In this document: piece by piece, positions 1-64,000 of the stretch
Position numbering within the stretch: position 1 is the first letter of the stretch
Layout: each line of letters begins with the position of its first letter
Source: Pseudomonas sp. BN411
GTDB taxonomy: Bacteria > Pseudomonadota > Gammaproteobacteria > Pseudomonadales > Pseudomonadaceae
NCBI RefSeq assembly: GCF_029871235.1
Contig: NZ_SSOM01000019.1
Span: 1-64,000, forward strand
DNA length: 64,000 nt
Direction: 5' to 3'
Translations under genes and position numbers: made by a program
Notes under the pieces: model-generated
What the model saw: only the letters and a program-made list of their open reading frames with translations
Database searches by the model: none
Told to the model about the DNA's origin: nothing

Positions 1-62
1 TGAATCGCCCCTAGTTTCGTAGACACCTCCAAGCCTCATAATGAGGCCCGTTAGGAGGTGCC

Positions 63-341
63 ATGAGCAACCAGCGTTACCCCGAAGAATTCAAAATCGA
101 AGCGGTCAAGCAAGTGACCGAGCGCGGCCTCCCCGTAGCCGAGGTGGCAGCGCGGTTAGGCATGTCGGTGCACAGCCTGTATGCCTGGATCAAGCGCTAC
201 GGCAAGCCCCAGGCGCAGCGGCAGCAAGAAGATGATCAGCAGGCCGAACTGCGTCGTCTACGCGCCGAACTCAAGCGAGTGACCGAAGAGCGAGACATCC
301 TAAAAAAGGCCGCCGCGTACTTTGCCAAGGAGTCCGGCTGA
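63..341 (+). CDS. IS3-family transposase OrfA (helix-turn-helix protein)
   Basis: This 92-residue protein is the DNA-binding OrfA of an IS3-family element; it recognises the inverted repeats. The N-terminal half carries the HTH_Tnp_1 type helix-turn-helix (residues about 5-45, with EEFKIEAVKQV and LGMSVHSLYAWIKRYG). The C-terminal half is a charged leucine-rich coiled coil (QAELRRLRAELKRVTEERDILKKA) used for dimerisation. An AGGAGG ribosome-binding site sits 6 bases before the ATG. Near the end of the gene a slippery heptamer A AAA AAG (302-308) is in the correct phase for a programmed -1 frameshift, giving the OrfAB fusion transposase. Length is normal for the family. Confidence 0.95.
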   Translation: MSNQRYPEEFKIEAVKQVTERGLPVAEVAARLGMSVHSLYAWIKRYGKPQAQRQQEDDQQAELRRLRAELKRVTEERDILKKAAAYFAKESG

Positions 342-367
342 AGTACGCCTTCATCAGCAAGCTGTCG

Positions 368-1213
368 GTGGAGTACCCGGTACGGCGTCTCTGCCAGACC
401 CTGAAAGTGCATCCCAGCGGTTACTACGCCTGGCTGGCCGAGCCGAAATCCGTACGCGCCAAGGAAGATCAGCGCCTGCTCGGGTTGATCAAACATGCCT
501 GGCTGGAAAGCGGTGGGGTCTACGGCTATCGCAAGATTCACGACGACCTGCGTGAGCTGGGAGAGTCCTGTGGCCGGCACCGCGTGGCTCGCCTGATGCG
601 GGGAGAAGGGCTGCGCTCGCAGACCGGCTATCGTCGGCGCCCCGGCTATTACGGCGGCCGGCCAACGGTAGCTTCGCCCAATCGCCTGGAGCGGCAGTTC
701 AACGTCAGTGAACCGAACAAGGTCTGGGTCACCGACATCACCTACATCCGCACCTATGAGGGTTGGTTGTATTTGGCGGTGGTGCTGGATCTGTTTTCAC
801 GCCAGGTGATCGGCTGGTCGATGAAGCCACGGATGTGCAGCGACCTGGCCATCGATGCCCTGTTGATGGCGGTCTGGCGGCGCAAGCCCAAGCAGGAAGT
901 GATGATCCACTCCGACCAGGGCAGCCAGTTCAGCAGCTCGGATTGGCAGAGTTTCCTCAAGGCCAACAACCTGATCAGCAGCATGAGCCGACGCGGCAAC
1001 TGCCACGACAACGCGGTAGCGGAAAGCTTTTTTCAGTTGCTGAAACGGGAACGCATCCGACGGAAGACCTACGGCACCCGCGAAGAAGCTCGGAGTGATG
1101 TGTTCGATTACATCGAGATGTTTTATAACCCCAAACGCCGGCACAGCAGCGCTATGCAGCTATCGCCAGTGGAGTTTGAAAAGCGCTATTTCCAGAGCTT
1201 GGAGAGTGTCTAG
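368..1213 (+). CDS. IS3-family transposase OrfB (DDE integrase core)
   Basis: This is the catalytic half of the IS3 transposase. The HTH_21-like N-terminal segment (GGVYGYRKIHDDL) is followed by a retroviral-integrase-type DDE domain: first Asp in WVTDITYI, second Asp in IHSDQGSQFSS, Glu in NCHDNAVAESFF. The C-terminus has the usual FYNPKRRHSSAMQLSPVEFE block. The frame is open upstream and lies -1 relative to orfA, so the protein is probably made mainly as an OrfAB fusion through the A AAA AAG site at 302-308. The start given here is a GTG with little ribosome-binding support; the fused start at 63 is more meaningful. All catalytic residues are present. Confidence 0.94.
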   Translation: MEYPVRRLCQTLKVHPSGYYAWLAEPKSVRAKEDQRLLGLIKHAWLESGGVYGYRKIHDDLRELGESCGRHRVARLMRGEGLRSQTGYRRRPGYYGGRPTVASPNRLERQFNVSEPNKVWVTDITYIRTYEGWLYLAVVLDLFSRQVIGWSMKPRMCSDLAIDALLMAVWRRKPKQEVMIHSDQGSQFSSSDWQSFLKANNLISSMSRRGNCHDNAVAESFFQLLKRERIRRKTYGTREEARSDVFDYIEMFYNPKRRHSSAMQLSPVEFEKRYFQSLESV

Positions 1214-1231
1214 GAAAGCCGGGGCGATTCA

Positions 1232-1530
1232 CCTGACGGTGATTGACGACTTCACTAAGCAATCGGTGGGCAAACGGTCCGCTAAAGCCAATAGCTGCCT
1301 GCTGGAACCGGCTGAAATCGACCCATAGCTGCAGGTGGGAGCTGGCAGCAACTGGCCAGAAGCAGAAGTTTAGAGTAGGAGAAATATGCTCCGCTGAGTT
1401 CCAGCACCGGTAGATCAAGGATCAGGAAGGCCAGCCCAAGAGCCGCGTAATCACTCCCCTTACTGGGCGGTGACTCTTCTACCATTCTCATTGTCGAAGC
1501 CTGGGAACGCTCACGCTGTAAGGAGCAGTT
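1232..1530. other. intergenic DNA between IS3 element and Nudix gene
   Basis: About 300 bases without a convincing gene. The first 45 bases, in the plus frame, read LTVIDDFTKQSV, which resembles the integrase-core block of another IS3-type transposase and may be a remnant of an older element. The rest holds short inverted repeats around 1329-1365 and no recognisable gene. Confidence 0.4.
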
Positions 1531-1902
1531 ATGGGCAATGCACTCAAGATCCGAGCTACAGTGATCTGCCGTCGAGACAACGAGGTATTGCTCGTCCGCA
1601 AGACTCAGAAGAAATGGAACCTTCCGGGTGGGCGGGTTGAGCCTGACGAGGCTCCACCGCAAGCGGCTCATCGGGAACTCATGGAGGAAATCGGGCTGGA
1701 AGCGGAACAGCTCGATTTTGTTACCCAGCTTGAGCTGTTCGAAACCCTCCACCATGTCTTCCATGCCCAGCTTCCCACGACGCAGGCTCCGCGGCCGCTC
1801 AATGAAATTGCAGAGTGCCGTTGGTTCCGGCTGGACTCTCTTGACGACCGCAAATGCCACAAGGCTGTAAGTCGCTTGTTCAAGGCTGTGCAGGTGCCTT
1901 AG
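1531..1902 (+). CDS. Nudix family hydrolase
   Basis: A 123-residue small Nudix protein that would hydrolyse a nucleoside diphosphate linked to another moiety; the substrate cannot be told from sequence. The Nudix box is complete and canonical: G(x5)E(x7)RELMEEIGL, reading from the second Gly of LPGGRVEPDE through AHRELMEEIGLEAE (roughly residues 36-60). The metal-binding glutamates are present. The start is supported by AAGGAG (1519-1524) upstream of ATG 1531. It is a single-gene unit between the IS3 element and a strong hairpin terminator at 1982-2005. It is close in length to MutT and other single-domain housecleaning Nudix enzymes. Confidence 0.9.
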   Translation: MGNALKIRATVICRRDNEVLLVRKTQKKWNLPGGRVEPDEAPPQAAHRELMEEIGLEAEQLDFVTQLELFETLHHVFHAQLPTTQAPRPLNEIAECRWFRLDSLDDRKCHKAVSRLFKAVQVP

Positions 1903-1981
1903 CAACTGGCGGGAGCGCGAGCGACTGCCTATGCTGTTGAACGTTGGGAAGTAAATGGCTTATATCGACACTCTCGCTTGA

Positions 1982-2005
1982 GCCGGGGCAATGCCCCGGC
2001 TTTTT
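1982..2005 (+). terminator. rho-independent terminator after the Nudix gene
   Basis: Perfect 8-bp GC stem (GCCGGGGC 1982-1989 and GCCCCGGC 1993-2000) with a 3-base loop, followed by TTTTT. It lies 80 bases after the Nudix stop and 28 bases before the end of the convergent pentapeptide gene. Confidence 0.85.
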
Positions 2006-2032
2006 GTTGCCTGCAATTTCCATCGTCGCCGC

Positions 2033-2680
2033 TCAGTCCCACCCGCTCGGACAGCCCTTGCAGCCTTCCATGTTGGTAGCCTGAAAGGTGGCGTAATGCT
2101 TGCGGGCGCCGGTCAGGTCGGCGTTCTCCAGGTTGGCTTCGCTGATCTTGGCTTCCTGCAGGTTGGCGTCGCGCAGGTCGGCGTCCTTGAGGTCGGCTTT
2201 GCTCATCCAGGCCATTTCCAGGTCGGCGGCCTGGAGATTGACCTTATGCATCTTCGCTCCCGACAGGCGCGAAAACTCCAGGTAGGCCGCAGTGAGGTCC
2301 GCTCCTTCGAACTGCGCAGCCTGGGCGAACATCCCCCAGCCCTGTACGGCCACCATGCGGCTGTCGCGCAGGTCCGCCAGGCGCAGGTTCGCCTGCTGTA
2401 GGCTAGCGCGGGTCAGGTTGGCGCCTGCCAGGCGTGCCTTTTCCAGATTGGCCAGGTCGAGCCTGGCGTGGCGCAGATCGGCGCCTTCGAGGTTAGCGCC
2501 GGAAAGGTTCATCTTGCCCATGTCCTGGTTGGCCAGGTTAGCGCCGCGAAGGTCTGCGCCGGGGCAGTGGCTTTCCGGAGCGATGCGGCAGCCGTTGATC
2601 ACCAGGTCACCGTCGTCGGCGATCGCGAGGCTGGTGGCAGCCAGCAAGACGAATGGAAGGAACAGGGTCAGGTTCTTCAT
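2033..2680 (-). CDS. pentapeptide repeat protein, exported
   Basis: A 215-residue protein with an N-terminal signal peptide (Lys-Asn-Leu start, hydrophobic core, cleavage after about residue 20, ASLAIA-DD). About 30 pentapeptide repeats of the A(D/N)LXX type follow (for example ADLRG, ANLEG, ADLRH, ADLKD, ADLRD, ANLQE, ANLEN, ADLTG), which form a right-handed quadrilateral beta-helix. Two Cys near the start (NGCRI, SHCPG) and a terminal CKGCPS suggest disulfides, consistent with a periplasmic location. The ATG at 2680 was chosen over the longer frame because it begins the signal peptide. It starts 59 bp after the exaA stop, on the same strand, so it is probably co-transcribed with the ethanol dehydrogenase gene. 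Function unknown. Confidence 0.88.
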   Translation of the reverse strand: MKNLTLFLPFVLLAATSLAIADDGDLVINGCRIAPESHCPGADLRGANLANQDMGKMNLSGANLEGADLRHARLDLANLEKARLAGANLTRASLQQANLRLADLRDSRMVAVQGWGMFAQAAQFEGADLTAAYLEFSRLSGAKMHKVNLQAADLEMAWMSKADLKDADLRDANLQEAKISEANLENADLTGARKHYATFQATNMEGCKGCPSGWD

Positions 2681-2739
2681 GGCAGGTTTCCAGGTGAACA
2701 GGGAAAGGAAAACCGGGGCACTGGGCCCCGGTCCGTCAC

Positions 2740-4608
2740 TCAGCGTTGCGCCGTCTTGTCCCAGCTCGGCAGCTTGAACACCCAGAAGGAACCGCCCTGG
2801 GCCACGGGCTTGGTCAGCTCGGCCATGTCGCCGCCCCAGAGGGGAACTGCGCCGCCGTAACCCACGGTCACGCCGATGTACTGCTCGCCGTCCTGCTCCC
2901 AGGTGATGGGCGGGGAGACGATGCCGCTGCCTGTCTGGAACTGCCACAGCTCCTTGCCGTTCTTGGCATCGAAGGCCTTGAGGAAACCGTCGCCGGTACC
3001 GGTGAACACCAGGTTGCCCTTGGTGGCCAGCACGCCGGCCCAGAGTGGCAGGCGTTCCTTGTGCTCCCAGACCACTTTGCCGGTGGTGGGGTTCATGGCT
3101 CGCAGAATGCCGACGTGGTCGTCATACATGCGCTTGATGCGGAAGCCCTGGCCGAGGTATGCCGAGCCCTTCTTGTAGGACAGTTCCTCGGTCCAGTAGT
3201 CCTCCTTCCAGTGGTTGGCCGGCACGTAGAACAGACCCGTGTCTTGGCTGTAGGCCATGGGGTTCCAGTTCTTGCCTCCGAGGAAGGGCGGCGAGACTTC
3301 CACCGGCTTGCCGTGCTTCTGGCCCGGCTCGGGCAGCTGCGGACGCTGGTTGGGGTTCTCAACCGGGCGGCCGGTCTTCATGTCGATATGGCTGGCCCAG
3401 GAGATGTTGTCGACAAAGGGGAAGGCGTTCTGCAGCTTGCCGTTGCTGCGGTCCACGACATAGAAGAAGCCGTTGCGGTCGGCGTGGGCGGTGGCCTTGA
3501 TGGTCTTGCCGTCCTTGCCCTTGTAGTCGAACAGCACCAGTTCGTTGTTGCCGGAGAAGTCCCAGGCGTCATTGGGGGTGTGCTGGTAGAACCACTTCAC
3601 CTCGCCGGTGCTCGGGTCTACACCTACCTGCCCGGAGGTGTAAAGGCTGTTGAAGTCCTTCGGATCTCCACCGTCCGCGGTGCGCGCCCAGCCGTTCCAG
3701 GGAGCCGGGTTGCCGGCGCCCACGATGATGGTGTTGGTCTCCGGGTCGAAGCTCGCGCTCTGCCAGGGGGCGCCGCCGCCGTGGCTCCAGGCTTCCTTCT
3801 TGCCGGTGGGGGAGTTTCGGTCGTCCGGCCAGGATGGTGCCTTGACGTCGCCGGTGGGGGTGCTGTCTTTACCGTTCAGGCGGCCCATGTGGCCTTCGAC
3901 GAAGGGGCGCATCCACACCTCTTCGCCGGTATCCGGATCGCGGGCATAGAGCTGGCCGACCACGCCGAACTCGTCGCCGGAGCTACCGTGGATCAGCAGG
4001 ACCTTGCCGGTCTTCTGGTCCTTCACGATGGTCGGTGCGCCAGTCATGGTGTAGCCGGCACCGTGATCGCCGAACTTCTTGTTCCAGACTACCTTGCCGG
4101 TCTTCTTGTCCAAGGCGACCACGCGGGCATCCAGTGTGCCGAAGAAAATCTTGTCGCCGTAGATGGCCGCGCCGCGGTTGATCACGTCGCAACAGGGCCG
4201 GATGTCATCGGGCAGGCGGTGGTTGTAGGTCCACAGGCGGTGGCCGGTCTTTGCGTCGAGGGCGAAGACGCGGGAATAGGAAGCGGTGACGTAGATCACC
4301 CCGTCGCTGACGATGGCCTGGGATTCCTGGCCGCGCTGCTTCTCGTCGCCGAAGGAAAAGGACCAGGCCGGGGCCAGCTTGAACACGTTGTCGGCGTTGA
4401 CCTGGGCCAGCGGGCTCCAGCGTTGGGCATTGGTGCCGAGGCCGTACTGCAGCACGTCGCCGGTGGTGTTGTGGTCGTTGGCGATGTCGTCCCAGGTGAC
4501 GCTCTTCGCGAAGGCGCCGCCGGCCGCGGCCAGGCCCCCGATGAGCAGCAGACAGCGGATGGTCGTGGCGAGCGGGTTGGCAGGAGAGGGTAGCGATCTT
4601 GTTGTCAT
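2740..4608 (-). CDS. exaA: PQQ-dependent (quinoprotein) ethanol dehydrogenase
   Basis: A 622-residue periplasmic quinoprotein alcohol dehydrogenase that oxidises ethanol and other primary alcohols using PQQ and calcium, passing electrons to a cytochrome c. Start MTTRS leads into a signal peptide (cleavage after GGAFA, mature KSVTWDDI). The eight-bladed propeller is marked by W-motifs. The vicinal disulfide pair is present ([10 protein letters not shown]), as is the catalytic Asp in [11 protein letters not shown]. The sequence is very close to the Pseudomonas aeruginosa ExaA I know (623 residues). No exaB cytochrome, exaC aldehyde dehydrogenase or pqq genes lie next to it; instead a pentapeptide gene follows. 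A divergent two-component system upstream probably controls it. Confidence 0.96.
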
Positions 4609-4907
4609 GGTTGCGATTCCCATAGTCGATGGATACGGGGCAATGTGCTGGCCCAGCGTCTCGAATAGTGGGATTCGCGCCTTTTCCTTGATACGGAAAT
4701 GCTCCCGCGCATGCCGGGAAAACTTCCCAGTGCGCCCATGAATTGGGCTTGCCACCAAATCCTCTGTCGCCACCTCCCGAGGAGCCAATACCAAGGGCGG
4801 CTAATGCGACTGCTACCAAGGTGCCGGTCGGGCATTACCAAGGTAGTAGAAGCTGGTCGTCAATTCGGCCCTAGCATGGTTGCACATGAACCAGAAGGAG
4901 GCCGTCC
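4609..4907. promoter_or_regulatory. divergent control region between exaA and the leader ORF/kinase genes
   Basis: About 300 bp with no gene, holding the promoters of exaA (leftward) and of the two-component operon (rightward). Three direct copies of TACCAAGG (4789, 4814 and 4836) are spaced 25 and 22 bp apart, about two helical turns. The last copy extends to the palindrome TACCAAGGTA. They are candidate binding sites for the LuxR-type response regulator encoded to the right. I did not identify -35/-10 boxes with confidence. Confidence 0.45.
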
Positions 4908-5000
4908 ATGCGCATCCTCAGGCACCTGCTATTACCCTTGCTGCCGATCCTCAGCCCGCTCGGTTTAGACCGCCCCGGTGCTGCCGGTCATCTGGCTTGA
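4908..5000 (+). CDS. possible 30-residue hydrophobic leader peptide
   Basis: A small open frame with an excellent ribosome-binding site (AAGGAGG at 4895-4901, 6 bases before ATG 4908). It encodes a 30-residue peptide with a basic start (MRILRH) and a leucine-rich core (LLLPLLPILSPLGL), resembling a signal or membrane-inserting peptide. Its TGA at 4998-5000 lies 15 bp before the ATG of the sensor kinase gene, so translation of the two may be coupled. I recognise no family. It is either a true small membrane or secreted peptide or a translational leader. Confidence 0.5.
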   Translation: MRILRHLLLPLLPILSPLGLDRPGAAGHLA

Positions 5001-5015
5001 GTGGTGAGGCCCGCC

Positions 5016-6278
5016 ATGTCCGCGCTATGGCGAATCAACCTGCTGGTGACCCTGTTCTTCGCTCTGGTGGGTGCTGCCTGCCTGGCCCTGCTGCTGCGCC
5101 AGGCGGGGCAGGACGTGCACCGGGAGCTGATGGCCGCCGAAGCAGTGACGGAGTACCTGCGGGAAGCGGCGCGGCGTGATCCAGCGGCCTTGCAGCCGCA
5201 CCTCACCGATAGTCTGCGGCATGTGCGCGTCCACCGTCTGGACCAGCCCGCCGCCGAACCGGCGCCCGGTCCGTTGCAACGCTGGCTGGCCCACTGGCTC
5301 TATCCCGCCGGCAATGCAGACACCGAAACGTTGCTGCTGGCCGATGGCAGTAAGGTACGTATTAGCGTCGACCCGCGCGACGAAGTGGACGAGATACGCG
5401 ATTCCCTGCAGCAACTACTATTGCTTTTCGGCCTGGCCCTGGGTCTCAGCCTGATGGCTATCCGCTGGGCAGTGCGCCGGGGCTTGCGAGTGCTGGATGA
5501 ACTGCTGCGAGCCTTGCAGCAGGTGTCCCGTGGCGACTTGCAGGCCCGCCTTCCGCCTCATTCATCCGCCGAATCCCGGCGGCTGGCCGGACACTTCAAC
5601 CTGATGGCCACCTCCCTGGAGAGGGTAAAGACCGAGAATGCCGAACTCACCCACGCGCTGTTGGCCTTGCAGGAGCGTGAGCGTCGGCAACTGGCCCAGG
5701 CCCTGCACGACGACCTCGGTCAGTACCTGGCGGGCATCCGCGCCCAGCTCTTCCTATTGCGCAATGTCAGCGGGCAACTGCCGGTGGTGCATCGTACCGC
5801 CGAGGCCCTGGAGAACAATTGCCAGCACCTTCAGGATGGTTTTCGCGCATTGGTCCGCGATCTCTATCCGGTAATGCTGGAGCGCCTGGAGTTGGCCGAG
5901 GCATTTCACCTGCTCGGCCAGCAGTGGCAGCAGGCCCATGGCATCACCTGCCACATGCAGCTGGCCGACGAATTGCCGCCACTTTCTTGCGAAGCCAAGG
6001 CCCATCTCTACCGCCTGTTGCAGGAAGCCCTGACCAATGTGGTGCGCCATGCAGGCGCGAGCGAGGTGCGGGTGCGCCTTCGCGCCGGACGGCGACGGCT
6101 GCGCCTGCTGGTGCGTGACGACGGCCGAGGCGCCGGAAGCCTCGCCGGCGGAGGAATTGGCCTGCGCTCCATGCGCGAGCGCGCCCGCTGCCTGGGTGGC
6201 GAACTAAAACTGCTGACGCGCCCCGGCGCCGGACTGGCGCTGTGCCTCAGCGTGCCCGTGGAGGAGCTTGGACCATGA
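5016..6278 (+). CDS. sensor histidine kinase, NarL/UhpB type
   Basis: A 420-residue membrane kinase. The first membrane segment is at about residues 8-28, a periplasmic domain of about 100 residues follows, and the second segment is at about 131-149. Next come a HAMP linker (VSRGDLQARLP) and a HisKA_3 dimerisation domain with the phospho-acceptor His in LAQALHDDLGQYLAGIR (about residue 231). The HATPase domain has the N box EALTNVVRHA and G boxes DDGRGAG and GGIGLRSMRERA. ATG 5016 is preferred over GTG 5001 because GGTGAGG lies 6 bases before it. Its stop overlaps the start of the response regulator gene. Placement divergent from exaA suggests control of alcohol oxidation, as with the EraS/ErcS kinases of P. 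aeruginosa; that role is inferred. Confidence 0.9.
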   Translation: MSALWRINLLVTLFFALVGAACLALLLRQAGQDVHRELMAAEAVTEYLREAARRDPAALQPHLTDSLRHVRVHRLDQPAAEPAPGPLQRWLAHWLYPAGNADTETLLLADGSKVRISVDPRDEVDEIRDSLQQLLLLFGLALGLSLMAIRWAVRRGLRVLDELLRALQQVSRGDLQARLPPHSSAESRRLAGHFNLMATSLERVKTENAELTHALLALQERERRQLAQALHDDLGQYLAGIRAQLFLLRNVSGQLPVVHRTAEALENNCQHLQDGFRALVRDLYPVMLERLELAEAFHLLGQQWQQAHGITCHMQLADELPPLSCEAKAHLYRLLQEALTNVVRHAGASEVRVRLRAGRRRLRLLVRDDGRGAGSLAGGGIGLRSMRERARCLGGELKLLTRPGAGLALCLSVPVEELGP

Positions 6279-6907
6279 AAATCCTGTTGGTAGACGATCA
6301 TGCCGTGGTGCGCCAGGGCTACGCTGCGCTTCTCGGCGCCCTGCTACCGGAGGTACGGGTGAGCGAGGCAGGAAGCGGCGAGGAAGCGCTGCAGAAGGTG
6401 CAGGAAGATATCCCCAATCTAGTTATCGTGGACGTCGGGTTGCCCGGCATCAGTGGCCTGGAAGTCACCCGCCGGCTGCGCCGGCGCTTGCCGCAACTGC
6501 GTGTGTTGTTCTTCAGCATGCACGACGAGCTTCCCCTCGTACGCCAGGCCCTGGACGCAGGTGCTACCGGCTACATCACCAAGAGTTCTCCTCCGGAAGT
6601 GCTACTGGAAGCGGTGCGGCGCATCCTCGCCGGCTACCTCTACATCGAGCAGCCGCTTGCCACCCAGCTAGCCTGCCAGCAGACCGATGATCCGCGCCTA
6701 CGTGGTATCAGCCAGCGGGAATTCGAGATCTTCGTGATGCTCACCCGTGGCATGCCAGCCAGGGAGATCTCAGAGCGTCTGTGCATCAGCGGCAAGACGG
6801 TTTCCAACTACGTGACCCAGCTGAAAAGCAAATTGCAGGTGGAGTCCCAGGCGGAGATGGTGCACCTGGCGATTGATACCGGCGTATTGCGGATGGCAGC
6901 GCGTTAA
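6275..6907 (+). CDS. LuxR/NarL-family response regulator
   Basis: A 210-residue two-domain regulator. The receiver domain (residues 1-120) has the acidic pair DD at 7-8, phospho-acceptor Asp53 in VIVDVGLPG and Lys in GYITKSS. The C-terminal GerE/LuxR helix-turn-helix reads ISQREFEIFVMLTRGMPAREI...SGKTVSNYVTQLKSKL. The start at 6275 overlaps the kinase stop as ATGA, with GAGGAG 8 bases upstream, so the two are translationally coupled partners. By position and type it resembles the EraR/ExaE-like regulators of PQQ ethanol oxidation in Pseudomonas. The TACCAAGG repeats near exaA are its most likely local targets, by inference. Confidence 0.92.
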   Translation: MKILLVDDHAVVRQGYAALLGALLPEVRVSEAGSGEEALQKVQEDIPNLVIVDVGLPGISGLEVTRRLRRRLPQLRVLFFSMHDELPLVRQALDAGATGYITKSSPPEVLLEAVRRILAGYLYIEQPLATQLACQQTDDPRLRGISQREFEIFVMLTRGMPAREISERLCISGKTVSNYVTQLKSKLQVESQAEMVHLAIDTGVLRMAAR

Positions 6908-8081
6908 GTGGGAGCGGCAGCGCTGCCCTTGGCACTTGCTAGGTCTTCGGGCCGATTAAGCTCCCTCACAAGGGGAGAATTTTTTGTAGTGGTTTTATGA
7001 AGCGTCTGCTTCTGGCCCAGGCCGTGTAAAAACGCAGCGGGTGATGAATAGCTGGACGTTGGATTGTTTTAGCTGCACCCAACGGCGCAGCTTTAGCCCT
7101 TTCTCGACGCTTGAGTAGCGCCAGATCAGACTTTGCCCAGCAGGGCATACCGCTGGATGCCCTCTATCGCATCTGTCGCGCGCCGAGGAGGCTGGTGAGC
7201 TGGATAACTTCATCCACCTGCGTTGATCAGCAAGTTCGAATCTCAGCCACTTCCTGGAGCCTGAGCAGTCGCCAACAAATACCCACAAAGGGATGGCGTC
7301 ACCCTGGTCCCGCTACCCCAAAAATGGGAGTCGACACCGAAATTGGATTGACTGCCGTATCTATTTTCCCCCTGTCTAGAAGGGACACATCAGGGCTGCC
7401 GCGGCATTGACCCGTTCCCCAAGGGCTCGCAGGCGTGCCGGCATCATTTCCCCTGGGTGTATCGACTCCAGCGTGCTCCTCCCTGGACAGAGAACCATTG
7501 ACGGCCACAGCTCTTCCCCATCGCTGTGGTGGCCCTCTTTCTCGGCCATGTGCATCAACTAGATTTATAGATAGCCCCACCGTCGGACCTGGGGCTTTCG
7601 ACTGGCGCGGCATTTCCTCCCCCAATGCGATTGCTCGCAGGCCGCGCCGGCCGCTTTTTACCCCACCTATGAGCATCAACCATCAAGGACTTCAGTCTTC
7701 AACAACTCGAAGGCTTTCTGCTCGTTGCACATGTTCTCCAACAGATACACGCCCACACGCACGCCCCGAATAATGCTGGTGCTTGGCGCGGGTGGCTAGG
7801 TCGCCGCGCAGTTCAATCAAGGTAAGCGTCCGGCGATCCCACCTTGCTAACAAATTCTTCGTGTCGCCTGCCGGCCTTCGGGCGACCCGCCGCCTGTTTA
7901 CGATTGCCGCCCCATGCACGGCAAAGCAGCGCCGCACATGGACAACCGCTTGCCTGGTCTATACCGTTGCCTGCCTGAAAAATCAGCCCTAGTGCTTCTA
8001 CAGCGACCAACGTAGACGAATCCTAACTAGCCAAGGCGCGGCTTGATCGTCGCCCGGGCGCGATCCTCTAAAAGACGACTG
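6908..8081. other. 1.2-kb stretch with no intact gene
   Basis: No open frame here has convincing coding character. On the minus strand, 7676-7940 looks like a decayed gene. One frame reads TLTLIELRGDLATRAKHQ, and after a one-base phase change another frame continues GVYLLENMCNEQKAFELLK to a stop at 7676-7678. I do not recognise the parent family. The rest may be scar tissue at the left side of the accessory region. Confidence 0.4.
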
Positions 8082-8879
8082 ATGGCCACCAGCAGAGCAA
8101 ATAACAAGCTAACCGTATTTGGTAGCGGCACCGTCATCGGTGCTATGGGGGGATTGATAGGATTGGGTGGTGCGGAGTTCAGGCTGCCGCTGCTAATTGG
8201 TCTCTTCGGCTTCGGTGCGCTGGAGGCGGTCATCCTCAACAAGGCCATGAGCTTGGTCGTGGTCGCGACTGCACTGCCGTTCCGAGCCTTCAGCGTTCCC
8301 TACGCGGCTGTCGTCGAACGGTGGGACATCATCGTCACGTTGCTTGCCGGAAGCCTGGCAGGCGCCTGGTTCGGAGCTGGGTGGGCTACCAAGCTCAGAA
8401 GCCAGACGCTGTATCGGGTTCTGGCCGTGCTGTTGGTAGGCATCGCCGCCGCTCTTCTATTCGGCCATGAAGCCAGCGCGACCGGCACTCCGCTATTTCA
8501 GGGGGTGACCTTAGCCAGCGTGGGCATCATCGTCGGCTTTGGCATAGGCGTGGTTGCTGCCCTCATGGGCGTCGCAGGCGGAGAACTGTTGATCCCCACA
8601 ATCGTCCTGCTTTTTGGTGCAGACCTTAAGCTAGCTGGCAGCCTTTCACTGGCGGTGAGCTTGCCGACCATGATCGTGGGCTTCACCCGCTACAGCCGCG
8701 ACCAAAGCTTCTCGATCATTCGGGCTCAGTTGCCGTTCATCCTGATCATGGCAGTGGGCTCGATTGTCGGTACCTTCATCGGCGGTCAACTGCTTGGCTT
8801 GATTTCAACGAGCTACCTGCTCCCTTTGCTGGCCGCGATTCTGCTGATCTCGTCGGTAAAAGTCTGGCGCCATGGCTGA
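8082..8879 (+). CDS. TauE/SafE-family membrane permease
   Basis: A 265-residue polytopic membrane protein with about eight hydrophobic segments and the internal duplication typical of TauE/SafE (DUF81) transporters. The first half has IGAMGGLIGLGGAEFRLPLL and the second VVAALMGVAGGELLIPTIVL. Members move sulfite, sulfoacetate or other anions across the inner membrane; the substrate is unknown here. ATG 8082 is preferred; a TTG at 8043 would add 13 residues, and neither has a strong ribosome-binding site. It is isolated between the gene-poor stretch and an IS66 remnant, so it may be cargo of the mobile region. Confidence 0.85.
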   Translation: MATSRANNKLTVFGSGTVIGAMGGLIGLGGAEFRLPLLIGLFGFGALEAVILNKAMSLVVVATALPFRAFSVPYAAVVERWDIIVTLLAGSLAGAWFGAGWATKLRSQTLYRVLAVLLVGIAAALLFGHEASATGTPLFQGVTLASVGIIVGFGIGVVAALMGVAGGELLIPTIVLLFGADLKLAGSLSLAVSLPTMIVGFTRYSRDQSFSIIRAQLPFILIMAVGSIVGTFIGGQLLGLISTSYLLPLLAAILLISSVKVWRHG

Positions 8880-8938
8880 TCTCGATGCTGCCCGGCAAAA
8901 TTGCTCGACTGCGACCGAGCGAGCGACCGTATCTAGGG

Positions 8939-9457
8939 TCACTCTCGGCCAGGGTTTGGGCACCATCGATGCGGTAGCAGATCTGCAATTTCACTTGCCC
9001 GCTGTGTCGGCAGGCGCATGAGGACGTCCTTCAGGTAGGCATACGGATCGTGCCCGTTGAGCCGTGCTGACTGGATCAGACTCATGATCGCCGCCGCCCG
9101 TTTGCCGCTGCGCAGCGACCCGGCAAACAGCCAGTTCGAGCGACCGAGCGCCCACGGTCGGATCTGGTTCTCGACCCAATTGTTGTCGATGGGCACGACA
9201 CCGTCCTCGAGGTAGCGAGTCAGGGCTACCCAACGCTTCAAGCTGTAGTCAAGTGCCTTGGCAGTCGCTGACCCGTCAGGCACCAAGTCGCGCTGGGCCA
9301 GCATCCAGGTATGCAGCGTTTCGAGTAGCCATTTACGGACGACGTTGGCGTTGATGCCGTGGTTCAAGGCGACACTGGCCACCGAGGCTCCTGGCTGGAG
9401 ACACTCCTGGACGACCTGGGCCTTGAAGGGCTTGGGGTAAGAGTTTCGCTGGCGCAT
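8939..9457 (-). pseudogene. IS66 TnpA-TnpC deletion fusion
   Basis: This 172-codon frame starts as IS66 TnpA (MRQRNSYPKPFKAQVVQ, helix-turn-helix through NHGINANVVRKWL, residues 1-44). It then switches, near base 9325, to the C-terminal part of the IS66 TnpC transposase: ALDYSLKRWVALTRYLEDG, then IDNNWVENQIRPWALGRSNW with the catalytic Glu, ending LLPHRWCP. The first two catalytic aspartates and all of TnpB are lost. The junction is in frame, so a fusion protein with a DNA-binding head could still be made, though no activity is implied. Confidence 0.8.
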
Positions 9458-9483
9458 GAGGATCCGCTGGCAAGGGCTAAAAA

Positions 9484-9511
9484 TGGTGTCCACTTAAATA
9501 GGTGGACACCA
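9484..9511 (-). terminator. hairpin with T-run upstream of the IS66 remnant gene
   Basis: A 10-bp inverted repeat (TGGTGTCCAC 9484-9493 and GTGGACACCA 9502-9511) is followed on the minus strand by TTTTT. It lies between the IS66 end and the TnpA start and could stop transcription entering the element from outside. Confidence 0.55.
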
Positions 9512-9757
9512 TCGCCCTTAGCGTTGGAGCGGAAAAGGTGTGTTGGCTGGACGCTTACCAATCAAGGTCTGCACACGCCTGACCATCTGCTGCGACGGTC
9601 GAGAGTAGGTCGTCGCTAGGCCTGTCACTGAGCCCGACTAGATCGAAACCAGTGCGGCGGATCATCCGACTGGATTCTGGCCGCAGCGTTGTACTAACGG
9701 CGACGCCGCGGCCAACTCAGCAGTTAATCATCGGGGGCGATAACCTGGCGCAGCCGA

Positions 9758-10360
9758 TCACACTGGGGTTAAGCGTTGCGGGCCGGCCACGCCGAGGATC
9801 AAGGCCGTGAGAGAGGAATTTGCAGTGGCCAGCTCGACACCCCCGCGAAGTAGCTCCCCACTGACGGCGCTGACTGCACCCAGAAGGGCAATACATCGTA
9901 GATGCAGCTGATCCGGATGTAGCTGCGAATAGGGCGCCAAAGCATGCTCCCATATCGCTACATGGTTTGCAGCCAGTCGTCGCTGAACTGTGGTCATTGC
10001 TTCATTGCCATTCAAGGCCGCTTGTAATGCATGCAACTCCTTGCCAGCGCCAAGAGCGTGGTTTATGTAGGCTTCACTGATCGCCCTTGCGATTCCGGGC
10101 AAATCACGCTTCGCCCGCTCAAGCGAGAATTGCAAAACTTCAACTTGATGCGCATCTGCCTGCTCACACAGCGCAATTAACAGCCCGGCTCGCGAATCGA
10201 AATGTCTGTAGACGACCGTGTGGGTTATGCCAACTTGATGCGCCAGCGAGCAAAGGGTCAAACCCTCTGTGCCTTGGTTACGTACCACTAGCAAGGCCGC
10301 ATCCAGCAACTGATTGCGGCGTTCGCATTTCGGCAGGCGTAATGCATGACTCGCACTCAT
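9758..10360 (-). CDS. TetR-family transcriptional regulator
   Basis: A 200-residue regulator. The TetR N-terminal helix-turn-helix occupies residues about 10-58 (RRNQLLDAALLVVRNQGTEGLTLCSLAHQVGITHTVVYRHFDSRAGLL), and a helical ligand-binding domain follows. ATG 10360 has a strong GGGGAGG site 7 bases upstream, which the longer frame lacks. The gene starts 2 bp past the stop of the Cys-rich GDCC gene, so it appears to be the last gene of a merT-GDCC-tetR operon. A TetR protein in a mercury-type operon is unusual; its ligand and targets cannot be told. Confidence 0.87.
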   Translation of the reverse strand: MSASHALRLPKCERRNQLLDAALLVVRNQGTEGLTLCSLAHQVGITHTVVYRHFDSRAGLLIALCEQADAHQVEVLQFSLERAKRDLPGIARAISEAYINHALGAGKELHALQAALNGNEAMTTVQRRLAANHVAIWEHALAPYSQLHPDQLHLRCIALLGAVSAVSGELLRGGVELATANSSLTALILGVAGPQRLTPV

Positions 10361-10362
10361 TT

Positions 10363-10584
10363 TCACACCTCCCCTTGATGATGCACGGGTTGTAGTTGGC
10401 GGGACGGGCACCGTACCGAGCCATACGAACAAAACACACAGCAGTCACCGGGCTTGGGTCGCAGCAAGGCATGGCAGCGACTGCACTCATGGAAGTACTC
10501 ACAGGCGTCGGTTCGCATGCGTACCCGTGCAATAAATCCACAGTAAGGACAGCGCAAGTCGCAATCGAGTGTAAGAGCGTCCAT
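10363..10584 (-). CDS. small Cys-rich GDCC-motif protein of mer-type loci
   Basis: A 73-residue protein with ten cysteines arranged as CxLRCPYC, an ACEYFHECSRC block and the signature GDCCVFCSYGSVRCP. Small proteins with GDCCxxCSYGxxxCPP motifs are common next to mercury-resistance genes in Proteobacteria. They probably bind metal or zinc ribbons, but the function is not established to my knowledge. The start at 10584 has GAGGTCAGG just upstream. It lies between merT-like (stop 10626) and tetR (start 10360) on the same strand. Confidence 0.8.
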   Translation of the reverse strand: MDALTLDCDLRCPYCGFIARVRMRTDACEYFHECSRCHALLRPKPGDCCVFCSYGSVRCPSRQLQPVHHQGEV

Positions 10585-10625
10585 CCTGACCTCGGCGAAT
10601 ACACCAAGCGGGTGAGCGACTGCGT

Positions 10626-10973
10626 TTAGCGTAGCAATAGCGCCAGCCAAGGTGCCGCAAGCAGCCCCATCACCACTGTCGAAATCCACCAGAACCAGCG
10701 CCGGTTTCGAGTCAGCGCGCACTTTGCGTCTGGCGACCAGTTAATCGCATACGGCGGCACCAGGTAGACGCGGCTGAAGGCAAACCCCAGACAAAGTACG
10801 GCCACCCCGACGAACAAGGGGCGATAAGGAACAACGAACTCCACGCGCACGGTCCAAGCTGCACCACCTAGCCCAAGAGCCAAGAGAGCAGCCGGGCCAA
10901 TGCAGCACATCGAAGCCACTACCCCAGCTACTAGACTGGCATAGAGCGCGCGCGTCACGGTGAGAAAGGCCAT
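10626..10973 (-). CDS. merT: MerT-like mercuric ion transport protein
   Basis: A 115-residue inner-membrane protein with three hydrophobic segments (about 10-40, 50-72 and 92-113). The MerT signature is present: vicinal cysteines in SMCCIGPAALLALGLGG (Cys23-Cys24) in the first helix, then PYRPLFVGVAVLCLGFAFSRVY. Classical MerT has two further cysteines in the cytoplasmic loop; here only one is seen (Cys85, KCALTR). ATG 10973 follows GGGTGG; a TTG at 10991 is the alternative. It is divergent from merR, across a MerR-type operator. No merP or merA follows, so mercury would be imported without the usual reductase encoded nearby. Confidence 0.82.
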   Translation of the reverse strand: MAFLTVTRALYASLVAGVVASMCCIGPAALLALGLGGAAWTVRVEFVVPYRPLFVGVAVLCLGFAFSRVYLVPPYAINWSPDAKCALTRNRRWFWWISTVVMGLLAAPWLALLLR

Positions 10974-11006
10974 GTCGGCCACCCGAAGCAAACCTGCCGT
11001 TCAGCT

Positions 11007-11038
11007 AGTCTAGTTTCTGTATCTAGGTACGGTTTCAA
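11007..11038 (-). promoter_or_regulatory. MerR-type operator-promoter between merT and merR
   Basis: On the minus strand, TTGAAA (11033-11038) and TAGACT (11007-11012) are separated by 20 bp, longer than the sigma-70 optimum, as in MerR-controlled promoters. Within the spacer lies a 16-bp dyad, CCGTACCTAGATACAG read on the minus strand (11017-11032), whose mismatches are all transitions. This is the expected MerR site controlling merT and also merR. Confidence 0.7.
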
Positions 11039-11047
11039 GAGGTTCGT

Positions 11048-11446
11048 ATGGCCGAAGTTTTCAGCATCGGCAAGCTTGCAGAGCGGGCCGGCGTAGGGGT
11101 TGAGACAGTGCGCTATTACCAGCGTCGAGGGCTCTTGGAGGAACCTCGAAAAGGAATGGGCGGGCAGAGGCGCTATGCGCCAGATCAGCTCAAACGCTTG
11201 TGCTTCATCAAACGTGCGCAGGCCCTGGGCTTCACTTTGGCAGAGGTTAGTAGCCTCCTGGCGATAGCAGACGGGCAGCATTGTATGGATGCGCGAATGC
11301 TGGCAGTCGAAAAATTGCACGTGATCGAGATGAAACTGGCCGCACTCACGGCAATGCACCAGGCTTTATGCGCACTCGTTCAGCGATGCGAGGTGAATCC
11401 CTCCGAGCAAGCTTGCCCGCTCATAGAGACCTTGATCGAGGATTGA
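11048..11446 (+). CDS. merR: MerR, mercury-responsive transcriptional regulator
   Basis: A 132-residue MerR-family activator-repressor. The N-terminal winged helix-turn-helix reads FSIGKLAERAGVGVETVRYYQRRGLL, followed by the long dimerisation helix. Cys79, Cys114 and Cys123 have spacings of 35 and 9, identical to the Hg(II)-binding Cys82, Cys117 and Cys126 of Tn501 MerR, and the last lies in the same CPLI context. That supports mercury rather than lead, cadmium or copper sensing. It is transcribed divergently from merT; the shared spacer contains the MerR operator. Confidence 0.92.
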   Translation: MAEVFSIGKLAERAGVGVETVRYYQRRGLLEEPRKGMGGQRRYAPDQLKRLCFIKRAQALGFTLAEVSSLLAIADGQHCMDARMLAVEKLHVIEMKLAALTAMHQALCALVQRCEVNPSEQACPLIETLIED

Positions 11447-11465
11447 TTTACTTGGACCTCATCGG

Positions 11466-11723
11466 TCAGAGCTTTCGAACAGCTCCGCGAACCGATCCAG
11501 ACAGACAGCGTCCGTATGCCCAGCTGCCATACCCATGTGCGAGGAAACTGCGGTATTCATTGAGCGCCGCCATCTCGGCAGCGGAAATGCGTTGGAACTC
11601 CAGTACCTGATCATCGGACCAATGCACCATCGCCTGTTCCAGAAAAACCACCATTGCGATGTGTGTCGCCGAGACGTTCAACGACAGGCGATGTAGCTCG
11701 GCCCAGGTGAAAGGATTGTCCAT
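11466..11723 (-). CDS. hypothetical protein, 85 residues
   Basis: A small protein starting MDNPFTWAELHRLSLNVSATHIAM. ATG 11723 follows AGGAG by 6 bases, good support for real translation. It appears soluble, with helical, mildly acidic character and no recognised domain. It converges with merR (19 bp between stops) and follows another small gene at 11771-12013 on the same strand, 47 bp away, so the two may form an operon. Function unknown. Confidence 0.6.
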   Translation of the reverse strand: MDNPFTWAELHRLSLNVSATHIAMVVFLEQAMVHWSDDQVLEFQRISAAEMAALNEYRSFLAHGYGSWAYGRCLSGSVRGAVRKL

Positions 11724-11770
11724 TAAACGCTCCTGGCACGTTCGCTTGAAAAGCTGACGTGGTTCGGTGA

Positions 11771-12013
11771 TCACCTCGTCTTCCGACTAGCCAACACCAG
11801 AGTGATAGTTCCGTCGGCGCTTGATGAAACGTAAGGATCAAGAGTCGGGAACCCGTCCGCCGCCCGTTCCACCAGCAACTCCCCCGCAAGGCGAATCCGC
11901 TCACGGGTAGGGTTCGGGAGCCTGATGCTCTCTTGCGCATAACCGTTGGCTGCCACTTCTGCGGCAGCTCGTTCGAACAGGTCATCCAGCAGGACCAGGG
12001 TTGCTCTATCCAC
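11771..12013 (-). CDS. hypothetical protein, about 80 residues
   Basis: The conserved-looking part begins VDRATLVLLDDLFERAAAEVAANGYAQE and continues with a charged helical segment and a hydrophobic end (GTITLVLASRKTR). I place the start at GTG 12013, the first plausible initiation codon before this block; the longer frame to 12118 reads through low-quality sequence. Ribosome-binding support is weak. It is upstream of, and co-directional with, the 85-residue hypothetical gene. No family recognised. Confidence 0.5.
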   Translation of the reverse strand: MDRATLVLLDDLFERAAAEVAANGYAQESIRLPNPTRERIRLAGELLVERAADGFPTLDPYVSSSADGTITLVLASRKTR

Positions 12014-12526
12014 AGTTTTTCCCGTTAACGCGAATGTTCTACGTCGATGTCGGGTTATCCACACCGATTTCCCACACCCGGAGTGGCTGGGACTCCAAAG
12101 ACGCTGCTGCAACCCCAAGCAAGGGCGCGCCTGAACTGATGGGTGAGTGGGAGGACTCCGGAAAGTGCGAATGACTGGGACCGCGACGGCTGGCCAGTTG
12201 GGGGCACGGGGACAAGCATGCCGAGCGTTTTTCCAACGTCAGCAAAAGCAACTGAGCTCGATTCAAAACAAGTCGAGGCCAAGCTTCATACAGCTGGACG
12301 AGTGAGGACTGAAACTCAATCTTGGGTGAAGAAAACCCATCTTCGGGGCCAATGAGGACAGTGGCTCGGCGTGCGGCTGGCGTTAGAGGGTTTATCGAGA
12401 GGTGGCCTTTAGGGGCGTGGAAGGTCTGCGTCACGCAGACCAAAGGACCGCCATAGCTAGGCACGACATGGGGAAATGGCGAAGCTCCTGGCAGGGTAAA
12501 CCCAACACTACTAGGACGAGCGTTTG
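12014..12526. other. gene-poor stretch
   Basis: About 510 bases with no gene I can support. A minus-strand open frame (12039-12554) lacks a ribosome-binding site and codon character. The sequence separates the small hypothetical genes from the IS21 remnant. Confidence 0.4.
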
Positions 12527-12741
12527 TTAGGGCGTGCTCCCTTGAGCGCCCCAAGGGAAATACGCCATAAAGGCACTGAGCTTGTGGAAAACCTCACGCC
12601 GCTGATACACCGGCTGAGTCGCTTCCGGTGCCCTGACCCATTTGCGGATCGTGTTGCGCGACAACCCGTGCGCTTGGAAATCTCATGCAGCGACAGCTTG
12701 TCGCGAAAGTACATCCGCCGAATTTTTCCCATCATTTCCAT
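12527..12741 (-). pseudogene. istA: IS21-family istA remnant, frameshifted and truncated
   Basis: From ATG 12741 the frame reads MEMMGKIRRMYFRDKLSLHEISKRTG, the N-terminus of an IS21-type IstA transposase. Near base 12668 one base is missing and the next frame continues GLSRNTIRKWVRAPE, then VYQRREVFHKLSAFMAYFP, before a stop at 12527-12529. Only the helix-turn-helix part survives; the integrase core and istB are gone. Confidence 0.8.
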
Positions 12742-12761
12742 GCTGATCACCCCTGTGTTTT

Positions 12762-12782
12762 CCTGCTCAAAAATTGAGCAGG
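12762..12782. repeat. palindrome upstream of the istA remnant
   Basis: CCTGCTCAA (12762-12770) and TTGAGCAGG (12774-12782) form a perfect 9-bp inverted repeat with a 3-base loop, 21 bp upstream of the istA start. It is probably part of the left end of the former IS21 element, with control or transposase-binding function. Confidence 0.5.
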
Positions 12783-12995
12783 TACAGTGAAACACCAGGG
12801 TCAGTTTTCGGTCAGCGGCAACAAACTGCTATTGCAAGCATGGTCAGGCCAGGGTGGTTGGGAACAATCTTGAAGCGCGTGACCGTAGGGTTACTTGCAC
12901 CCAATTTGCGCCGAGCATCTGGCATTTTCTAAGGCTGGTCCAAGGAACCGAAGATGTGAGATAAAACGCGAAAATCCAGTAGGGACGGATCAATT

Positions 12996-14237
12996 TTGCG
13001 CGCTACAGAAGTTTTCAAACCACAAGGCACACCTATCCACACTCTCGTGCGTGAGCCGGTGGCTGTTGAGTCTGTTCAGGACTTTGACGATGCGATTGAA
13101 GAGACTGGCAAGCTGGTCAGGGTTGTAGGTCCGTCCAAATCCGGAAAAACGGTCTTCGTGGCTACGAAGGCGCAAGACCGTGACCTCATTCGCGTATCTG
13201 CTTCTGGTATCAACAGTGGGGCCGATCTCTGGAACAGGGTATTGGCGAGCGCAGGTGCGGAGGCTCAGCGGACTACATCTGTTGAGCTTGGAGGAACCGT
13301 TGGCGGAGAGGCCGGGGGTAAGGGCTCTGCAGGTGTGATATTCGCCAAAGTGGAAACTGAGGGTAAGGTAAAGGCTGACGTTTCCGCCAAGCGTACTACA
13401 GCAAGTACTCAGGCCTCAGACCCACTCCAAGCCGTTGTTCAACTCCTCGCACGGCAAGAGGTTTGGGTCTTCATTGATGATTTTCATTACGCGACTCCTG
13501 ATGTACAAACTCAGCTGGCTGAACAGATAAAGTTTGCCGCCGAGGAGGGGGTTCAGCTCATCATTGCGTTAATCCCTGGCCGCTCGGAAGACATCCTCAG
13601 AAGGAATACAGATCTTCAAGGACGCATCGTCGACATTCCTTTCACATATTGGAATATCGACGATTTGTCTGAGATTGCTGAGCATGGATTTCCATTTTTG
13701 GGAGTACGGCTGGAGCCGGGCAGTGCGCAGCTTTTAGCTAAGGAGGCAGCAGGAACTCCGCAGCTGATGCAAGCCCTCTGCCTAGAGCTTGCACGGGAGC
13801 TGGGGGCCCGTGAAACTCTGGACCCACCGCAACATTTTGAGATGGGAGCAGATAAAGTAGCCACTATTTGTACGAAGTTGGCTAGCAATCGGGCTGATTT
13901 CAGTTCCACCATAGACCAAATGCGAAAGGGGCCACCAACGCGTGGAACTTCGCGCAAAAGCTATCCTGATACCAACGGGAAAGTTCGCGATGTCTACGAA
14001 CTGCTCATTGCAGCCTTCGGAATGGACCCTCCGCAGCTCACTTTCACTTACGATGAATTGCAGAAACGTGTAGACCAATTAGCCGGGGCCGATGTCGCTA
14101 GCGTATGGGAATCCGTTCGGCACATGTCGGACATTGCCAACAACATGAGCGCCGAGAAGAAGCTCGATTTTGCAGGCGACCTGCGCTGGGTTTCAATCCT
14201 CGACCCATATCTGTTTTTCGCGTTGCGCTGGGGATAG
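12996..14237 (+). CDS. STAND-like P-loop ATPase, function unknown
   Basis: A 413-residue soluble ATPase. After a short N-terminal region (FKPQGTPIHTLVRE) come Walker A GPSKSGKT (45-52) and Walker B VWVFIDDFHYA (156-166). An Orc/Cdc6-like RGR-type element (DLQGRI) follows, then a GTPQLMQALCLELA block resembling the GxP motif of STAND ATPases, and a C-terminal helical or winged-helix part. Between the Walker motifs, residues 95-140 form a Gly/Lys/Ser-rich insertion (GGTVGGEAGGKGSAG). No effector domain is fused and no partner gene is adjacent. The start is TTG 12996, with GGACGGA upstream; no earlier ATG fits. Base composition is lower in GC than core genes, suggesting acquisition. A defence role is possible but unproven. 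Confidence 0.75.
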   Translation: MRATEVFKPQGTPIHTLVREPVAVESVQDFDDAIEETGKLVRVVGPSKSGKTVFVATKAQDRDLIRVSASGINSGADLWNRVLASAGAEAQRTTSVELGGTVGGEAGGKGSAGVIFAKVETEGKVKADVSAKRTTASTQASDPLQAVVQLLARQEVWVFIDDFHYATPDVQTQLAEQIKFAAEEGVQLIIALIPGRSEDILRRNTDLQGRIVDIPFTYWNIDDLSEIAEHGFPFLGVRLEPGSAQLLAKEAAGTPQLMQALCLELARELGARETLDPPQHFEMGADKVATICTKLASNRADFSSTIDQMRKGPPTRGTSRKSYPDTNGKVRDVYELLIAAFGMDPPQLTFTYDELQKRVDQLAGADVASVWESVRHMSDIANNMSAEKKLDFAGDLRWVSILDPYLFFALRWG

Positions 14238-14785
14238 CTTTCCGCTCAGCAAGGCTGAACATAGGGATCGGCTTAAGACACGCAGCTCAATGTGGAGATC
14301 AAAGACCGCATGTGAGCTGCGCGGCTTGATCGTCCAAAGCGCGAGCGACTTGCGCCACCCTAGCAATGCATGTGTGCAGCAGGATGGCGGTTTACTGGCC
14401 TCTGGCACCCTCTCATTGGTTTAACCTGCAAAAGACGTGTTTCGTCCAGAAGCACGCCTTCCCAGAGCTTTATCCCTCTGAACCGAGTTCTAGCCGAGCC
14501 ATTCTTGGATGAGGCCGGCAGTCTGCCGAATGGACACCAGCGCTCAGGCACCGATGCTATATTAAACAGGCTGCCCATAAGCTTCCTCTCCCGGCGAATT
14601 TACCGGCGATGAAACCTGGTACACGGCCCCTATGGGGCCGCTAGAACCTGGCTGTATGGCGGTTTAGCCCACAGGCACTGAAGATATCCACAGCCTCAGC
14701 GACACTTCGAATCGGTCGATTGGGTGATCTCACGTAGCTGGGGGGACTTCCAGGCTGATGAACGTTATCCACAGCTGAGAACGTG
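14238..14785. other. gene-poor stretch between ATPase and antitoxin genes
   Basis: About 550 bases with no convincing gene. It holds a 7-bp GC hairpin (CGGCCCC/GGGGCCG, 14624-14640) without a T-run. TTATCCACA-like sequences (for example 14765-14773) lie just before the antitoxin gene. Confidence 0.4.
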
Positions 14786-15247
14786 ATGCCTACCACTGCC
14801 CAATCAAACCAACTCCTTCCGACCGCGGACCCTATTGAGCTCCTGATCGGCCGAGAAAGAATTGGAAATCCACTCCAAATCTTTGAACTTATCGAGACCG
14901 GAATTCCGATCACAAATGCCGCGCGGGCTCTATCTGAGCTCGACTTGATGGGAAATCAGCAGGTTCTGGCCAAGATCATTGGCATGTCACCAAGAGCACT
15001 TTTGAGAAGGTCTCGGGTTGCCGACAAAGCATTGAGTCCCACGCTGAGCAGCCGCCTACTCACCTTCGTTCAAATTTTGATGCAGGCAGAAGTGGTGTTT
15101 GGCTCAAGGCAACTGGCCGCAAAGTGGATCACAAAACCTGCACTTGGACTCGAAAGTTATCCACCGATTGACCTGCTTACCAACCCGCAAGGGGCGGAGA
15201 TTGTTGCTGACTTCTTGGCTCGAATTGAGTACGGCGTTTATCATTGA
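14786..15247 (+). CDS. Xre/MbcA/ParS-type toxin-binding antitoxin, orphan
   Basis: A 153-residue protein of the antitoxin family that pairs with RES-domain toxins. The N-terminal part is helical and Xre-like (ARALSELDLMGNQQVLAKIIGMSPRALLRRSR). The C-terminus has the MbcA/ParS toxin-binding DUF2384 pattern (GSRQLAAKWITKPALGLE, PIDLLTNPQGAEIVADFLARIEYGVYH). A RES toxin gene normally follows at once or overlaps; here only about 45 bases separate its stop from the end of the convergent tniQ gene, so the toxin is missing. ATG 14786 directly follows a GTG that is also possible. Confidence 0.83.
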   Translation: MPTTAQSNQLLPTADPIELLIGRERIGNPLQIFELIETGIPITNAARALSELDLMGNQQVLAKIIGMSPRALLRRSRVADKALSPTLSSRLLTFVQILMQAEVVFGSRQLAAKWITKPALGLESYPPIDLLTNPQGAEIVADFLARIEYGVYH

Positions 15248-15293
15248 GCATTGACTTAAAACACTTATTGACTTGAAATCTTGAATCAATGTC

Positions 15294-16259
15294 TTACGCG
15301 AATGAAGAATGGTGTGTGTCAATAAGACAAGATCGAACAACACCCAAGTTGCTAAGGCCATCGTGCTCAAGGCTATGTAGAAATTCACCATAACTAGAAA
15401 ATAACACAACCATAAATCCGATATGATGCGAAATCGGTAAGTTAAAGCAACCCGCCCCGATACTCTGATTGAGAATTTGCTGTATACATCGCTCGATATA
15501 CGGATAGCGCGATACTTCTTGCCCCATCGCTCGTGAAATAAACTCCACAGCCCTTCCTATATCATCCTCCGTCTTTAGCTCGATTCCGACCTCGCTAAGT
15601 CTGAGCCAGTACCGTTCTAGGATACTGCTCCACTCAAACTGGAAATTACTTGAGTAAACGTCAAATACAATTTTTGCGTATTTTTGCAAAAACTCATCCG
15701 AGTTCGGCTCAGATTCGTACTGGTTCGCGCTAGTTCCACATTTGCAACGATCCCAAGGAATTCCAATATAAAGGTGCTCATTGCTGAATGGTGACTCGCA
15801 GAAAGGACAAGAAGATACCAATTTTGTGTTGTGGACAGGGCACACATAAACATCAAAAAACTGGTGACTTCTCCTCCAGTATGCAAACCCCAATTTACTT
15901 AAATCCTCCCTGACACAGTCCGGGCACAAATTATTATTTGGCCCACGAAGGTACTCATTAAGTTTTGAATAATTTCGGATTCCATAGAGCCATTCAGGGG
16001 ACTTATTAAATCCATCATATGCTATCCACATGGATGGAACATAACCTGTATGGCCAATAAGCAGTCGACGGAATCCCGGCATTCCGTCCCATCCTAAAAA
16101 CTCCGAAAGCCTTCTGAGCTTATGTAAAGTCCAGTCGCCATTGGAGACGGCAAAGCCCATTTTTTTGTAAAGACTATTGGTATTCCCACTACCCGAGAAA
16201 ATTAGGTTCCTGGAGAAATAGGAATCCAAAGTCTCATCCGGTTCAGGTTGGATGAGCAT
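15294..16259 (-). CDS. TniQ/TnsD-like transposon target-site protein
   Basis: A 321-residue protein of the TniQ family, which selects the target for Tn7-like transposons. The N-terminal ETLDSYFSRNL element is followed by zinc-binding cysteine and histidine pairs: CPDC (112-115), CPVH (140-143), CPFC (151-154) and CKCG (172-175), with the FAYWRRSHQ and VYVCPVHN blocks typical of TniQ. It is shorter than Tn7 TnsD (about 508 residues). The gene is strikingly AT-rich against its neighbours, a sign of transfer. It reads away from the Tn7-like end beside glmS; no tnsA, tnsB or tnsC gene is nearby. ATG 16259 lacks a good ribosome-binding site; a GTG at 16328 would read through a large hairpin. Confidence 0.85.
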   Translation of the reverse strand: MLIQPEPDETLDSYFSRNLIFSGSGNTNSLYKKMGFAVSNGDWTLHKLRRLSEFLGWDGMPGFRRLLIGHTGYVPSMWIAYDGFNKSPEWLYGIRNYSKLNEYLRGPNNNLCPDCVREDLSKLGFAYWRRSHQFFDVYVCPVHNTKLVSSCPFCESPFSNEHLYIGIPWDRCKCGTSANQYESEPNSDEFLQKYAKIVFDVYSSNFQFEWSSILERYWLRLSEVGIELKTEDDIGRAVEFISRAMGQEVSRYPYIERCIQQILNQSIGAGCFNLPISHHIGFMVVLFSSYGEFLHSLEHDGLSNLGVVRSCLIDTHHSSFA

Positions 16260-16290
16260 TGGAGAGATTCGGAGTACGGGGGAAGGCAGA

Positions 16291-16320
16291 CGTGGACGGT
16301 GCTGGGATGCACCGTCCACG
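16291..16320. repeat. 12-bp perfect inverted repeat upstream of tniQ
   Basis: CGTGGACGGTGC (16291-16302) and GCACCGTCCACG (16309-16320) with a 6-base loop. Neither side has a T-run, so it is not an ordinary terminator. It sits between the tandem transposon-end repeats and the tniQ start, where it could be a regulator-binding site or an RNA structure in the tniQ leader. Confidence 0.7.
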
Positions 16321-16347
16321 AGACTCACTGCTTAGGAGGTCAGCTGC

Positions 16348-16393
16348 GCGACAGACTTTATTCTCTAGCGACAGACTTTATTGTCTAAGACCA
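16348..16393 (-). mobile_element. Tn7-like transposon end at the glmS attachment site
   Basis: Two tandem 20-bp repeats (16348-16367 and 16368-16387) differ at one base. Read on the minus strand, the outer one contains GACAATAAAGTCT, identical to the core of the Tn7 TnsB-binding site, followed by GTCGC. The distance from this core to the presumed terminus at about 16393 is 8 bases, as in Tn7. The terminus lies about 24 bp after the glmS stop, the standard Tn7 insertion point. The terminal bases read TGG rather than TGT, suggesting decay. Confidence 0.75.
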
Positions 16394-16417
16394 CCGTTCG
16401 TTCAAGCAGGCTGTGGA

Positions 16418-18253
16418 TTACTCCACGGTCACCGACTTGGCCAGGTTTCGCGGCTGGTCGACGTCGGTGCCCTTGAGCACGGCGACGTAGTAGGACAGCA
16501 GCTGCAACGGGATGGTGTAGAGGATCGGCGCCAGCGCGTCGTCGATGTGCGGCATGGCCACGACATGGACGCCCTCGCCGTTGTCGATGCCGGCTTCGCG
16601 GTCAGCGAAGACGATCAGCTCGCCACCACGCGCACGCACTTCCTGCAGGTTGGACTTGAGCTTCTCAACCAGCTCGTTGTTCGGCGCAACGGTGACCACC
16701 GGCATGTCGCTGTCCACCAGCGCCAGCGGGCCATGCTTGAGTTCACCGGCCGGATAGGCTTCAGCGTGGATATAGGAAATCTCCTTGAGCTTCAGCGAGC
16801 CTTCCATCGCCACCGGGTACTGGGCGCCACGGCCGAGGAACAGGGTGTGGTGCTTCTCGGCGAACAGCTCGGCCACCTTTTCCACGGTCTTGTCCATGGC
16901 CAGGGCTTCGCCCAGGCGGGTCGGCAGGCGACGCAGTTCTTCCACCAAGCCGGCTTCCACGCCCGCCTCGAGGGTGCCGCGCACCTGGCCGAGGGACAGG
17001 GTCAGCAGCATCAGGCCGACGAGCTGGGTGGTGAAGGCCTTGGTTGAGGCCACGCCGATTTCCGGACCGGCCTGAGTCAGCAAGGTGAGGTCGGATTCGC
17101 GCACCAGGGAGCTGGTGCCAACGTTGCAGATGGCCAGGCTGGTCAGGTAGCCCAGCTCCTTGGCATTGCGCAGGGCGGCCAGGGTGTCGGCGGTTTCACC
17201 GGATTGGGAAATGGTGACGAACAGGGTGTCCGGCTGCACCACTACCTTGCGGTAACGGAATTCGCTGGCCACTTCGATCTGGCAGGGGATACCGGCCAGG
17301 CCTTCGAGCCAATAACGGGCAACCATGCCGGCGTGATAGCTGGTGCCACAGGCAACAATCTGCACATTGCGCACTTTGGCGAACAGCTCGGCGGCACGCG
17401 GGCCGAAGGCGTTGACCAGGACGTGGTCGGTGCCCAGACGGCCTTCCATGGTGCGCTGCACGACCTTGGGTTGCTCGTGGATTTCCTTGAGCATGAAGTG
17501 GCGGTACTCGCCCTTGTCGGCGGCTTCGGCACCTTCGTGGTACTGCACCTGCTCGCGCTGCACGGCGTGACCCTGCTCGTCCCAGATTTGCAGGCTGTCA
17601 CGGCGGATCTCGGCGATATCCCCTTCTTCCAGGTAGATGAAGCGGTCGGTGACCTGGCGCAGGGCCAACTGGTCGGAGGCGAGGAAGTTCTCGCCCAGGC
17701 CCAGGCCGATCACCAGCGGGCTGCCGCTGCGGGCGGCGAGCAGGCGGTCCGGCTGGCTGGCGCTGATCACCGCCAGGCCATAGGCGCCATGCAATTCGGG
17801 CACGGCAGCCTTGAGGGCGTCGGCGAGGTCAGGGATGGTCTTCAGCTTGTGATGCAGCAGGTGGACGATGACTTCGGTGTCGGTGTCCGAGGTGAAGACA
17901 TAGCCCAGGGCCTTGAGCTGTTCGCGCAGGGCTTCGTAGTTCTCGATGATGCCGTTGTGGACAACTGCCAGTTGCTCACCGGAGAAGTGCGGGTGGGCAT
18001 TACGCTCGCTGGGGGCACCGTGGGTGGCCCAGCGGGTGTGGGCGATGCCCAGGCGACCGAGCAGGGGCTGCTCGGCCAGGGCCTGCTCCAGCTCGGCGAC
18101 CTTGCCGACGCGACGGCGGCGGTCCAGCGTGCCGTCATTGGTGAAGACGGCCACACCAGCGCTGTCATAGCCGCGGTATTCGAGGCGCTTCAGGCCCTCG
18201 ACCAGGATGGGGGTGATGTTGCGCTCGGCGATGGCGCCAACGATGCCACACAT
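16418..18253 (-). CDS. glmS: glutamine-fructose-6-phosphate aminotransferase
   Basis: A 611-residue cytoplasmic enzyme making glucosamine-6-phosphate from fructose-6-phosphate and glutamine, the first step toward UDP-GlcNAc for peptidoglycan and lipopolysaccharide. The N-terminal Ntn glutaminase domain starts MCGIVGA with nucleophile Cys2 after Met removal. Two SIS sugar-isomerase domains follow ([21 protein letters not shown]), and the end reads [11 protein letters not shown]. Its last codons are the binding region for Tn7 TnsD, and a Tn7-like end lies just downstream. It follows glmR on the same strand by 15 bp, so the two are probably one transcript. Full length. Confidence 0.98.
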
Positions 18254-18268
18254 GGCTCTTCTCCTATT

Positions 18269-19036
18269 TCAATCTATGCGCGCGCAGATCAGCTTGATCC
18301 CGCGCGCGGCTATCTGTTCGCGCGCTTCGGCAGAAAGGCGCTCATCGGTAATCAGGGTGTGGATGCTGCTCCAGGGCAGCTCCAGGTTGGGAATGCGCCG
18401 GCCGACCTTGTCGGACTCGGCCATGACGATCACTTCGCGAGCCACTTCGGCCATGACGCGCGAGAGGCCCAGCAGTTCGTTGAAGGTGGTGGTGCCGCGC
18501 TGCAAGTCGATGCCATCAGCGCCGATGAACAGCTGGTCGAAGTCGTAGGAACGCAGGACCTGCTCGGCCACCTGACCCTGGAAGGATTCGGAATGCGGGT
18601 CCCAGGTGCCGCCGGTCATCAGCAGCACGGGCTCGTGTTCCACCTCGCGCAGGGCATTGGCAACGCTGAGAGAGTTGGTCATCACCACGAGGCCAGGCTT
18701 GTGCCCGAGTTCCGGGATCATCGCCGCAGTGGTGCTGCCGCTGTCGATGATGATGCGCGCGTGCTCACGGATGCAGCCGACGGCGGCGCGGGCGATGGCC
18801 AGCTTGTAGGACGAGACCGGCTGGGCGCCCTCACCGATCAGCTCCTGGGGCATCGGGACGGCCCCGCCGTAACGACGCAACAGCAGGCCGTTCTTTTCCA
18901 GGGCGGTGAGGTCCTTGCGGATGGTCACTTCGGACGTGGAAAAGGCCTTGGCCAGCTCATCGACACTCACCTCGCCGTGCTCGTCGAGCAGCGCAAGGAT
19001 GGCGTGACGGCGCTGCGGTGTGTTGCGTTTGGTCAT
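18269..19036 (-). CDS. glmR: GlmR, DeoR-family transcriptional regulator
   Basis: A 255-residue DeoR-family regulator. The N-terminal helix-turn-helix reads QRRHAILALLDEHGEVSVDELAKAFSTSEVTIRKDL, and the C-terminal sugar-phosphate-binding DeoRC domain has IIIDSGSTTAAMIPEL and TNSLSVANAL. In Pseudomonas the gene just upstream of glmS encodes GlmR, which controls amino-sugar metabolism. ATG 19036 is preferred; the adjacent GTG 19039 adds one residue. The leader carries TTTCG/CGAAA repeats that may be its own operator. Confidence 0.92.
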   Translation of the reverse strand: MTKRNTPQRRHAILALLDEHGEVSVDELAKAFSTSEVTIRKDLTALEKNGLLLRRYGGAVPMPQELIGEGAQPVSSYKLAIARAAVGCIREHARIIIDSGSTTAAMIPELGHKPGLVVMTNSLSVANALREVEHEPVLLMTGGTWDPHSESFQGQVAEQVLRSYDFDQLFIGADGIDLQRGTTTFNELLGLSRVMAEVAREVIVMAESDKVGRRIPNLELPWSSIHTLITDERLSAEAREQIAARGIKLICARID

Positions 19037-19040
19037 CACC

Positions 19041-19059
19041 GAAAGTTTCGTTTCGAAAG
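19041..19059. promoter_or_regulatory. candidate GlmR operator (TTTCG repeats)
   Basis: GAAAGTTTCGTTTCGAAAG contains repeated TTTCG units in direct and inverted orientation, the pattern bound by several DeoR-family sugar regulators. It lies 5 bp before the glmR start, so autoregulation is plausible. Confidence 0.5.
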
Positions 19060-19113
19060 ATAATGGCGCGAATCAAAACCTAAGATGCTTCCCGCGTCAA
19101 TCCCGAAAACGAC

Positions 19114-19137
19114 AAAAGGCGGCCTGAGCCGCCTTTT
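19114..19137 (-). terminator. bidirectional terminator after glmU
   Basis: 10-bp perfect stem AAAAGGCGGC / GCCGCCTTTT with a CTGA loop, 43 bases after the glmU stop on the minus strand. A- and T-tracts on either side make it usable in both directions. Confidence 0.85.
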
Positions 19138-19179
19138 GCATGGGCTGCGGGTTATCCACAGCCCAGGTTTTCCACAACC

Positions 19180-20544
19180 TTACTTGTTGATTTTCACCGG
19201 GCGCTTCCAGCCTTCGATGTTGCGCTGCTTGGCACGGCCTACGGCCAGGGTGTCGGCTGGCACGTCCTGGGTGATGGTGGATCCGGCACCCGTGGTAACG
19301 CGGTCGCCCAGAGTGACCGGAGCCACCAGGGAGCTGTTGGAGCCTATGAACACGTCCTCGCCCATGACGGTGCGGAACTTGTTGGCGCCGTCGTAGTTGC
19401 AGGTGATGGTGCCGGCGCCGATGTTGGTGCGCGCACCGATTTCGGCATCGCCCAGGTACGACAGGTGGCCGGCCTTGGCGCCCTCGCCCATCACGGCGTT
19501 CTTCAATTCGACGAAGTTACCCACATGGGCCTTGGCGCCCAATACGGTGCCCGGACGCAGACGTGCAAACGGACCGCAATCGGCGCCCTCGCCCAGCTCG
19601 GCACCTTCCAGGTGGCTGTTGGCCTTGACCACGGCGCCGCGGCGCAGGGTGCTGTCCTTGATGACGCAGTTCGGGCCGATCTGCACACCATCCTCGATCA
19701 CGACCTTGCCTTCGAGAATGACGTTGACGTCGATCAGCACATCGCGACCGACGCTGGCTTCGCCACGCAGGTCGAAGCGGGCGGGGTCCAGCAGGGTCAC
19801 GCCCTGGGCCATCAGGCGACGGGCAGCGCGTTTCTGGTAGTGGCGCTCGAGGTCGGCGAGCTGGATGCGGTCGTTGGCGCCCTGCACTTCCATGGCGTCA
19901 TGGGGGTGTTCGGTGGCCACCACTAGACCGTCGGCCACGGCCATGGCAATGACGTCGGTGAGGTAGTACTCGCCCTGGGCGTTGTTGTTGGACAGGCGGC
20001 CCAGCCAATCAGCCAGGCGCTTGCCGGGTACCGCGAGGATGCCGGTGTTGCCTTCACGAATGGCGCGCTGTTCGGGTGTCGCGTCCTTGTGCTCGACGAT
20101 GGCCTTCACCACGCCAGCGGCATCACGGACGATCCGGCCGTAGCCGGTGGGGTCATCCAGTTCGACGGTGAGCAGGGCAAGCTGGTCGTCCTTCACCTTC
20201 TCCAGAAGGCGCTGAAGGGTCTCCACTTCGATCAGCGGAACGTCGCCGTAGAGGATCAGCACGCGCTCGGCAGTCAGCTGTGGCAGAGCCTGGGCGACGG
20301 CATGGCCGGTGCCCAGCTGTTCAGCCTGGAGGACGAAACTCAGGTCATCGGCAGCCAGGCGCTCGCGTACGGTCTCGGCGCCATGGCCGATCACCACGTG
20401 GATGCCCTTGGGCTCGAGTTTGCGGGCCGAGTCGATGACGTGGCCGAGCATGGCCTTGCCGGCCACCGGATGCAGGACCTTGGGCAGGGCCGAACGCATA
20501 CGCGTGCCCTGGCCGGCGGCGAGGATGACGATATCGAGAGACAT
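19180..20544 (-). CDS. glmU: GlmU, bifunctional GlcNAc-1-P uridyltransferase / GlcN-1-P acetyltransferase
   Basis: A 454-residue enzyme completing UDP-GlcNAc synthesis. The N-terminal nucleotidyltransferase domain has the signature [19 protein letters not shown]. The C-terminal half is a left-handed beta-helix of hexapeptide repeats ([18 protein letters not shown]) with acetyltransferase residues near [15 protein letters not shown] 20544 gives the standard [11 protein letters not shown] start; a GTG at 20556 adds four residues, and neither has a strong ribosome-binding site. It lies between the atp operon terminator and glmR, linking amino-sugar supply genes in one cluster. Confidence 0.97.
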
Positions 20545-20598
20545 GGAGGGGATCACCGAATCAGGCTGGTAAGCAAAAACCGGAATGCCGGAAAAGAA

Positions 20599-20622
20599 AA
20601 AGGGTAGCCAAGGCTACCCTTT
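20599..20622 (-). terminator. terminator of the atp operon
   Basis: 10-bp stem AAAGGGTAGC / GCTACCCTTT with a 4-base loop, followed on the minus strand by TTCTTTTC. It lies about 30 bases after the atpC stop. Confidence 0.88.
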
Positions 20623-20651
20623 AACTTGTCTGCAATGAAGCCTGGGAGCTC

Positions 20652-21077
20652 TTAGCCGCCGAACTTCTTGCGGATCTGCTGGACGGTACGCAGCTGGGCC
20701 GCGGCCTCGGCCAGACGAGCAGAAGCGGCAGAGTAATCGAACTCCGCGCCCTTCTCGTGCAGGGCCTTCTCAGCAGCCTTGAGGGACTCCTGAGCAGCAG
20801 CTTCGTCCAGGTCGCCGGCGCGCAGCACGGTGTCGGCAAGGACCTTCACCATGTTCGGCTGGACTTCGAGGAAACCGCCGGAGATGTAGTACACCTCCTC
20901 CTCACCACCCTGTTTGACCAGGCGGATCGGACCCGGCTTGAGGTCGGTGATCAGCGGGGCGTGACCCGGAGCGATACCCAGATCGCCCAGGTGGCCGTGC
21001 GCAATCACCATCTCCACCAGACCGGAGAAGATCTCCGCTTCGGCGCTGACGATATCGCAATGGACAGTAATAGCCAT
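20652..21077 (-). CDS. atpC: ATP synthase epsilon subunit
   Basis: A 141-residue F1 epsilon subunit: an N-terminal beta-sandwich ([36 protein letters not shown], then [13 protein letters not shown]) and a C-terminal helical hairpin ([25 protein letters not shown]) that can inhibit ATP hydrolysis. Last gene of the atp operon, 43 bp after atpD. The gap holds an 8-bp intercistronic hairpin. Confidence 0.97.
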
Positions 21078-21095
21078 ACGCTTGCCTCACGTAAG

Positions 21096-21115
21096 CGCCC
21101 GTTGCCGGGCGCTCA
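21096..21115. repeat. intercistronic hairpin between atpD and atpC
   Basis: AGCGCCCG (21096-21103) and CGGGCGCT (21108-21115) with a TTGC loop and no T-run. It may protect or tune the mRNA segment for atpC. Confidence 0.6.
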
Positions 21116-21120
21116 GGGGG

Positions 21121-22527
<1,407 letters not shown>

Positions 22528-23388
22528 TTAAACCGCGGCAGCGCCGCCGACGATTTCCGAAATCTCTTGAGTGATCGCTGCCTGACGCGCCTTGTTGTAG
22601 ATCAGCTGGAGGCTGCTGATCAGGTCACCGGCGTTGTCGGTGGCGTTCTTCATCGCGATCATCCGTGCCGCCTGCTCGCAAGCGTTGTTTTCAACCACGG
22701 ACTGATACACCTGGGATTCCACGTAGCGCACCAGCAGACCCTCAAGGATCTCCTTGGCGTCAGGCTCGTAGAGGTAGTCCCAGTGGTGCTTCAACTCTTG
22801 ATCGGCGTCGGCCACCAGCGGAACCAGTTGGTCCACGGTCGGCTTCTGCGTCATGGTGTTGACGAACTTGTTGGAAACCACGAACAGGCGGTCGATACGG
22901 CCGTCCAGGTATGCGTCGAGCATGACCTTGACGCTGCCGATCAGGTCGTTGATCGAAGGCTCCTCGCCGATGTGGCTGATAGCTGCCACGACGTTGCCGC
23001 CGTAGTTGCGGAAGAAGGCCGCACCCTTGCTACCAATCACGCAGAGGTCGATCTCCACGCCTTGTTCACGGTAACCCGCCATGTCCTTGACCAGGGTCTT
23101 GAACAGGTTGATGTTCAAGCCGCCACACAGACCACGGTCGCTGCTCACCACGACGTAACCGACGCGCTTGACTTCACGGTCGATCATGAACGGGTGGCGG
23201 TATTCCGGGTTCGCGTTGGCCAAATGACCGATCACCTGGCGGATGCGCTCCGCGTAGGGGCGGCTGGCAGCCATACGCAGTTGTGCCCTGCGCATCTTGC
23301 TGACCGCCACCTTTTCCATGGCGCTGGTGATCTTCTGCGTGCTTTTGATGCTCGCAATCTTGCTGCGAATCTCTTTTGCGCCTGCCAT
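22528..23388 (-). CDS. atpG: ATP synthase gamma subunit
   Basis: A 286-residue central rotor-stalk subunit. Conserved N-terminal coiled-coil start [36 protein letters not shown], middle [11 protein letters not shown], and C-terminal helix signature [13 protein letters not shown]...[26 protein letters not shown]. Both termini, which form the coiled coil inside the hexamer, are intact. The gap to atpA (52 bp) contains a GC-rich hairpin. Confidence 0.97.
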
Positions 23389-23410
23389 GTAACACCTATC
23401 GGGTTAGCAG

Positions 23411-23434
23411 GCGGGGGGCCTTTCGACCCCCCGC
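23411..23434. repeat. intercistronic hairpin between atpA and atpG
   Basis: GCGGGGGG (23411-23418) and CCCCCCGC (23427-23434) form an 8-bp stem with an 8-base loop and no T-run. Probably an mRNA processing or partial-attenuation element within the operon. Confidence 0.6.
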
Positions 23435-23440
23435 TGCGGC

Positions 23441-24985
<1,545 letters not shown>

Positions 24986-25006
24986 TGCTCTGCTGCCCCT
25001 TCAAAC

Positions 25007-25543
25007 TCAAGATTTCAACGCTTCGGCCAGTTTCGCGATCTTGCCGCGAACCGAGCCATCGATAACCAGGTCGCCGGCGCGGATGACTACACCACCAATG
25101 AGGCTGGAGTCTTCCACGGCGTGCAGACGCACTTCCCGGCTGAGCCGTGCGCTGAGAACCTTGGCGAGTTTGTCTTGCTGTTCATCGCTCAATGCGAAGG
25201 CACTGGTGACTTCCACATCTACCGATTTCTCTTGTTCGGCCTTGTACAGCTCGAACTGCTCGGCAATTTCCGGCAGCAGCACGAGGCGGCCGTTCTCGGA
25301 AACAACGTGGATGAAGTTCTGTGCCTGGGCGTCGAACTTGTCGCCAACCACCTCGACAAAGGCGGTGGCTTTCTCTGCGCTCGTCAGACGCGGGGCTTTG
25401 AGCACACGCTGCATGGTGTCGTCCTGCGACACCGCAGCGGCCAGGCCTAGCATGGCCGACCAAGCGGCCAGCTGCTGATGGGCCTGGGCGTACTCGAAAG
25501 CAGCCTTGGCGTAAGGTCGGGCCAGCGTGGTCAGTTCTGCCAT
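25007..25543 (-). CDS. atpH: ATP synthase delta subunit
   Basis: A 178-residue stator subunit joining F1 to the b subunits. The N-terminal helical bundle starts [19 protein letters not shown], and the C-terminal signature [27 protein letters not shown] is complete. It follows atpF by 12 bp on the same strand. Full length. Confidence 0.97.
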
Positions 25544-25555
25544 GATCGCCCTCGC

Positions 25556-26026
25556 TTAAATTTCGGCTGCCAGTTTGTTAACCAGCTCCGCGTGCGCGTT
25601 TTGATCGATAGTGGCACCCAGGATCTTCTCGGCACCATTGACCGCCAGGCTACCCAGTTGGGCGCGCAGCGCGTCTTTGACGCTGTTCAGTTCCTGTTCG
25701 ATCTCGGCCTGAGCTTGCGCCTTCAGGCGCTCGCCTTCAGCACGTGCCTGATCGCGAGCTTCGTCGACGATCTGGGTAGCGCGCTTTTTGGCTTGCTCAA
25801 TGATTTCTGCCGCTTGACCTTTGGCTTCGCGCAGTTGCTGACCCACTTTTTCATGGGCCAGCTCCAGGTCACGAGCCGCACGGTTGGCAGCGTCCAGGCC
25901 ATCAGCGATCTTCTTCTGACGTTCACGCAGAGCAGTGATGACCGGTGGCCACACGAACTTCATGCAGAACAGTACGAAGATGAAGAACGCAACGGACTGG
26001 CCGATCAGGGTTGCATTAATGTTCAC
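25556..26026 (-). CDS. atpF: ATP synthase b subunit
   Basis: A 156-residue Fo stator subunit. A single N-terminal membrane helix ([23 protein letters not shown]) is followed by a long charged coiled coil ([27 protein letters not shown]) that dimerises and reaches F1. It lies between atpE (49 bp) and atpH. Confidence 0.97.
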
Positions 26027-26075
26027 GCCAACACCTCGCTCGTTCGTTGTCAGTCGAATCCTCGAAAATCGAGGA

Positions 26076-26492
<417 letters not shown>

Positions 26493-26514
26493 TCAGCGGG
26501 TGCGCAGCGCGTTA

Positions 26515-27808
<1,294 letters not shown>

Positions 27809-27888
27809 CGCAACAGTTCCTCTGGCGTCGGCCGCTGAATTCAACGACTTGGCATACTTTGTGCCGACAAAATTGCGCGCAGAGTATA

Positions 27889-27904
27889 GGGGGGGAACCC
27901 CCCC
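27889..27904. repeat. G7/C7 palindrome between parB and atpI
   Basis: Seven G, AA, then seven C form a perfect palindrome in the 147-bp gap between the end of parB and the start of atpI. There is no T-run, so it may be a weak terminator for parAB or part of the atp control region. Confidence 0.6.
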
Positions 27905-27955
27905 TGTTCAACTGCCGGGTAGTGAAATCCGACCGCCGCTACAGCGCCAAGTGTT

Positions 27956-28828
27956 TCAGCGGATGTGGGCCAGGACGCCCTGCAATTCGTCGAGGGAGTT
28001 GTAGCGGATGACCAGTTGGCCTTTGCCTTTCTGCCCGTGCTTGATCTGCACCGGAGCGCCCAGCCGCTCAGCCAGGCGCTGTTCGAGGCGACTGATGTCC
28101 GGATCCGCCTTGACCGGTTCGACAGCTTTTTCCTTGCTGTTCAACCAGTGCCGTACCAGTGCCTCGGTTTGGCGCACGGTGAGGCCTCGTGCGACAACAT
28201 GTCGCGCCCCTTCTACCTGTCGCTCCAAGGGCAGACCGAGCAGGGCACGGGCGTGTCCCATCTCCAGGTCACCGTGGGAAAGCAGGGTCTTGATCTCTTC
28301 CGGCAGGCCGATCAGGCGCAGCAGGTTGGTGATGGTGACGCGCGACTTGCCGACCGCTTCCGCCACCTGTTGCTGAGTAAGCTGGAACTCCTGCTGCAGA
28401 CGCTGCAGGGCGATGGCTTCCTCGATCGGATTGAGATCCTCGCGCTGGATGTTCTCGATCAGCGCCATGGCGATGGCGGCTTCGTCCGGCACTTCGCGGA
28501 CCAGGGCCGGGATCTTTTCCAGTCCGGCCTGGTGGCTGGCGCGCCAGCGGCGCTCACCGGCGATGATCTCGTAGCGGCCCGCACCAATCGGGCGCACCAC
28601 GATAGGCTGCATCACACCCTGGGCCCTGATGGACTGGGCAAGCTCTTCCAGGGCGGTGGGGTCCATGTCGCGGCGGGGCTGGTACTTGCCACGCTGGATC
28701 AGTTCCAGGGGCAGGTGCTGCAACTCGCGGCTGTCGATCTGGACGGCTTCGTCTTCGAGTTTGGTGACGGTGCTGCCGCCCAGCAGGGCGTCCAAGCCAC
28801 GACCCAGACCTCGTTTTTTCGCGGCCAT
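27956..28828 (-). CDS. parB: chromosome-partitioning protein ParB
   Basis: A 290-residue CTP-dependent DNA clamp that loads at parS sites and spreads, aiding origin segregation. The N-terminal nuclease-like domain has QPRRDMDPTALEELAQSI and the CTP-binding GERRWRASHQAG box. A central helix-turn-helix follows (LTQQQVAEAVGKSRVTITNLLRL), then the C-terminal dimerisation domain (LVIRYNSLDELQGVLAHI). Two perfect parS sites are in recF, about 11-12 kb away. The gene starts 9 bp after parA. Confidence 0.97.
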   Translation of the reverse strand: MAAKKRGLGRGLDALLGGSTVTKLEDEAVQIDSRELQHLPLELIQRGKYQPRRDMDPTALEELAQSIRAQGVMQPIVVRPIGAGRYEIIAGERRWRASHQAGLEKIPALVREVPDEAAIAMALIENIQREDLNPIEEAIALQRLQQEFQLTQQQVAEAVGKSRVTITNLLRLIGLPEEIKTLLSHGDLEMGHARALLGLPLERQVEGARHVVARGLTVRQTEALVRHWLNSKEKAVEPVKADPDISRLEQRLAERLGAPVQIKHGQKGKGQLVIRYNSLDELQGVLAHIR

Positions 28829-28837
28829 GCGGATTCC

Positions 28838-29626
28838 TTATGCGGTAGCGGTTTTGGCTTTGGCGCGCTGGCGGCGAACCAGTTCACCTGCCAGCGCCAG
28901 ATAGGCGACGGCGCCACGGGATTGCTTGTCGTAGACCAACGCAGGCATGCCAAAGCTCGGTGCTTCCGCCAGGCGGACGTTGCGCGGAATTACGGCGTCG
29001 TAGAGCTGGTCGCCGAAATGCTCCTTGAGCTGGGCCGAGACTTCGTTGGTCAGGCTGATACGCGGGTCGTACATGGTGCGCAACAGGCCTTCGATCTTCA
29101 GGCTCGGATTCAGCAGCTGTCCGATGCGCTGGATGCTGTTGACCAGGTCCGACAAGCCTTCGAGTGCGTAGTACTCGCACTGCATGGGAATGATCACGCC
29201 ATCGGACGCCGCCAGGGCGTTGATGGTGAGCATCGACAGCGAGGGTGGGCAGTCGATGAGGATGTAGTCGTAGTTCTCGCGGATCGGCGCCAGGGCCTCG
29301 CGCAGGCGATGCTCCTTGTTTGGCACGTTGAGCAGGGCCACTTCAGCCGCGGTGAGGTCGCGGTTGGCGGGCAGCAACTGGTAGCCGCCGTGCTCGGAGA
29401 ACTGCATGGCGGTCGCCAAGTCGCACTCTCCTGTCAGCACGTCGTAGATGGAGTGCTCCAGTGCGAGCTTGTCGATGCCGCTCCCCATGGTGGCGTTGCC
29501 CTGGGGATCGAGGTCGATCAGCAGCACGCGTCTCTTGGTGGCGACCAGCGACGCGGCGAGGTTTACACAGGTGGTGGTCTTGCCGACCCCGCCCTTCTGA
29601 TTGGCAATTGCGAATACCTTGCCCAT
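28838..29626 (-). CDS. parA: chromosome-partitioning ATPase ParA (Soj)
   Basis: A 262-residue ParA/MinD ATPase that drives origin movement with ParB. The deviant Walker A box is KGGVGKTTTCVNLAASL, the Walker A-prime LLIDLDPQGNATMG and the Walker B YILIDCPPSLSMLT. ATG 29626 follows GGAAGG and begins MGKVFAIANQKGG; the longer frame is not used. The operon order rsmG-parA-parB is standard. Confidence 0.97.
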   Translation of the reverse strand: MGKVFAIANQKGGVGKTTTCVNLAASLVATKRRVLLIDLDPQGNATMGSGIDKLALEHSIYDVLTGECDLATAMQFSEHGGYQLLPANRDLTAAEVALLNVPNKEHRLREALAPIRENYDYILIDCPPSLSMLTINALAASDGVIIPMQCEYYALEGLSDLVNSIQRIGQLLNPSLKIEGLLRTMYDPRISLTNEVSAQLKEHFGDQLYDAVIPRNVRLAEAPSFGMPALVYDKQSRGAVAYLALAGELVRRQRAKAKTATA

Positions 29627-29640
29627 GGCTGCCTTCCCCC

Positions 29641-30287
29641 TCATAGCGTGCGGCGCAGTATCAGCAGATGGCGCTGACCTTGGCAACCGGGAACCTCCAG
29701 CTGATGCGCGGACTCGACGCGGAAGTGCGCCGGCAGTGCCTGGAGCTCGTCATCCGGGTGCAATCCCTTCATCGCCAGCCAGCGTGTTTCGCCATCACCG
29801 AGATGGCGGGTCCAGTTGCTGAAGTCCTCCAGCGAGCTGAACGCGCGGGAGACGATGCCGCTGAACGGCTGTGCGGGCGTGAATGCTTCGACGCGGTTGT
29901 GGACAACTTCAAGGTTGTCGAGTTTCAGCTCCAGCTTCACCTGGGTGAGGAAGCGGGTCTTCTTGCCATTGGAGTCGAGCAAGGTGAAGCGCCGCTCGGG
30001 GAACAGGATGGCCAGCGGAATGCCGGGCATGCCGCCGCCGCTGCCGACGTCGAGCCAGTTATCCCCAAGCGCGCCGACAAAGGGCACGACGCTGAGGCTG
30101 TCGAGCAGGTGACGCGAGACCATTTCATCCGGATTGCGTACGGCAGTCAGGTTGTAGGCCTTGTTCCACTTGATCAGCAGGGCCAGGTAAGCGAGGAGCT
30201 TTTCCTGGGTTTCCGGCGTGAGTTCGACAGCAAGTTGCTTTGCGCCACGGGACAGTTCGTCTGCGTGGCGCGGGGTAACCAGGGACA

Positions 30288-30288
<1 letters not shown>
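29641..30288 (-). CDS. rsmG: 16S rRNA (guanine-N7) methyltransferase RsmG
   Basis: A 215-residue SAM-dependent enzyme (formerly GidB) that methylates G527 of 16S rRNA. The Rossmann fold is shown by [32 protein letters not shown], followed by the [13 protein letters not shown] block. It shares one base with mnmG (TGATG), so the two are translationally coupled. Full length. Confidence 0.97.
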
Positions 30289-32180
<1,892 letters not shown>

Positions 32181-32699
32181 CACGCACCTCGTGCCTGTTC
32201 AAGGCTGGGAAATAGAGAAAGCCGCACAGTATAGGGGAATTTCGCCATCGGCATGAAGCCGTCTGGACAAAAAACAACCAACCTTTCCGATCAATGCTTT
32301 CCCCTGAAAGTTATCCAGCTGGGGAAAAGTGGTTGTGGGTAAAAGAAAATAAGAGAGAAGAATTTCTTAAAAAGCCTGTTTTTATTTTTATACCTTAGGG
32401 GAAGGCCTTTCTGTGGATAAGTGACTAGAGCCCAATTAGGATGCTGGTTGCAGAGAATGATAACCCTGTTACGTTCCTGCCCGTAGCCGTTGTGTATGCC
32501 GTCAGAAACCTGTGCATGCAGAAGGCAGTTATTCACAGGCAATTTATCCCTCGGCTTTTCACCAGGCTTATGGACTGGGTTACGGGCAACTTATCAACAG
32601 GGTTCAGGTACGGGGTTTTTCAGGCGAACAGGCACGAACGGACCGCCCGGAAAACAGGCAGTCGCGTTCGTTGTGGATAAGAAGGAGAGGGGCTTCGGC
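32181..32699. other. DnaA-box cluster and AT-rich segment between mnmG and mnmE
   Basis: No gene. It holds two perfect DnaA boxes (TTATCCACA complement at 32412-32420 and 32672-32680), near matches TTATTCACA (32529-32537) and TTATCAACA (32591-32599), and a weak TTATCCAGC (32311-32319). A 50-bp A/T-rich tract (32345-32397) resembles a DNA-unwinding element. It could be a secondary origin-like or DnaA-titrating region; the mnmG promoter must also lie here. Confidence 0.6.
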
Positions 32700-34067
32700 T
32701 TATTTGCCGATGCAGAAGCTGGAGAAGATGCGACCGAGCAGGTCGTCCGAGCTGAAGGCGCCGGTAATTTCACCCAGGGCTTGCTGGGCCTGGCGCAAGT
32801 CTTCTGCCAGCAGTTCGCCGGCGCCCGCCAGGGTGAGCTGGGAACGGCCATGATCGAGGAAGGCGTTAGCCTGGCGCAGGGCTTCCAGGTGGCGTCGGCG
32901 GGCGCTGAAGCTGCTTTCGGCCGTCTGTTCATAACCCATGCAGGCCTTGAGATGCTCGCGCAGGAGCTCCAGGCCGTCGCCTGAGCGGGCAGACAGGCTC
33001 AAGGTGACATGGCCGTCGTCGCTCACTTCCAGGCCTATGGATTCACCACTGAGGTCGGCCTTGTTGCGGATCAGGGTGACCTTGGCTGGATCGGGTTTCT
33101 GGTCAAGGAATTCAGGCCACAAGGCGAATGGATCGGCCGCCTCGGGAGCAGTAGCGTCGACCACCAGCAGCACACGATCTGCTTCGCCAATGGCCTTCAG
33201 GGCGCGCTCGACGCCAATCTTTTCCACATGGTCGTCGGTGTCGCGCAAGCCTGCTGTATCCACTACGTGCAGCGGCATCCCATCGATGTGGATATGTTCG
33301 CGCAGTACATCTCGCGTGGTGCCGGCGATGTCGGTGACGATGGCCGCCTCACGCCCCGCGAGGGCGTTCAACAGGCTGGATTTTCCAGCATTCGGACGTC
33401 CCGCGATCACTACTGTCATGCCGTCGCGCAACAACGCACCTTGCCCCGCCTCGCGGATGACTGTGGATAAATTTTCCCTCACACCATCAAGCAGGCGCAG
33501 AACGTGGCCATCGGCTAGAAAGTCGATCTCCTCCTCGGGAAAGTCGATCGCCGCTTCCACATAGATGCGTAGCTCGATCAGCTTTTCGGTCAGCTCGTGT
33601 ACCCGTTTGGAGAACGCGCCCTGTAGCGAGCGCAGGGCGTTACGTGCAGCCTGTTCGGAGCTGGCCTCGATGAGGTCGGCGATGGCCTCGGCCTGGGCCA
33701 GGTCGAGCTTGTCGTTGAGGAATGCGCGCTCGCTGAACTCGCCCGGGCGGGCTTGGCGAGCCCCAAGCTCCATGCAGCGGCGCACGAGCAAGTCGAGCAC
33801 CACGGGGCCGCCGTGGCCCTGCAGTTCGAAGACGTCTTCACCGGTGAAGGAGTTGGGGGCGGGGAAGTACAGGGCGATGCCCTGGTCCAGGGTTTGTCCG
33901 GCGCCATCGAGGAAAGGCCCGTAGTGGGCGAAGCGGGGCTTGGGGATCCGGCCGCTGATGGCTTCGGCTATCCGCGCGGCGTGTGGCCCGGATACGCGGA
34001 CGATTCCTACCCCGCCACGACCCTGGGCGGTGGCGACGGCGGCGATGGTTTCACGGACAGGATTCAT
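32700..34067 (-). CDS. mnmE: tRNA modification GTPase MnmE
   Basis: A 455-residue GTPase (TrmE), partner of MnmG. The N-terminal tetrahydrofolate-binding domain starts [27 protein letters not shown]. The inserted G domain has G1 [15 protein letters not shown] (about residue 223 on), [10 protein letters not shown] (G3) and NKAD (G4), and the C-terminal catalytic CIGK box ends the protein. Here it is separated from mnmG by the DnaA-box region, not directly joined. Confidence 0.97.
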
Positions 34068-34102
34068 CTGTGGATACCTTGAGGTCTGCGGATGGCGGAT
34101 AG

Positions 34103-34129
34103 CAAGACGCCCCCAGAGGGGGCGTCTTG
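34103..34129 (-). terminator. strong hairpin between yidC and mnmE
   Basis: A perfect 12-bp stem (CAAGACGCCCCC / GGGGGCGTCTTG) with an AGA loop, 23 bases after the yidC stop. Only a weak T-rich tail follows, so termination may be partial and allow read-through to mnmE. Confidence 0.6.
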
Positions 34130-34151
34130 TTCAAGCTGACTGGCGTCGCTG

Positions 34152-35831
34152 TCAGGCTGCTGCCTTCTTGCTGGCCGCCTCGATCTGCCGCGTAATGTAC
34201 CACTGCTGCGCGATCGACAGGACGTTGTTGACCACCCAGTACAGGACCAGGCCAGCCGGGAACCACAGGAAGAAGAAGGTGAAGATGATCGGCATCAGCT
34301 TCAGTACCTTGGCCTGCATGGGGTCCGGCGGAGTCGGGTTCAGCTGCTGCTGGATGAACATGGTGGCGCCCATGATGATCGGCAGGATGAAGAACGGATC
34401 CTTGATCGACAGGTCGGTGATCCAGAACATCCACGGGGCCTGGCGCATGTCCACGCTTTCCAGCAGAACCCAGTAGAGCGCGAGGAAGACCGGCATCTGT
34501 ACCAGGATCGGCAGGCAGCCGCCCAGCGGGTTGATCTTCTCCTTCTTGTACAGCTCCATCATCGCCTGGGACATCTTCTGGCGATCATCACCGAACTGTT
34601 CCTTCAGCGCTTGCAGCTTCGGCGACACGGCACGCATGCGCGCCATGGATTTGTAGCTGGCGGCCGAAAGCGGGAAGAAGGCGCCCTTGATCAGGATGGT
34701 CAGGACGATGATGGACCAGCCCCAGTTGCCGAGCAGGCTGTGGATATGTTGCAGCAGCCAGAAGATCGGCTGGGCGATGAACCACAGGAAGCCGTAGTCG
34801 ACGGTCAGTTCCAGGCCCGGGGACAGTTCCTTCAGGTGATTCTGGACTTTCGGGCCGGCGTACAGGGTGGCGGAGGTTTCGGCGGAGGCGCCGGCCGGAA
34901 CGTTCAGCGAGGAACCCACGAGGCCAACGATGTAGTTGCCCTTGGAGTCCTTGCGAGTCTGAATGACGTTGTTCTGGTCCTTGCTCGCGACCCACGCGGT
35001 CACGAAGTAGTGCTGCAGCCAGGCAACCCAGCCGCCCTGGACGGTTTCCTTGAAGGGCTGCTTGTCCATGTCCTTCATGGAGATCTTTTTGTACGGCTCG
35101 TCCGGGGTCCAGACCGCAGCGCCCAGGTAGGTGGATACGCCGGTAGCGGTGGTGGAGGACGGGTCGGCACTGGAGTCACGTTTCAGCTGTGCGTACATGC
35201 TGCCGGTCCAGGGCTGGGCGCTCTGGTTGTCGATCTTGTACGACACCTGCAGCTCGTACTTGCCGCGATTCAGGGTGAAACGCTTGGTGTAGTTGACGCC
35301 AGCTTCGCTGAAGGTCAGGTCCACGACCAGCTGCTCCTGGCCATCGGCCAGTTTGTAGCTGCGTTGAGTGGCGCTGTACAGCGGGCGGCCATTGGCGCGG
35401 GCATCCGGGCCATTGGCACCGACCAGGCCGCTTTGTGCCTGGTAAAGACGCTCGCCGCCGTTGTCGAACAGCTGGAACGGCACGTCAGGACGGTCCTGGC
35501 GGCGCGGGAACTTCGGCAGGGTCAGCTGGACGATGTCACCGCCGTTCGGGTCGATGGCCAGATTGAGCACATCGGTTTCAACGCGGATCAGGTCGCTGCT
35601 GGGCGCTACCTGGGTGACTGCCGGCTCGTTGCGCTCGGCATTGGCGGCAGTCGGAACGTCGTCGCTGGACTTGGCGGTTGCGGTGTCGTCCGGCAGGGTC
35701 GCTTGAGCGCTGTTTGCGCTGGTGCCCGCGGTCGGCAGGGCGGCTTGACCGTAGTCCTGGTTCCACTGGAGAACCATGAGGTAGGACACGATTGCCAGGG
35801 CGACGATCAGGATCGAGCGTTGAATATCCAT
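34152..35831 (-). CDS. yidC: membrane protein insertase YidC
   Basis: A 559-residue inner-membrane insertase. The N-terminal membrane anchor (MDIQRSILIVALAIVSYLMVL) is followed by a large periplasmic beta-sandwich domain (about residues 55-330). The conserved five-helix core includes the positively charged groove Arg region (YKSMARMRAVSPKLQALKEQFGDD), GGCLPILVQMPVFLALYWVL and the end IEAASKKAAA. It inserts Fo c subunit and other proteins. It starts 2 bp after the yidD stop, within the rpmH-rnpA-yidD-yidC cluster. Confidence 0.97.
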   Translation of the reverse strand: MDIQRSILIVALAIVSYLMVLQWNQDYGQAALPTAGTSANSAQATLPDDTATAKSSDDVPTAANAERNEPAVTQVAPSSDLIRVETDVLNLAIDPNGGDIVQLTLPKFPRRQDRPDVPFQLFDNGGERLYQAQSGLVGANGPDARANGRPLYSATQRSYKLADGQEQLVVDLTFSEAGVNYTKRFTLNRGKYELQVSYKIDNQSAQPWTGSMYAQLKRDSSADPSSTTATGVSTYLGAAVWTPDEPYKKISMKDMDKQPFKETVQGGWVAWLQHYFVTAWVASKDQNNVIQTRKDSKGNYIVGLVGSSLNVPAGASAETSATLYAGPKVQNHLKELSPGLELTVDYGFLWFIAQPIFWLLQHIHSLLGNWGWSIIVLTILIKGAFFPLSAASYKSMARMRAVSPKLQALKEQFGDDRQKMSQAMMELYKKEKINPLGGCLPILVQMPVFLALYWVLLESVDMRQAPWMFWITDLSIKDPFFILPIIMGATMFIQQQLNPTPPDPMQAKVLKLMPIIFTFFFLWFPAGLVLYWVVNNVLSIAQQWYITRQIEAASKKAAA

Positions 35832-35833
35832 GA

Positions 35834-36079
35834 TTACTCGGCCATCGAAGAGGATTGGGAAGTGTTGGCGGGTGGCACCGGGTCATAGCCGCCCGGATTC
35901 CACGGATGACAACGGCCCAGCCGACGCAAGGTCAGCCAGCCGCCTCGCAGGACGCCATGCTGTTCGATGGCTTCCAGCGCGTAGCAGGAACAACTGGGAT
36001 AGAAACGACAGTGACTGGCCATCAGTGGGCTGATGGCGTAGCGGTAAAACTGGATCGGAGCGAGGGCCAGTTTACGCAT
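35834..36079 (-). CDS. yidD: membrane protein insertion efficiency factor YidD
   Basis: An 81-residue small protein with an amphipathic N-terminal helix ([16 protein letters not shown]) and the family's conserved [19 protein letters not shown] block, then [17 protein letters not shown]. It assists YidC-dependent membrane insertion. Its ATG at 36079 overlaps the end of rnpA by 8 bases, as is common in this cluster. Confidence 0.95.
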
Positions 36080-36476
36080 GGGGACTGTCGGACACCCCTG
36101 ATCCGGTTGGTGGTTCAGGGCGAGCCCGGCTGCGCGCTAGACGCTTCCAGAGTTTGCCGAACTGATGTTGCAGCTCGGGATTCTCCAGGTCGCCAATGCC
36201 TTTGCGCGCCACGATCACGATATCCCAACCGGCCAGCAACTCAAGGTTATGGCGGAAGGATTCGCGAATCTGACGCTTGAGGCGATTGCGCTCTACGGAG
36301 AGCTTGACGCTCTTCTTGCCGATCACCAGACCCAGGCGGGGATGATCGAGACCGTTGTCGCGCGCGAGGAGCAGGACGTGCTTGCCGGGAACCTTCCCGG
36401 TCGGTGAGTCGAAGACTGCCTTGAATTGTCGGGGAACCAGCAGACGCTTTTCCCGACCGAAGCCCTGACTCACCAC
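36072..36476 (-). CDS. rnpA: ribonuclease P protein component
   Basis: A 134-residue basic protein that binds the RNase P RNA to mature tRNA 5' ends. The signature is [15 protein letters not shown] with upstream [15 protein letters not shown], and the N-terminus has the conserved [13 protein letters not shown]. The start is GTG 36476 (a second GTG follows at once); the P. aeruginosa protein has the same MVS start. It lies 13 bp after rpmH. Confidence 0.96.
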
Positions 36477-36489
36477 CCGTTCCGGATAA

Positions 36490-36624
36490 TCAGACGGTCA
36501 GGCGCTTGCGGCCCTTGGCGCGACGACGCGACAGGACTTGACGGCCGTTCTTGGTGGCCATGCGGGCACGGAAACCGTGGGTGCGAGCGCGCTTGATGGT
36601 GCTGGGTTGGAAAGTGCGTTTCAT
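36490..36624 (-). CDS. rpmH: ribosomal protein bL34
   Basis: A 44-residue, highly basic protein of the large ribosomal subunit: [18 protein letters not shown]...[23 protein letters not shown]-type sequence, complete. Short and easily missed. It heads the rpmH-rnpA-yidD-yidC transcript, from a clear sigma-70 promoter at 36684-36712, and is divergent from dnaA across oriC. Confidence 0.98.
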
Positions 36625-37150
36625 GATGCTTTACCTGGTGGTCACTACGGGCCGGAAGTGGCCCCCGTTTAAAGAGACCGGCAATTCTAGTGAAACGGTG
36701 CGGGCAGGTCAATTTCCAACCAGTGCCGTCGAGCGAAAGAATATAAAAGGAAGGAATTTTTAAAGAAAGGCTGGTTGTGTTTTTTAAAGCTGGGCCCCGG
36801 GTCTGCCTGTGGAAAACTCATCGGGGCCCGCATGCTGCCTGTTGATGAGCTTACTAACAACCCTGTCGAAAATCGGTTATTCGGCTGTGGGGTTTCTGGG
36901 TGGAAGCTGGGGGCGAATCGTCGATTTACCCACAGGCAGGTTGTTCATGACGTTTTCCCCAAGGCTGAAAGGGTGGTTATCGCATGGTTATCCACAAGAT
37001 TCATGCCAATCAAAGGGAGATCTGGCGCGGTGAATAACGCATTGATTTTATTCAACCATTGGCCATCTTTCGTGTGGATAACTCTCCCCGTGGCAGCTAC
37101 AATGACGGCTGTTTTTTGCGTCCGGCACCTTTCCGACTTGGGGGATATCC
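36625..37150. other. oriC: oriC region between rpmH and dnaA
   Basis: Gene-free stretch with the expected origin features. Perfect DnaA boxes lie at 36988-36996 (TTATCCACA) and 37073-37081 (complement). Near matches are at 36926-36934 (TTACCCACA) and 36808-36816 (TTTTCCACA complement), with weaker ones such as TTATTCAAC near 37050. An A/T-rich tract is at about 36737-36787. Pseudomonas origins are known to lie between rpmH and dnaA. Confidence 0.88.
36684..36712 (-). promoter_or_regulatory. sigma-70 promoter of the rpmH operon
   Basis: On the minus strand, -35 TTGACC (36707-36712) and -10 TAGAAT (36684-36689) are separated by exactly 17 bp, about 60 bases upstream of the rpmH start. Confidence 0.8.
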
Positions 37151-38614
37151 GTGTCAGTGGAACTTTGGCAGCAGTGCGTGGAACTCCTGCGCGATGAGCT
37201 GCCTGCCCAGCAATTCAACACCTGGATCCGCCCATTGCAGGTTGAAGCCGATGGAGACGAACTGCGCGTGTACGCGCCGAACCGGTTCGTGCTCGATTGG
37301 GTCAACGAGAAGTACATGGGGCGGCTCCTCGAGTTGCTCGGCGAACGGGGCAATGGCATGGCGCCTGCCCTTTCCTTATTAATAGGCAGCAAGCGCAGCC
37401 CGGCTCCGCGGAAGGCTCCGCCTCCCCCGCCACCGGTCATGGCGCCGCCCCCGCCTGCTCCAGTCGCACCGCCGCAGATGCGCATCGAGACCGTGGAAGA
37501 AACCCGCGACAACCTCGATCCGTTGGCTTCTGTCGTGCCCGCACCGGCGATTCGGACCGAGCGCTCCGTACAGGTGGAAGGTGCGCTCAAGCACACCAGC
37601 TACCTGAACCGTACCTTCACCTTCGAGAATTTCGTCGAGGGCAAGTCGAACCAGCTGGCCCGCGCTGCGGCCTGGCAGGTAGCGGACAATCCGAAGCACG
37701 GCTACAACCCGCTGTTCCTCTACGGCGGCGTTGGTCTCGGCAAGACTCACCTGATGCATGCTGTGGGTAACCATCTGCTGAAGAAGAATCCGAATGCCAA
37801 GGTGGTTTACCTGCATTCCGAGCGCTTCGTTGCGGACATGGTCAAGGCCCTCCAGCTCAATGCCATCAACGAGTTCAAGCGTTTCTACCGCTCTGTGGAC
37901 GCGCTGCTGATCGACGACATCCAGTTCTTTGCCCGCAAGGAGCGCTCGCAGGAAGAGTTTTTCCACACCTTCAACGCCTTGTTGGAAGGTGGTCAGCAGG
38001 TGATTCTCACCAGCGACCGCTATCCGAAGGAAATCGAAGGCCTGGAAGAACGCCTGAAATCCCGCTTCGGCTGGGGTCTGACGGTGGCCGTCGAACCGCC
38101 GGAGCTGGAAACCCGCGTCGCGATCCTGATGAAGAAGGCCGAGCAGGCCAAGGTCGAACTGCCCCACGATGCCGCGTTCTTCATTGCCCAGCGCATCCGC
38201 TCCAACGTGCGCGAACTCGAAGGTGCGCTCAAGCGCGTGATCGCCCACGCCCACTTCATGGGCCGGGATATCACCATCGAGCTGATTCGCGAGTCGCTGA
38301 AGGACCTGCTGGCCCTGCAGGACAAGCTGGTCAGCATCGACAATATCCAGCGCACCGTAGTCGAGTACTACAAGATCAAGATGTCCGACATGCTGTCCAA
38401 GCGCCGCTCGCGCTCGGTGGCTCGGCCACGGCAGGTTGCCATGGCGTTGTCCAAGGAACTGACCAACCACAGCCTGCCTGAAATCGGCGATGCATTCGGC
38501 GGACGAGACCACACCACGGTGCTCCACGCCTGTCGTAAGATTGCGCAATTAAGGGAATCCGACGCGGATATCCGCGAGGATTACAAGAATCTGCTGCGTA
38601 CATTGACCACCTGA
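37151..38614 (+). CDS. dnaA: chromosomal replication initiator DnaA
   Basis: A 487-residue AAA+ initiator. Domain I ([28 protein letters not shown]) is followed by a Pro-rich linker (residues about 80-110, [19 protein letters not shown]). The AAA+ domain has Walker [17 protein letters not shown] (about residue 192) and Walker [11 protein letters not shown]-terminal domain IV carries the DnaA-box signature [17 protein letters not shown] 37151 start. It opens dnaA-dnaN-recF-gyrB. Confidence 0.98.
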
Positions 38615-38643
38615 TCGCAGCCCAAGAGGCAAGGGACTAGACC

Positions 38644-39747
38644 ATGCATTTCACAATTCAACGCGAAGCCCTGTTGAAACCCCTGCAACTGGTCGCCGGC
38701 GTCGTAGAGCGCCGCCAGACCTTGCCGGTCCTCTCCAACGTACTGCTGGTGGTCGAAGGCCAACAGCTGTCGTTGACCGGCACCGACCTCGAGGTCGAGC
38801 TGGTTGGGCGCGTTGCCCTGGAGGAGCCGGCGGAGCCAGGTGAGATCACTGTACCGGCGCGCAAGCTGATGGACATCTGCAAGAGCCTGCCGGGTGATGC
38901 GCTGATCGATATTCGCGTCGATGAGCAGAAGCTCCTGATCAAGGCAGGCCGCAGCCGATTCACCCTGTCCACCCTGCCGGCGAACGACTTCCCCACGGTG
39001 GAAGAAGGCCCGGGTTCGCTGAACTTCAGCCTGGTGCAGAGCAAGCTGCGCCGCCTGATCGAGCGCACCAGCTTCGCCATGGCCCAGCAGGACGTTCGTT
39101 ACTACCTCAATGGCATGCTGCTGGAAGTTAACGCCGGTATCCTGCGTGCTGTCGCTACCGATGGCCATCGCCTGGCGATGTGCGCCATGCAGGCGGGTAT
39201 CGAAGCCGCGGATCGCCACCAGGTGATCGTGCCGCGTAAAGGTATCCTCGAACTGGCGCGTCTCCTGACCGAACAGGATGGTGAGGTGCGTATCGTGCTC
39301 GGCCAGCACCACATCCGTGCTACCACCGGTGAGTTCACCTTTACTTCCAAGCTGGTCGACGGCAAGTTCCCGGACTATGAGCGTGTGCTGCCGCGTGGCG
39401 GCGACAAGCTCGTGGTGGGCGACCGTCAGGCGCTGCGTGAAGCATTCAGCCGGACTGCGATCCTCTCCAACGAGAAGTATCGTGGCATCCGCCTGACCCT
39501 GGCTTCCGGTCTGCTGAAAATCCAGGCCAACAACCCCGAGCAGGAAGAGGCCGAGGAAGAAGTCGCCGTTGAGTACGGTGGCAGCAATCTGGAAATCGGC
39601 TTCAACGTGAGCTATCTCCTGGACGTGCTGGGTGTGATGTCTACCGAACAGGTTCGCTTGATCCTGTCCGACGCCAACAGCAGCGCTCTGGTGCAGGAAG
39701 CTGATAACGACGATTCCTCGTACGTCGTAATGCCGATGCGCCTGTAA
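38644..39747 (+). CDS. dnaN: DNA polymerase III beta sliding clamp
   Basis: A 367-residue clamp with three repeated clamp domains; it starts [32 protein letters not shown] and ends [10 protein letters not shown], the standard beta-clamp terminus. It encircles DNA and tethers polymerase III. It lies 29 bp after dnaA and 7 bp before recF, in the usual operon. Confidence 0.98.
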
Positions 39748-39754
39748 CGACTCA

Positions 39755-43278
<3,524 letters not shown>

Positions 43279-43303
43279 CACAAGCTACGCCAGAAGAAGA
43301 AAC

Positions 43304-43328
43304 CCCCCGGCCAGTGCCGGGGGTTTTT
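43304..43328 (+). terminator. rho-independent terminator after gyrB
   Basis: CCCCCGGC (43304-43311) and GCCGGGGG (43316-43323) with a CAGT loop, followed by TTTTTG TTTTTG, 25 bases after the gyrB stop. Confidence 0.93.
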
Positions 43329-43434
43329 GTTTTTGAAAGGCGATAATTTCTGCCCGTTTCCCAAGAAAGGGACACGTGGTTTGTGCCATGGCGCGCTGCC
43401 AGAATAGTGCAGGACAGGTGGAGGAAATCCAGCG

Positions 43435-44289
43435 ATGCGCATCATCCTGAGCCGTAAAGGCTTCGATTCATCCGCTGGCGGTTGTCCGAGCCCGATCTTT
43501 CCGGATGGGCGACTCTGTTCATTACCCATTCCAGACCCGGAGTCTGCCATCTCCTTTGGTGATATCGCCTTTGACGGCATCAGCCTGGGTGACGTGGTGA
43601 ACGGACTGAATCGCGAGGCGGGCTGGCATCATCGGCGTGCACATCTGGACCCAGACCTGCGACCCGACGCCCTGCCCCGCCTACCGGGCTGGATGCCAAT
43701 GCTGGGCCAAAGCGGTAGCGCCCAAGGGCATTTGCGCAATGAGGGCGTTGCCGAGGGGGACCTGTTCCTTTTCTTCGGCTCCTTTCGTCCAGTCGAAGAA
43801 ACGAGGCATGGCGATTGGCGTTTCAGCCCCGGTCAGCCCGCCCGCCAGGTGATCTGGGGATGGTTGCAGGTTGGCGAGATTCTAAAGGTCGACGATGTAC
43901 CCACCGACGCGATGCCCTGGGCGCGCTACCACCCACACTTTGCCTACGGCCAGGACGCCAGCAATACCCTGTATGTGGCTACGGAAAGGCTTTGTCTCGA
44001 CGGTCTGTCGGAGTACGTTTCGGGAGCCGGAAACTTTCGGATCCTGGACGAGCGCCTGGTGCTGACGGCACCTGATTCGACGCTACAGACGCGCTGGCAG
44101 GTGCCGGCATGGTTTGCTCCCAGTGCAGAGCGATCAGGATTGAGCTTTCACCGGAATCCAAATCGATGGACCACTGCTGGTGATCGTTGCATGCTGAACA
44201 GTGCATATCGAGGCCAGGAGTTCGTCTTCGACACGCTCGGAGAGCAAGCGCCACTGGATTGGATCAAGGCGTTGCTCAGGGCGGCATGA
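43435..44289 (+). CDS. Nmad3-type protein (nucleotide modification associated domain 3)
   Basis: A 284-residue protein starting MRIILSRKGFDSSAGGCPSPIFPDGRLCSLPIPD, which I recognise as the pattern of the Nmad3 domain, predicted from genomic context to take part in modified-nucleotide or nucleic-acid-modification systems. Other conserved-looking blocks are HLDPDLRPDALPRLPGW, EGDLFLFFGSFRPVE and YATERLCL-type (TLYVATERLCLDG). GGAGGA lies a few bases before ATG 43435. No other modification gene is nearby: it stands alone between gyrB and the small-RNA locus. The molecular function is unproven. Confidence 0.75.
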   Translation: MRIILSRKGFDSSAGGCPSPIFPDGRLCSLPIPDPESAISFGDIAFDGISLGDVVNGLNREAGWHHRRAHLDPDLRPDALPRLPGWMPMLGQSGSAQGHLRNEGVAEGDLFLFFGSFRPVEETRHGDWRFSPGQPARQVIWGWLQVGEILKVDDVPTDAMPWARYHPHFAYGQDASNTLYVATERLCLDGLSEYVSGAGNFRILDERLVLTAPDSTLQTRWQVPAWFAPSAERSGLSFHRNPNRWTTAGDRCMLNSAYRGQEFVFDTLGEQAPLDWIKALLRAA

Positions 44290-44329
44290 AGCAACTGGTC
44301 GAGCGAGAAAATTCGTTCTACGGCAATGA

Positions 44330-44388
44330 GTTACATGCCGGAAACAGGGGGTAACACTCTGGCTGGGGAAGGGGGCTTCGAGTGTTAC
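44330..44388 (+). promoter_or_regulatory. candidate CbrB activator sites upstream of the sRNA
   Basis: GTTAC (44330-44334) and GTAAC (44351-44355), plus a further GTTAC (44384-44388), lie 120-180 bp upstream of the sigma-54 promoter. As I recall, CbrB recognises GTTAC/GTAAC half-sites. Position and orientation suit an enhancer. Confidence 0.5.
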
Positions 44389-44507
44389 CCACGACTCGGG
44401 CCGCGGGTACCCGGACGGGTCGTAAGGGAACATTTTAGGGCAAGGAATTGCGTTTATGAAATGAATGATTTTGATAACTTATTGATTTATAAGTGTTTTA
44501 TAAAAGT

Positions 44508-44523
44508 TGGCACGAGGTGTGCT
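44508..44523 (+). promoter_or_regulatory. sigma-54 (RpoN) promoter of the CrcZ-like RNA
   Basis: TGGCACGAGGTGTGCT matches the -24/-12 consensus TGGCAC-N5-TTGCW except one base, with GG and GC correctly spaced. Transcription should begin about 11-12 bases downstream, near 44533, at GCACAACAACAATAA, as in CrcZ. Confidence 0.85.
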
Positions 44524-44532
44524 CTATATATG

Positions 44533-44878
44533 GCACAACAACAATAAAAAGCTTCAAAAAGAAAGTTTTCGACTCTGACAAAACAACAACAACAGCCCAG
44601 AGAAGAAGCAAACCGATTTTTTTGGACAGGGTGTGCCGTTCCGCATCCGGTGACTGGAGCAATAGAACAATAAAACTACCTCAAGGTAGCGGCGCTCTGG
44701 TTGGTTCAGAAATGACGATGGCATGATCAGCGTCCAAAAAAATCCGTTTGCCCTCGGTCCATGTTGGGACCAGCCAATTCTGGCTCGCTAGTAGCCAGTA
44801 GCGAAGAACAACAACGAATACTTAATAAGAACAACAACAAGAATGAAAAACCATTTGAGGGGAGCTTCGGCTCCCCTC
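44533..44878 (+). ncRNA. CrcZ/CrcY/CrcX-family small RNA that titrates Hfq/Crc
   Basis: A gene-free, A-rich segment of about 346 bases. Its predicted 5' end, GCACAACAACAATAA, is like the start of P. aeruginosa CrcZ as I remember it. About five A-rich CA motifs (AACAACAA/AACAATAA) occur near 44535, 44580, 44666, 44808 and 44830, the Hfq-Crc target pattern. It closes with a 9-bp GAGGGGAGC/GCTCCCCTC stem and a TTCG tetraloop (44857-44878). A sigma-54 promoter and possible CbrB sites lie upstream. Such RNAs relieve carbon catabolite repression by sequestering Hfq/Crc. Which family member it is cannot be said from one locus. Confidence 0.82.
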
Positions 44879-45044
44879 AGTGCTTTCCGGCTTTCGTAAA
44901 CTTCCCTTTCCTCCATCTCCCAGCTCATTCAGATAGCGTGCTCTCGCTCGTTCTGCGCTCGGGATGGGGCGTGGGCGTGCGTGGCTGGGAAGCGTAGTCT
45001 GGAACGGCTTGCAGAGGCCCTGGAGGCCCTAGAGGAGAAGTGGG

Positions 45045-45239
45045 ATGGACGAGCACCAGGAAGATGCACCGAGCATCACCGATGAAGAAATTGGCGCCTA
45101 CATGATGCGGCAGCTGCGGTCGGGGCGGGTCAAGGCGTCGGTGTTGGTGGTGCTGACCGAGAAGACCTTCCCAGGCGTTGCTCGCGAGCGGATCATCCGC
45201 TGCTTCAACGCCCTCGATTCGAAGTATCTGAAGGGATAG
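45045..45239 (+). CDS. small conserved-looking hypothetical protein
   Basis: A 64-residue acidic-to-basic helical protein: [64 protein letters not shown] lies 4-12 bases before ATG 45045, so translation is likely. No membrane segment or known domain. It sits alone between the CrcZ-like RNA and convergent plsC; a small DNA- or protein-binding role is possible but unknown. Confidence 0.7.
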   Translation: MDEHQEDAPSITDEEIGAYMMRQLRSGRVKASVLVVLTEKTFPGVARERIIRCFNALDSKYLKG

Positions 45240-45373
45240 CGCTGGTGCCTTGCGAGAAATCGTTATGCACTTTCTCGCTAAGCTTTATTGTGAAACGCAA
45301 AGCCTTGTAAATCAGGGGCTTGAGCTGTGATTTCGGCGATTCGCCAAAATTTTGTTCACAGCTTATCCACAGA

Positions 45374-46138
45374 TCAGGCTGGGGTCTCGACCTTGGCGGT
45401 GGTTTGCGGACCTTCCAACTCGCGCTGAGTCGCTTCCACCCAGGTAAAAGCCCGCTCATTCAGCTCGGCGATGGCCCTTGGCCCCTCACCTTCGGCATAC
45501 ATCACTGGACCGATCACGACCTGGATGGTGCCCGGGCGCTTAGCCCAACCTTCCTTCGGCCAGAAGTGCCCGGCATTGAGTGCCACCGGCAGGACAGGTA
45601 GCCCGGCATTCACCGCCAGGGCCGCGCCACCGCGGGAGAACTTGCCCATCTGGCCGACCGGCACACGGGTGCCCTCAGGGAAGATCAGCACCCAGGCACC
45701 CTGCTTGAGGCGTTCGTCGCCTTGCGCTGCAAGCTGCTTGAGGGCTGCCTTGGGGTTGCTGCGATCGATGGCGATGGGCTTCATCAGCGCCATCGCCCAG
45801 CCGAAGAAGGGCACGCGCAGCAGCTCACGCTTGACCACCTGGCTCAGGGGCTCGAAAGCGCCGGAGAGGAAGAAGGTTTCCCAGGTGCTCTGGTGCTTGG
45901 CGAGGATCACGCAAGGCTGTGCCGGAACGTTCTCCATGCCTTTCACTTCATAGCGGATGCCTACCATCACCTTTGCCAGCCAGACGGCAAATCGGCACCA
46001 GCGCCAGACGATGAAGCGGTAGCGCGCGCGAAATGGCATGAAAGGCGCGAAAAAGAGGCTCAACGTGCCCCAGATGAAGGCGCTAAGCGACAGCAGCAGG
46101 TAGAAAAGGAAGGTTCTGATGGCCTGCACTGTCGTCAT
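45374..46138 (-). CDS. plsC: 1-acyl-sn-glycerol-3-phosphate acyltransferase
   Basis: A 254-residue inner-membrane enzyme that makes phosphatidic acid from lysophosphatidic acid. The N-terminal membrane segment (IRTFLFYLLLSLSAFIWGTLSLFF) precedes motif I, AKHQSTWETF, an H-x4-E variant of the usual NHxxxxD, and FPEGTR (motif III). In Pseudomonas the gene at this position is called lptA. It lies 14 bp downstream of gmhB, suggesting co-transcription. Confidence 0.93.
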   Translation of the reverse strand: MTTVQAIRTFLFYLLLSLSAFIWGTLSLFFAPFMPFRARYRFIVWRWCRFAVWLAKVMVGIRYEVKGMENVPAQPCVILAKHQSTWETFFLSGAFEPLSQVVKRELLRVPFFGWAMALMKPIAIDRSNPKAALKQLAAQGDERLKQGAWVLIFPEGTRVPVGQMGKFSRGGAALAVNAGLPVLPVALNAGHFWPKEGWAKRPGTIQVVIGPVMYAEGEGPRAIAELNERAFTWVEATQRELEGPQTTAKVETPA

Positions 46139-46152
46139 GGGAGCTGTTGACC

Positions 46153-46683
46153 TTACTGAAGGAGATGCGCGGCAACCGCCGCAAGATCGTCGAATACCAG
46201 GGTGCCCGCTGGCAAGGTTTTAGCCAGTGTGCGTTCGCCCTTGCCGGTCTTCACCAGAACGGGCTGACAATCGACGGCCAGCGCGGCTTCCAGGTCACCA
46301 CTGCTGTCGCCGACGAACCAGATTCCAGCAAGGTCCACGCCATAGTGCGCGGCGATGCGGTTGAGCATGCCGGGGCGCGGCTTGCGGCAATCGCAGCCTT
46401 CGTCGGGGCCGTGCGGGCAGTACTGGATGATGCCGAGTTCGCCGCCCTGCTCCGCCACCAACTCGCGCAGGCGGGCATGCATGGAGTCCAGGGTGGCAAG
46501 GTCGTAGTAACCGCGCGCGATACCGGATTGGTTGGTGGCCACGGCGACGGTCCAGCCGGCCTTGCTCAGGCGGGCGATGGCCGCGATGGCGCTGGGAATG
46601 GGGATCCATTCCTCAAGGGATTTGATGTAGTCGTCGGAGTCCTCGTTGATGACTCCGTCGCGGTCGAGAATCAGTAGTTTCAT
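46153..46683 (-). CDS. gmhB: D-glycero-beta-D-manno-heptose-1,7-bisphosphate 7-phosphatase
   Basis: A 176-residue HAD-family phosphatase of lipopolysaccharide heptose synthesis. It starts with the catalytic DRDGVINEDSDDYI, then VATNQSGIARGYY. The zinc-binding loop reads QYCPHGPDEGCDCRKPRPGM (His/Cys ligands) and motif IV WFVGDSSGDLEAA. ATG 46683 begins MKLLILDRDG; the longer frame lacks support. It lies between glyS and plsC. Confidence 0.96.
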   Translation of the reverse strand: MKLLILDRDGVINEDSDDYIKSLEEWIPIPSAIAAIARLSKAGWTVAVATNQSGIARGYYDLATLDSMHARLRELVAEQGGELGIIQYCPHGPDEGCDCRKPRPGMLNRIAAHYGVDLAGIWFVGDSSGDLEAALAVDCQPVLVKTGKGERTLAKTLPAGTLVFDDLAAVAAHLLQ

Positions 46684-46755
46684 GAACGACGCCTGAAGCG
46701 TGGAGCCGGAGCGCCCGAAGCATGCTGCCTCGGACCTCCGGCCCACGGGCTTGCC

Positions 46756-48801
46756 TTAGCCCAGTACCGAGATGTCCGCTACGCCCAGGAACAGGCCGCG
46801 CAGCTTGGCCAGCAGCGCATAGCGATTGCCACGAACGGCGGCGTCTTCGGCGTTGACCAGTACCGCTTCGAAGAAGCTGTCCACCGGCTCGCGCAGGCTG
46901 GCCAGGCGCTCCAGGGTTTCGCGGTAGCTGCTGGCGCTCGCCAGGGCCTGCTCGGCGTCGGCCACGGCCTTGGCCAGGGCCTGCTCGGCAGCTTCCTGCA
47001 GCAAGGCATTGTCGACGCTGCCGGGAACATTGCCTTCGGCCTTGCTCAGCAGGTTGGACACGCGCTTGTTGGCGGCAGCCAGGGCCGCCGCTTCCGGCAG
47101 CTTGCGGAAGGCTTGGACGGCCTGCACGCGCTGGTCGAAGTCCAGGGCCGAGGACGGCTGCAGGGCGCGTACCGAGAGGTACACGGCCACGTCCACACCT
47201 TCGTCCTCATAGCGGGCGCGCAGGCGGTCGAAGACGAACTCCAGCACTTGCTCCGCAAGGCCTTCGGATTTCACCTTGGAACCGTAGAGGTCGATGGCGA
47301 AGGCGACGGCTGCGGCGAGGTCGAGGTTCAGCTGCTTCTCGATCAGGATGCGCAGGACGCCCAGGGCCTGGCGGCGCAGGGCGAAGGGGTCCTTGCTGCC
47401 GGTGGGCAGCATGCCGATGCCGAAGATACCCACCAGGGTGTCCAGCTTGTCGGCCACGGCAACGGCGGCGCCGGTGAGGGTCTGCGGCAGCTCGGCGCCG
47501 GCGCCACGGGGCATGTACTGCTCGTTCAGCGCCTTGGCGACGTCTTCCGGCTCACCGTCGTTGGTCGCGTAGTAATAGCCGGCAATGCCCTGCATTTCCG
47601 GGAATTCGCCGACCATCTCGGTGGCCAGGTCGCATTTGGCGAGGATGCCGGCGCGCGCAGCGCGGGCCGGATCGGCGCCGATCTGCTCGGCCACGAAACC
47701 CGCGAGGCGGGATACGCGTTCTGCTTTCTCGTAGACGGTACCGAGCTGAGCCTGGAACACCACGTTCTTCAGGCGCTCGTTGAAGACTTCGAGCTTCTGC
47801 TTCTTGTCCTGCTTGAAGAAGAACTCGGCGTCGGTGAGGCGCGGGCGAACCACCTTCTCGTTACCGGAGACGATTTGCGCCGGGTCCTTGCTGACCACGT
47901 TGGCCACGGTGATGAAGCGCGGCAGCAGCTTGCCGTTGGTATCCAGCAGGCAGAAGTACTTCTGGTTGTCCTGCATGGTGGAGATCAGGGCCTCCTGGGG
48001 TACGGCGAGGAAGCGCTCCTCGAAGGAGCACACCAGCGGCACCGGCCACTCGACCAGGGCAGTCACTTCGTCCAGCAGGTCGGCGGGCACCACGGCAGTG
48101 CCGTTCTGTTCGGCAGCCAGTTCGGCCACACGCTTGGCGATGATCTCGCGGCGTTCGGCGAAGTCGGCCAGCACGTGGGCGCTGCGCAGGTCTTCCAGAT
48201 AGGTGGAAGGCTTGCTGATACGGATGTTGTCCGGATTGTGGAAACGGTGGCCACGGGATTCACGACCGGCTTTCTGGGTGAGGATCTCGCAATCCACCAC
48301 GTCGTCGCCGAACAGCATGACCAGCCACTGGGTCGGACGGACGAACTCTTCGCGGCGAGCGGCCCAGCGCATGCGTTTCGGAATCGGCAAGGCAGCCAGG
48401 GAGGTTTCGACGATACCCGGCAGCAAGCCCGCGGCGGGCTGGCCGGGAATGGACTGGCTGAACTTCAGCTTCGGACCGCTCTTGTCGATCTGCTCCAGGT
48501 CGACACCGCACTTGCGGGCGAAGCCCAGTGCGGCCTGGGTCGGCTTGCCTTCAGCGTCGAAGGCAGCCTGGATCGGCGGACCGTCGAGGTTGACGCTGCG
48601 ATCGGGTTGTTGGGTGGCCAGTTGCTCCACCAGCACGGCCAGACGGCGCGGGGCGGCGAATACCTGGGCCTTGGCATAGCCCAGGCCGGCGGCCTTGAGG
48701 CCTTGCTCGATGCCGCCGAGGAAGGCGTCACCCAGGGTTTTCAGGGCCTTGGGAGGCAGCTCTTCAGTGCCCAGCTCTACCAGGAAATCTTGTGCACTCA
48801 T
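46756..48801 (-). CDS. glyS: glycyl-tRNA synthetase beta subunit
   Basis: A 681-residue beta chain of the tetrameric alpha2beta2 glycyl-tRNA synthetase, with N-terminal [23 protein letters not shown] and the HD-like and anticodon-binding domains typical of GlyS (residues about 580-670). Its ATG overlaps the glyQ stop as ATGA, ensuring balanced synthesis of both chains. Full length. Confidence 0.97.
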
Positions 48802-49745
48802 TCTTGAGCCTCCAGCTTGGCCAGTACTTCGTCACGCAGTTCGGGAGTGGCCATGGGGAAGCCGAGACGCGCGCGCGCCTGCAGGTAGCTTTGCGCCACG
48901 GCGCGGGCCAGGGTGCGCACGCGCAGGATGTAGCGCTGGCGCTCGGTCACCGAGATGGCGCGGCGGGCGTCCAGCAGGTTGAAGGTGTGGGAGGCCTTGA
49001 GGACCATCTCGTAGGTCGGCAGCGGCAGCTGCAGCTCGATCAAGCGGTTCGCTTCGCTTTCGTAGAAGTCGAACAGCTCGAACAGCTTCTCGACGTTGGC
49101 GTGCTCGAAGTTGTAGGTCGACTGCTCCACTTCGTTCTGGTGGAACACATCGCCATAGGTGACCTTGCCGAAGGGGCCGTCGGCCCAGATCAGGTCGTAC
49201 ACCGAGTCGACGCCCTGGATGTACATGGCCAGGCGCTCGAGACCGTAGGTGATCTCGCCGGTGACCGGGTAGCACTCGATGCCGCCCACCTGCTGGAAGT
49301 AGGTGAACTGGGTGACTTCCATGCCGTTCAGCCAGATTTCCCAGCCCAGGCCCCAGGCGCCGAGGGTCGGGGATTCCCAGTTGTCCTCGACGAAACGGAT
49401 GTCATGCACCAGCGGGTCGACGCCGATGGCCTTCAGCGAGCCGAGGTACAGCTCCTGGAAGTTCTCCGGGTTGGGCTTGAGGACCACCTGGAACTGGTAG
49501 TAGTGCTGCAGGCGGTTGGGGTTCTCGCCGTAGCGGCCGTCGGTCGGACGGCGGGACGGCTGCACGTAGGCGGCGTTCCAGGTCTCCGGGCCGATGGCGC
49601 GGAGGAAGGTGGCGGTGTGGAAAGTACCGGCGCCCACTTCCATGTCGTAGGGCTGGAGCACCACGCAGCCCTGCTCGGCCCAGTATTGCTGCAGGGCGAG
49701 GATCAGGTCTTGGAAGGTGCGCACGGCGGGCGTAGTCTGGCTCAC
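48798..49745 (-). CDS. glyQ: glycyl-tRNA synthetase alpha subunit
   Basis: A 315-residue catalytic alpha chain of class II glycyl-tRNA synthetase. The conserved blocks [46 protein letters not shown] and [17 protein letters not shown] are present. GTG 49745, with AGGTGA 5-6 bases upstream, gives the known start and the standard family length; the longer frame (to 49850) overlaps the tag region and is not used. Confidence 0.96.
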
Positions 49746-49827
49746 GAATTTCACCTGTGCTGGGTCTTCGACGGAAAATGCCGGAGTATACCCGATCCGA
49801 CCCCGCCGCAACCGCATGGAAAGCCTT

Positions 49828-50379
49828 ATGCCACGCTGCTTCTGGTGCAATGACGACCCCCTCTATATCGCCTACCACGACACCGAATGGGGCGTACCGC
49901 TGAAGGACCCGGCGGCGCTCTTCGAACTGCTCCTGCTGGAAGGCTTCCAGGCCGGCCTTTCGTGGATCACCGTGCTGAAGAAGCGTGAGCGTTACCGCGA
50001 GGTGCTGTTCGGTTTCGACCCGAAGCGCCTGGCGGTGATGAGCGACGAGGAAATCGAGACGCTGATGCAGGACCCGGGCATCATCCGCAACTTCCTCAAG
50101 CTCAAGGCTGCCCGGCAGAACGCCCAGGCCTGGCTGCGCCAGGACGACCCGGTGGCGCTGCTCTGGTCGTTCGTCGGTGGCAAGCCGAAGATCAATCACT
50201 TCAGCGAGCGCGGCCAGGTGCCGGCAGTAACGCCGGAGGCGGAGGCCATGAGCAAGGCCTTGAAGAAAGCCGGTTTCACCTTCGTCGGTCCGACCATCTG
50301 CTACGCCTTCATGCAGGCCGCTGGCATGGTCATGGATCACACCACGGACTGCGACCGTTACCGTGAACTGACCGCCTGA
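49828..50379 (+). CDS. tag: 3-methyladenine DNA glycosylase I
   Basis: A 183-residue base-excision repair enzyme removing 3-methyladenine. Zinc-ligand residues and signature: [43 protein letters not shown], and the C-terminal [29 protein letters not shown] 49828 follows GGAAAG; an ATG at 49816 is the alternative. Divergent from glyQ. Confidence 0.95.
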
Positions 50380-50433
50380 GGCGGCATCGTTCACGCGGCG
50401 AGGGTAGAATGCGCGCTTTTCGATCTACTGGAG

Positions 50434-51327
50434 ATGCCTGTGGATAAGCTGAAAGGCGCGCTGGTCGTCGGTTTCCTGCGCCTCTTTGCCCTGCTCCCGT
50501 GGCGCGCCGTGCAAGCGGTCGGCGCCACCATCGGCTGGCTGATGTGGAAACTGCCGAACCGTTCCCGCGAAGTGGTGCGGATCAACCTGTCCAAGTGCTT
50601 TCCCGAGCTGTCGCCGGCCGAACTAGAACAGCGTGTGGGCCAGAGCCTGAAGGATATCGGCAAGACCTTCACCGAGAGCGCCTGTGCCTGGATCTGGCCG
50701 GCGGAGAAGTCCATCGGCCTGGTGCGCGAAGTGGAAGGCCTGCACGTGCTGCATGAGGCCCTGGCCAGCGGCAAGGGCGTAGTGGGCATCACCAGCCACC
50801 TGGGCAACTGGGAAGTGCTCAATCACTTCTACTGCGCCCAGTGCAAACCCATCATCTTCTACCGCCCGCCGAAGCTGAAGGCGGTGGACGATCTGCTGCA
50901 GAAGCAGCGCGTTCAGCTGGGCAACCGCGTGGCGCCTTCCACCAAGGAAGGCATCCTCAGCGTGATCAAGGAAGTGCGCAAAGGTGGCGCGGTGGGCATC
51001 CCCGCCGACCCTGAGCCGAGCCTCTCGGCTGGCGTCTTCGTGCCCTTCCTCGGCACCCAGGCACTGACCAGCAAGTTCGTTCCCGGCATGCTGGCCGGCG
51101 GCAAGGCGCGCGGCGTATTCCTGCATGCCCTGCGCCTGCCCGATGGTTCGGGCTTCAAGGTGATCCTCGAAGCCGCGCCCGAAGGCATGTACAGCGAGAA
51201 CGTTGAAGAAGGCGTCGCGGCCATGAGCCAGGTGGTGGAGAAGTACGTACGGGCCTACCCGACCCAGTACATGTGGAGCATGAAACGCTTCAAGAAGCGC
51301 CCCGAGGGCGAGAAGAAGTGGTATTGA
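50434..51327 (+). CDS. LpxL/HtrB-family lipid A acyltransferase
   Basis: A 297-residue inner-membrane acyltransferase of the lipid A biosynthesis lauroyl/myristoyl family. It starts MDKLKGALVVGFLRLFALLPWRAVQAVG. The HTrB signature is SHLGNWEVLNHF (H-x4-E), then PADPEPSLSAGVFVPFLGTQA and the end TQYMWSMKRFKKRPEGEKKW. Its orthologue in P. aeruginosa sits in the same place (PA0011). Exact chain and site of acylation unknown. A strong terminator follows. Confidence 0.93.
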   Translation: MPVDKLKGALVVGFLRLFALLPWRAVQAVGATIGWLMWKLPNRSREVVRINLSKCFPELSPAELEQRVGQSLKDIGKTFTESACAWIWPAEKSIGLVREVEGLHVLHEALASGKGVVGITSHLGNWEVLNHFYCAQCKPIIFYRPPKLKAVDDLLQKQRVQLGNRVAPSTKEGILSVIKEVRKGGAVGIPADPEPSLSAGVFVPFLGTQALTSKFVPGMLAGGKARGVFLHALRLPDGSGFKVILEAAPEGMYSENVEEGVAAMSQVVEKYVRAYPTQYMWSMKRFKKRPEGEKKWY

Positions 51328-51330
51328 CGA

Positions 51331-51356
51331 AAAAGGCGCCGAGAGGCGCCTTTTTT
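51331..51356 (+). terminator. terminator after the lpxL-like gene
   Basis: Perfect stem AAAAGGCGCC / GGCGCCTTTT with a GAGA loop, ending in TTTTTT, starting 4 bases after the stop codon. Confidence 0.93.
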
Positions 51357-51445
51357 GTGGCCCTTATGCGGCTCGAGAAAGGGTTGTTCCAGATTTGATA
51401 CATCGTTAACGTCGGCAACTCACCGGCTCAGGACGATGCGATCCC

Positions 51446-51712
51446 ATGGCGAACCAGCGGCAATTTCCCCGAACTCCGATGAAATGCAGGATCAAGATCA
51501 GCCACCCGACCTTCGGTGAGCTGGTTGCCCAGACCCGCGACCTCTCCGATGGCGGCGTCTATGTCCGCCATCCGGACCTGGCGGCCCTTCCCGCCGGCAG
51601 CATCGTCCGCGGCCAGGTGCAGGACCTGCCCTTCGAGGCACCTGTCCTGGCGATGGAAGTGATGCGGGCGGATGCCGAGGGCGCCGGCTTTCGTTTCCTG
51701 ACGGAAGGTTGA
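51446..51712 (+). CDS. PilZ-domain protein
   Basis: An 88-residue single PilZ domain, a cyclic-di-GMP receptor type. The binding motifs are RQFPR (R5-x3-R9) and DLSDGG (DxSxxG), followed by beta-strands VYVRHPD and AGFRFL. It can act by binding c-di-GMP and then a partner protein. A lone gene after the lpxL-like terminator; the P. aeruginosa orthologue occupies the same position. Target pathway unknown. Confidence 0.9.
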   Translation: MANQRQFPRTPMKCRIKISHPTFGELVAQTRDLSDGGVYVRHPDLAALPAGSIVRGQVQDLPFEAPVLAMEVMRADAEGAGFRFLTEG

Positions 51713-51810
51713 TTCCCCTCCAGGCAAGACCACCTACCTCAGTCTCCCCCCTAATCGCTTCTCGGCCTTGCGCCGTTCTGTGCAACCTCTAATCGCGCGG
51801 GCAGAGTCGA

Positions 51811-52134
51811 TCAGGCCGACGCGCCGCCCCGCTTGTCCAGGCGCTTGAGGAACACCGTCATTTCCTTCTCCGCCTGCTTGTCGCCATGGGCCTGGGCGGC
51901 CGCGAGGCCTTCGGTCCAGGCGGCGCGGGCGGCGGCGAGGTCTCCGTTCGCTTCCAGGGCCTTGCCCAGCAGCTTCCAGGCGGCGGAATACTTGGGGTCC
52001 TGCTCGACGCAACGGCGCAGGTGCAGAGCAGCCTGGGCTGCATCGCCCTGGTCGAGGTAACCCTTGCCCAGGCCGAAGCGCAGCAGCGGGTTATCCACAC
52101 CCTTGGCCAGCATCTTTTCCAGTCCTTCGAGCAT
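51811..52134 (-). CDS. small TPR-repeat protein
   Basis: A 107-residue helical protein built of two to three tetratricopeptide-like repeats (LRFGLGKGYLDQGDAAQAALHLRRCVEQDPKYSAAWKLLGKALEANGDLAAARAAWTEGL), a protein-interaction scaffold. It lies 12 bp after trkA on the same strand, probably co-transcribed. Function unknown. Confidence 0.88.
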   Translation of the reverse strand: MLEGLEKMLAKGVDNPLLRFGLGKGYLDQGDAAQAALHLRRCVEQDPKYSAAWKLLGKALEANGDLAAARAAWTEGLAAAQAHGDKQAEKEMTVFLKRLDKRGGASA

Positions 52135-52146
52135 GGGACGTGCTCC

Positions 52147-53520
52147 TTAGAAGAAGGTCAGGCCCACCTGGAACAACCGCTCGGCGTCACGGATGTACTT
52201 CTTGTCCACGAGGAACAGGATCACGTGGTCGCCGGATTCGATCACGGTGTCGTCGTGGGCGATCAGCACTTCCTCGTCACGAATGATGGCGCCGATGGTG
52301 GTGCCCGGTGGCAGGGCAATTTCTTCGATCATCTTGCCCACCACCTTGCTCGACTTGGCGTCGCCATGGGCGATGGCTTCGATGGCTTCGGCCGCACCAC
52401 GACGCAGGGAGTGCACGCTGACGATGTCGCCGCGGCGCACGTGGGTCAGCAGGGTGCCGATGGTGGCCAGCTGCGGGCTGATGGCGATGTCGATATCGCC
52501 GCCCTGCACCAGGTCCACGTAGGCCGGGTTGTTGATGATGGTCATCACTTTGCGCGCGCCCAGGCGTTTGGCCAGCAGCGAGGACATGATGTTGGCCTCG
52601 TCGTCGTTGGTCAGGGCGAGGAAGATGTCCGCGTCGCTGATGTTCTCTTCCACCAGCAGGTCGCGGTCGGAGGCGCTGCCCTGGAGCACGATGGTGCTGT
52701 CCAGGACTTCCGAGAGATGGCGGCAGCGTGCCGGGTTCATCTCGATGATCTTCACCTGGTAGCGGCTCTCGATGGCTTCGGCCAGGCGCTCGCCGATATG
52801 GCCGCCGCCGGCGATCACCACGCGCTTGTAGCTGTCTTCCAGGCGGCGCAGCTCGCTCATCACCGCGCGGATGTGCGCCTTGGCGGCGATGAAGAAGACT
52901 TCGTCATCGGCCTCGATCACGGTATCGCCCTTGGGCAGGATCGGCCGGTTGCGGCGGAAGATGGCGGCCACGCGGGTGTCTACGTTGGGCATGTGCTCGC
53001 GGATCTGGCGCAGCTCCTGGCCCACCAGCGGCCCGCCGTAGTAAGCCCTGACCCCCACCAGCTGGGCCTTGCCTTCGGCGAAGTCGATCACCTGCAGGGC
53101 ACCGGGGTATTCGATCAGGCGCTTGATGTAGTTGGTCACCACCTGCTCGGGGCTGATCAGCACGTCCACCGGAATGGCTTCGTTGTCGAACAGGCCGGCG
53201 CGGGTCAGGTAGGCCGCTTCCCGTACCCGGGCGATCTTGGTCGGGGTGTGGAAGAAGGTGTAGGCCACCTGGCAGGCGACCATGTTCACTTCGTCGCTGT
53301 TGGTCACCGCCACCAGCATGTCGGCATCGTCGGCACCGGCCTGGCGCAGCACGGTGGGAAAGGAGCCTCGGCCCTGCACGGTTCGGATGTCGAGGCGGTC
53401 GCCGAGGTCGCGCAGGCGGTCACCGTCGGTGTCCACCACCGTAATGTCGTTGGCCTCGTCGGAAAGGTGTTCGGCAAGCGTACCGCCCACCTGGCCCGCA
53501 CCGAGAATGATGATCTTCAC
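52147..53520 (-). CDS. trkA: potassium uptake regulatory protein TrkA
   Basis: A 457-residue cytoplasmic peripheral protein that gates the TrkH/TrkG potassium channels. It has two RCK repeats, each with a Rossmann NAD-binding motif ([13 protein letters not shown] at the N-terminus, [14 protein letters not shown] in the middle) and a C-terminal TrkA_C subdomain. It is 11 bp after rsmB, which in P. aeruginosa is also adjacent (PA0016-PA0017). Confidence 0.96.
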
Positions 53521-53531
53521 TGCTAGCTCCG

Positions 53532-54845
53532 TTAGCCGCGTGGCGAGGCGGCGATCTTGATCAGCTTGGCATAGTAGAAACCGTCATGGCCGTCTTCCTG
53601 CGCCAGCAATTGGCGGCCATGGGGTTGTTTCAATCCGAAGGGACCGGGGATATCCAGTTCGCGGGCGCCGGGGGTGCGGGCGAGGAATGCGGCGATGTTG
53701 TCGCTGTTCTCCCGTGGCAGGGTGGAACAGGTGGCATAGAGCAGCACGCCACCCACTTCCAATGTCGGCCAGAGGGCGTCCAGCAGCTCGCCCTGGAGCT
53801 GAGCCAGGGCGGCGATGTCTTCTTCCTTGCGGGTCAGCTTGATGTCCGGGTGGCGGCGGATTACGCCGGTAGCCGAACAGGGCGCGTCGAGGAGGATGCG
53901 CTGGAACGGTTTGCCGTCCCACCAGCTGGCGGTAGCGCGGCCGTCGGCGGCGATCAGCTTCGCATCCAGGCCCAGCCGGTCGAGGTTTTCCCGCACGCGG
54001 ACCAGGCGGCTTTCTTCCAGGTCCACCGCCACCACTTCGGCGAGGTCCGCTTCGGCCTCCAGCACGTGGCAGGTCTTGCCGCCGGGGGCGCAGCAGGCGT
54101 CCAGCACACGCTGTCCGGGCGCCAGTTCCAGCAGGTCGGCCGCCAGCTGTGCGGCTTCGTCCTGCACGCTGACGCGCCCTTCGGAGAAGCCCGGCAGGGT
54201 TTTCACGTCGCAGGCTTCGATGAGGCGGATGCCGTCGCGGCTGAAGGTGCAGGGTTCGGCTGCGATGCCGGCCTGTTGCAGCTCGGCCAGGTAGGCGTCG
54301 CGGCTGCCGTGGCGGCGATTGACCCGAAGGATCAGCGGCGGATGGGCGTTGTTCGCCGCGCAGACCGCTTCCCAATGTTCCGGCCAGGCGGCCTTGAGGG
54401 CCTTCTGCAACCAGCGTGGGTGGGCAGTACGCGCCGCCGGATCGCGTTCGAGCTCGGCGAAGATCGCTTCGCCCTGGCGCTGGGCGTTGCGCAGCACGGC
54501 GTTGAGCAGGCCCTTGGCCCAGGGCTTCTTCAGCTTGTCCGAGCAGCCGACGGTCTCGCCGATGGCGGCATGGGCGGGAATGCGGGTGTAGAAGAGCTGG
54601 TAGAGGCCGACCAGCAGCAGCGCCTCCACATCCTTGTCGGCGGACTTGAACGGCTTCTGCAGCAGACGCTCGGCCAGGGCAGCGAGGCGCGGTTGCCAGC
54701 GCGCGGCACCAAAGGCGAGGTCCTGGGCCAGGGCGCGATCGCGAGGCTCCACCTTGTCCAGTTGCGGCGGCAGGCTCCCGCCGAGGGAAGCCTTGCCTGA
54801 GAGCACCGCGGCCAGGGCTCGGGCGGCGGCGAGACGTGGATTCAT
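53532..54845 (-). CDS. rsmB: 16S rRNA (cytosine-C5) methyltransferase RsmB
   Basis: A 437-residue enzyme methylating C967 of 16S rRNA. The N-terminal NusB-like domain is followed by the SAM domain with [16 protein letters not shown] and catalytic cysteines in [19 protein letters not shown] and [12 protein letters not shown]. Its start overlaps the end of fmt as ATGA, so translation is coupled. Full length. Confidence 0.96.
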
Positions 54846-55786
54846 GCGCCCAGCACCTTGCCCACGGCGAACTGCTCGCGACGGCTGTTGAAGAGGTCGG
54901 CAAAGTTCAGCGGCTTGCCGCCGGGCAATTGCAGGCGGGTCAGGCGCAGGGCGCCCTCGCCACAGGCCACGGTCAGGCCGTCCTTGCTGGCGGCGAGGAT
55001 CTGGCCGGGCGCGCCCTTGCCATCGCCCAGCGCGGCGGCGAGCACTTTCAGCGGCTCGCCGTCGAGAGTGCTGTGGCAGATGGGCCAGGGGTTGAAGGCG
55101 CGAACCAGGCGCTCCAGCTCCACCGCCGGGCGGCTCCAGTCGAGGCGCGCCTCATCCTTGTTCAGCTTGTGGGCGTAGTTGGCCAGGGCGTCGTCCTGCA
55201 CTTCGCCTTTCAAGGTGCCGGCGGCGAGACCTTCGATGGCTTCCAGCACGGCCTTCGGACCCAGTTGCGCGAGGCGGTCGTGCAGGCTGCCGCCAGTGTC
55301 TTCCGCGCTGATCGGGGTGGTGACCTTGAGCAGCATCGGACCGGTGTCGAGGCCCGCCTCCATCTGCATTACGGTGACGCCGCTTGCCGCGTCGCCCGCC
55401 TGCACCGCGCGCTGGATCGGCGCCGCGCCGCGCCAGCGTGGCAGCAGCGAGGCGTGGCTGTTGATGCAGCCCAGGCGCGGGGTGTCGAGCACCACCTGCG
55501 GCAGGATCAGGCCATAGGCAACTACCACCATCAGGTCGGCGCCGAGGGCCTTGAGCTCGGCCTGGGCGGCCGGATCACGCAGGGTCGGCGGCTGCAGCAC
55601 CGGAATGCCGTGTTCGACCGCCAGTTGCTTGACCGGGCTCGGCATCAGCTTCTGGCCGCGACCGGCCGGGCGGTCCGGCTGGGTGTAGACGGCGATGACC
55701 TGGTGGCGGGAGCCCAGCAGGGCGTTGAGGTGCTCGGCGGCGAACTCGGGGGTGCCGGCGAAGACGAGGCGCAGTGGCTCGGTCAT
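54842..55786 (-). CDS. fmt: methionyl-tRNA formyltransferase
   Basis: A 314-residue enzyme that formylates initiator Met-tRNA. The N-terminal catalytic domain starts [24 protein letters not shown], and the signature [17 protein letters not shown] carries the catalytic Asn-His region (GCINSH). The C-terminal OB-like domain binds tRNA. It follows def by 55 bp, with a terminator between; def removes the formyl group that Fmt adds. Confidence 0.97.
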
Positions 55787-55805
55787 GGGGAAGTCACCAA
55801 AAAGA

Positions 55806-55829
55806 AAAGGCTTGCCGGGGCAAGCCTTT
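55806..55829 (-). terminator. terminator between def and fmt
   Basis: 10-bp stem AAAGGCTTGC / GCAAGCCTTT with a 4-base loop, followed on the minus strand by TTCTTTTT. It lies 12 bases after the def stop and may attenuate read-through into fmt. Confidence 0.85.
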
Positions 55830-55841
55830 GGATCGGGGGAA

Positions 55842-56348
55842 TCAAGCCTGTTGGCGGTGCTGCTTTTCCAGCTTCTTCTTGATGCGGTCGCGCTTGAGGG
55901 ACGACAGGTAGTCGACGAAGAGCTTGCCGTTGAGGTGGTCGCACTCGTGCTGGATGCACACGGCGAGCAGTCCTTCGGCGATCAGTTCATAGGGCTGGCC
56001 ATCGCGGTCCAGGGCCTTGATCTTCACCTTCTGCGGACGATCGACGTTTTCATAGAAACCCGGTACCGAAAGGCAGCCTTCCTGATACTGGTCCATCTCG
56101 TCGGTCAGGGACTCGAATTCGGGGTTGATGAAGACCCGTGGCTCGGATTTGTCTTCCGACAGGTCCATCACCACCACACGTTTGTGGACGTTCACCTGGG
56201 TGGCTGCCAAGCCGATACCGGGAGCGTCGTACATGGTTTCGAACATGTCGTCGATCAGCTTGCGGATGGAGTCGTCGACCACCTCCACCGGTTTGGCAAT
56301 GGTGCGCAACCGCGGATCGGGGAATTCGAGAATGTTCAGAATCGCCAT
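55842..56348 (-). CDS. def: peptide deformylase
   Basis: A 168-residue iron metalloprotease that removes N-formyl groups from nascent proteins. The three motifs are complete: [18 protein letters not shown] and the metal-binding QHECDHLNG. Standard length. It heads def-fmt-rsmB-trkA on the minus strand, divergent from the LysM gene. Confidence 0.97.
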
Positions 56349-56490
56349 ATGCGTTTGTGATGCACTTGTGGAATAAGTTGAAAATCCGCTGCTAAGATGG
56401 TGCGCAGCATCGAAAAAACGGCTGCAGAGCCCGGTTGGGGCGGCTCTCAGGGCGTTTCATGTGAATGAACATAATAAAGGGATTCACCGC

Positions 56491-57516
56491 ATGAGGAAAT
56501 CACTACTCGCCCTGCTGCTCCTGGCCGCCAGTGGCCTGACCCAGGCTGCGGTGGAACTCAAGGATGGGCATCCGGAGCGATATACCGTCGTCAAAGGCGA
56601 CACGCTCTGGGATATCTCGGGCAAGTTCCTGAGCCAGCCATGGAAATGGCCGGAGATCTGGCACGCTAACCCGCAGATCGAAAACCCGCACCTGATCTAT
56701 CCCGGCGACGTGCTCAGCCTGGTCTACGTCGATGGCCAGCCGCGCCTGATGCTGAACCGCGGCGCGTCCCGCGGCACCATCAAACTGTCGCCGACCGTGC
56801 GCAGCACGCCGATGGCCGAAGCCATCCCGGCCATTCCGCTGGAAGCCATCAACGCCTTCCTGCTGAGCAACCGCATCATCGACGATCCCAAGGAATTCGA
56901 AGGCGCGCCCTACATCGTCGCCGGCAACGCCGAACGCGTGGTCAGCGGCGCTGGTGATCGCGTCTATGCCCGTGGCAACTTCTCTCACGAGCAGCCGGCC
57001 TACGGCATCTTCCGCCAGGGCAAGACCTACCTGGATCCGGAAACCCAGGAATTCCTCGGCATCAACGCCGACGATATCGGCGGCGGCGAGATGGTGGCCG
57101 ACGAGGGTGATATCGGCACCCTGCAACTGACCCGCTCCACCCAGGAAGTCCGCCTGGGCGACCGCCTGTTCCCCACCGAGGAACGCGCGATCAATTCCAC
57201 CTTCATGCCCAGCGCGCCGGATCGCGACATCAGCGGCGTGATCCTCGATGTACCGCGCGGCGTGACCCAGATCGGCCAGTTCGATGTGGTCACCATCAAC
57301 AAGGGCAGGCGCGACGGCCTGGTCGAAGGCAACGTGCTGGCGGTCTACAAGACCGGCGAAACCGTCCGTGACCGCATCACCGACGAGTTCATCAAGGTCC
57401 CGGACGAGCGCGCCGGCCTGCTGATGGTGTTCCGCACCTATGACAAGCTCAGCTACGGCCTGGTGCTCGCCGCCACCCGCCAGCTGGCGGTGCTGGACAA
57501 GGTACACAACCCGTAA
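56491..57516 (+). CDS. LysM-domain periplasmic protein
   Basis: A 341-residue exported protein. A signal peptide (MRKSLLALLLLAASGLTQA) precedes a LysM peptidoglycan-binding domain (YTVVKGDTLWDISGKFLSQPWKWPEIWHANPQI, residues about 30-80). The rest, about 250 residues, is a conserved Pseudomonas domain of unknown fold (GVILDVPRGVTQIGQFDVVTINKG and LLMVFRTYDKLSYGLVLAATR). ATG 56491 begins the signal peptide; a GTG at 56461 is less likely. The orthologue is PA0020 in P. aeruginosa. A terminator follows. Confidence 0.9.
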   Translation: MRKSLLALLLLAASGLTQAAVELKDGHPERYTVVKGDTLWDISGKFLSQPWKWPEIWHANPQIENPHLIYPGDVLSLVYVDGQPRLMLNRGASRGTIKLSPTVRSTPMAEAIPAIPLEAINAFLLSNRIIDDPKEFEGAPYIVAGNAERVVSGAGDRVYARGNFSHEQPAYGIFRQGKTYLDPETQEFLGINADDIGGGEMVADEGDIGTLQLTRSTQEVRLGDRLFPTEERAINSTFMPSAPDRDISGVILDVPRGVTQIGQFDVVTINKGRRDGLVEGNVLAVYKTGETVRDRITDEFIKVPDERAGLLMVFRTYDKLSYGLVLAATRQLAVLDKVHNP

Positions 57517-57522
57517 CACCTC

Positions 57523-57547
57523 CAAGCCCCCGCCATGCGGGGGCTTG
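57523..57547 (+). terminator. terminator after the LysM gene
   Basis: 11-bp stem CAAGCCCCCGC / GCGGGGGCTTG with a CAT loop, followed by TTGTATT, 6 bases after the stop. Confidence 0.8.
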
Positions 57548-57599
57548 TTGTATTGATGGCTGTTCTGCCGCGATTGCGGCGCGATCAAGGACCGATCGA

Positions 57600-58694
57600 A
57601 TGCCATCAATCTCCCCTGCCGAGCTGGAAGCTCGCCTTCGTCTTCATCACCTCCCCGAACTCGGCCCCGCCCGTTTCCGTCGCCTGATCCAGGCTTTTGG
57701 TTCCGCCTCCGCAGCACTCAGCGCCCCGGCCTCTGCCTGGCGCTCGCTGGGCCTTCCAGAAGCCTCCACCGACCCACGACGTAGCCCGGAGATTCGTGAC
57801 GCGGCCGCCCGCGCCCTGGCTTGGCAGGAGCGGCCCGGTCACCAGCTGCTGTGCTGGGACGATCCCGCCTACCCCGCTCTGCTGGCCGAACTCGGCAACG
57901 CGCCGCCGCTCCTGTATGTCGCCGGTGATGCGTCCCTGCTGGAGCGCCCGCAACTGGCCATGGTCGGCAGCCGCCGCGCTTCGGCAGCCGGGCTGGATAC
58001 CGCCCGTGCCTTTGCCCGCAGCCTCGCCGGTGGTGGCTTCGTCATTACCAGTGGCCTGGCCCTGGGCATCGATGGTGCTGCCCATCTGGGCGCGCTGGAG
58101 GTCAAGGGTGCGACGGTGGCGGTGCTCGGCACCGGCCTCGAACGCGTCTACCCCAATCGCCACCGTGGCCTGGCGGCGCGCATCGTTGATGAAGGCGGCG
58201 CGCTGGTGTCCGAACTGCCGCTGGAATGTCCGCCTCAGCCGGCCAACTTTCCGCGGCGTAATCGCATCATCAGTGGGCTGTCCCTCGGCGTTCTGGTGGT
58301 GGAAGCCAGCCCCTCCAGCGGATCTCTGATCACCGCGCGCCTGGCCGCCGAGCAGGGGCGCGAGGTCTACGCCATCCCCGGTTCCATTCACCATCCCGGC
58401 GCCCGTGGCTGTCACCAATTGATTCGCGAAGGCGCGGCGCTGGTGGAGAAGGTCGAAGACATCCTCGAAGCGCTGCGTGGCTGGCAGACGGTGGCGTCCG
58501 AACCGCGGATCAAGGCGCCCCTTCAAGCGGAGCATCCGCTGCTCGATCTGCTGCGCGCGGCGCCCTACAGCAGCGAAGCCCTGGCCGTTGCCAGCGGCTG
58601 GGAACTGCCGCGCGTGCTCGCCGAACTCACCGACCTGGAACTGCTGGGGCGCGTCGCCCGTGAGGCGGGCTGCTGGGTGCATCGCCAAGGTTGA
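57600..58694 (+). CDS. dprA: DNA processing protein DprA
   Basis: A 364-residue protein that binds incoming single-stranded DNA and loads RecA during natural transformation. The Rossmann-like core has [20 protein letters not shown] and [17 protein letters not shown]...[16 protein letters not shown], followed by [11 protein letters not shown]; the C-terminal winged-helix domain ends the protein. It starts a dprA-tsaC pair on the plus strand. Confidence 0.95.
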
Positions 58695-58735
58695 GCCCTG
58701 TACACTTTAGCGATCCAGTATTGCGGGAGCGGGTG

Positions 58736-59290
58736 ATGGTCAGCAGTTGGCGTGTGCAGCAAGTGGCGCGGATCGTGCGTGAAGGCGGGGTCATCGCCTA
58801 TCCCACCGAGGCGGTCTGGGGCCTGGGCTGCGACCCGTGGAACGAGGACGCGGTGTATCGCCTGCTGGCGCTCAAGGAGCGTCCCGTGGAGAAGGGCGTG
58901 ATCCTGGTGGCGGACAACATCCGCCAGTTCGACTTCCTCCTCGAAGGCCTGCCGGATGCCTGGATCGACAAGCTCGCCAGCACCTGGCCGGGCCCCAACA
59001 CCTGGCTGGTGCCGCATCAGGACCTGCTGCCGGAGTGGATCACAGGCCAGCACGACAGCGTCGCCCTGCGCGTCAGCGACCATCCGCTGGTGCGCGACCT
59101 CTGCGCCCTCACCGGGCCGCTGGTTTCCACCTCCGCCAACCCGTCGGGCCGTCCCGCCGCGTACTCGCGCCTGCGCGTCCAGCAGTACTTCGGCGACGAA
59201 CTGGACGCGGTGCTGGGGGGCGCCCTCGGTGGGCGGCGCAACCCCAGCGTGATCCGCGACCTGGCCAGCGGGCGCGTGCTCAGGGGATAA
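58736..59290 (+). CDS. tsaC: threonylcarbamoyl-AMP synthase TsaC
   Basis: A 184-residue YrdC/RimN-type enzyme that makes threonylcarbamoyl-AMP for t6A37 in tRNA. The signature is [20 protein letters not shown], with [13 protein letters not shown] and the C-terminal [17 protein letters not shown] 58736 follows GGGAG by 7 bases and gives the known length; the frame to 58691 is too long. Its stop overlaps the convergent qor stop by 11 bases. Confidence 0.95.
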
Positions 59291-60257
59291 GCACGGTCGA
59301 ACCGGTGGTCTGGCGGCTGGCCAGGGCGGTGTGCGCCTTGGCAGCGTCGGCCAGGGCGAAGCGCTGGTTCACCTCCACCTTGATGCGCCCGTCGGCGATC
59401 AGCCCGAACAGCTCATCGGCCATGGCCTGCAGGCGTTCCGGCGTGCTGGCGTAGCCGAACAGCGTCGGCCGGGTGACGAAGAGCGAGCCCTTTTGCGCCA
59501 GGATGCCCAGGTTCACCCCGGTCACCGGCCCCGAGGCGTTGCCGAAGCTGACCATCAGGCCACGCGGTGCCACGCAGTCCAGCGAAGTTTCCCAGGTGTC
59601 CTTGCCTACCGAGTCGTAGACGACCGGGCACTTGGCGCCATTGGTGAGCTCCTGCACCCGCTGCACCACGTTCTCATGGCTGTAGTCGATGGTCGCCCAG
59701 GCACCGTTGGCCTTGGCCTGCGCGGCCTTTTCCGCCGAGCTGACGGTGCCGATCAGCTTCACGCCAAGGGCGCGGGCCCACTGACAGGCGATCAGCCCCA
59801 CCCCGCCGGCCGCGGCGTGGAAGAGGATGGTTTCGCCGCCCTGCAACGGGAAGGTCTGGCGCAGCAGGTACTGCACGGTCAGGCCCTTGAGCATCACCGC
59901 CGCGGCCTGTTCGAAGCTGATGCCCTCCGGCAGGCGCACCAGTTTGTCCGCCGGCAGCACGTGCAATTCGCTGTAGGCGCCCAACGGGCCGGTGGCATAG
60001 GCGACGCGATCGCCCACCTTGAACTGGGTCACCGCGCTGCCCACCGCCTCCACCTCGCCGGCCCCTTCGGTGCCCAGGCTGGTGGGGAAGTTCGGTGCCG
60101 GGTAGAGGCCACTGCGGTAATAGGTGTCGATGAAGTTCAGGCCGATGGCGCGGTTGCGCACGCGCACTTCCTGCGGCCCCGGCTCTGCAGGCTGGTAGTC
60201 CGCGAACTCGAGGACTTCCGGACCGCCGTAGGCGGAGAACTGGATGCGTTTGGCCAT
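59280..60257 (-). CDS. qor: quinone oxidoreductase (NADPH)
   Basis: A 325-residue medium-chain dehydrogenase/reductase of the zeta-crystallin quinone reductase type, without catalytic zinc ligands. The N-terminal GroES-like domain starts [21 protein letters not shown], and the NADPH site is [30 protein letters not shown] 8 bases before ATG 60257 decides the start. Reduces quinones by one or two electrons. Convergent with tsaC, divergent from hemF. Confidence 0.94.
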
Positions 60258-60306
60258 GCTTGCAACCTCCTGGTCGGAAAAGCTCCCATCCAACGCCTCG
60301 CCTTGA

Positions 60307-62138
<1,832 letters not shown>

Positions 62139-62153
62139 GATCGCGTCGTTTTC

Positions 62154-62310
62154 GGTGGGCTGAAGCCCACCCTACGGCGTGCAATCCGGGCACGCCGAGC
62201 GATGTGGCTTAGGTAGGATGGGATACCCATCAGGCTCTGCGCAGCAGCATGGGTATCGCTCCGCTCCACCCATCCTACAGACAGGAGCGTAGGGTGGGCT
62301 TCAGCCCACC
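62154..62310. repeat. REP-like inverted-repeat cluster between aroE and sulP genes
   Basis: GGTGGGCTGAAGCCCACC (62154-62171) and its mirror image (62293-62310), each itself palindromic and with the shared extension CCCTAC / GTAGGG, flank a second imperfect inverted pair beginning GTAGGATGGG (near 62214) and ending CCCATCCTAC (near 62278). This double-nested palindrome is of the REP/intergenic-repeat type found in many pseudomonads. Confidence 0.8.
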
Positions 62311-62330
62311 ATTGATAGGGCGAAGCCCGA

Positions 62331-63890
62331 CTACCCCTCTATCACCAGCCGGCTATCGGTGCCTTCCAGCTTGCGCAGCTCCCGCGCCACCTGCGGTCGG
62401 GCGCGGCGGAGTACCAGGCTGCGCCCTTCTCCACCCAGGCGCCGCGCCTCTTCGTGAAGCATGCTCACCCCGGCGTAGTCGATGAAGTTCACATGGTGCG
62501 CATCCAGCACCAGACGCCCGGCGCGGCTGCGCTGGATCAGCTTCTGCAGGTACGGGCAGGCGCCGAAGAAGATCGACCCCTCGATGCGCAGGACCTCGGC
62601 GTCTTCTTCCGTCGCCTGCAGCACACGTGGCTGCGAGGTGCGCTTGAGGTAGAAGAACAGCGAAGCCAGCACCCCGGCGTAGATGGCGGTCTGTAGCTCC
62701 AGCAACAGGGTGGCGACGCAGGTCAGCGCCATCACCACGAACTCCGCCCGGCTGACCCGCCAGAGCTGGCGCACGCTGCGTCCATCCAGCAAACCCCAAC
62801 AGATCAGCAGGATGCTCGCCGCCATGGCGGGCAGTGGGATATGGGCGATCAGGCTTGCCCCCAGCAGGGCGAACAACGCCACCCAGAGCGCCGAGAACAC
62901 ACCCGACAGCGGCGACTGCGCACCGGCCTGGAGATTCAGCCCGGAACGGGTGAACGAGCCGGCAGAGAGGTAGCCGGAAAACCAGGCACCGATCAGGTTG
63001 GACAGGCCTTGGCCACGGCATTCCTGGTCTGCATCCAGCACCTGGCGCGACTGGCAGGCCAAGGCGCGGGCGATGGACAGACTGGTGACCAGGCCGAGCA
63101 GACCGCAGGCGACCGCCGAGGGCAGCAGGCGCAGGATGTCCTCGGCATCGAAGCGGATCGCGGCCAGTGGCGGCAGGCTTCCGCTGAAGGGCTGCACCAG
63201 CGGGACGCCGGCGAAGGTGCCGGGTAGCGCCAGCACCAACAGGCTGCCGCCGATGATGCCGATCAGTAGCGCCGGCATGCGCGGCCACATGGTGCGCACA
63301 AGGATCGACAGACCCAGGGTGACGCTCGCCACCAGTAGCGACGGCCAGTGTACTTCGCGCACATGCCGCGCCAGTTCCAGGGCGCTCTGCCAGGCCGTTG
63401 CGCGCCCTTCCAGATGGGCCAGGCCCAGCAGGTTCGGCACCTGGCCGAGGGCGATCACCAGCGCCGCGCCCAGGGTGAAGCCGAGCACCACCGATTGCGA
63501 GACGAAGTTGGCCAGCGAGCCGAAGCGCAGGGCGCCCAGCAGCCACTGGAAGGCCCCGGCGAGGAAGGTCAGCAGCAACACCAGGCCGACGTAGTCCTGG
63601 CTGCCCGGCAGGGCCAGTGGGCTGACGCTGGCGAAGAGCACCACCGAGATGGCCGCCGTTGGCCCGCAGATCAGGTGCCGAGACGACCCCCAGAGGCAGG
63701 CGATGATGACCGGCACGACTGCCGCATAAAGCCCGTACTCCGCCGGCAACCCGGCGATCAGTGCATAGGCGATGGACTGGGGCAGGGCGAGGATGGCGCC
63801 GGTCAGGCCCACCAACGCGTCGCGGCCGAGGTCGCGTGGGCGAATGGCGGGTAGCCAGGTGAGGAAGGGGAAGAGGTTGGCGGCTTTCAT
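62331..63890 (-). CDS. SulP-family anion transporter with STAS domain
   Basis: A 519-residue inner-membrane transporter with about 10-12 hydrophobic segments and the SulP pattern in the first part (DALVGLTGAILALPQSIAYALIAGLPAEYGLYAAVVP). A C-terminal cytoplasmic STAS domain (residues about 420-519, with LVLDAHHVNFIDYAGVSMLHEEA) follows. Substrate could be sulfate, bicarbonate or another anion. ATG 63890 is preferred over ATG 63938 because the hydrophobic start follows closely. P. aeruginosa has a SulP gene a few loci further on (PA0029). Confidence 0.9.
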   Translation of the reverse strand: MKAANLFPFLTWLPAIRPRDLGRDALVGLTGAILALPQSIAYALIAGLPAEYGLYAAVVPVIIACLWGSSRHLICGPTAAISVVLFASVSPLALPGSQDYVGLVLLLTFLAGAFQWLLGALRFGSLANFVSQSVVLGFTLGAALVIALGQVPNLLGLAHLEGRATAWQSALELARHVREVHWPSLLVASVTLGLSILVRTMWPRMPALLIGIIGGSLLVLALPGTFAGVPLVQPFSGSLPPLAAIRFDAEDILRLLPSAVACGLLGLVTSLSIARALACQSRQVLDADQECRGQGLSNLIGAWFSGYLSAGSFTRSGLNLQAGAQSPLSGVFSALWVALFALLGASLIAHIPLPAMAASILLICWGLLDGRSVRQLWRVSRAEFVVMALTCVATLLLELQTAIYAGVLASLFFYLKRTSQPRVLQATEEDAEVLRIEGSIFFGACPYLQKLIQRSRAGRLVLDAHHVNFIDYAGVSMLHEEARRLGGEGRSLVLRRARPQVARELRKLEGTDSRLVIEG

Positions 63891-63914
63891 CTTGGGCCTG
63901 GCGGTGGGGCTGTT

Positions 63915-64000
63915 ACTGCCTTGTGGGGGCGAATTCATTCGCTATGCAGGCCGCAGGCCTGCCCATGAATTTCCATGGGGCTGCTTCGCAACCATTAGCG
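63915..64000. repeat. REP-like repeat, cut by the window end
   Basis: The last 86 bases hold GGGGGCGAATTCATTCGC, a GGCCGCAGGCC palindrome and GGGGCTGCTTCGC, the short motifs of common Pseudomonas intergenic repeats. No gene is seen. Confidence 0.45.

Follow-up and report, generated by a model that had tools for sequence, protein, structure and literature searches.

What do two short repeats placed directly after glmS represent: the end of a mobile element, the leftover of one, or sequence native to the gene? The window considered here, a stretch of 64,000 nucleotides, is contig C75 of the source genome (G000), from base 1. As originally predicted, it contains two tandem 20-bp repeats about 24 bp past the glmS stop codon, at 16348-16387. 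They are direct repeats on the minus strand, the outer one at 16368-16387 and the inner one at 16348-16367, and the terminus ends at 16393, with a gap of 24 bp to the stop codon (16418-16420). The minus strand of the window reads TGGTCTTA-GACAATAAAGTCT-GTCGC-TA-GAGAATAAAGTCT-GTCGC, and past glmS, starting from 16393, it runs TGGTCTTAGACAATAAAGTCTGTCGC TAGAGAATAAAGTCTGTCGC.

16418..18253, minus strand: glmS, host gene with the attTn7 target at its 3' end (Pfam SIS, two stretches, and glutamine amidotransferase domains)
16368..16393, minus strand: right (glmS-proximal) terminus, formed by the 8-bp end TGGTCTTA and the outer TnsB-type site (inverted 26-bp counterpart at C43 15629-15654, 3 mismatches)
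16348..16367, minus strand: inner TnsB-type site of the right end, a 20-bp tandem repeat (11 of 11 glmS-inserted elements have such a pair, spaced 19-20 bp)

The core GACAATAAAGTCT is a 13-mer that also belongs to the end sequence of Tn7, in which the third terminal base is T. With at most one mismatch, it is present at two places in the whole 6.37 Mb assembly, both corresponding to the window repeats, and the reversed control pattern of GACAATAAAGTCT gives zero matches in the same assembly. A search of the window alone, with up to two mismatches, is a weaker test, giving 2 matches versus 0.38 expected, a number also reached by 4 of 100 shuffles. Very probably, the repeats form the right end, bound by TnsB, of a complete Tn7-like transposon of about 30.8 kb inserted after glmS, driven by TnsABCD with a 4-bp stagger and provided with a short TniQ as a probable alternative selector. 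The first part of this reading, a Tn7-like end at the glmS attachment site, had been predicted and is borne out by the location of the far end and of tnsABCD on contig C43; that the repeats belong to a real Tn7-like transposon in attTn7, as one of its ends, is thus supported. The direct observations comprise the two ends, the set of genes, the empty sites and the 4-bp repeats.

A contig break inside the element, in a complete insertion sequence (IS), forms the start of the window.

1..1231, plus strand: insertion sequence of the IS3 family, at the edge of the contig; on C43 the element continues at 1232-15654 (1231 bp 100% identical to the C43 start; CCT flanks on both contigs)

Indeed, C43 begins with the same 1231-bp IS, 100% identical and in the orientation opposite to the C75 copy; the assembly is a draft, and the join between the two contigs runs through this multicopy IS. 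Full copies of this IS were found 16 times in the assembly, 16 of 16 at contig ends, with 8 exposing one side and 8 the other. The three bases outside the IS are CCT on both C75 and C43 and in 0 of the 14 other ends, so that among the 8 x 8 IS-bounded contig ends this pairing is unique to C75 and C43, the sole other matching pair being CGA. The latter is common to the IS-bounded ends of contigs C23 and C35, which may adjoin, and the remaining 12 ends have no partner with the same three bases.

The far end of the element lies at C43:15505-15654 and includes three spaced sites, at 15505, 15558 (2 mismatches) and 15629. Its terminus, TGATCTTAGAGAATAAAGTCCGTCGC, equals the window terminus in inverted orientation at 23 of 26 bases (C43 15629-15654), and a sensor kinase gene is located outside it. 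Since this kinase adjoins glmS in two relatives (G013 and G003), the element can be taken to comprise C75:1-16393 and C43:1232-15654, that is 30,816 bp with one IS counted. The original prediction had proposed to search for an inverted copy of the repeats together with a 5-bp duplication: the inverted copy is present, on a separate contig because the assembly breaks in the IS at window position 1, but the duplication reads as 4 bp instead.

In G013 and G003, which belong to the same genus, the sensor kinase of the far flank adjoins glmS directly, without the element. In G013, the overlap between the two flanks of G000 is 5 bp, which is read as a 4-bp duplication plus one chance match, while G003 differs by one base at the site and provides adjacency only. 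Repeats of this type after glmS are present in 4 of 18 genus genomes, namely G000, G017, the relic in G014, and G004 from another lineage; by that pattern, 13 of the 18 lack them, and G011 was unreadable, as the glmS pattern matched elsewhere.

These observations bear on two readings in which no complete element exists. The repeats could be native terminator or regulatory repeats of glmS, as they stand directly past the gene and the empty sites of G013 and G003 contain a palindrome resembling a terminator. However, relatives' empty sites were where the original prediction could have failed, and those of G013 and G003 are free of the repeats, which moreover occur in only 4 of the 18 genus genomes; this reading was therefore rejected and is extremely improbable. 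Hardly more credible is a solo relic end of a lost element, left with no partner. No second end was found in the window with up to two mismatches, or in the genome with up to one, and such a relic seems to exist in a relative (G014), but the partner end and tnsABCD are present on C43 and the outer flanks lie next to each other in G013 and G003, so that this possibility was also rejected. The right end just past glmS in G014 (L042) is the one most like that of the window, GCGCAGC following the inner site in both. Searches of that genome for TnsB at 1e-40 and for TniQ at 1e-5 gave no match, and its right end is apparently the relic of a lost relative.

Returning to the complete transposon, the gene order on C43 from the IS inward is a fragment of an inositol-phosphatase-type gene, a DUF2971 protein, TnsD, TnsA, TnsB, TnsC, cargo and the far end. 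The transposition genes, whose roles are assigned from homology, are the following.

C43 3527-5206, minus strand: TnsD, 559 aa (PF15978 5.9e-32; TniQ 1.4e-09)
C43 5946-6908: TnsA (family profile against Tn7 TnsA, 1f1z 5e-07 and 1t0f 5.2e-07)
C43 6905-8920: TnsB (family profile against Tn7 TnsB, 7pik 7.4e-12)
C43 8917-10263: TnsC, a 448-aa P-loop protein (weak AAA matches below cut-off; start overlapping the tnsB end)
Window 15294..16259, minus strand: short TniQ-family protein of about 321 aa, just inside the right end (Pfam TniQ 6.6e-12; PADLOC TniQ 1.9e-13; same position in 11 of 11 glmS-inserted elements)

As TnsA, TnsB, TnsC, TnsD and the second TniQ are all encoded by uninterrupted frames, the element does not look like a remnant, judging from its sequence. 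TnsC is kept beside tnsB in relatives, and tnsD is divergent from tnsABC in the 11 glmS-inserted elements. In TnsB, D398 and E432 are invariant in 17 sequences and align to the DRG and VES segments of Tn7 TnsB (7pik); we take them to be the second and third acidic, catalytic residues, and D311, also invariant, is our guess for the first acidic one. Single-sequence scans with Pfam gave no supporting family for TnsB or TnsA, the Pfam Mu-transpos_C model did not find this TnsB in its own genome, and an NCBIfam scan gave no supporting match for any of the five transposition proteins, short TniQ included. No cas effector was matched among the element proteins scanned, a subset of the open reading frames, with Pfam, PADLOC (which includes TniQ models named for CAST types) and NCBIfam. 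The element thus has the traits by which Tn7-like transposons are recognised: a heteromeric TnsA and TnsB transposase, a TnsC AAA+ regulator beside tnsB, a TniQ/TnsD target selector, and TG...CA ends with asymmetric site arrays, in G000 the termini TGG and TCA with two tandem sites on the right and three spaced sites on the left. It also has that of Tn7 proper, insertion into attTn7 downstream of glmS in one orientation.

In the mechanism that we propose, TnsD (559 aa, on C43) would recognise and bind the 3' end of glmS, and TnsC would couple it to the TnsA and TnsB transposase. TnsA and TnsB would then cut and join the DNA, with the right end landing 22-26 bp past the stop codon in the clade to which the element belongs. 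The transposase of this clade would join the two ends at positions staggered by 4 bp, which would in turn leave a 4-bp duplication around each insertion, and the short TniQ just inside the right end may work as a second target selector.

The G000 element is part of a clade from the Pseudomonadaceae in which the members inserted after glmS have two genes of the TniQ family. Of the 398 Pseudomonadaceae genomes sampled, 17 contain a homologous TnsB, at 18 places that include the one in G000, as do 2 of 72,556 plasmid records (3 places). A class-wide sample of 369 genomes added one genome of another family, the second match being G000 itself, and one further locus (L021) came from a search of genome contigs. 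Eleven elements, including that of G000, sit after glmS, each with two tandem right-end sites, 20 bp apart in 10 and 19 bp apart in G292, and in 11 of 11 the right end is 22-26 bp past the stop codon. Their right terminus is TG[G/A] in 10 of 11 and TAG in G360. The change from TGT to TGG originally pointed out in the window is therefore real as regards the G at the third base, but it is not a sign of decay, since TG[G/A] is the common terminus among relatives and TGG is thus the usual end of the clade. In a related system, the terminal TG is described as the widely conserved part, preceding an 8-bp terminal stretch (PMC10201428).

In G017, two clade members lie back to back after glmS (L074-L076, L165), with TnsB proteins 57% and 42% identical to that of G000; they are separated by exactly CCCC (4 bp), which indicates that the same attachment site was used twice. 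Two sets of clade genes are present on plasmid NZ_CP087161.1 (L169, L171), where the first element carries genes annotated for copper and arsenic resistance and has its TnsB gene split by an IS5 copy. On CP027478.1 (L170), the element lies inside a gene annotated as a helicase in the empty backbone (L174), and its 1-kb flank matches 116 plasmid records.

Both flanks of the G000 element carry the same four bases.

16394..16397, no strand: target-site duplication, glmS side, CCGT on the plus strand and ACGG read from glmS (same 4 bp at G000:C43 from 15655; single in the empty site of G013)

The same rule was applied to the other clade members: the far end was located by its inverted site, each terminus was placed 11 bases outward from its site, and the flanks were compared; in G282 and G292 the site register is off by one base and the terminus was set at TG/CA by eye. 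This delimited 15 of the 23 TnsB-bearing loci seen, that is G000, G217, G360, G067, G365, G282, G265, G292, G391, G309, G299, G017, the second G017 element (G017b), H1 (NZ_CP087161.1, CAGA) and H2 (CP027478.1, GAGA), and a direct repeat of exactly 4 bp flanks 15 of 15. Both TG and CA are present in 12 of the 15; the right end is TAG in G360 and H1, and the left end is TTA in G391. The other 8 loci (G063, G319, G300, G109, G194, L021, the second NZ_CP087161.1 element and G412) were left undelimited, with an end missing, unrecognised or outside the sequence taken. In the pairs G067/G309 and G360/G299, TnsB is near-identical and the duplications differ, so that the two members of each pair derive from separate insertions. 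Exact empty sites for H2 are available in the NZ_CP015879.1 and NZ_CP040126.1 backbones, which contain GAGA once and allow no 5-bp reading. For H1, the empty site in NC_022739.1 agrees and is ambiguous by one base. NZ_CP095924.1 gave no exact left-flank match and was left aside, and a plasmid search with the G299 flank gave no match.

A 2024 review gives a 5-bp target-site duplication for "Tn7 and all related elements" and states that in Tn7 the duplication is as long as the stagger between the joints (PMC11406308); attTn7 and the 5-bp duplication are also described in PMC2918618. By the same relation, we infer a 4-bp stagger from the 4-bp repeat. Alternatively, these could be ordinary Tn7-like elements with a 5-bp duplication, the 4 bp resulting from a terminus misplaced by one base at one end. 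A 5-bp repeat can in fact be read in 7 of 15 elements once a single terminal base is assigned to the flank, including that of G000, for which, taken alone, such a reading can be made and the G013 overlap is 5 bp. However, the required shift is at the right end in 5 of 15 (G217, G391, G299, G017, H1) and at the left end in 3 of 15 (G000, G017b and H1, the latter by either end), and in 8 of 15 neither works, making a 5-bp reading impossible; 4 bp in one register fits 15 of 15. The number of elements allowing a shift is about that given by chance, namely about 6.6 of 15 if each matches one time in four. H2 is unambiguous against its exact empty site, and the same 11-base rule yields 5 bp in 3 of 3 delimited controls. 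As no single terminus placement fits all elements, the 5-bp duplication was rejected, and we regard it as very unlikely.

The controls come from another Tn7-like lineage, with a TnsB match in 34 of 398 genomes, from which 11 loci were taken (G004 and 10 others). Both ends were found in 3 of 11 (G004, G191, G314), all with exactly 5 bp and none with a 4-bp repeat in that register. Far ends were not found in about 36 kb past tnsB for G263, G362, G320, G094, G194 and G013, the right ends of the last three being candidates only; G155 gave no right end, and the G005 contig ended after 9.4 kb. This lineage shares with the clade the 11-base terminus rule and similar core sites, and G004 is also inserted in attTn7, whereas it differs in the 5-bp duplication and in having three right-end sites in G004 and G314. 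The G004 TnsB shows 22% identity over its matched part, and in an unrooted TnsB tree of 20 clade members and 7 controls, in which the G017b row is long-branched and G094 has an unusual make-up, the two groups fall on two sides of one branch with a support of 100/100.

As to the short TniQ, its sequence suggests that it is probably an alternative target selector. It shows about 25-35% identity over partial matches, compared with 42-57% for TnsB, and this faster divergence would fit a changing target. Three delimited copies lie away from glmS, the two plasmid copies and G299, with no glmS in the 6.6 kb taken for the latter. Because the short TniQ frame is shortened in H2 (191 aa open) and a frame at the tnsD position is present in all three of H1, H2 and G299, a role of the short TniQ on plasmids is a proposal only; a scan of genome contigs with this protein gave no confirmed match. 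A tentative scheme, which we do not favour beyond a possibility, is that the clade has a 4-bp strand-transfer stagger with attTn7 and the terminus rule kept, and uses TnsD for glmS and the fast-diverging short TniQ for plasmids in place of TnsE.

The accessory region to the left of the end was also expected to be Tn7-like cargo, and this is supported by the extent of the element, which includes in the window:

14783..15247, plus strand: Xre/MbcA/ParS-type antitoxin-like protein, cargo or accessory (Pfam PF09722 3.8e-11; similar gene in stretches from 3 relatives, L134, L139, L140)
12996..14237, plus strand: AAA ATPase resembling the candidate defence family PDC-S59 (PADLOC 1.1e-22)
9758..10432, minus strand: TetR-type regulator (Pfam 6.5e-07)
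8939..9493, minus strand: shortened IS66-family transposase, 184 aa (Pfam DDE_Tnp_IS66, profile positions 206-283 of 284 only)
8043..8879, plus strand: TauE/SafE-type exporter (Pfam 5.9e-26)
5001..6907, plus strand: sensor kinase and response regulator of a two-component system, in two overlapping frames (NCBIfam matches, all under curated cut-offs)
2740..4794, minus strand: PQQ-dependent alcohol dehydrogenase (NCBIfam TIGR03075 5.8e-237, over cut-off)

Further cargo of the element includes a PifA-like KAP NTPase, a methyl-directed restriction enzyme and a PDC-S31 candidate; defence systems as cargo are the topic of PMC8649781. The Xre/MbcA/ParS-type gene adjoins tniQ and is perhaps a stability module of the clade. 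A plasmid megablast of the right-hand cargo gave no match.

The novelty of these elements is the 4-bp duplication of the clade, which departs from the 5 bp used to recognise Tn7-like elements and thought typical of the whole Tn7 group; no 4-bp duplication in a Tn7-like element is reported in the titles and abstract openings of the open-licence PMC papers that searches for one listed. Duplication length reflects the distance between the two joining events on target DNA. The natural 4-bp clade and the 5-bp lineage share their terminus rule, and in the latter at least G004 also inserts at the same glmS site, so that comparing the two would be a convenient way to find what in TnsB determines the stagger. 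In practice, software relying on a 5-bp repeat to delimit Tn7-like elements would overlook or misplace the ends of this clade.

Compared with known systems, the element resembles Tn7 of Escherichia coli (TnsABCD+E) in its position at attTn7 just past glmS, in the TnsA, TnsB and TnsD homologues recognised by profile, in a TnsC-like P-loop protein, in its TG ends, where 8 bp of terminal sequence precede the first site, and in the GACAATAAAGTCT core. It differs from Tn7 in the 4-bp rather than 5-bp duplication, in a tnsD divergent from tnsABC, in the short TniQ at the right end, and in having two right-end sites, whereas Tn7 has four. A copper Tn7-like transposon of P. syringae was reportedly described by Aprile et al. 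in 2021. P. putida KT2440 also contains a Tn7-like cluster, and we take glmS to be near it. In this cluster, PP_5404-5407 correspond to tnsC, tnsB, tnsA and tnsD, the same gene set and order as here by locus number alone, and heavy-metal resistance genes are associated with it there and in strain W619 (PMC3056050, PMC4230525). The KT2440 derivative EM42 has had its Tn7-like genes deleted (PMC4230525). If the Tn7-like genes of KT2440 belong to the clade, a standard laboratory strain already carries one such element. Finally, Faure et al. 2023 described dual tniQ-tnsD Tn7-like transposons, with 1,048 loci having tandem genes (PMC10293859). The G000 element is similar to these in combining one TnsD with one further TniQ but, unlike the tandem loci, it has the short tniQ at the right terminus, with most of the cargo between tniQ and tnsD.
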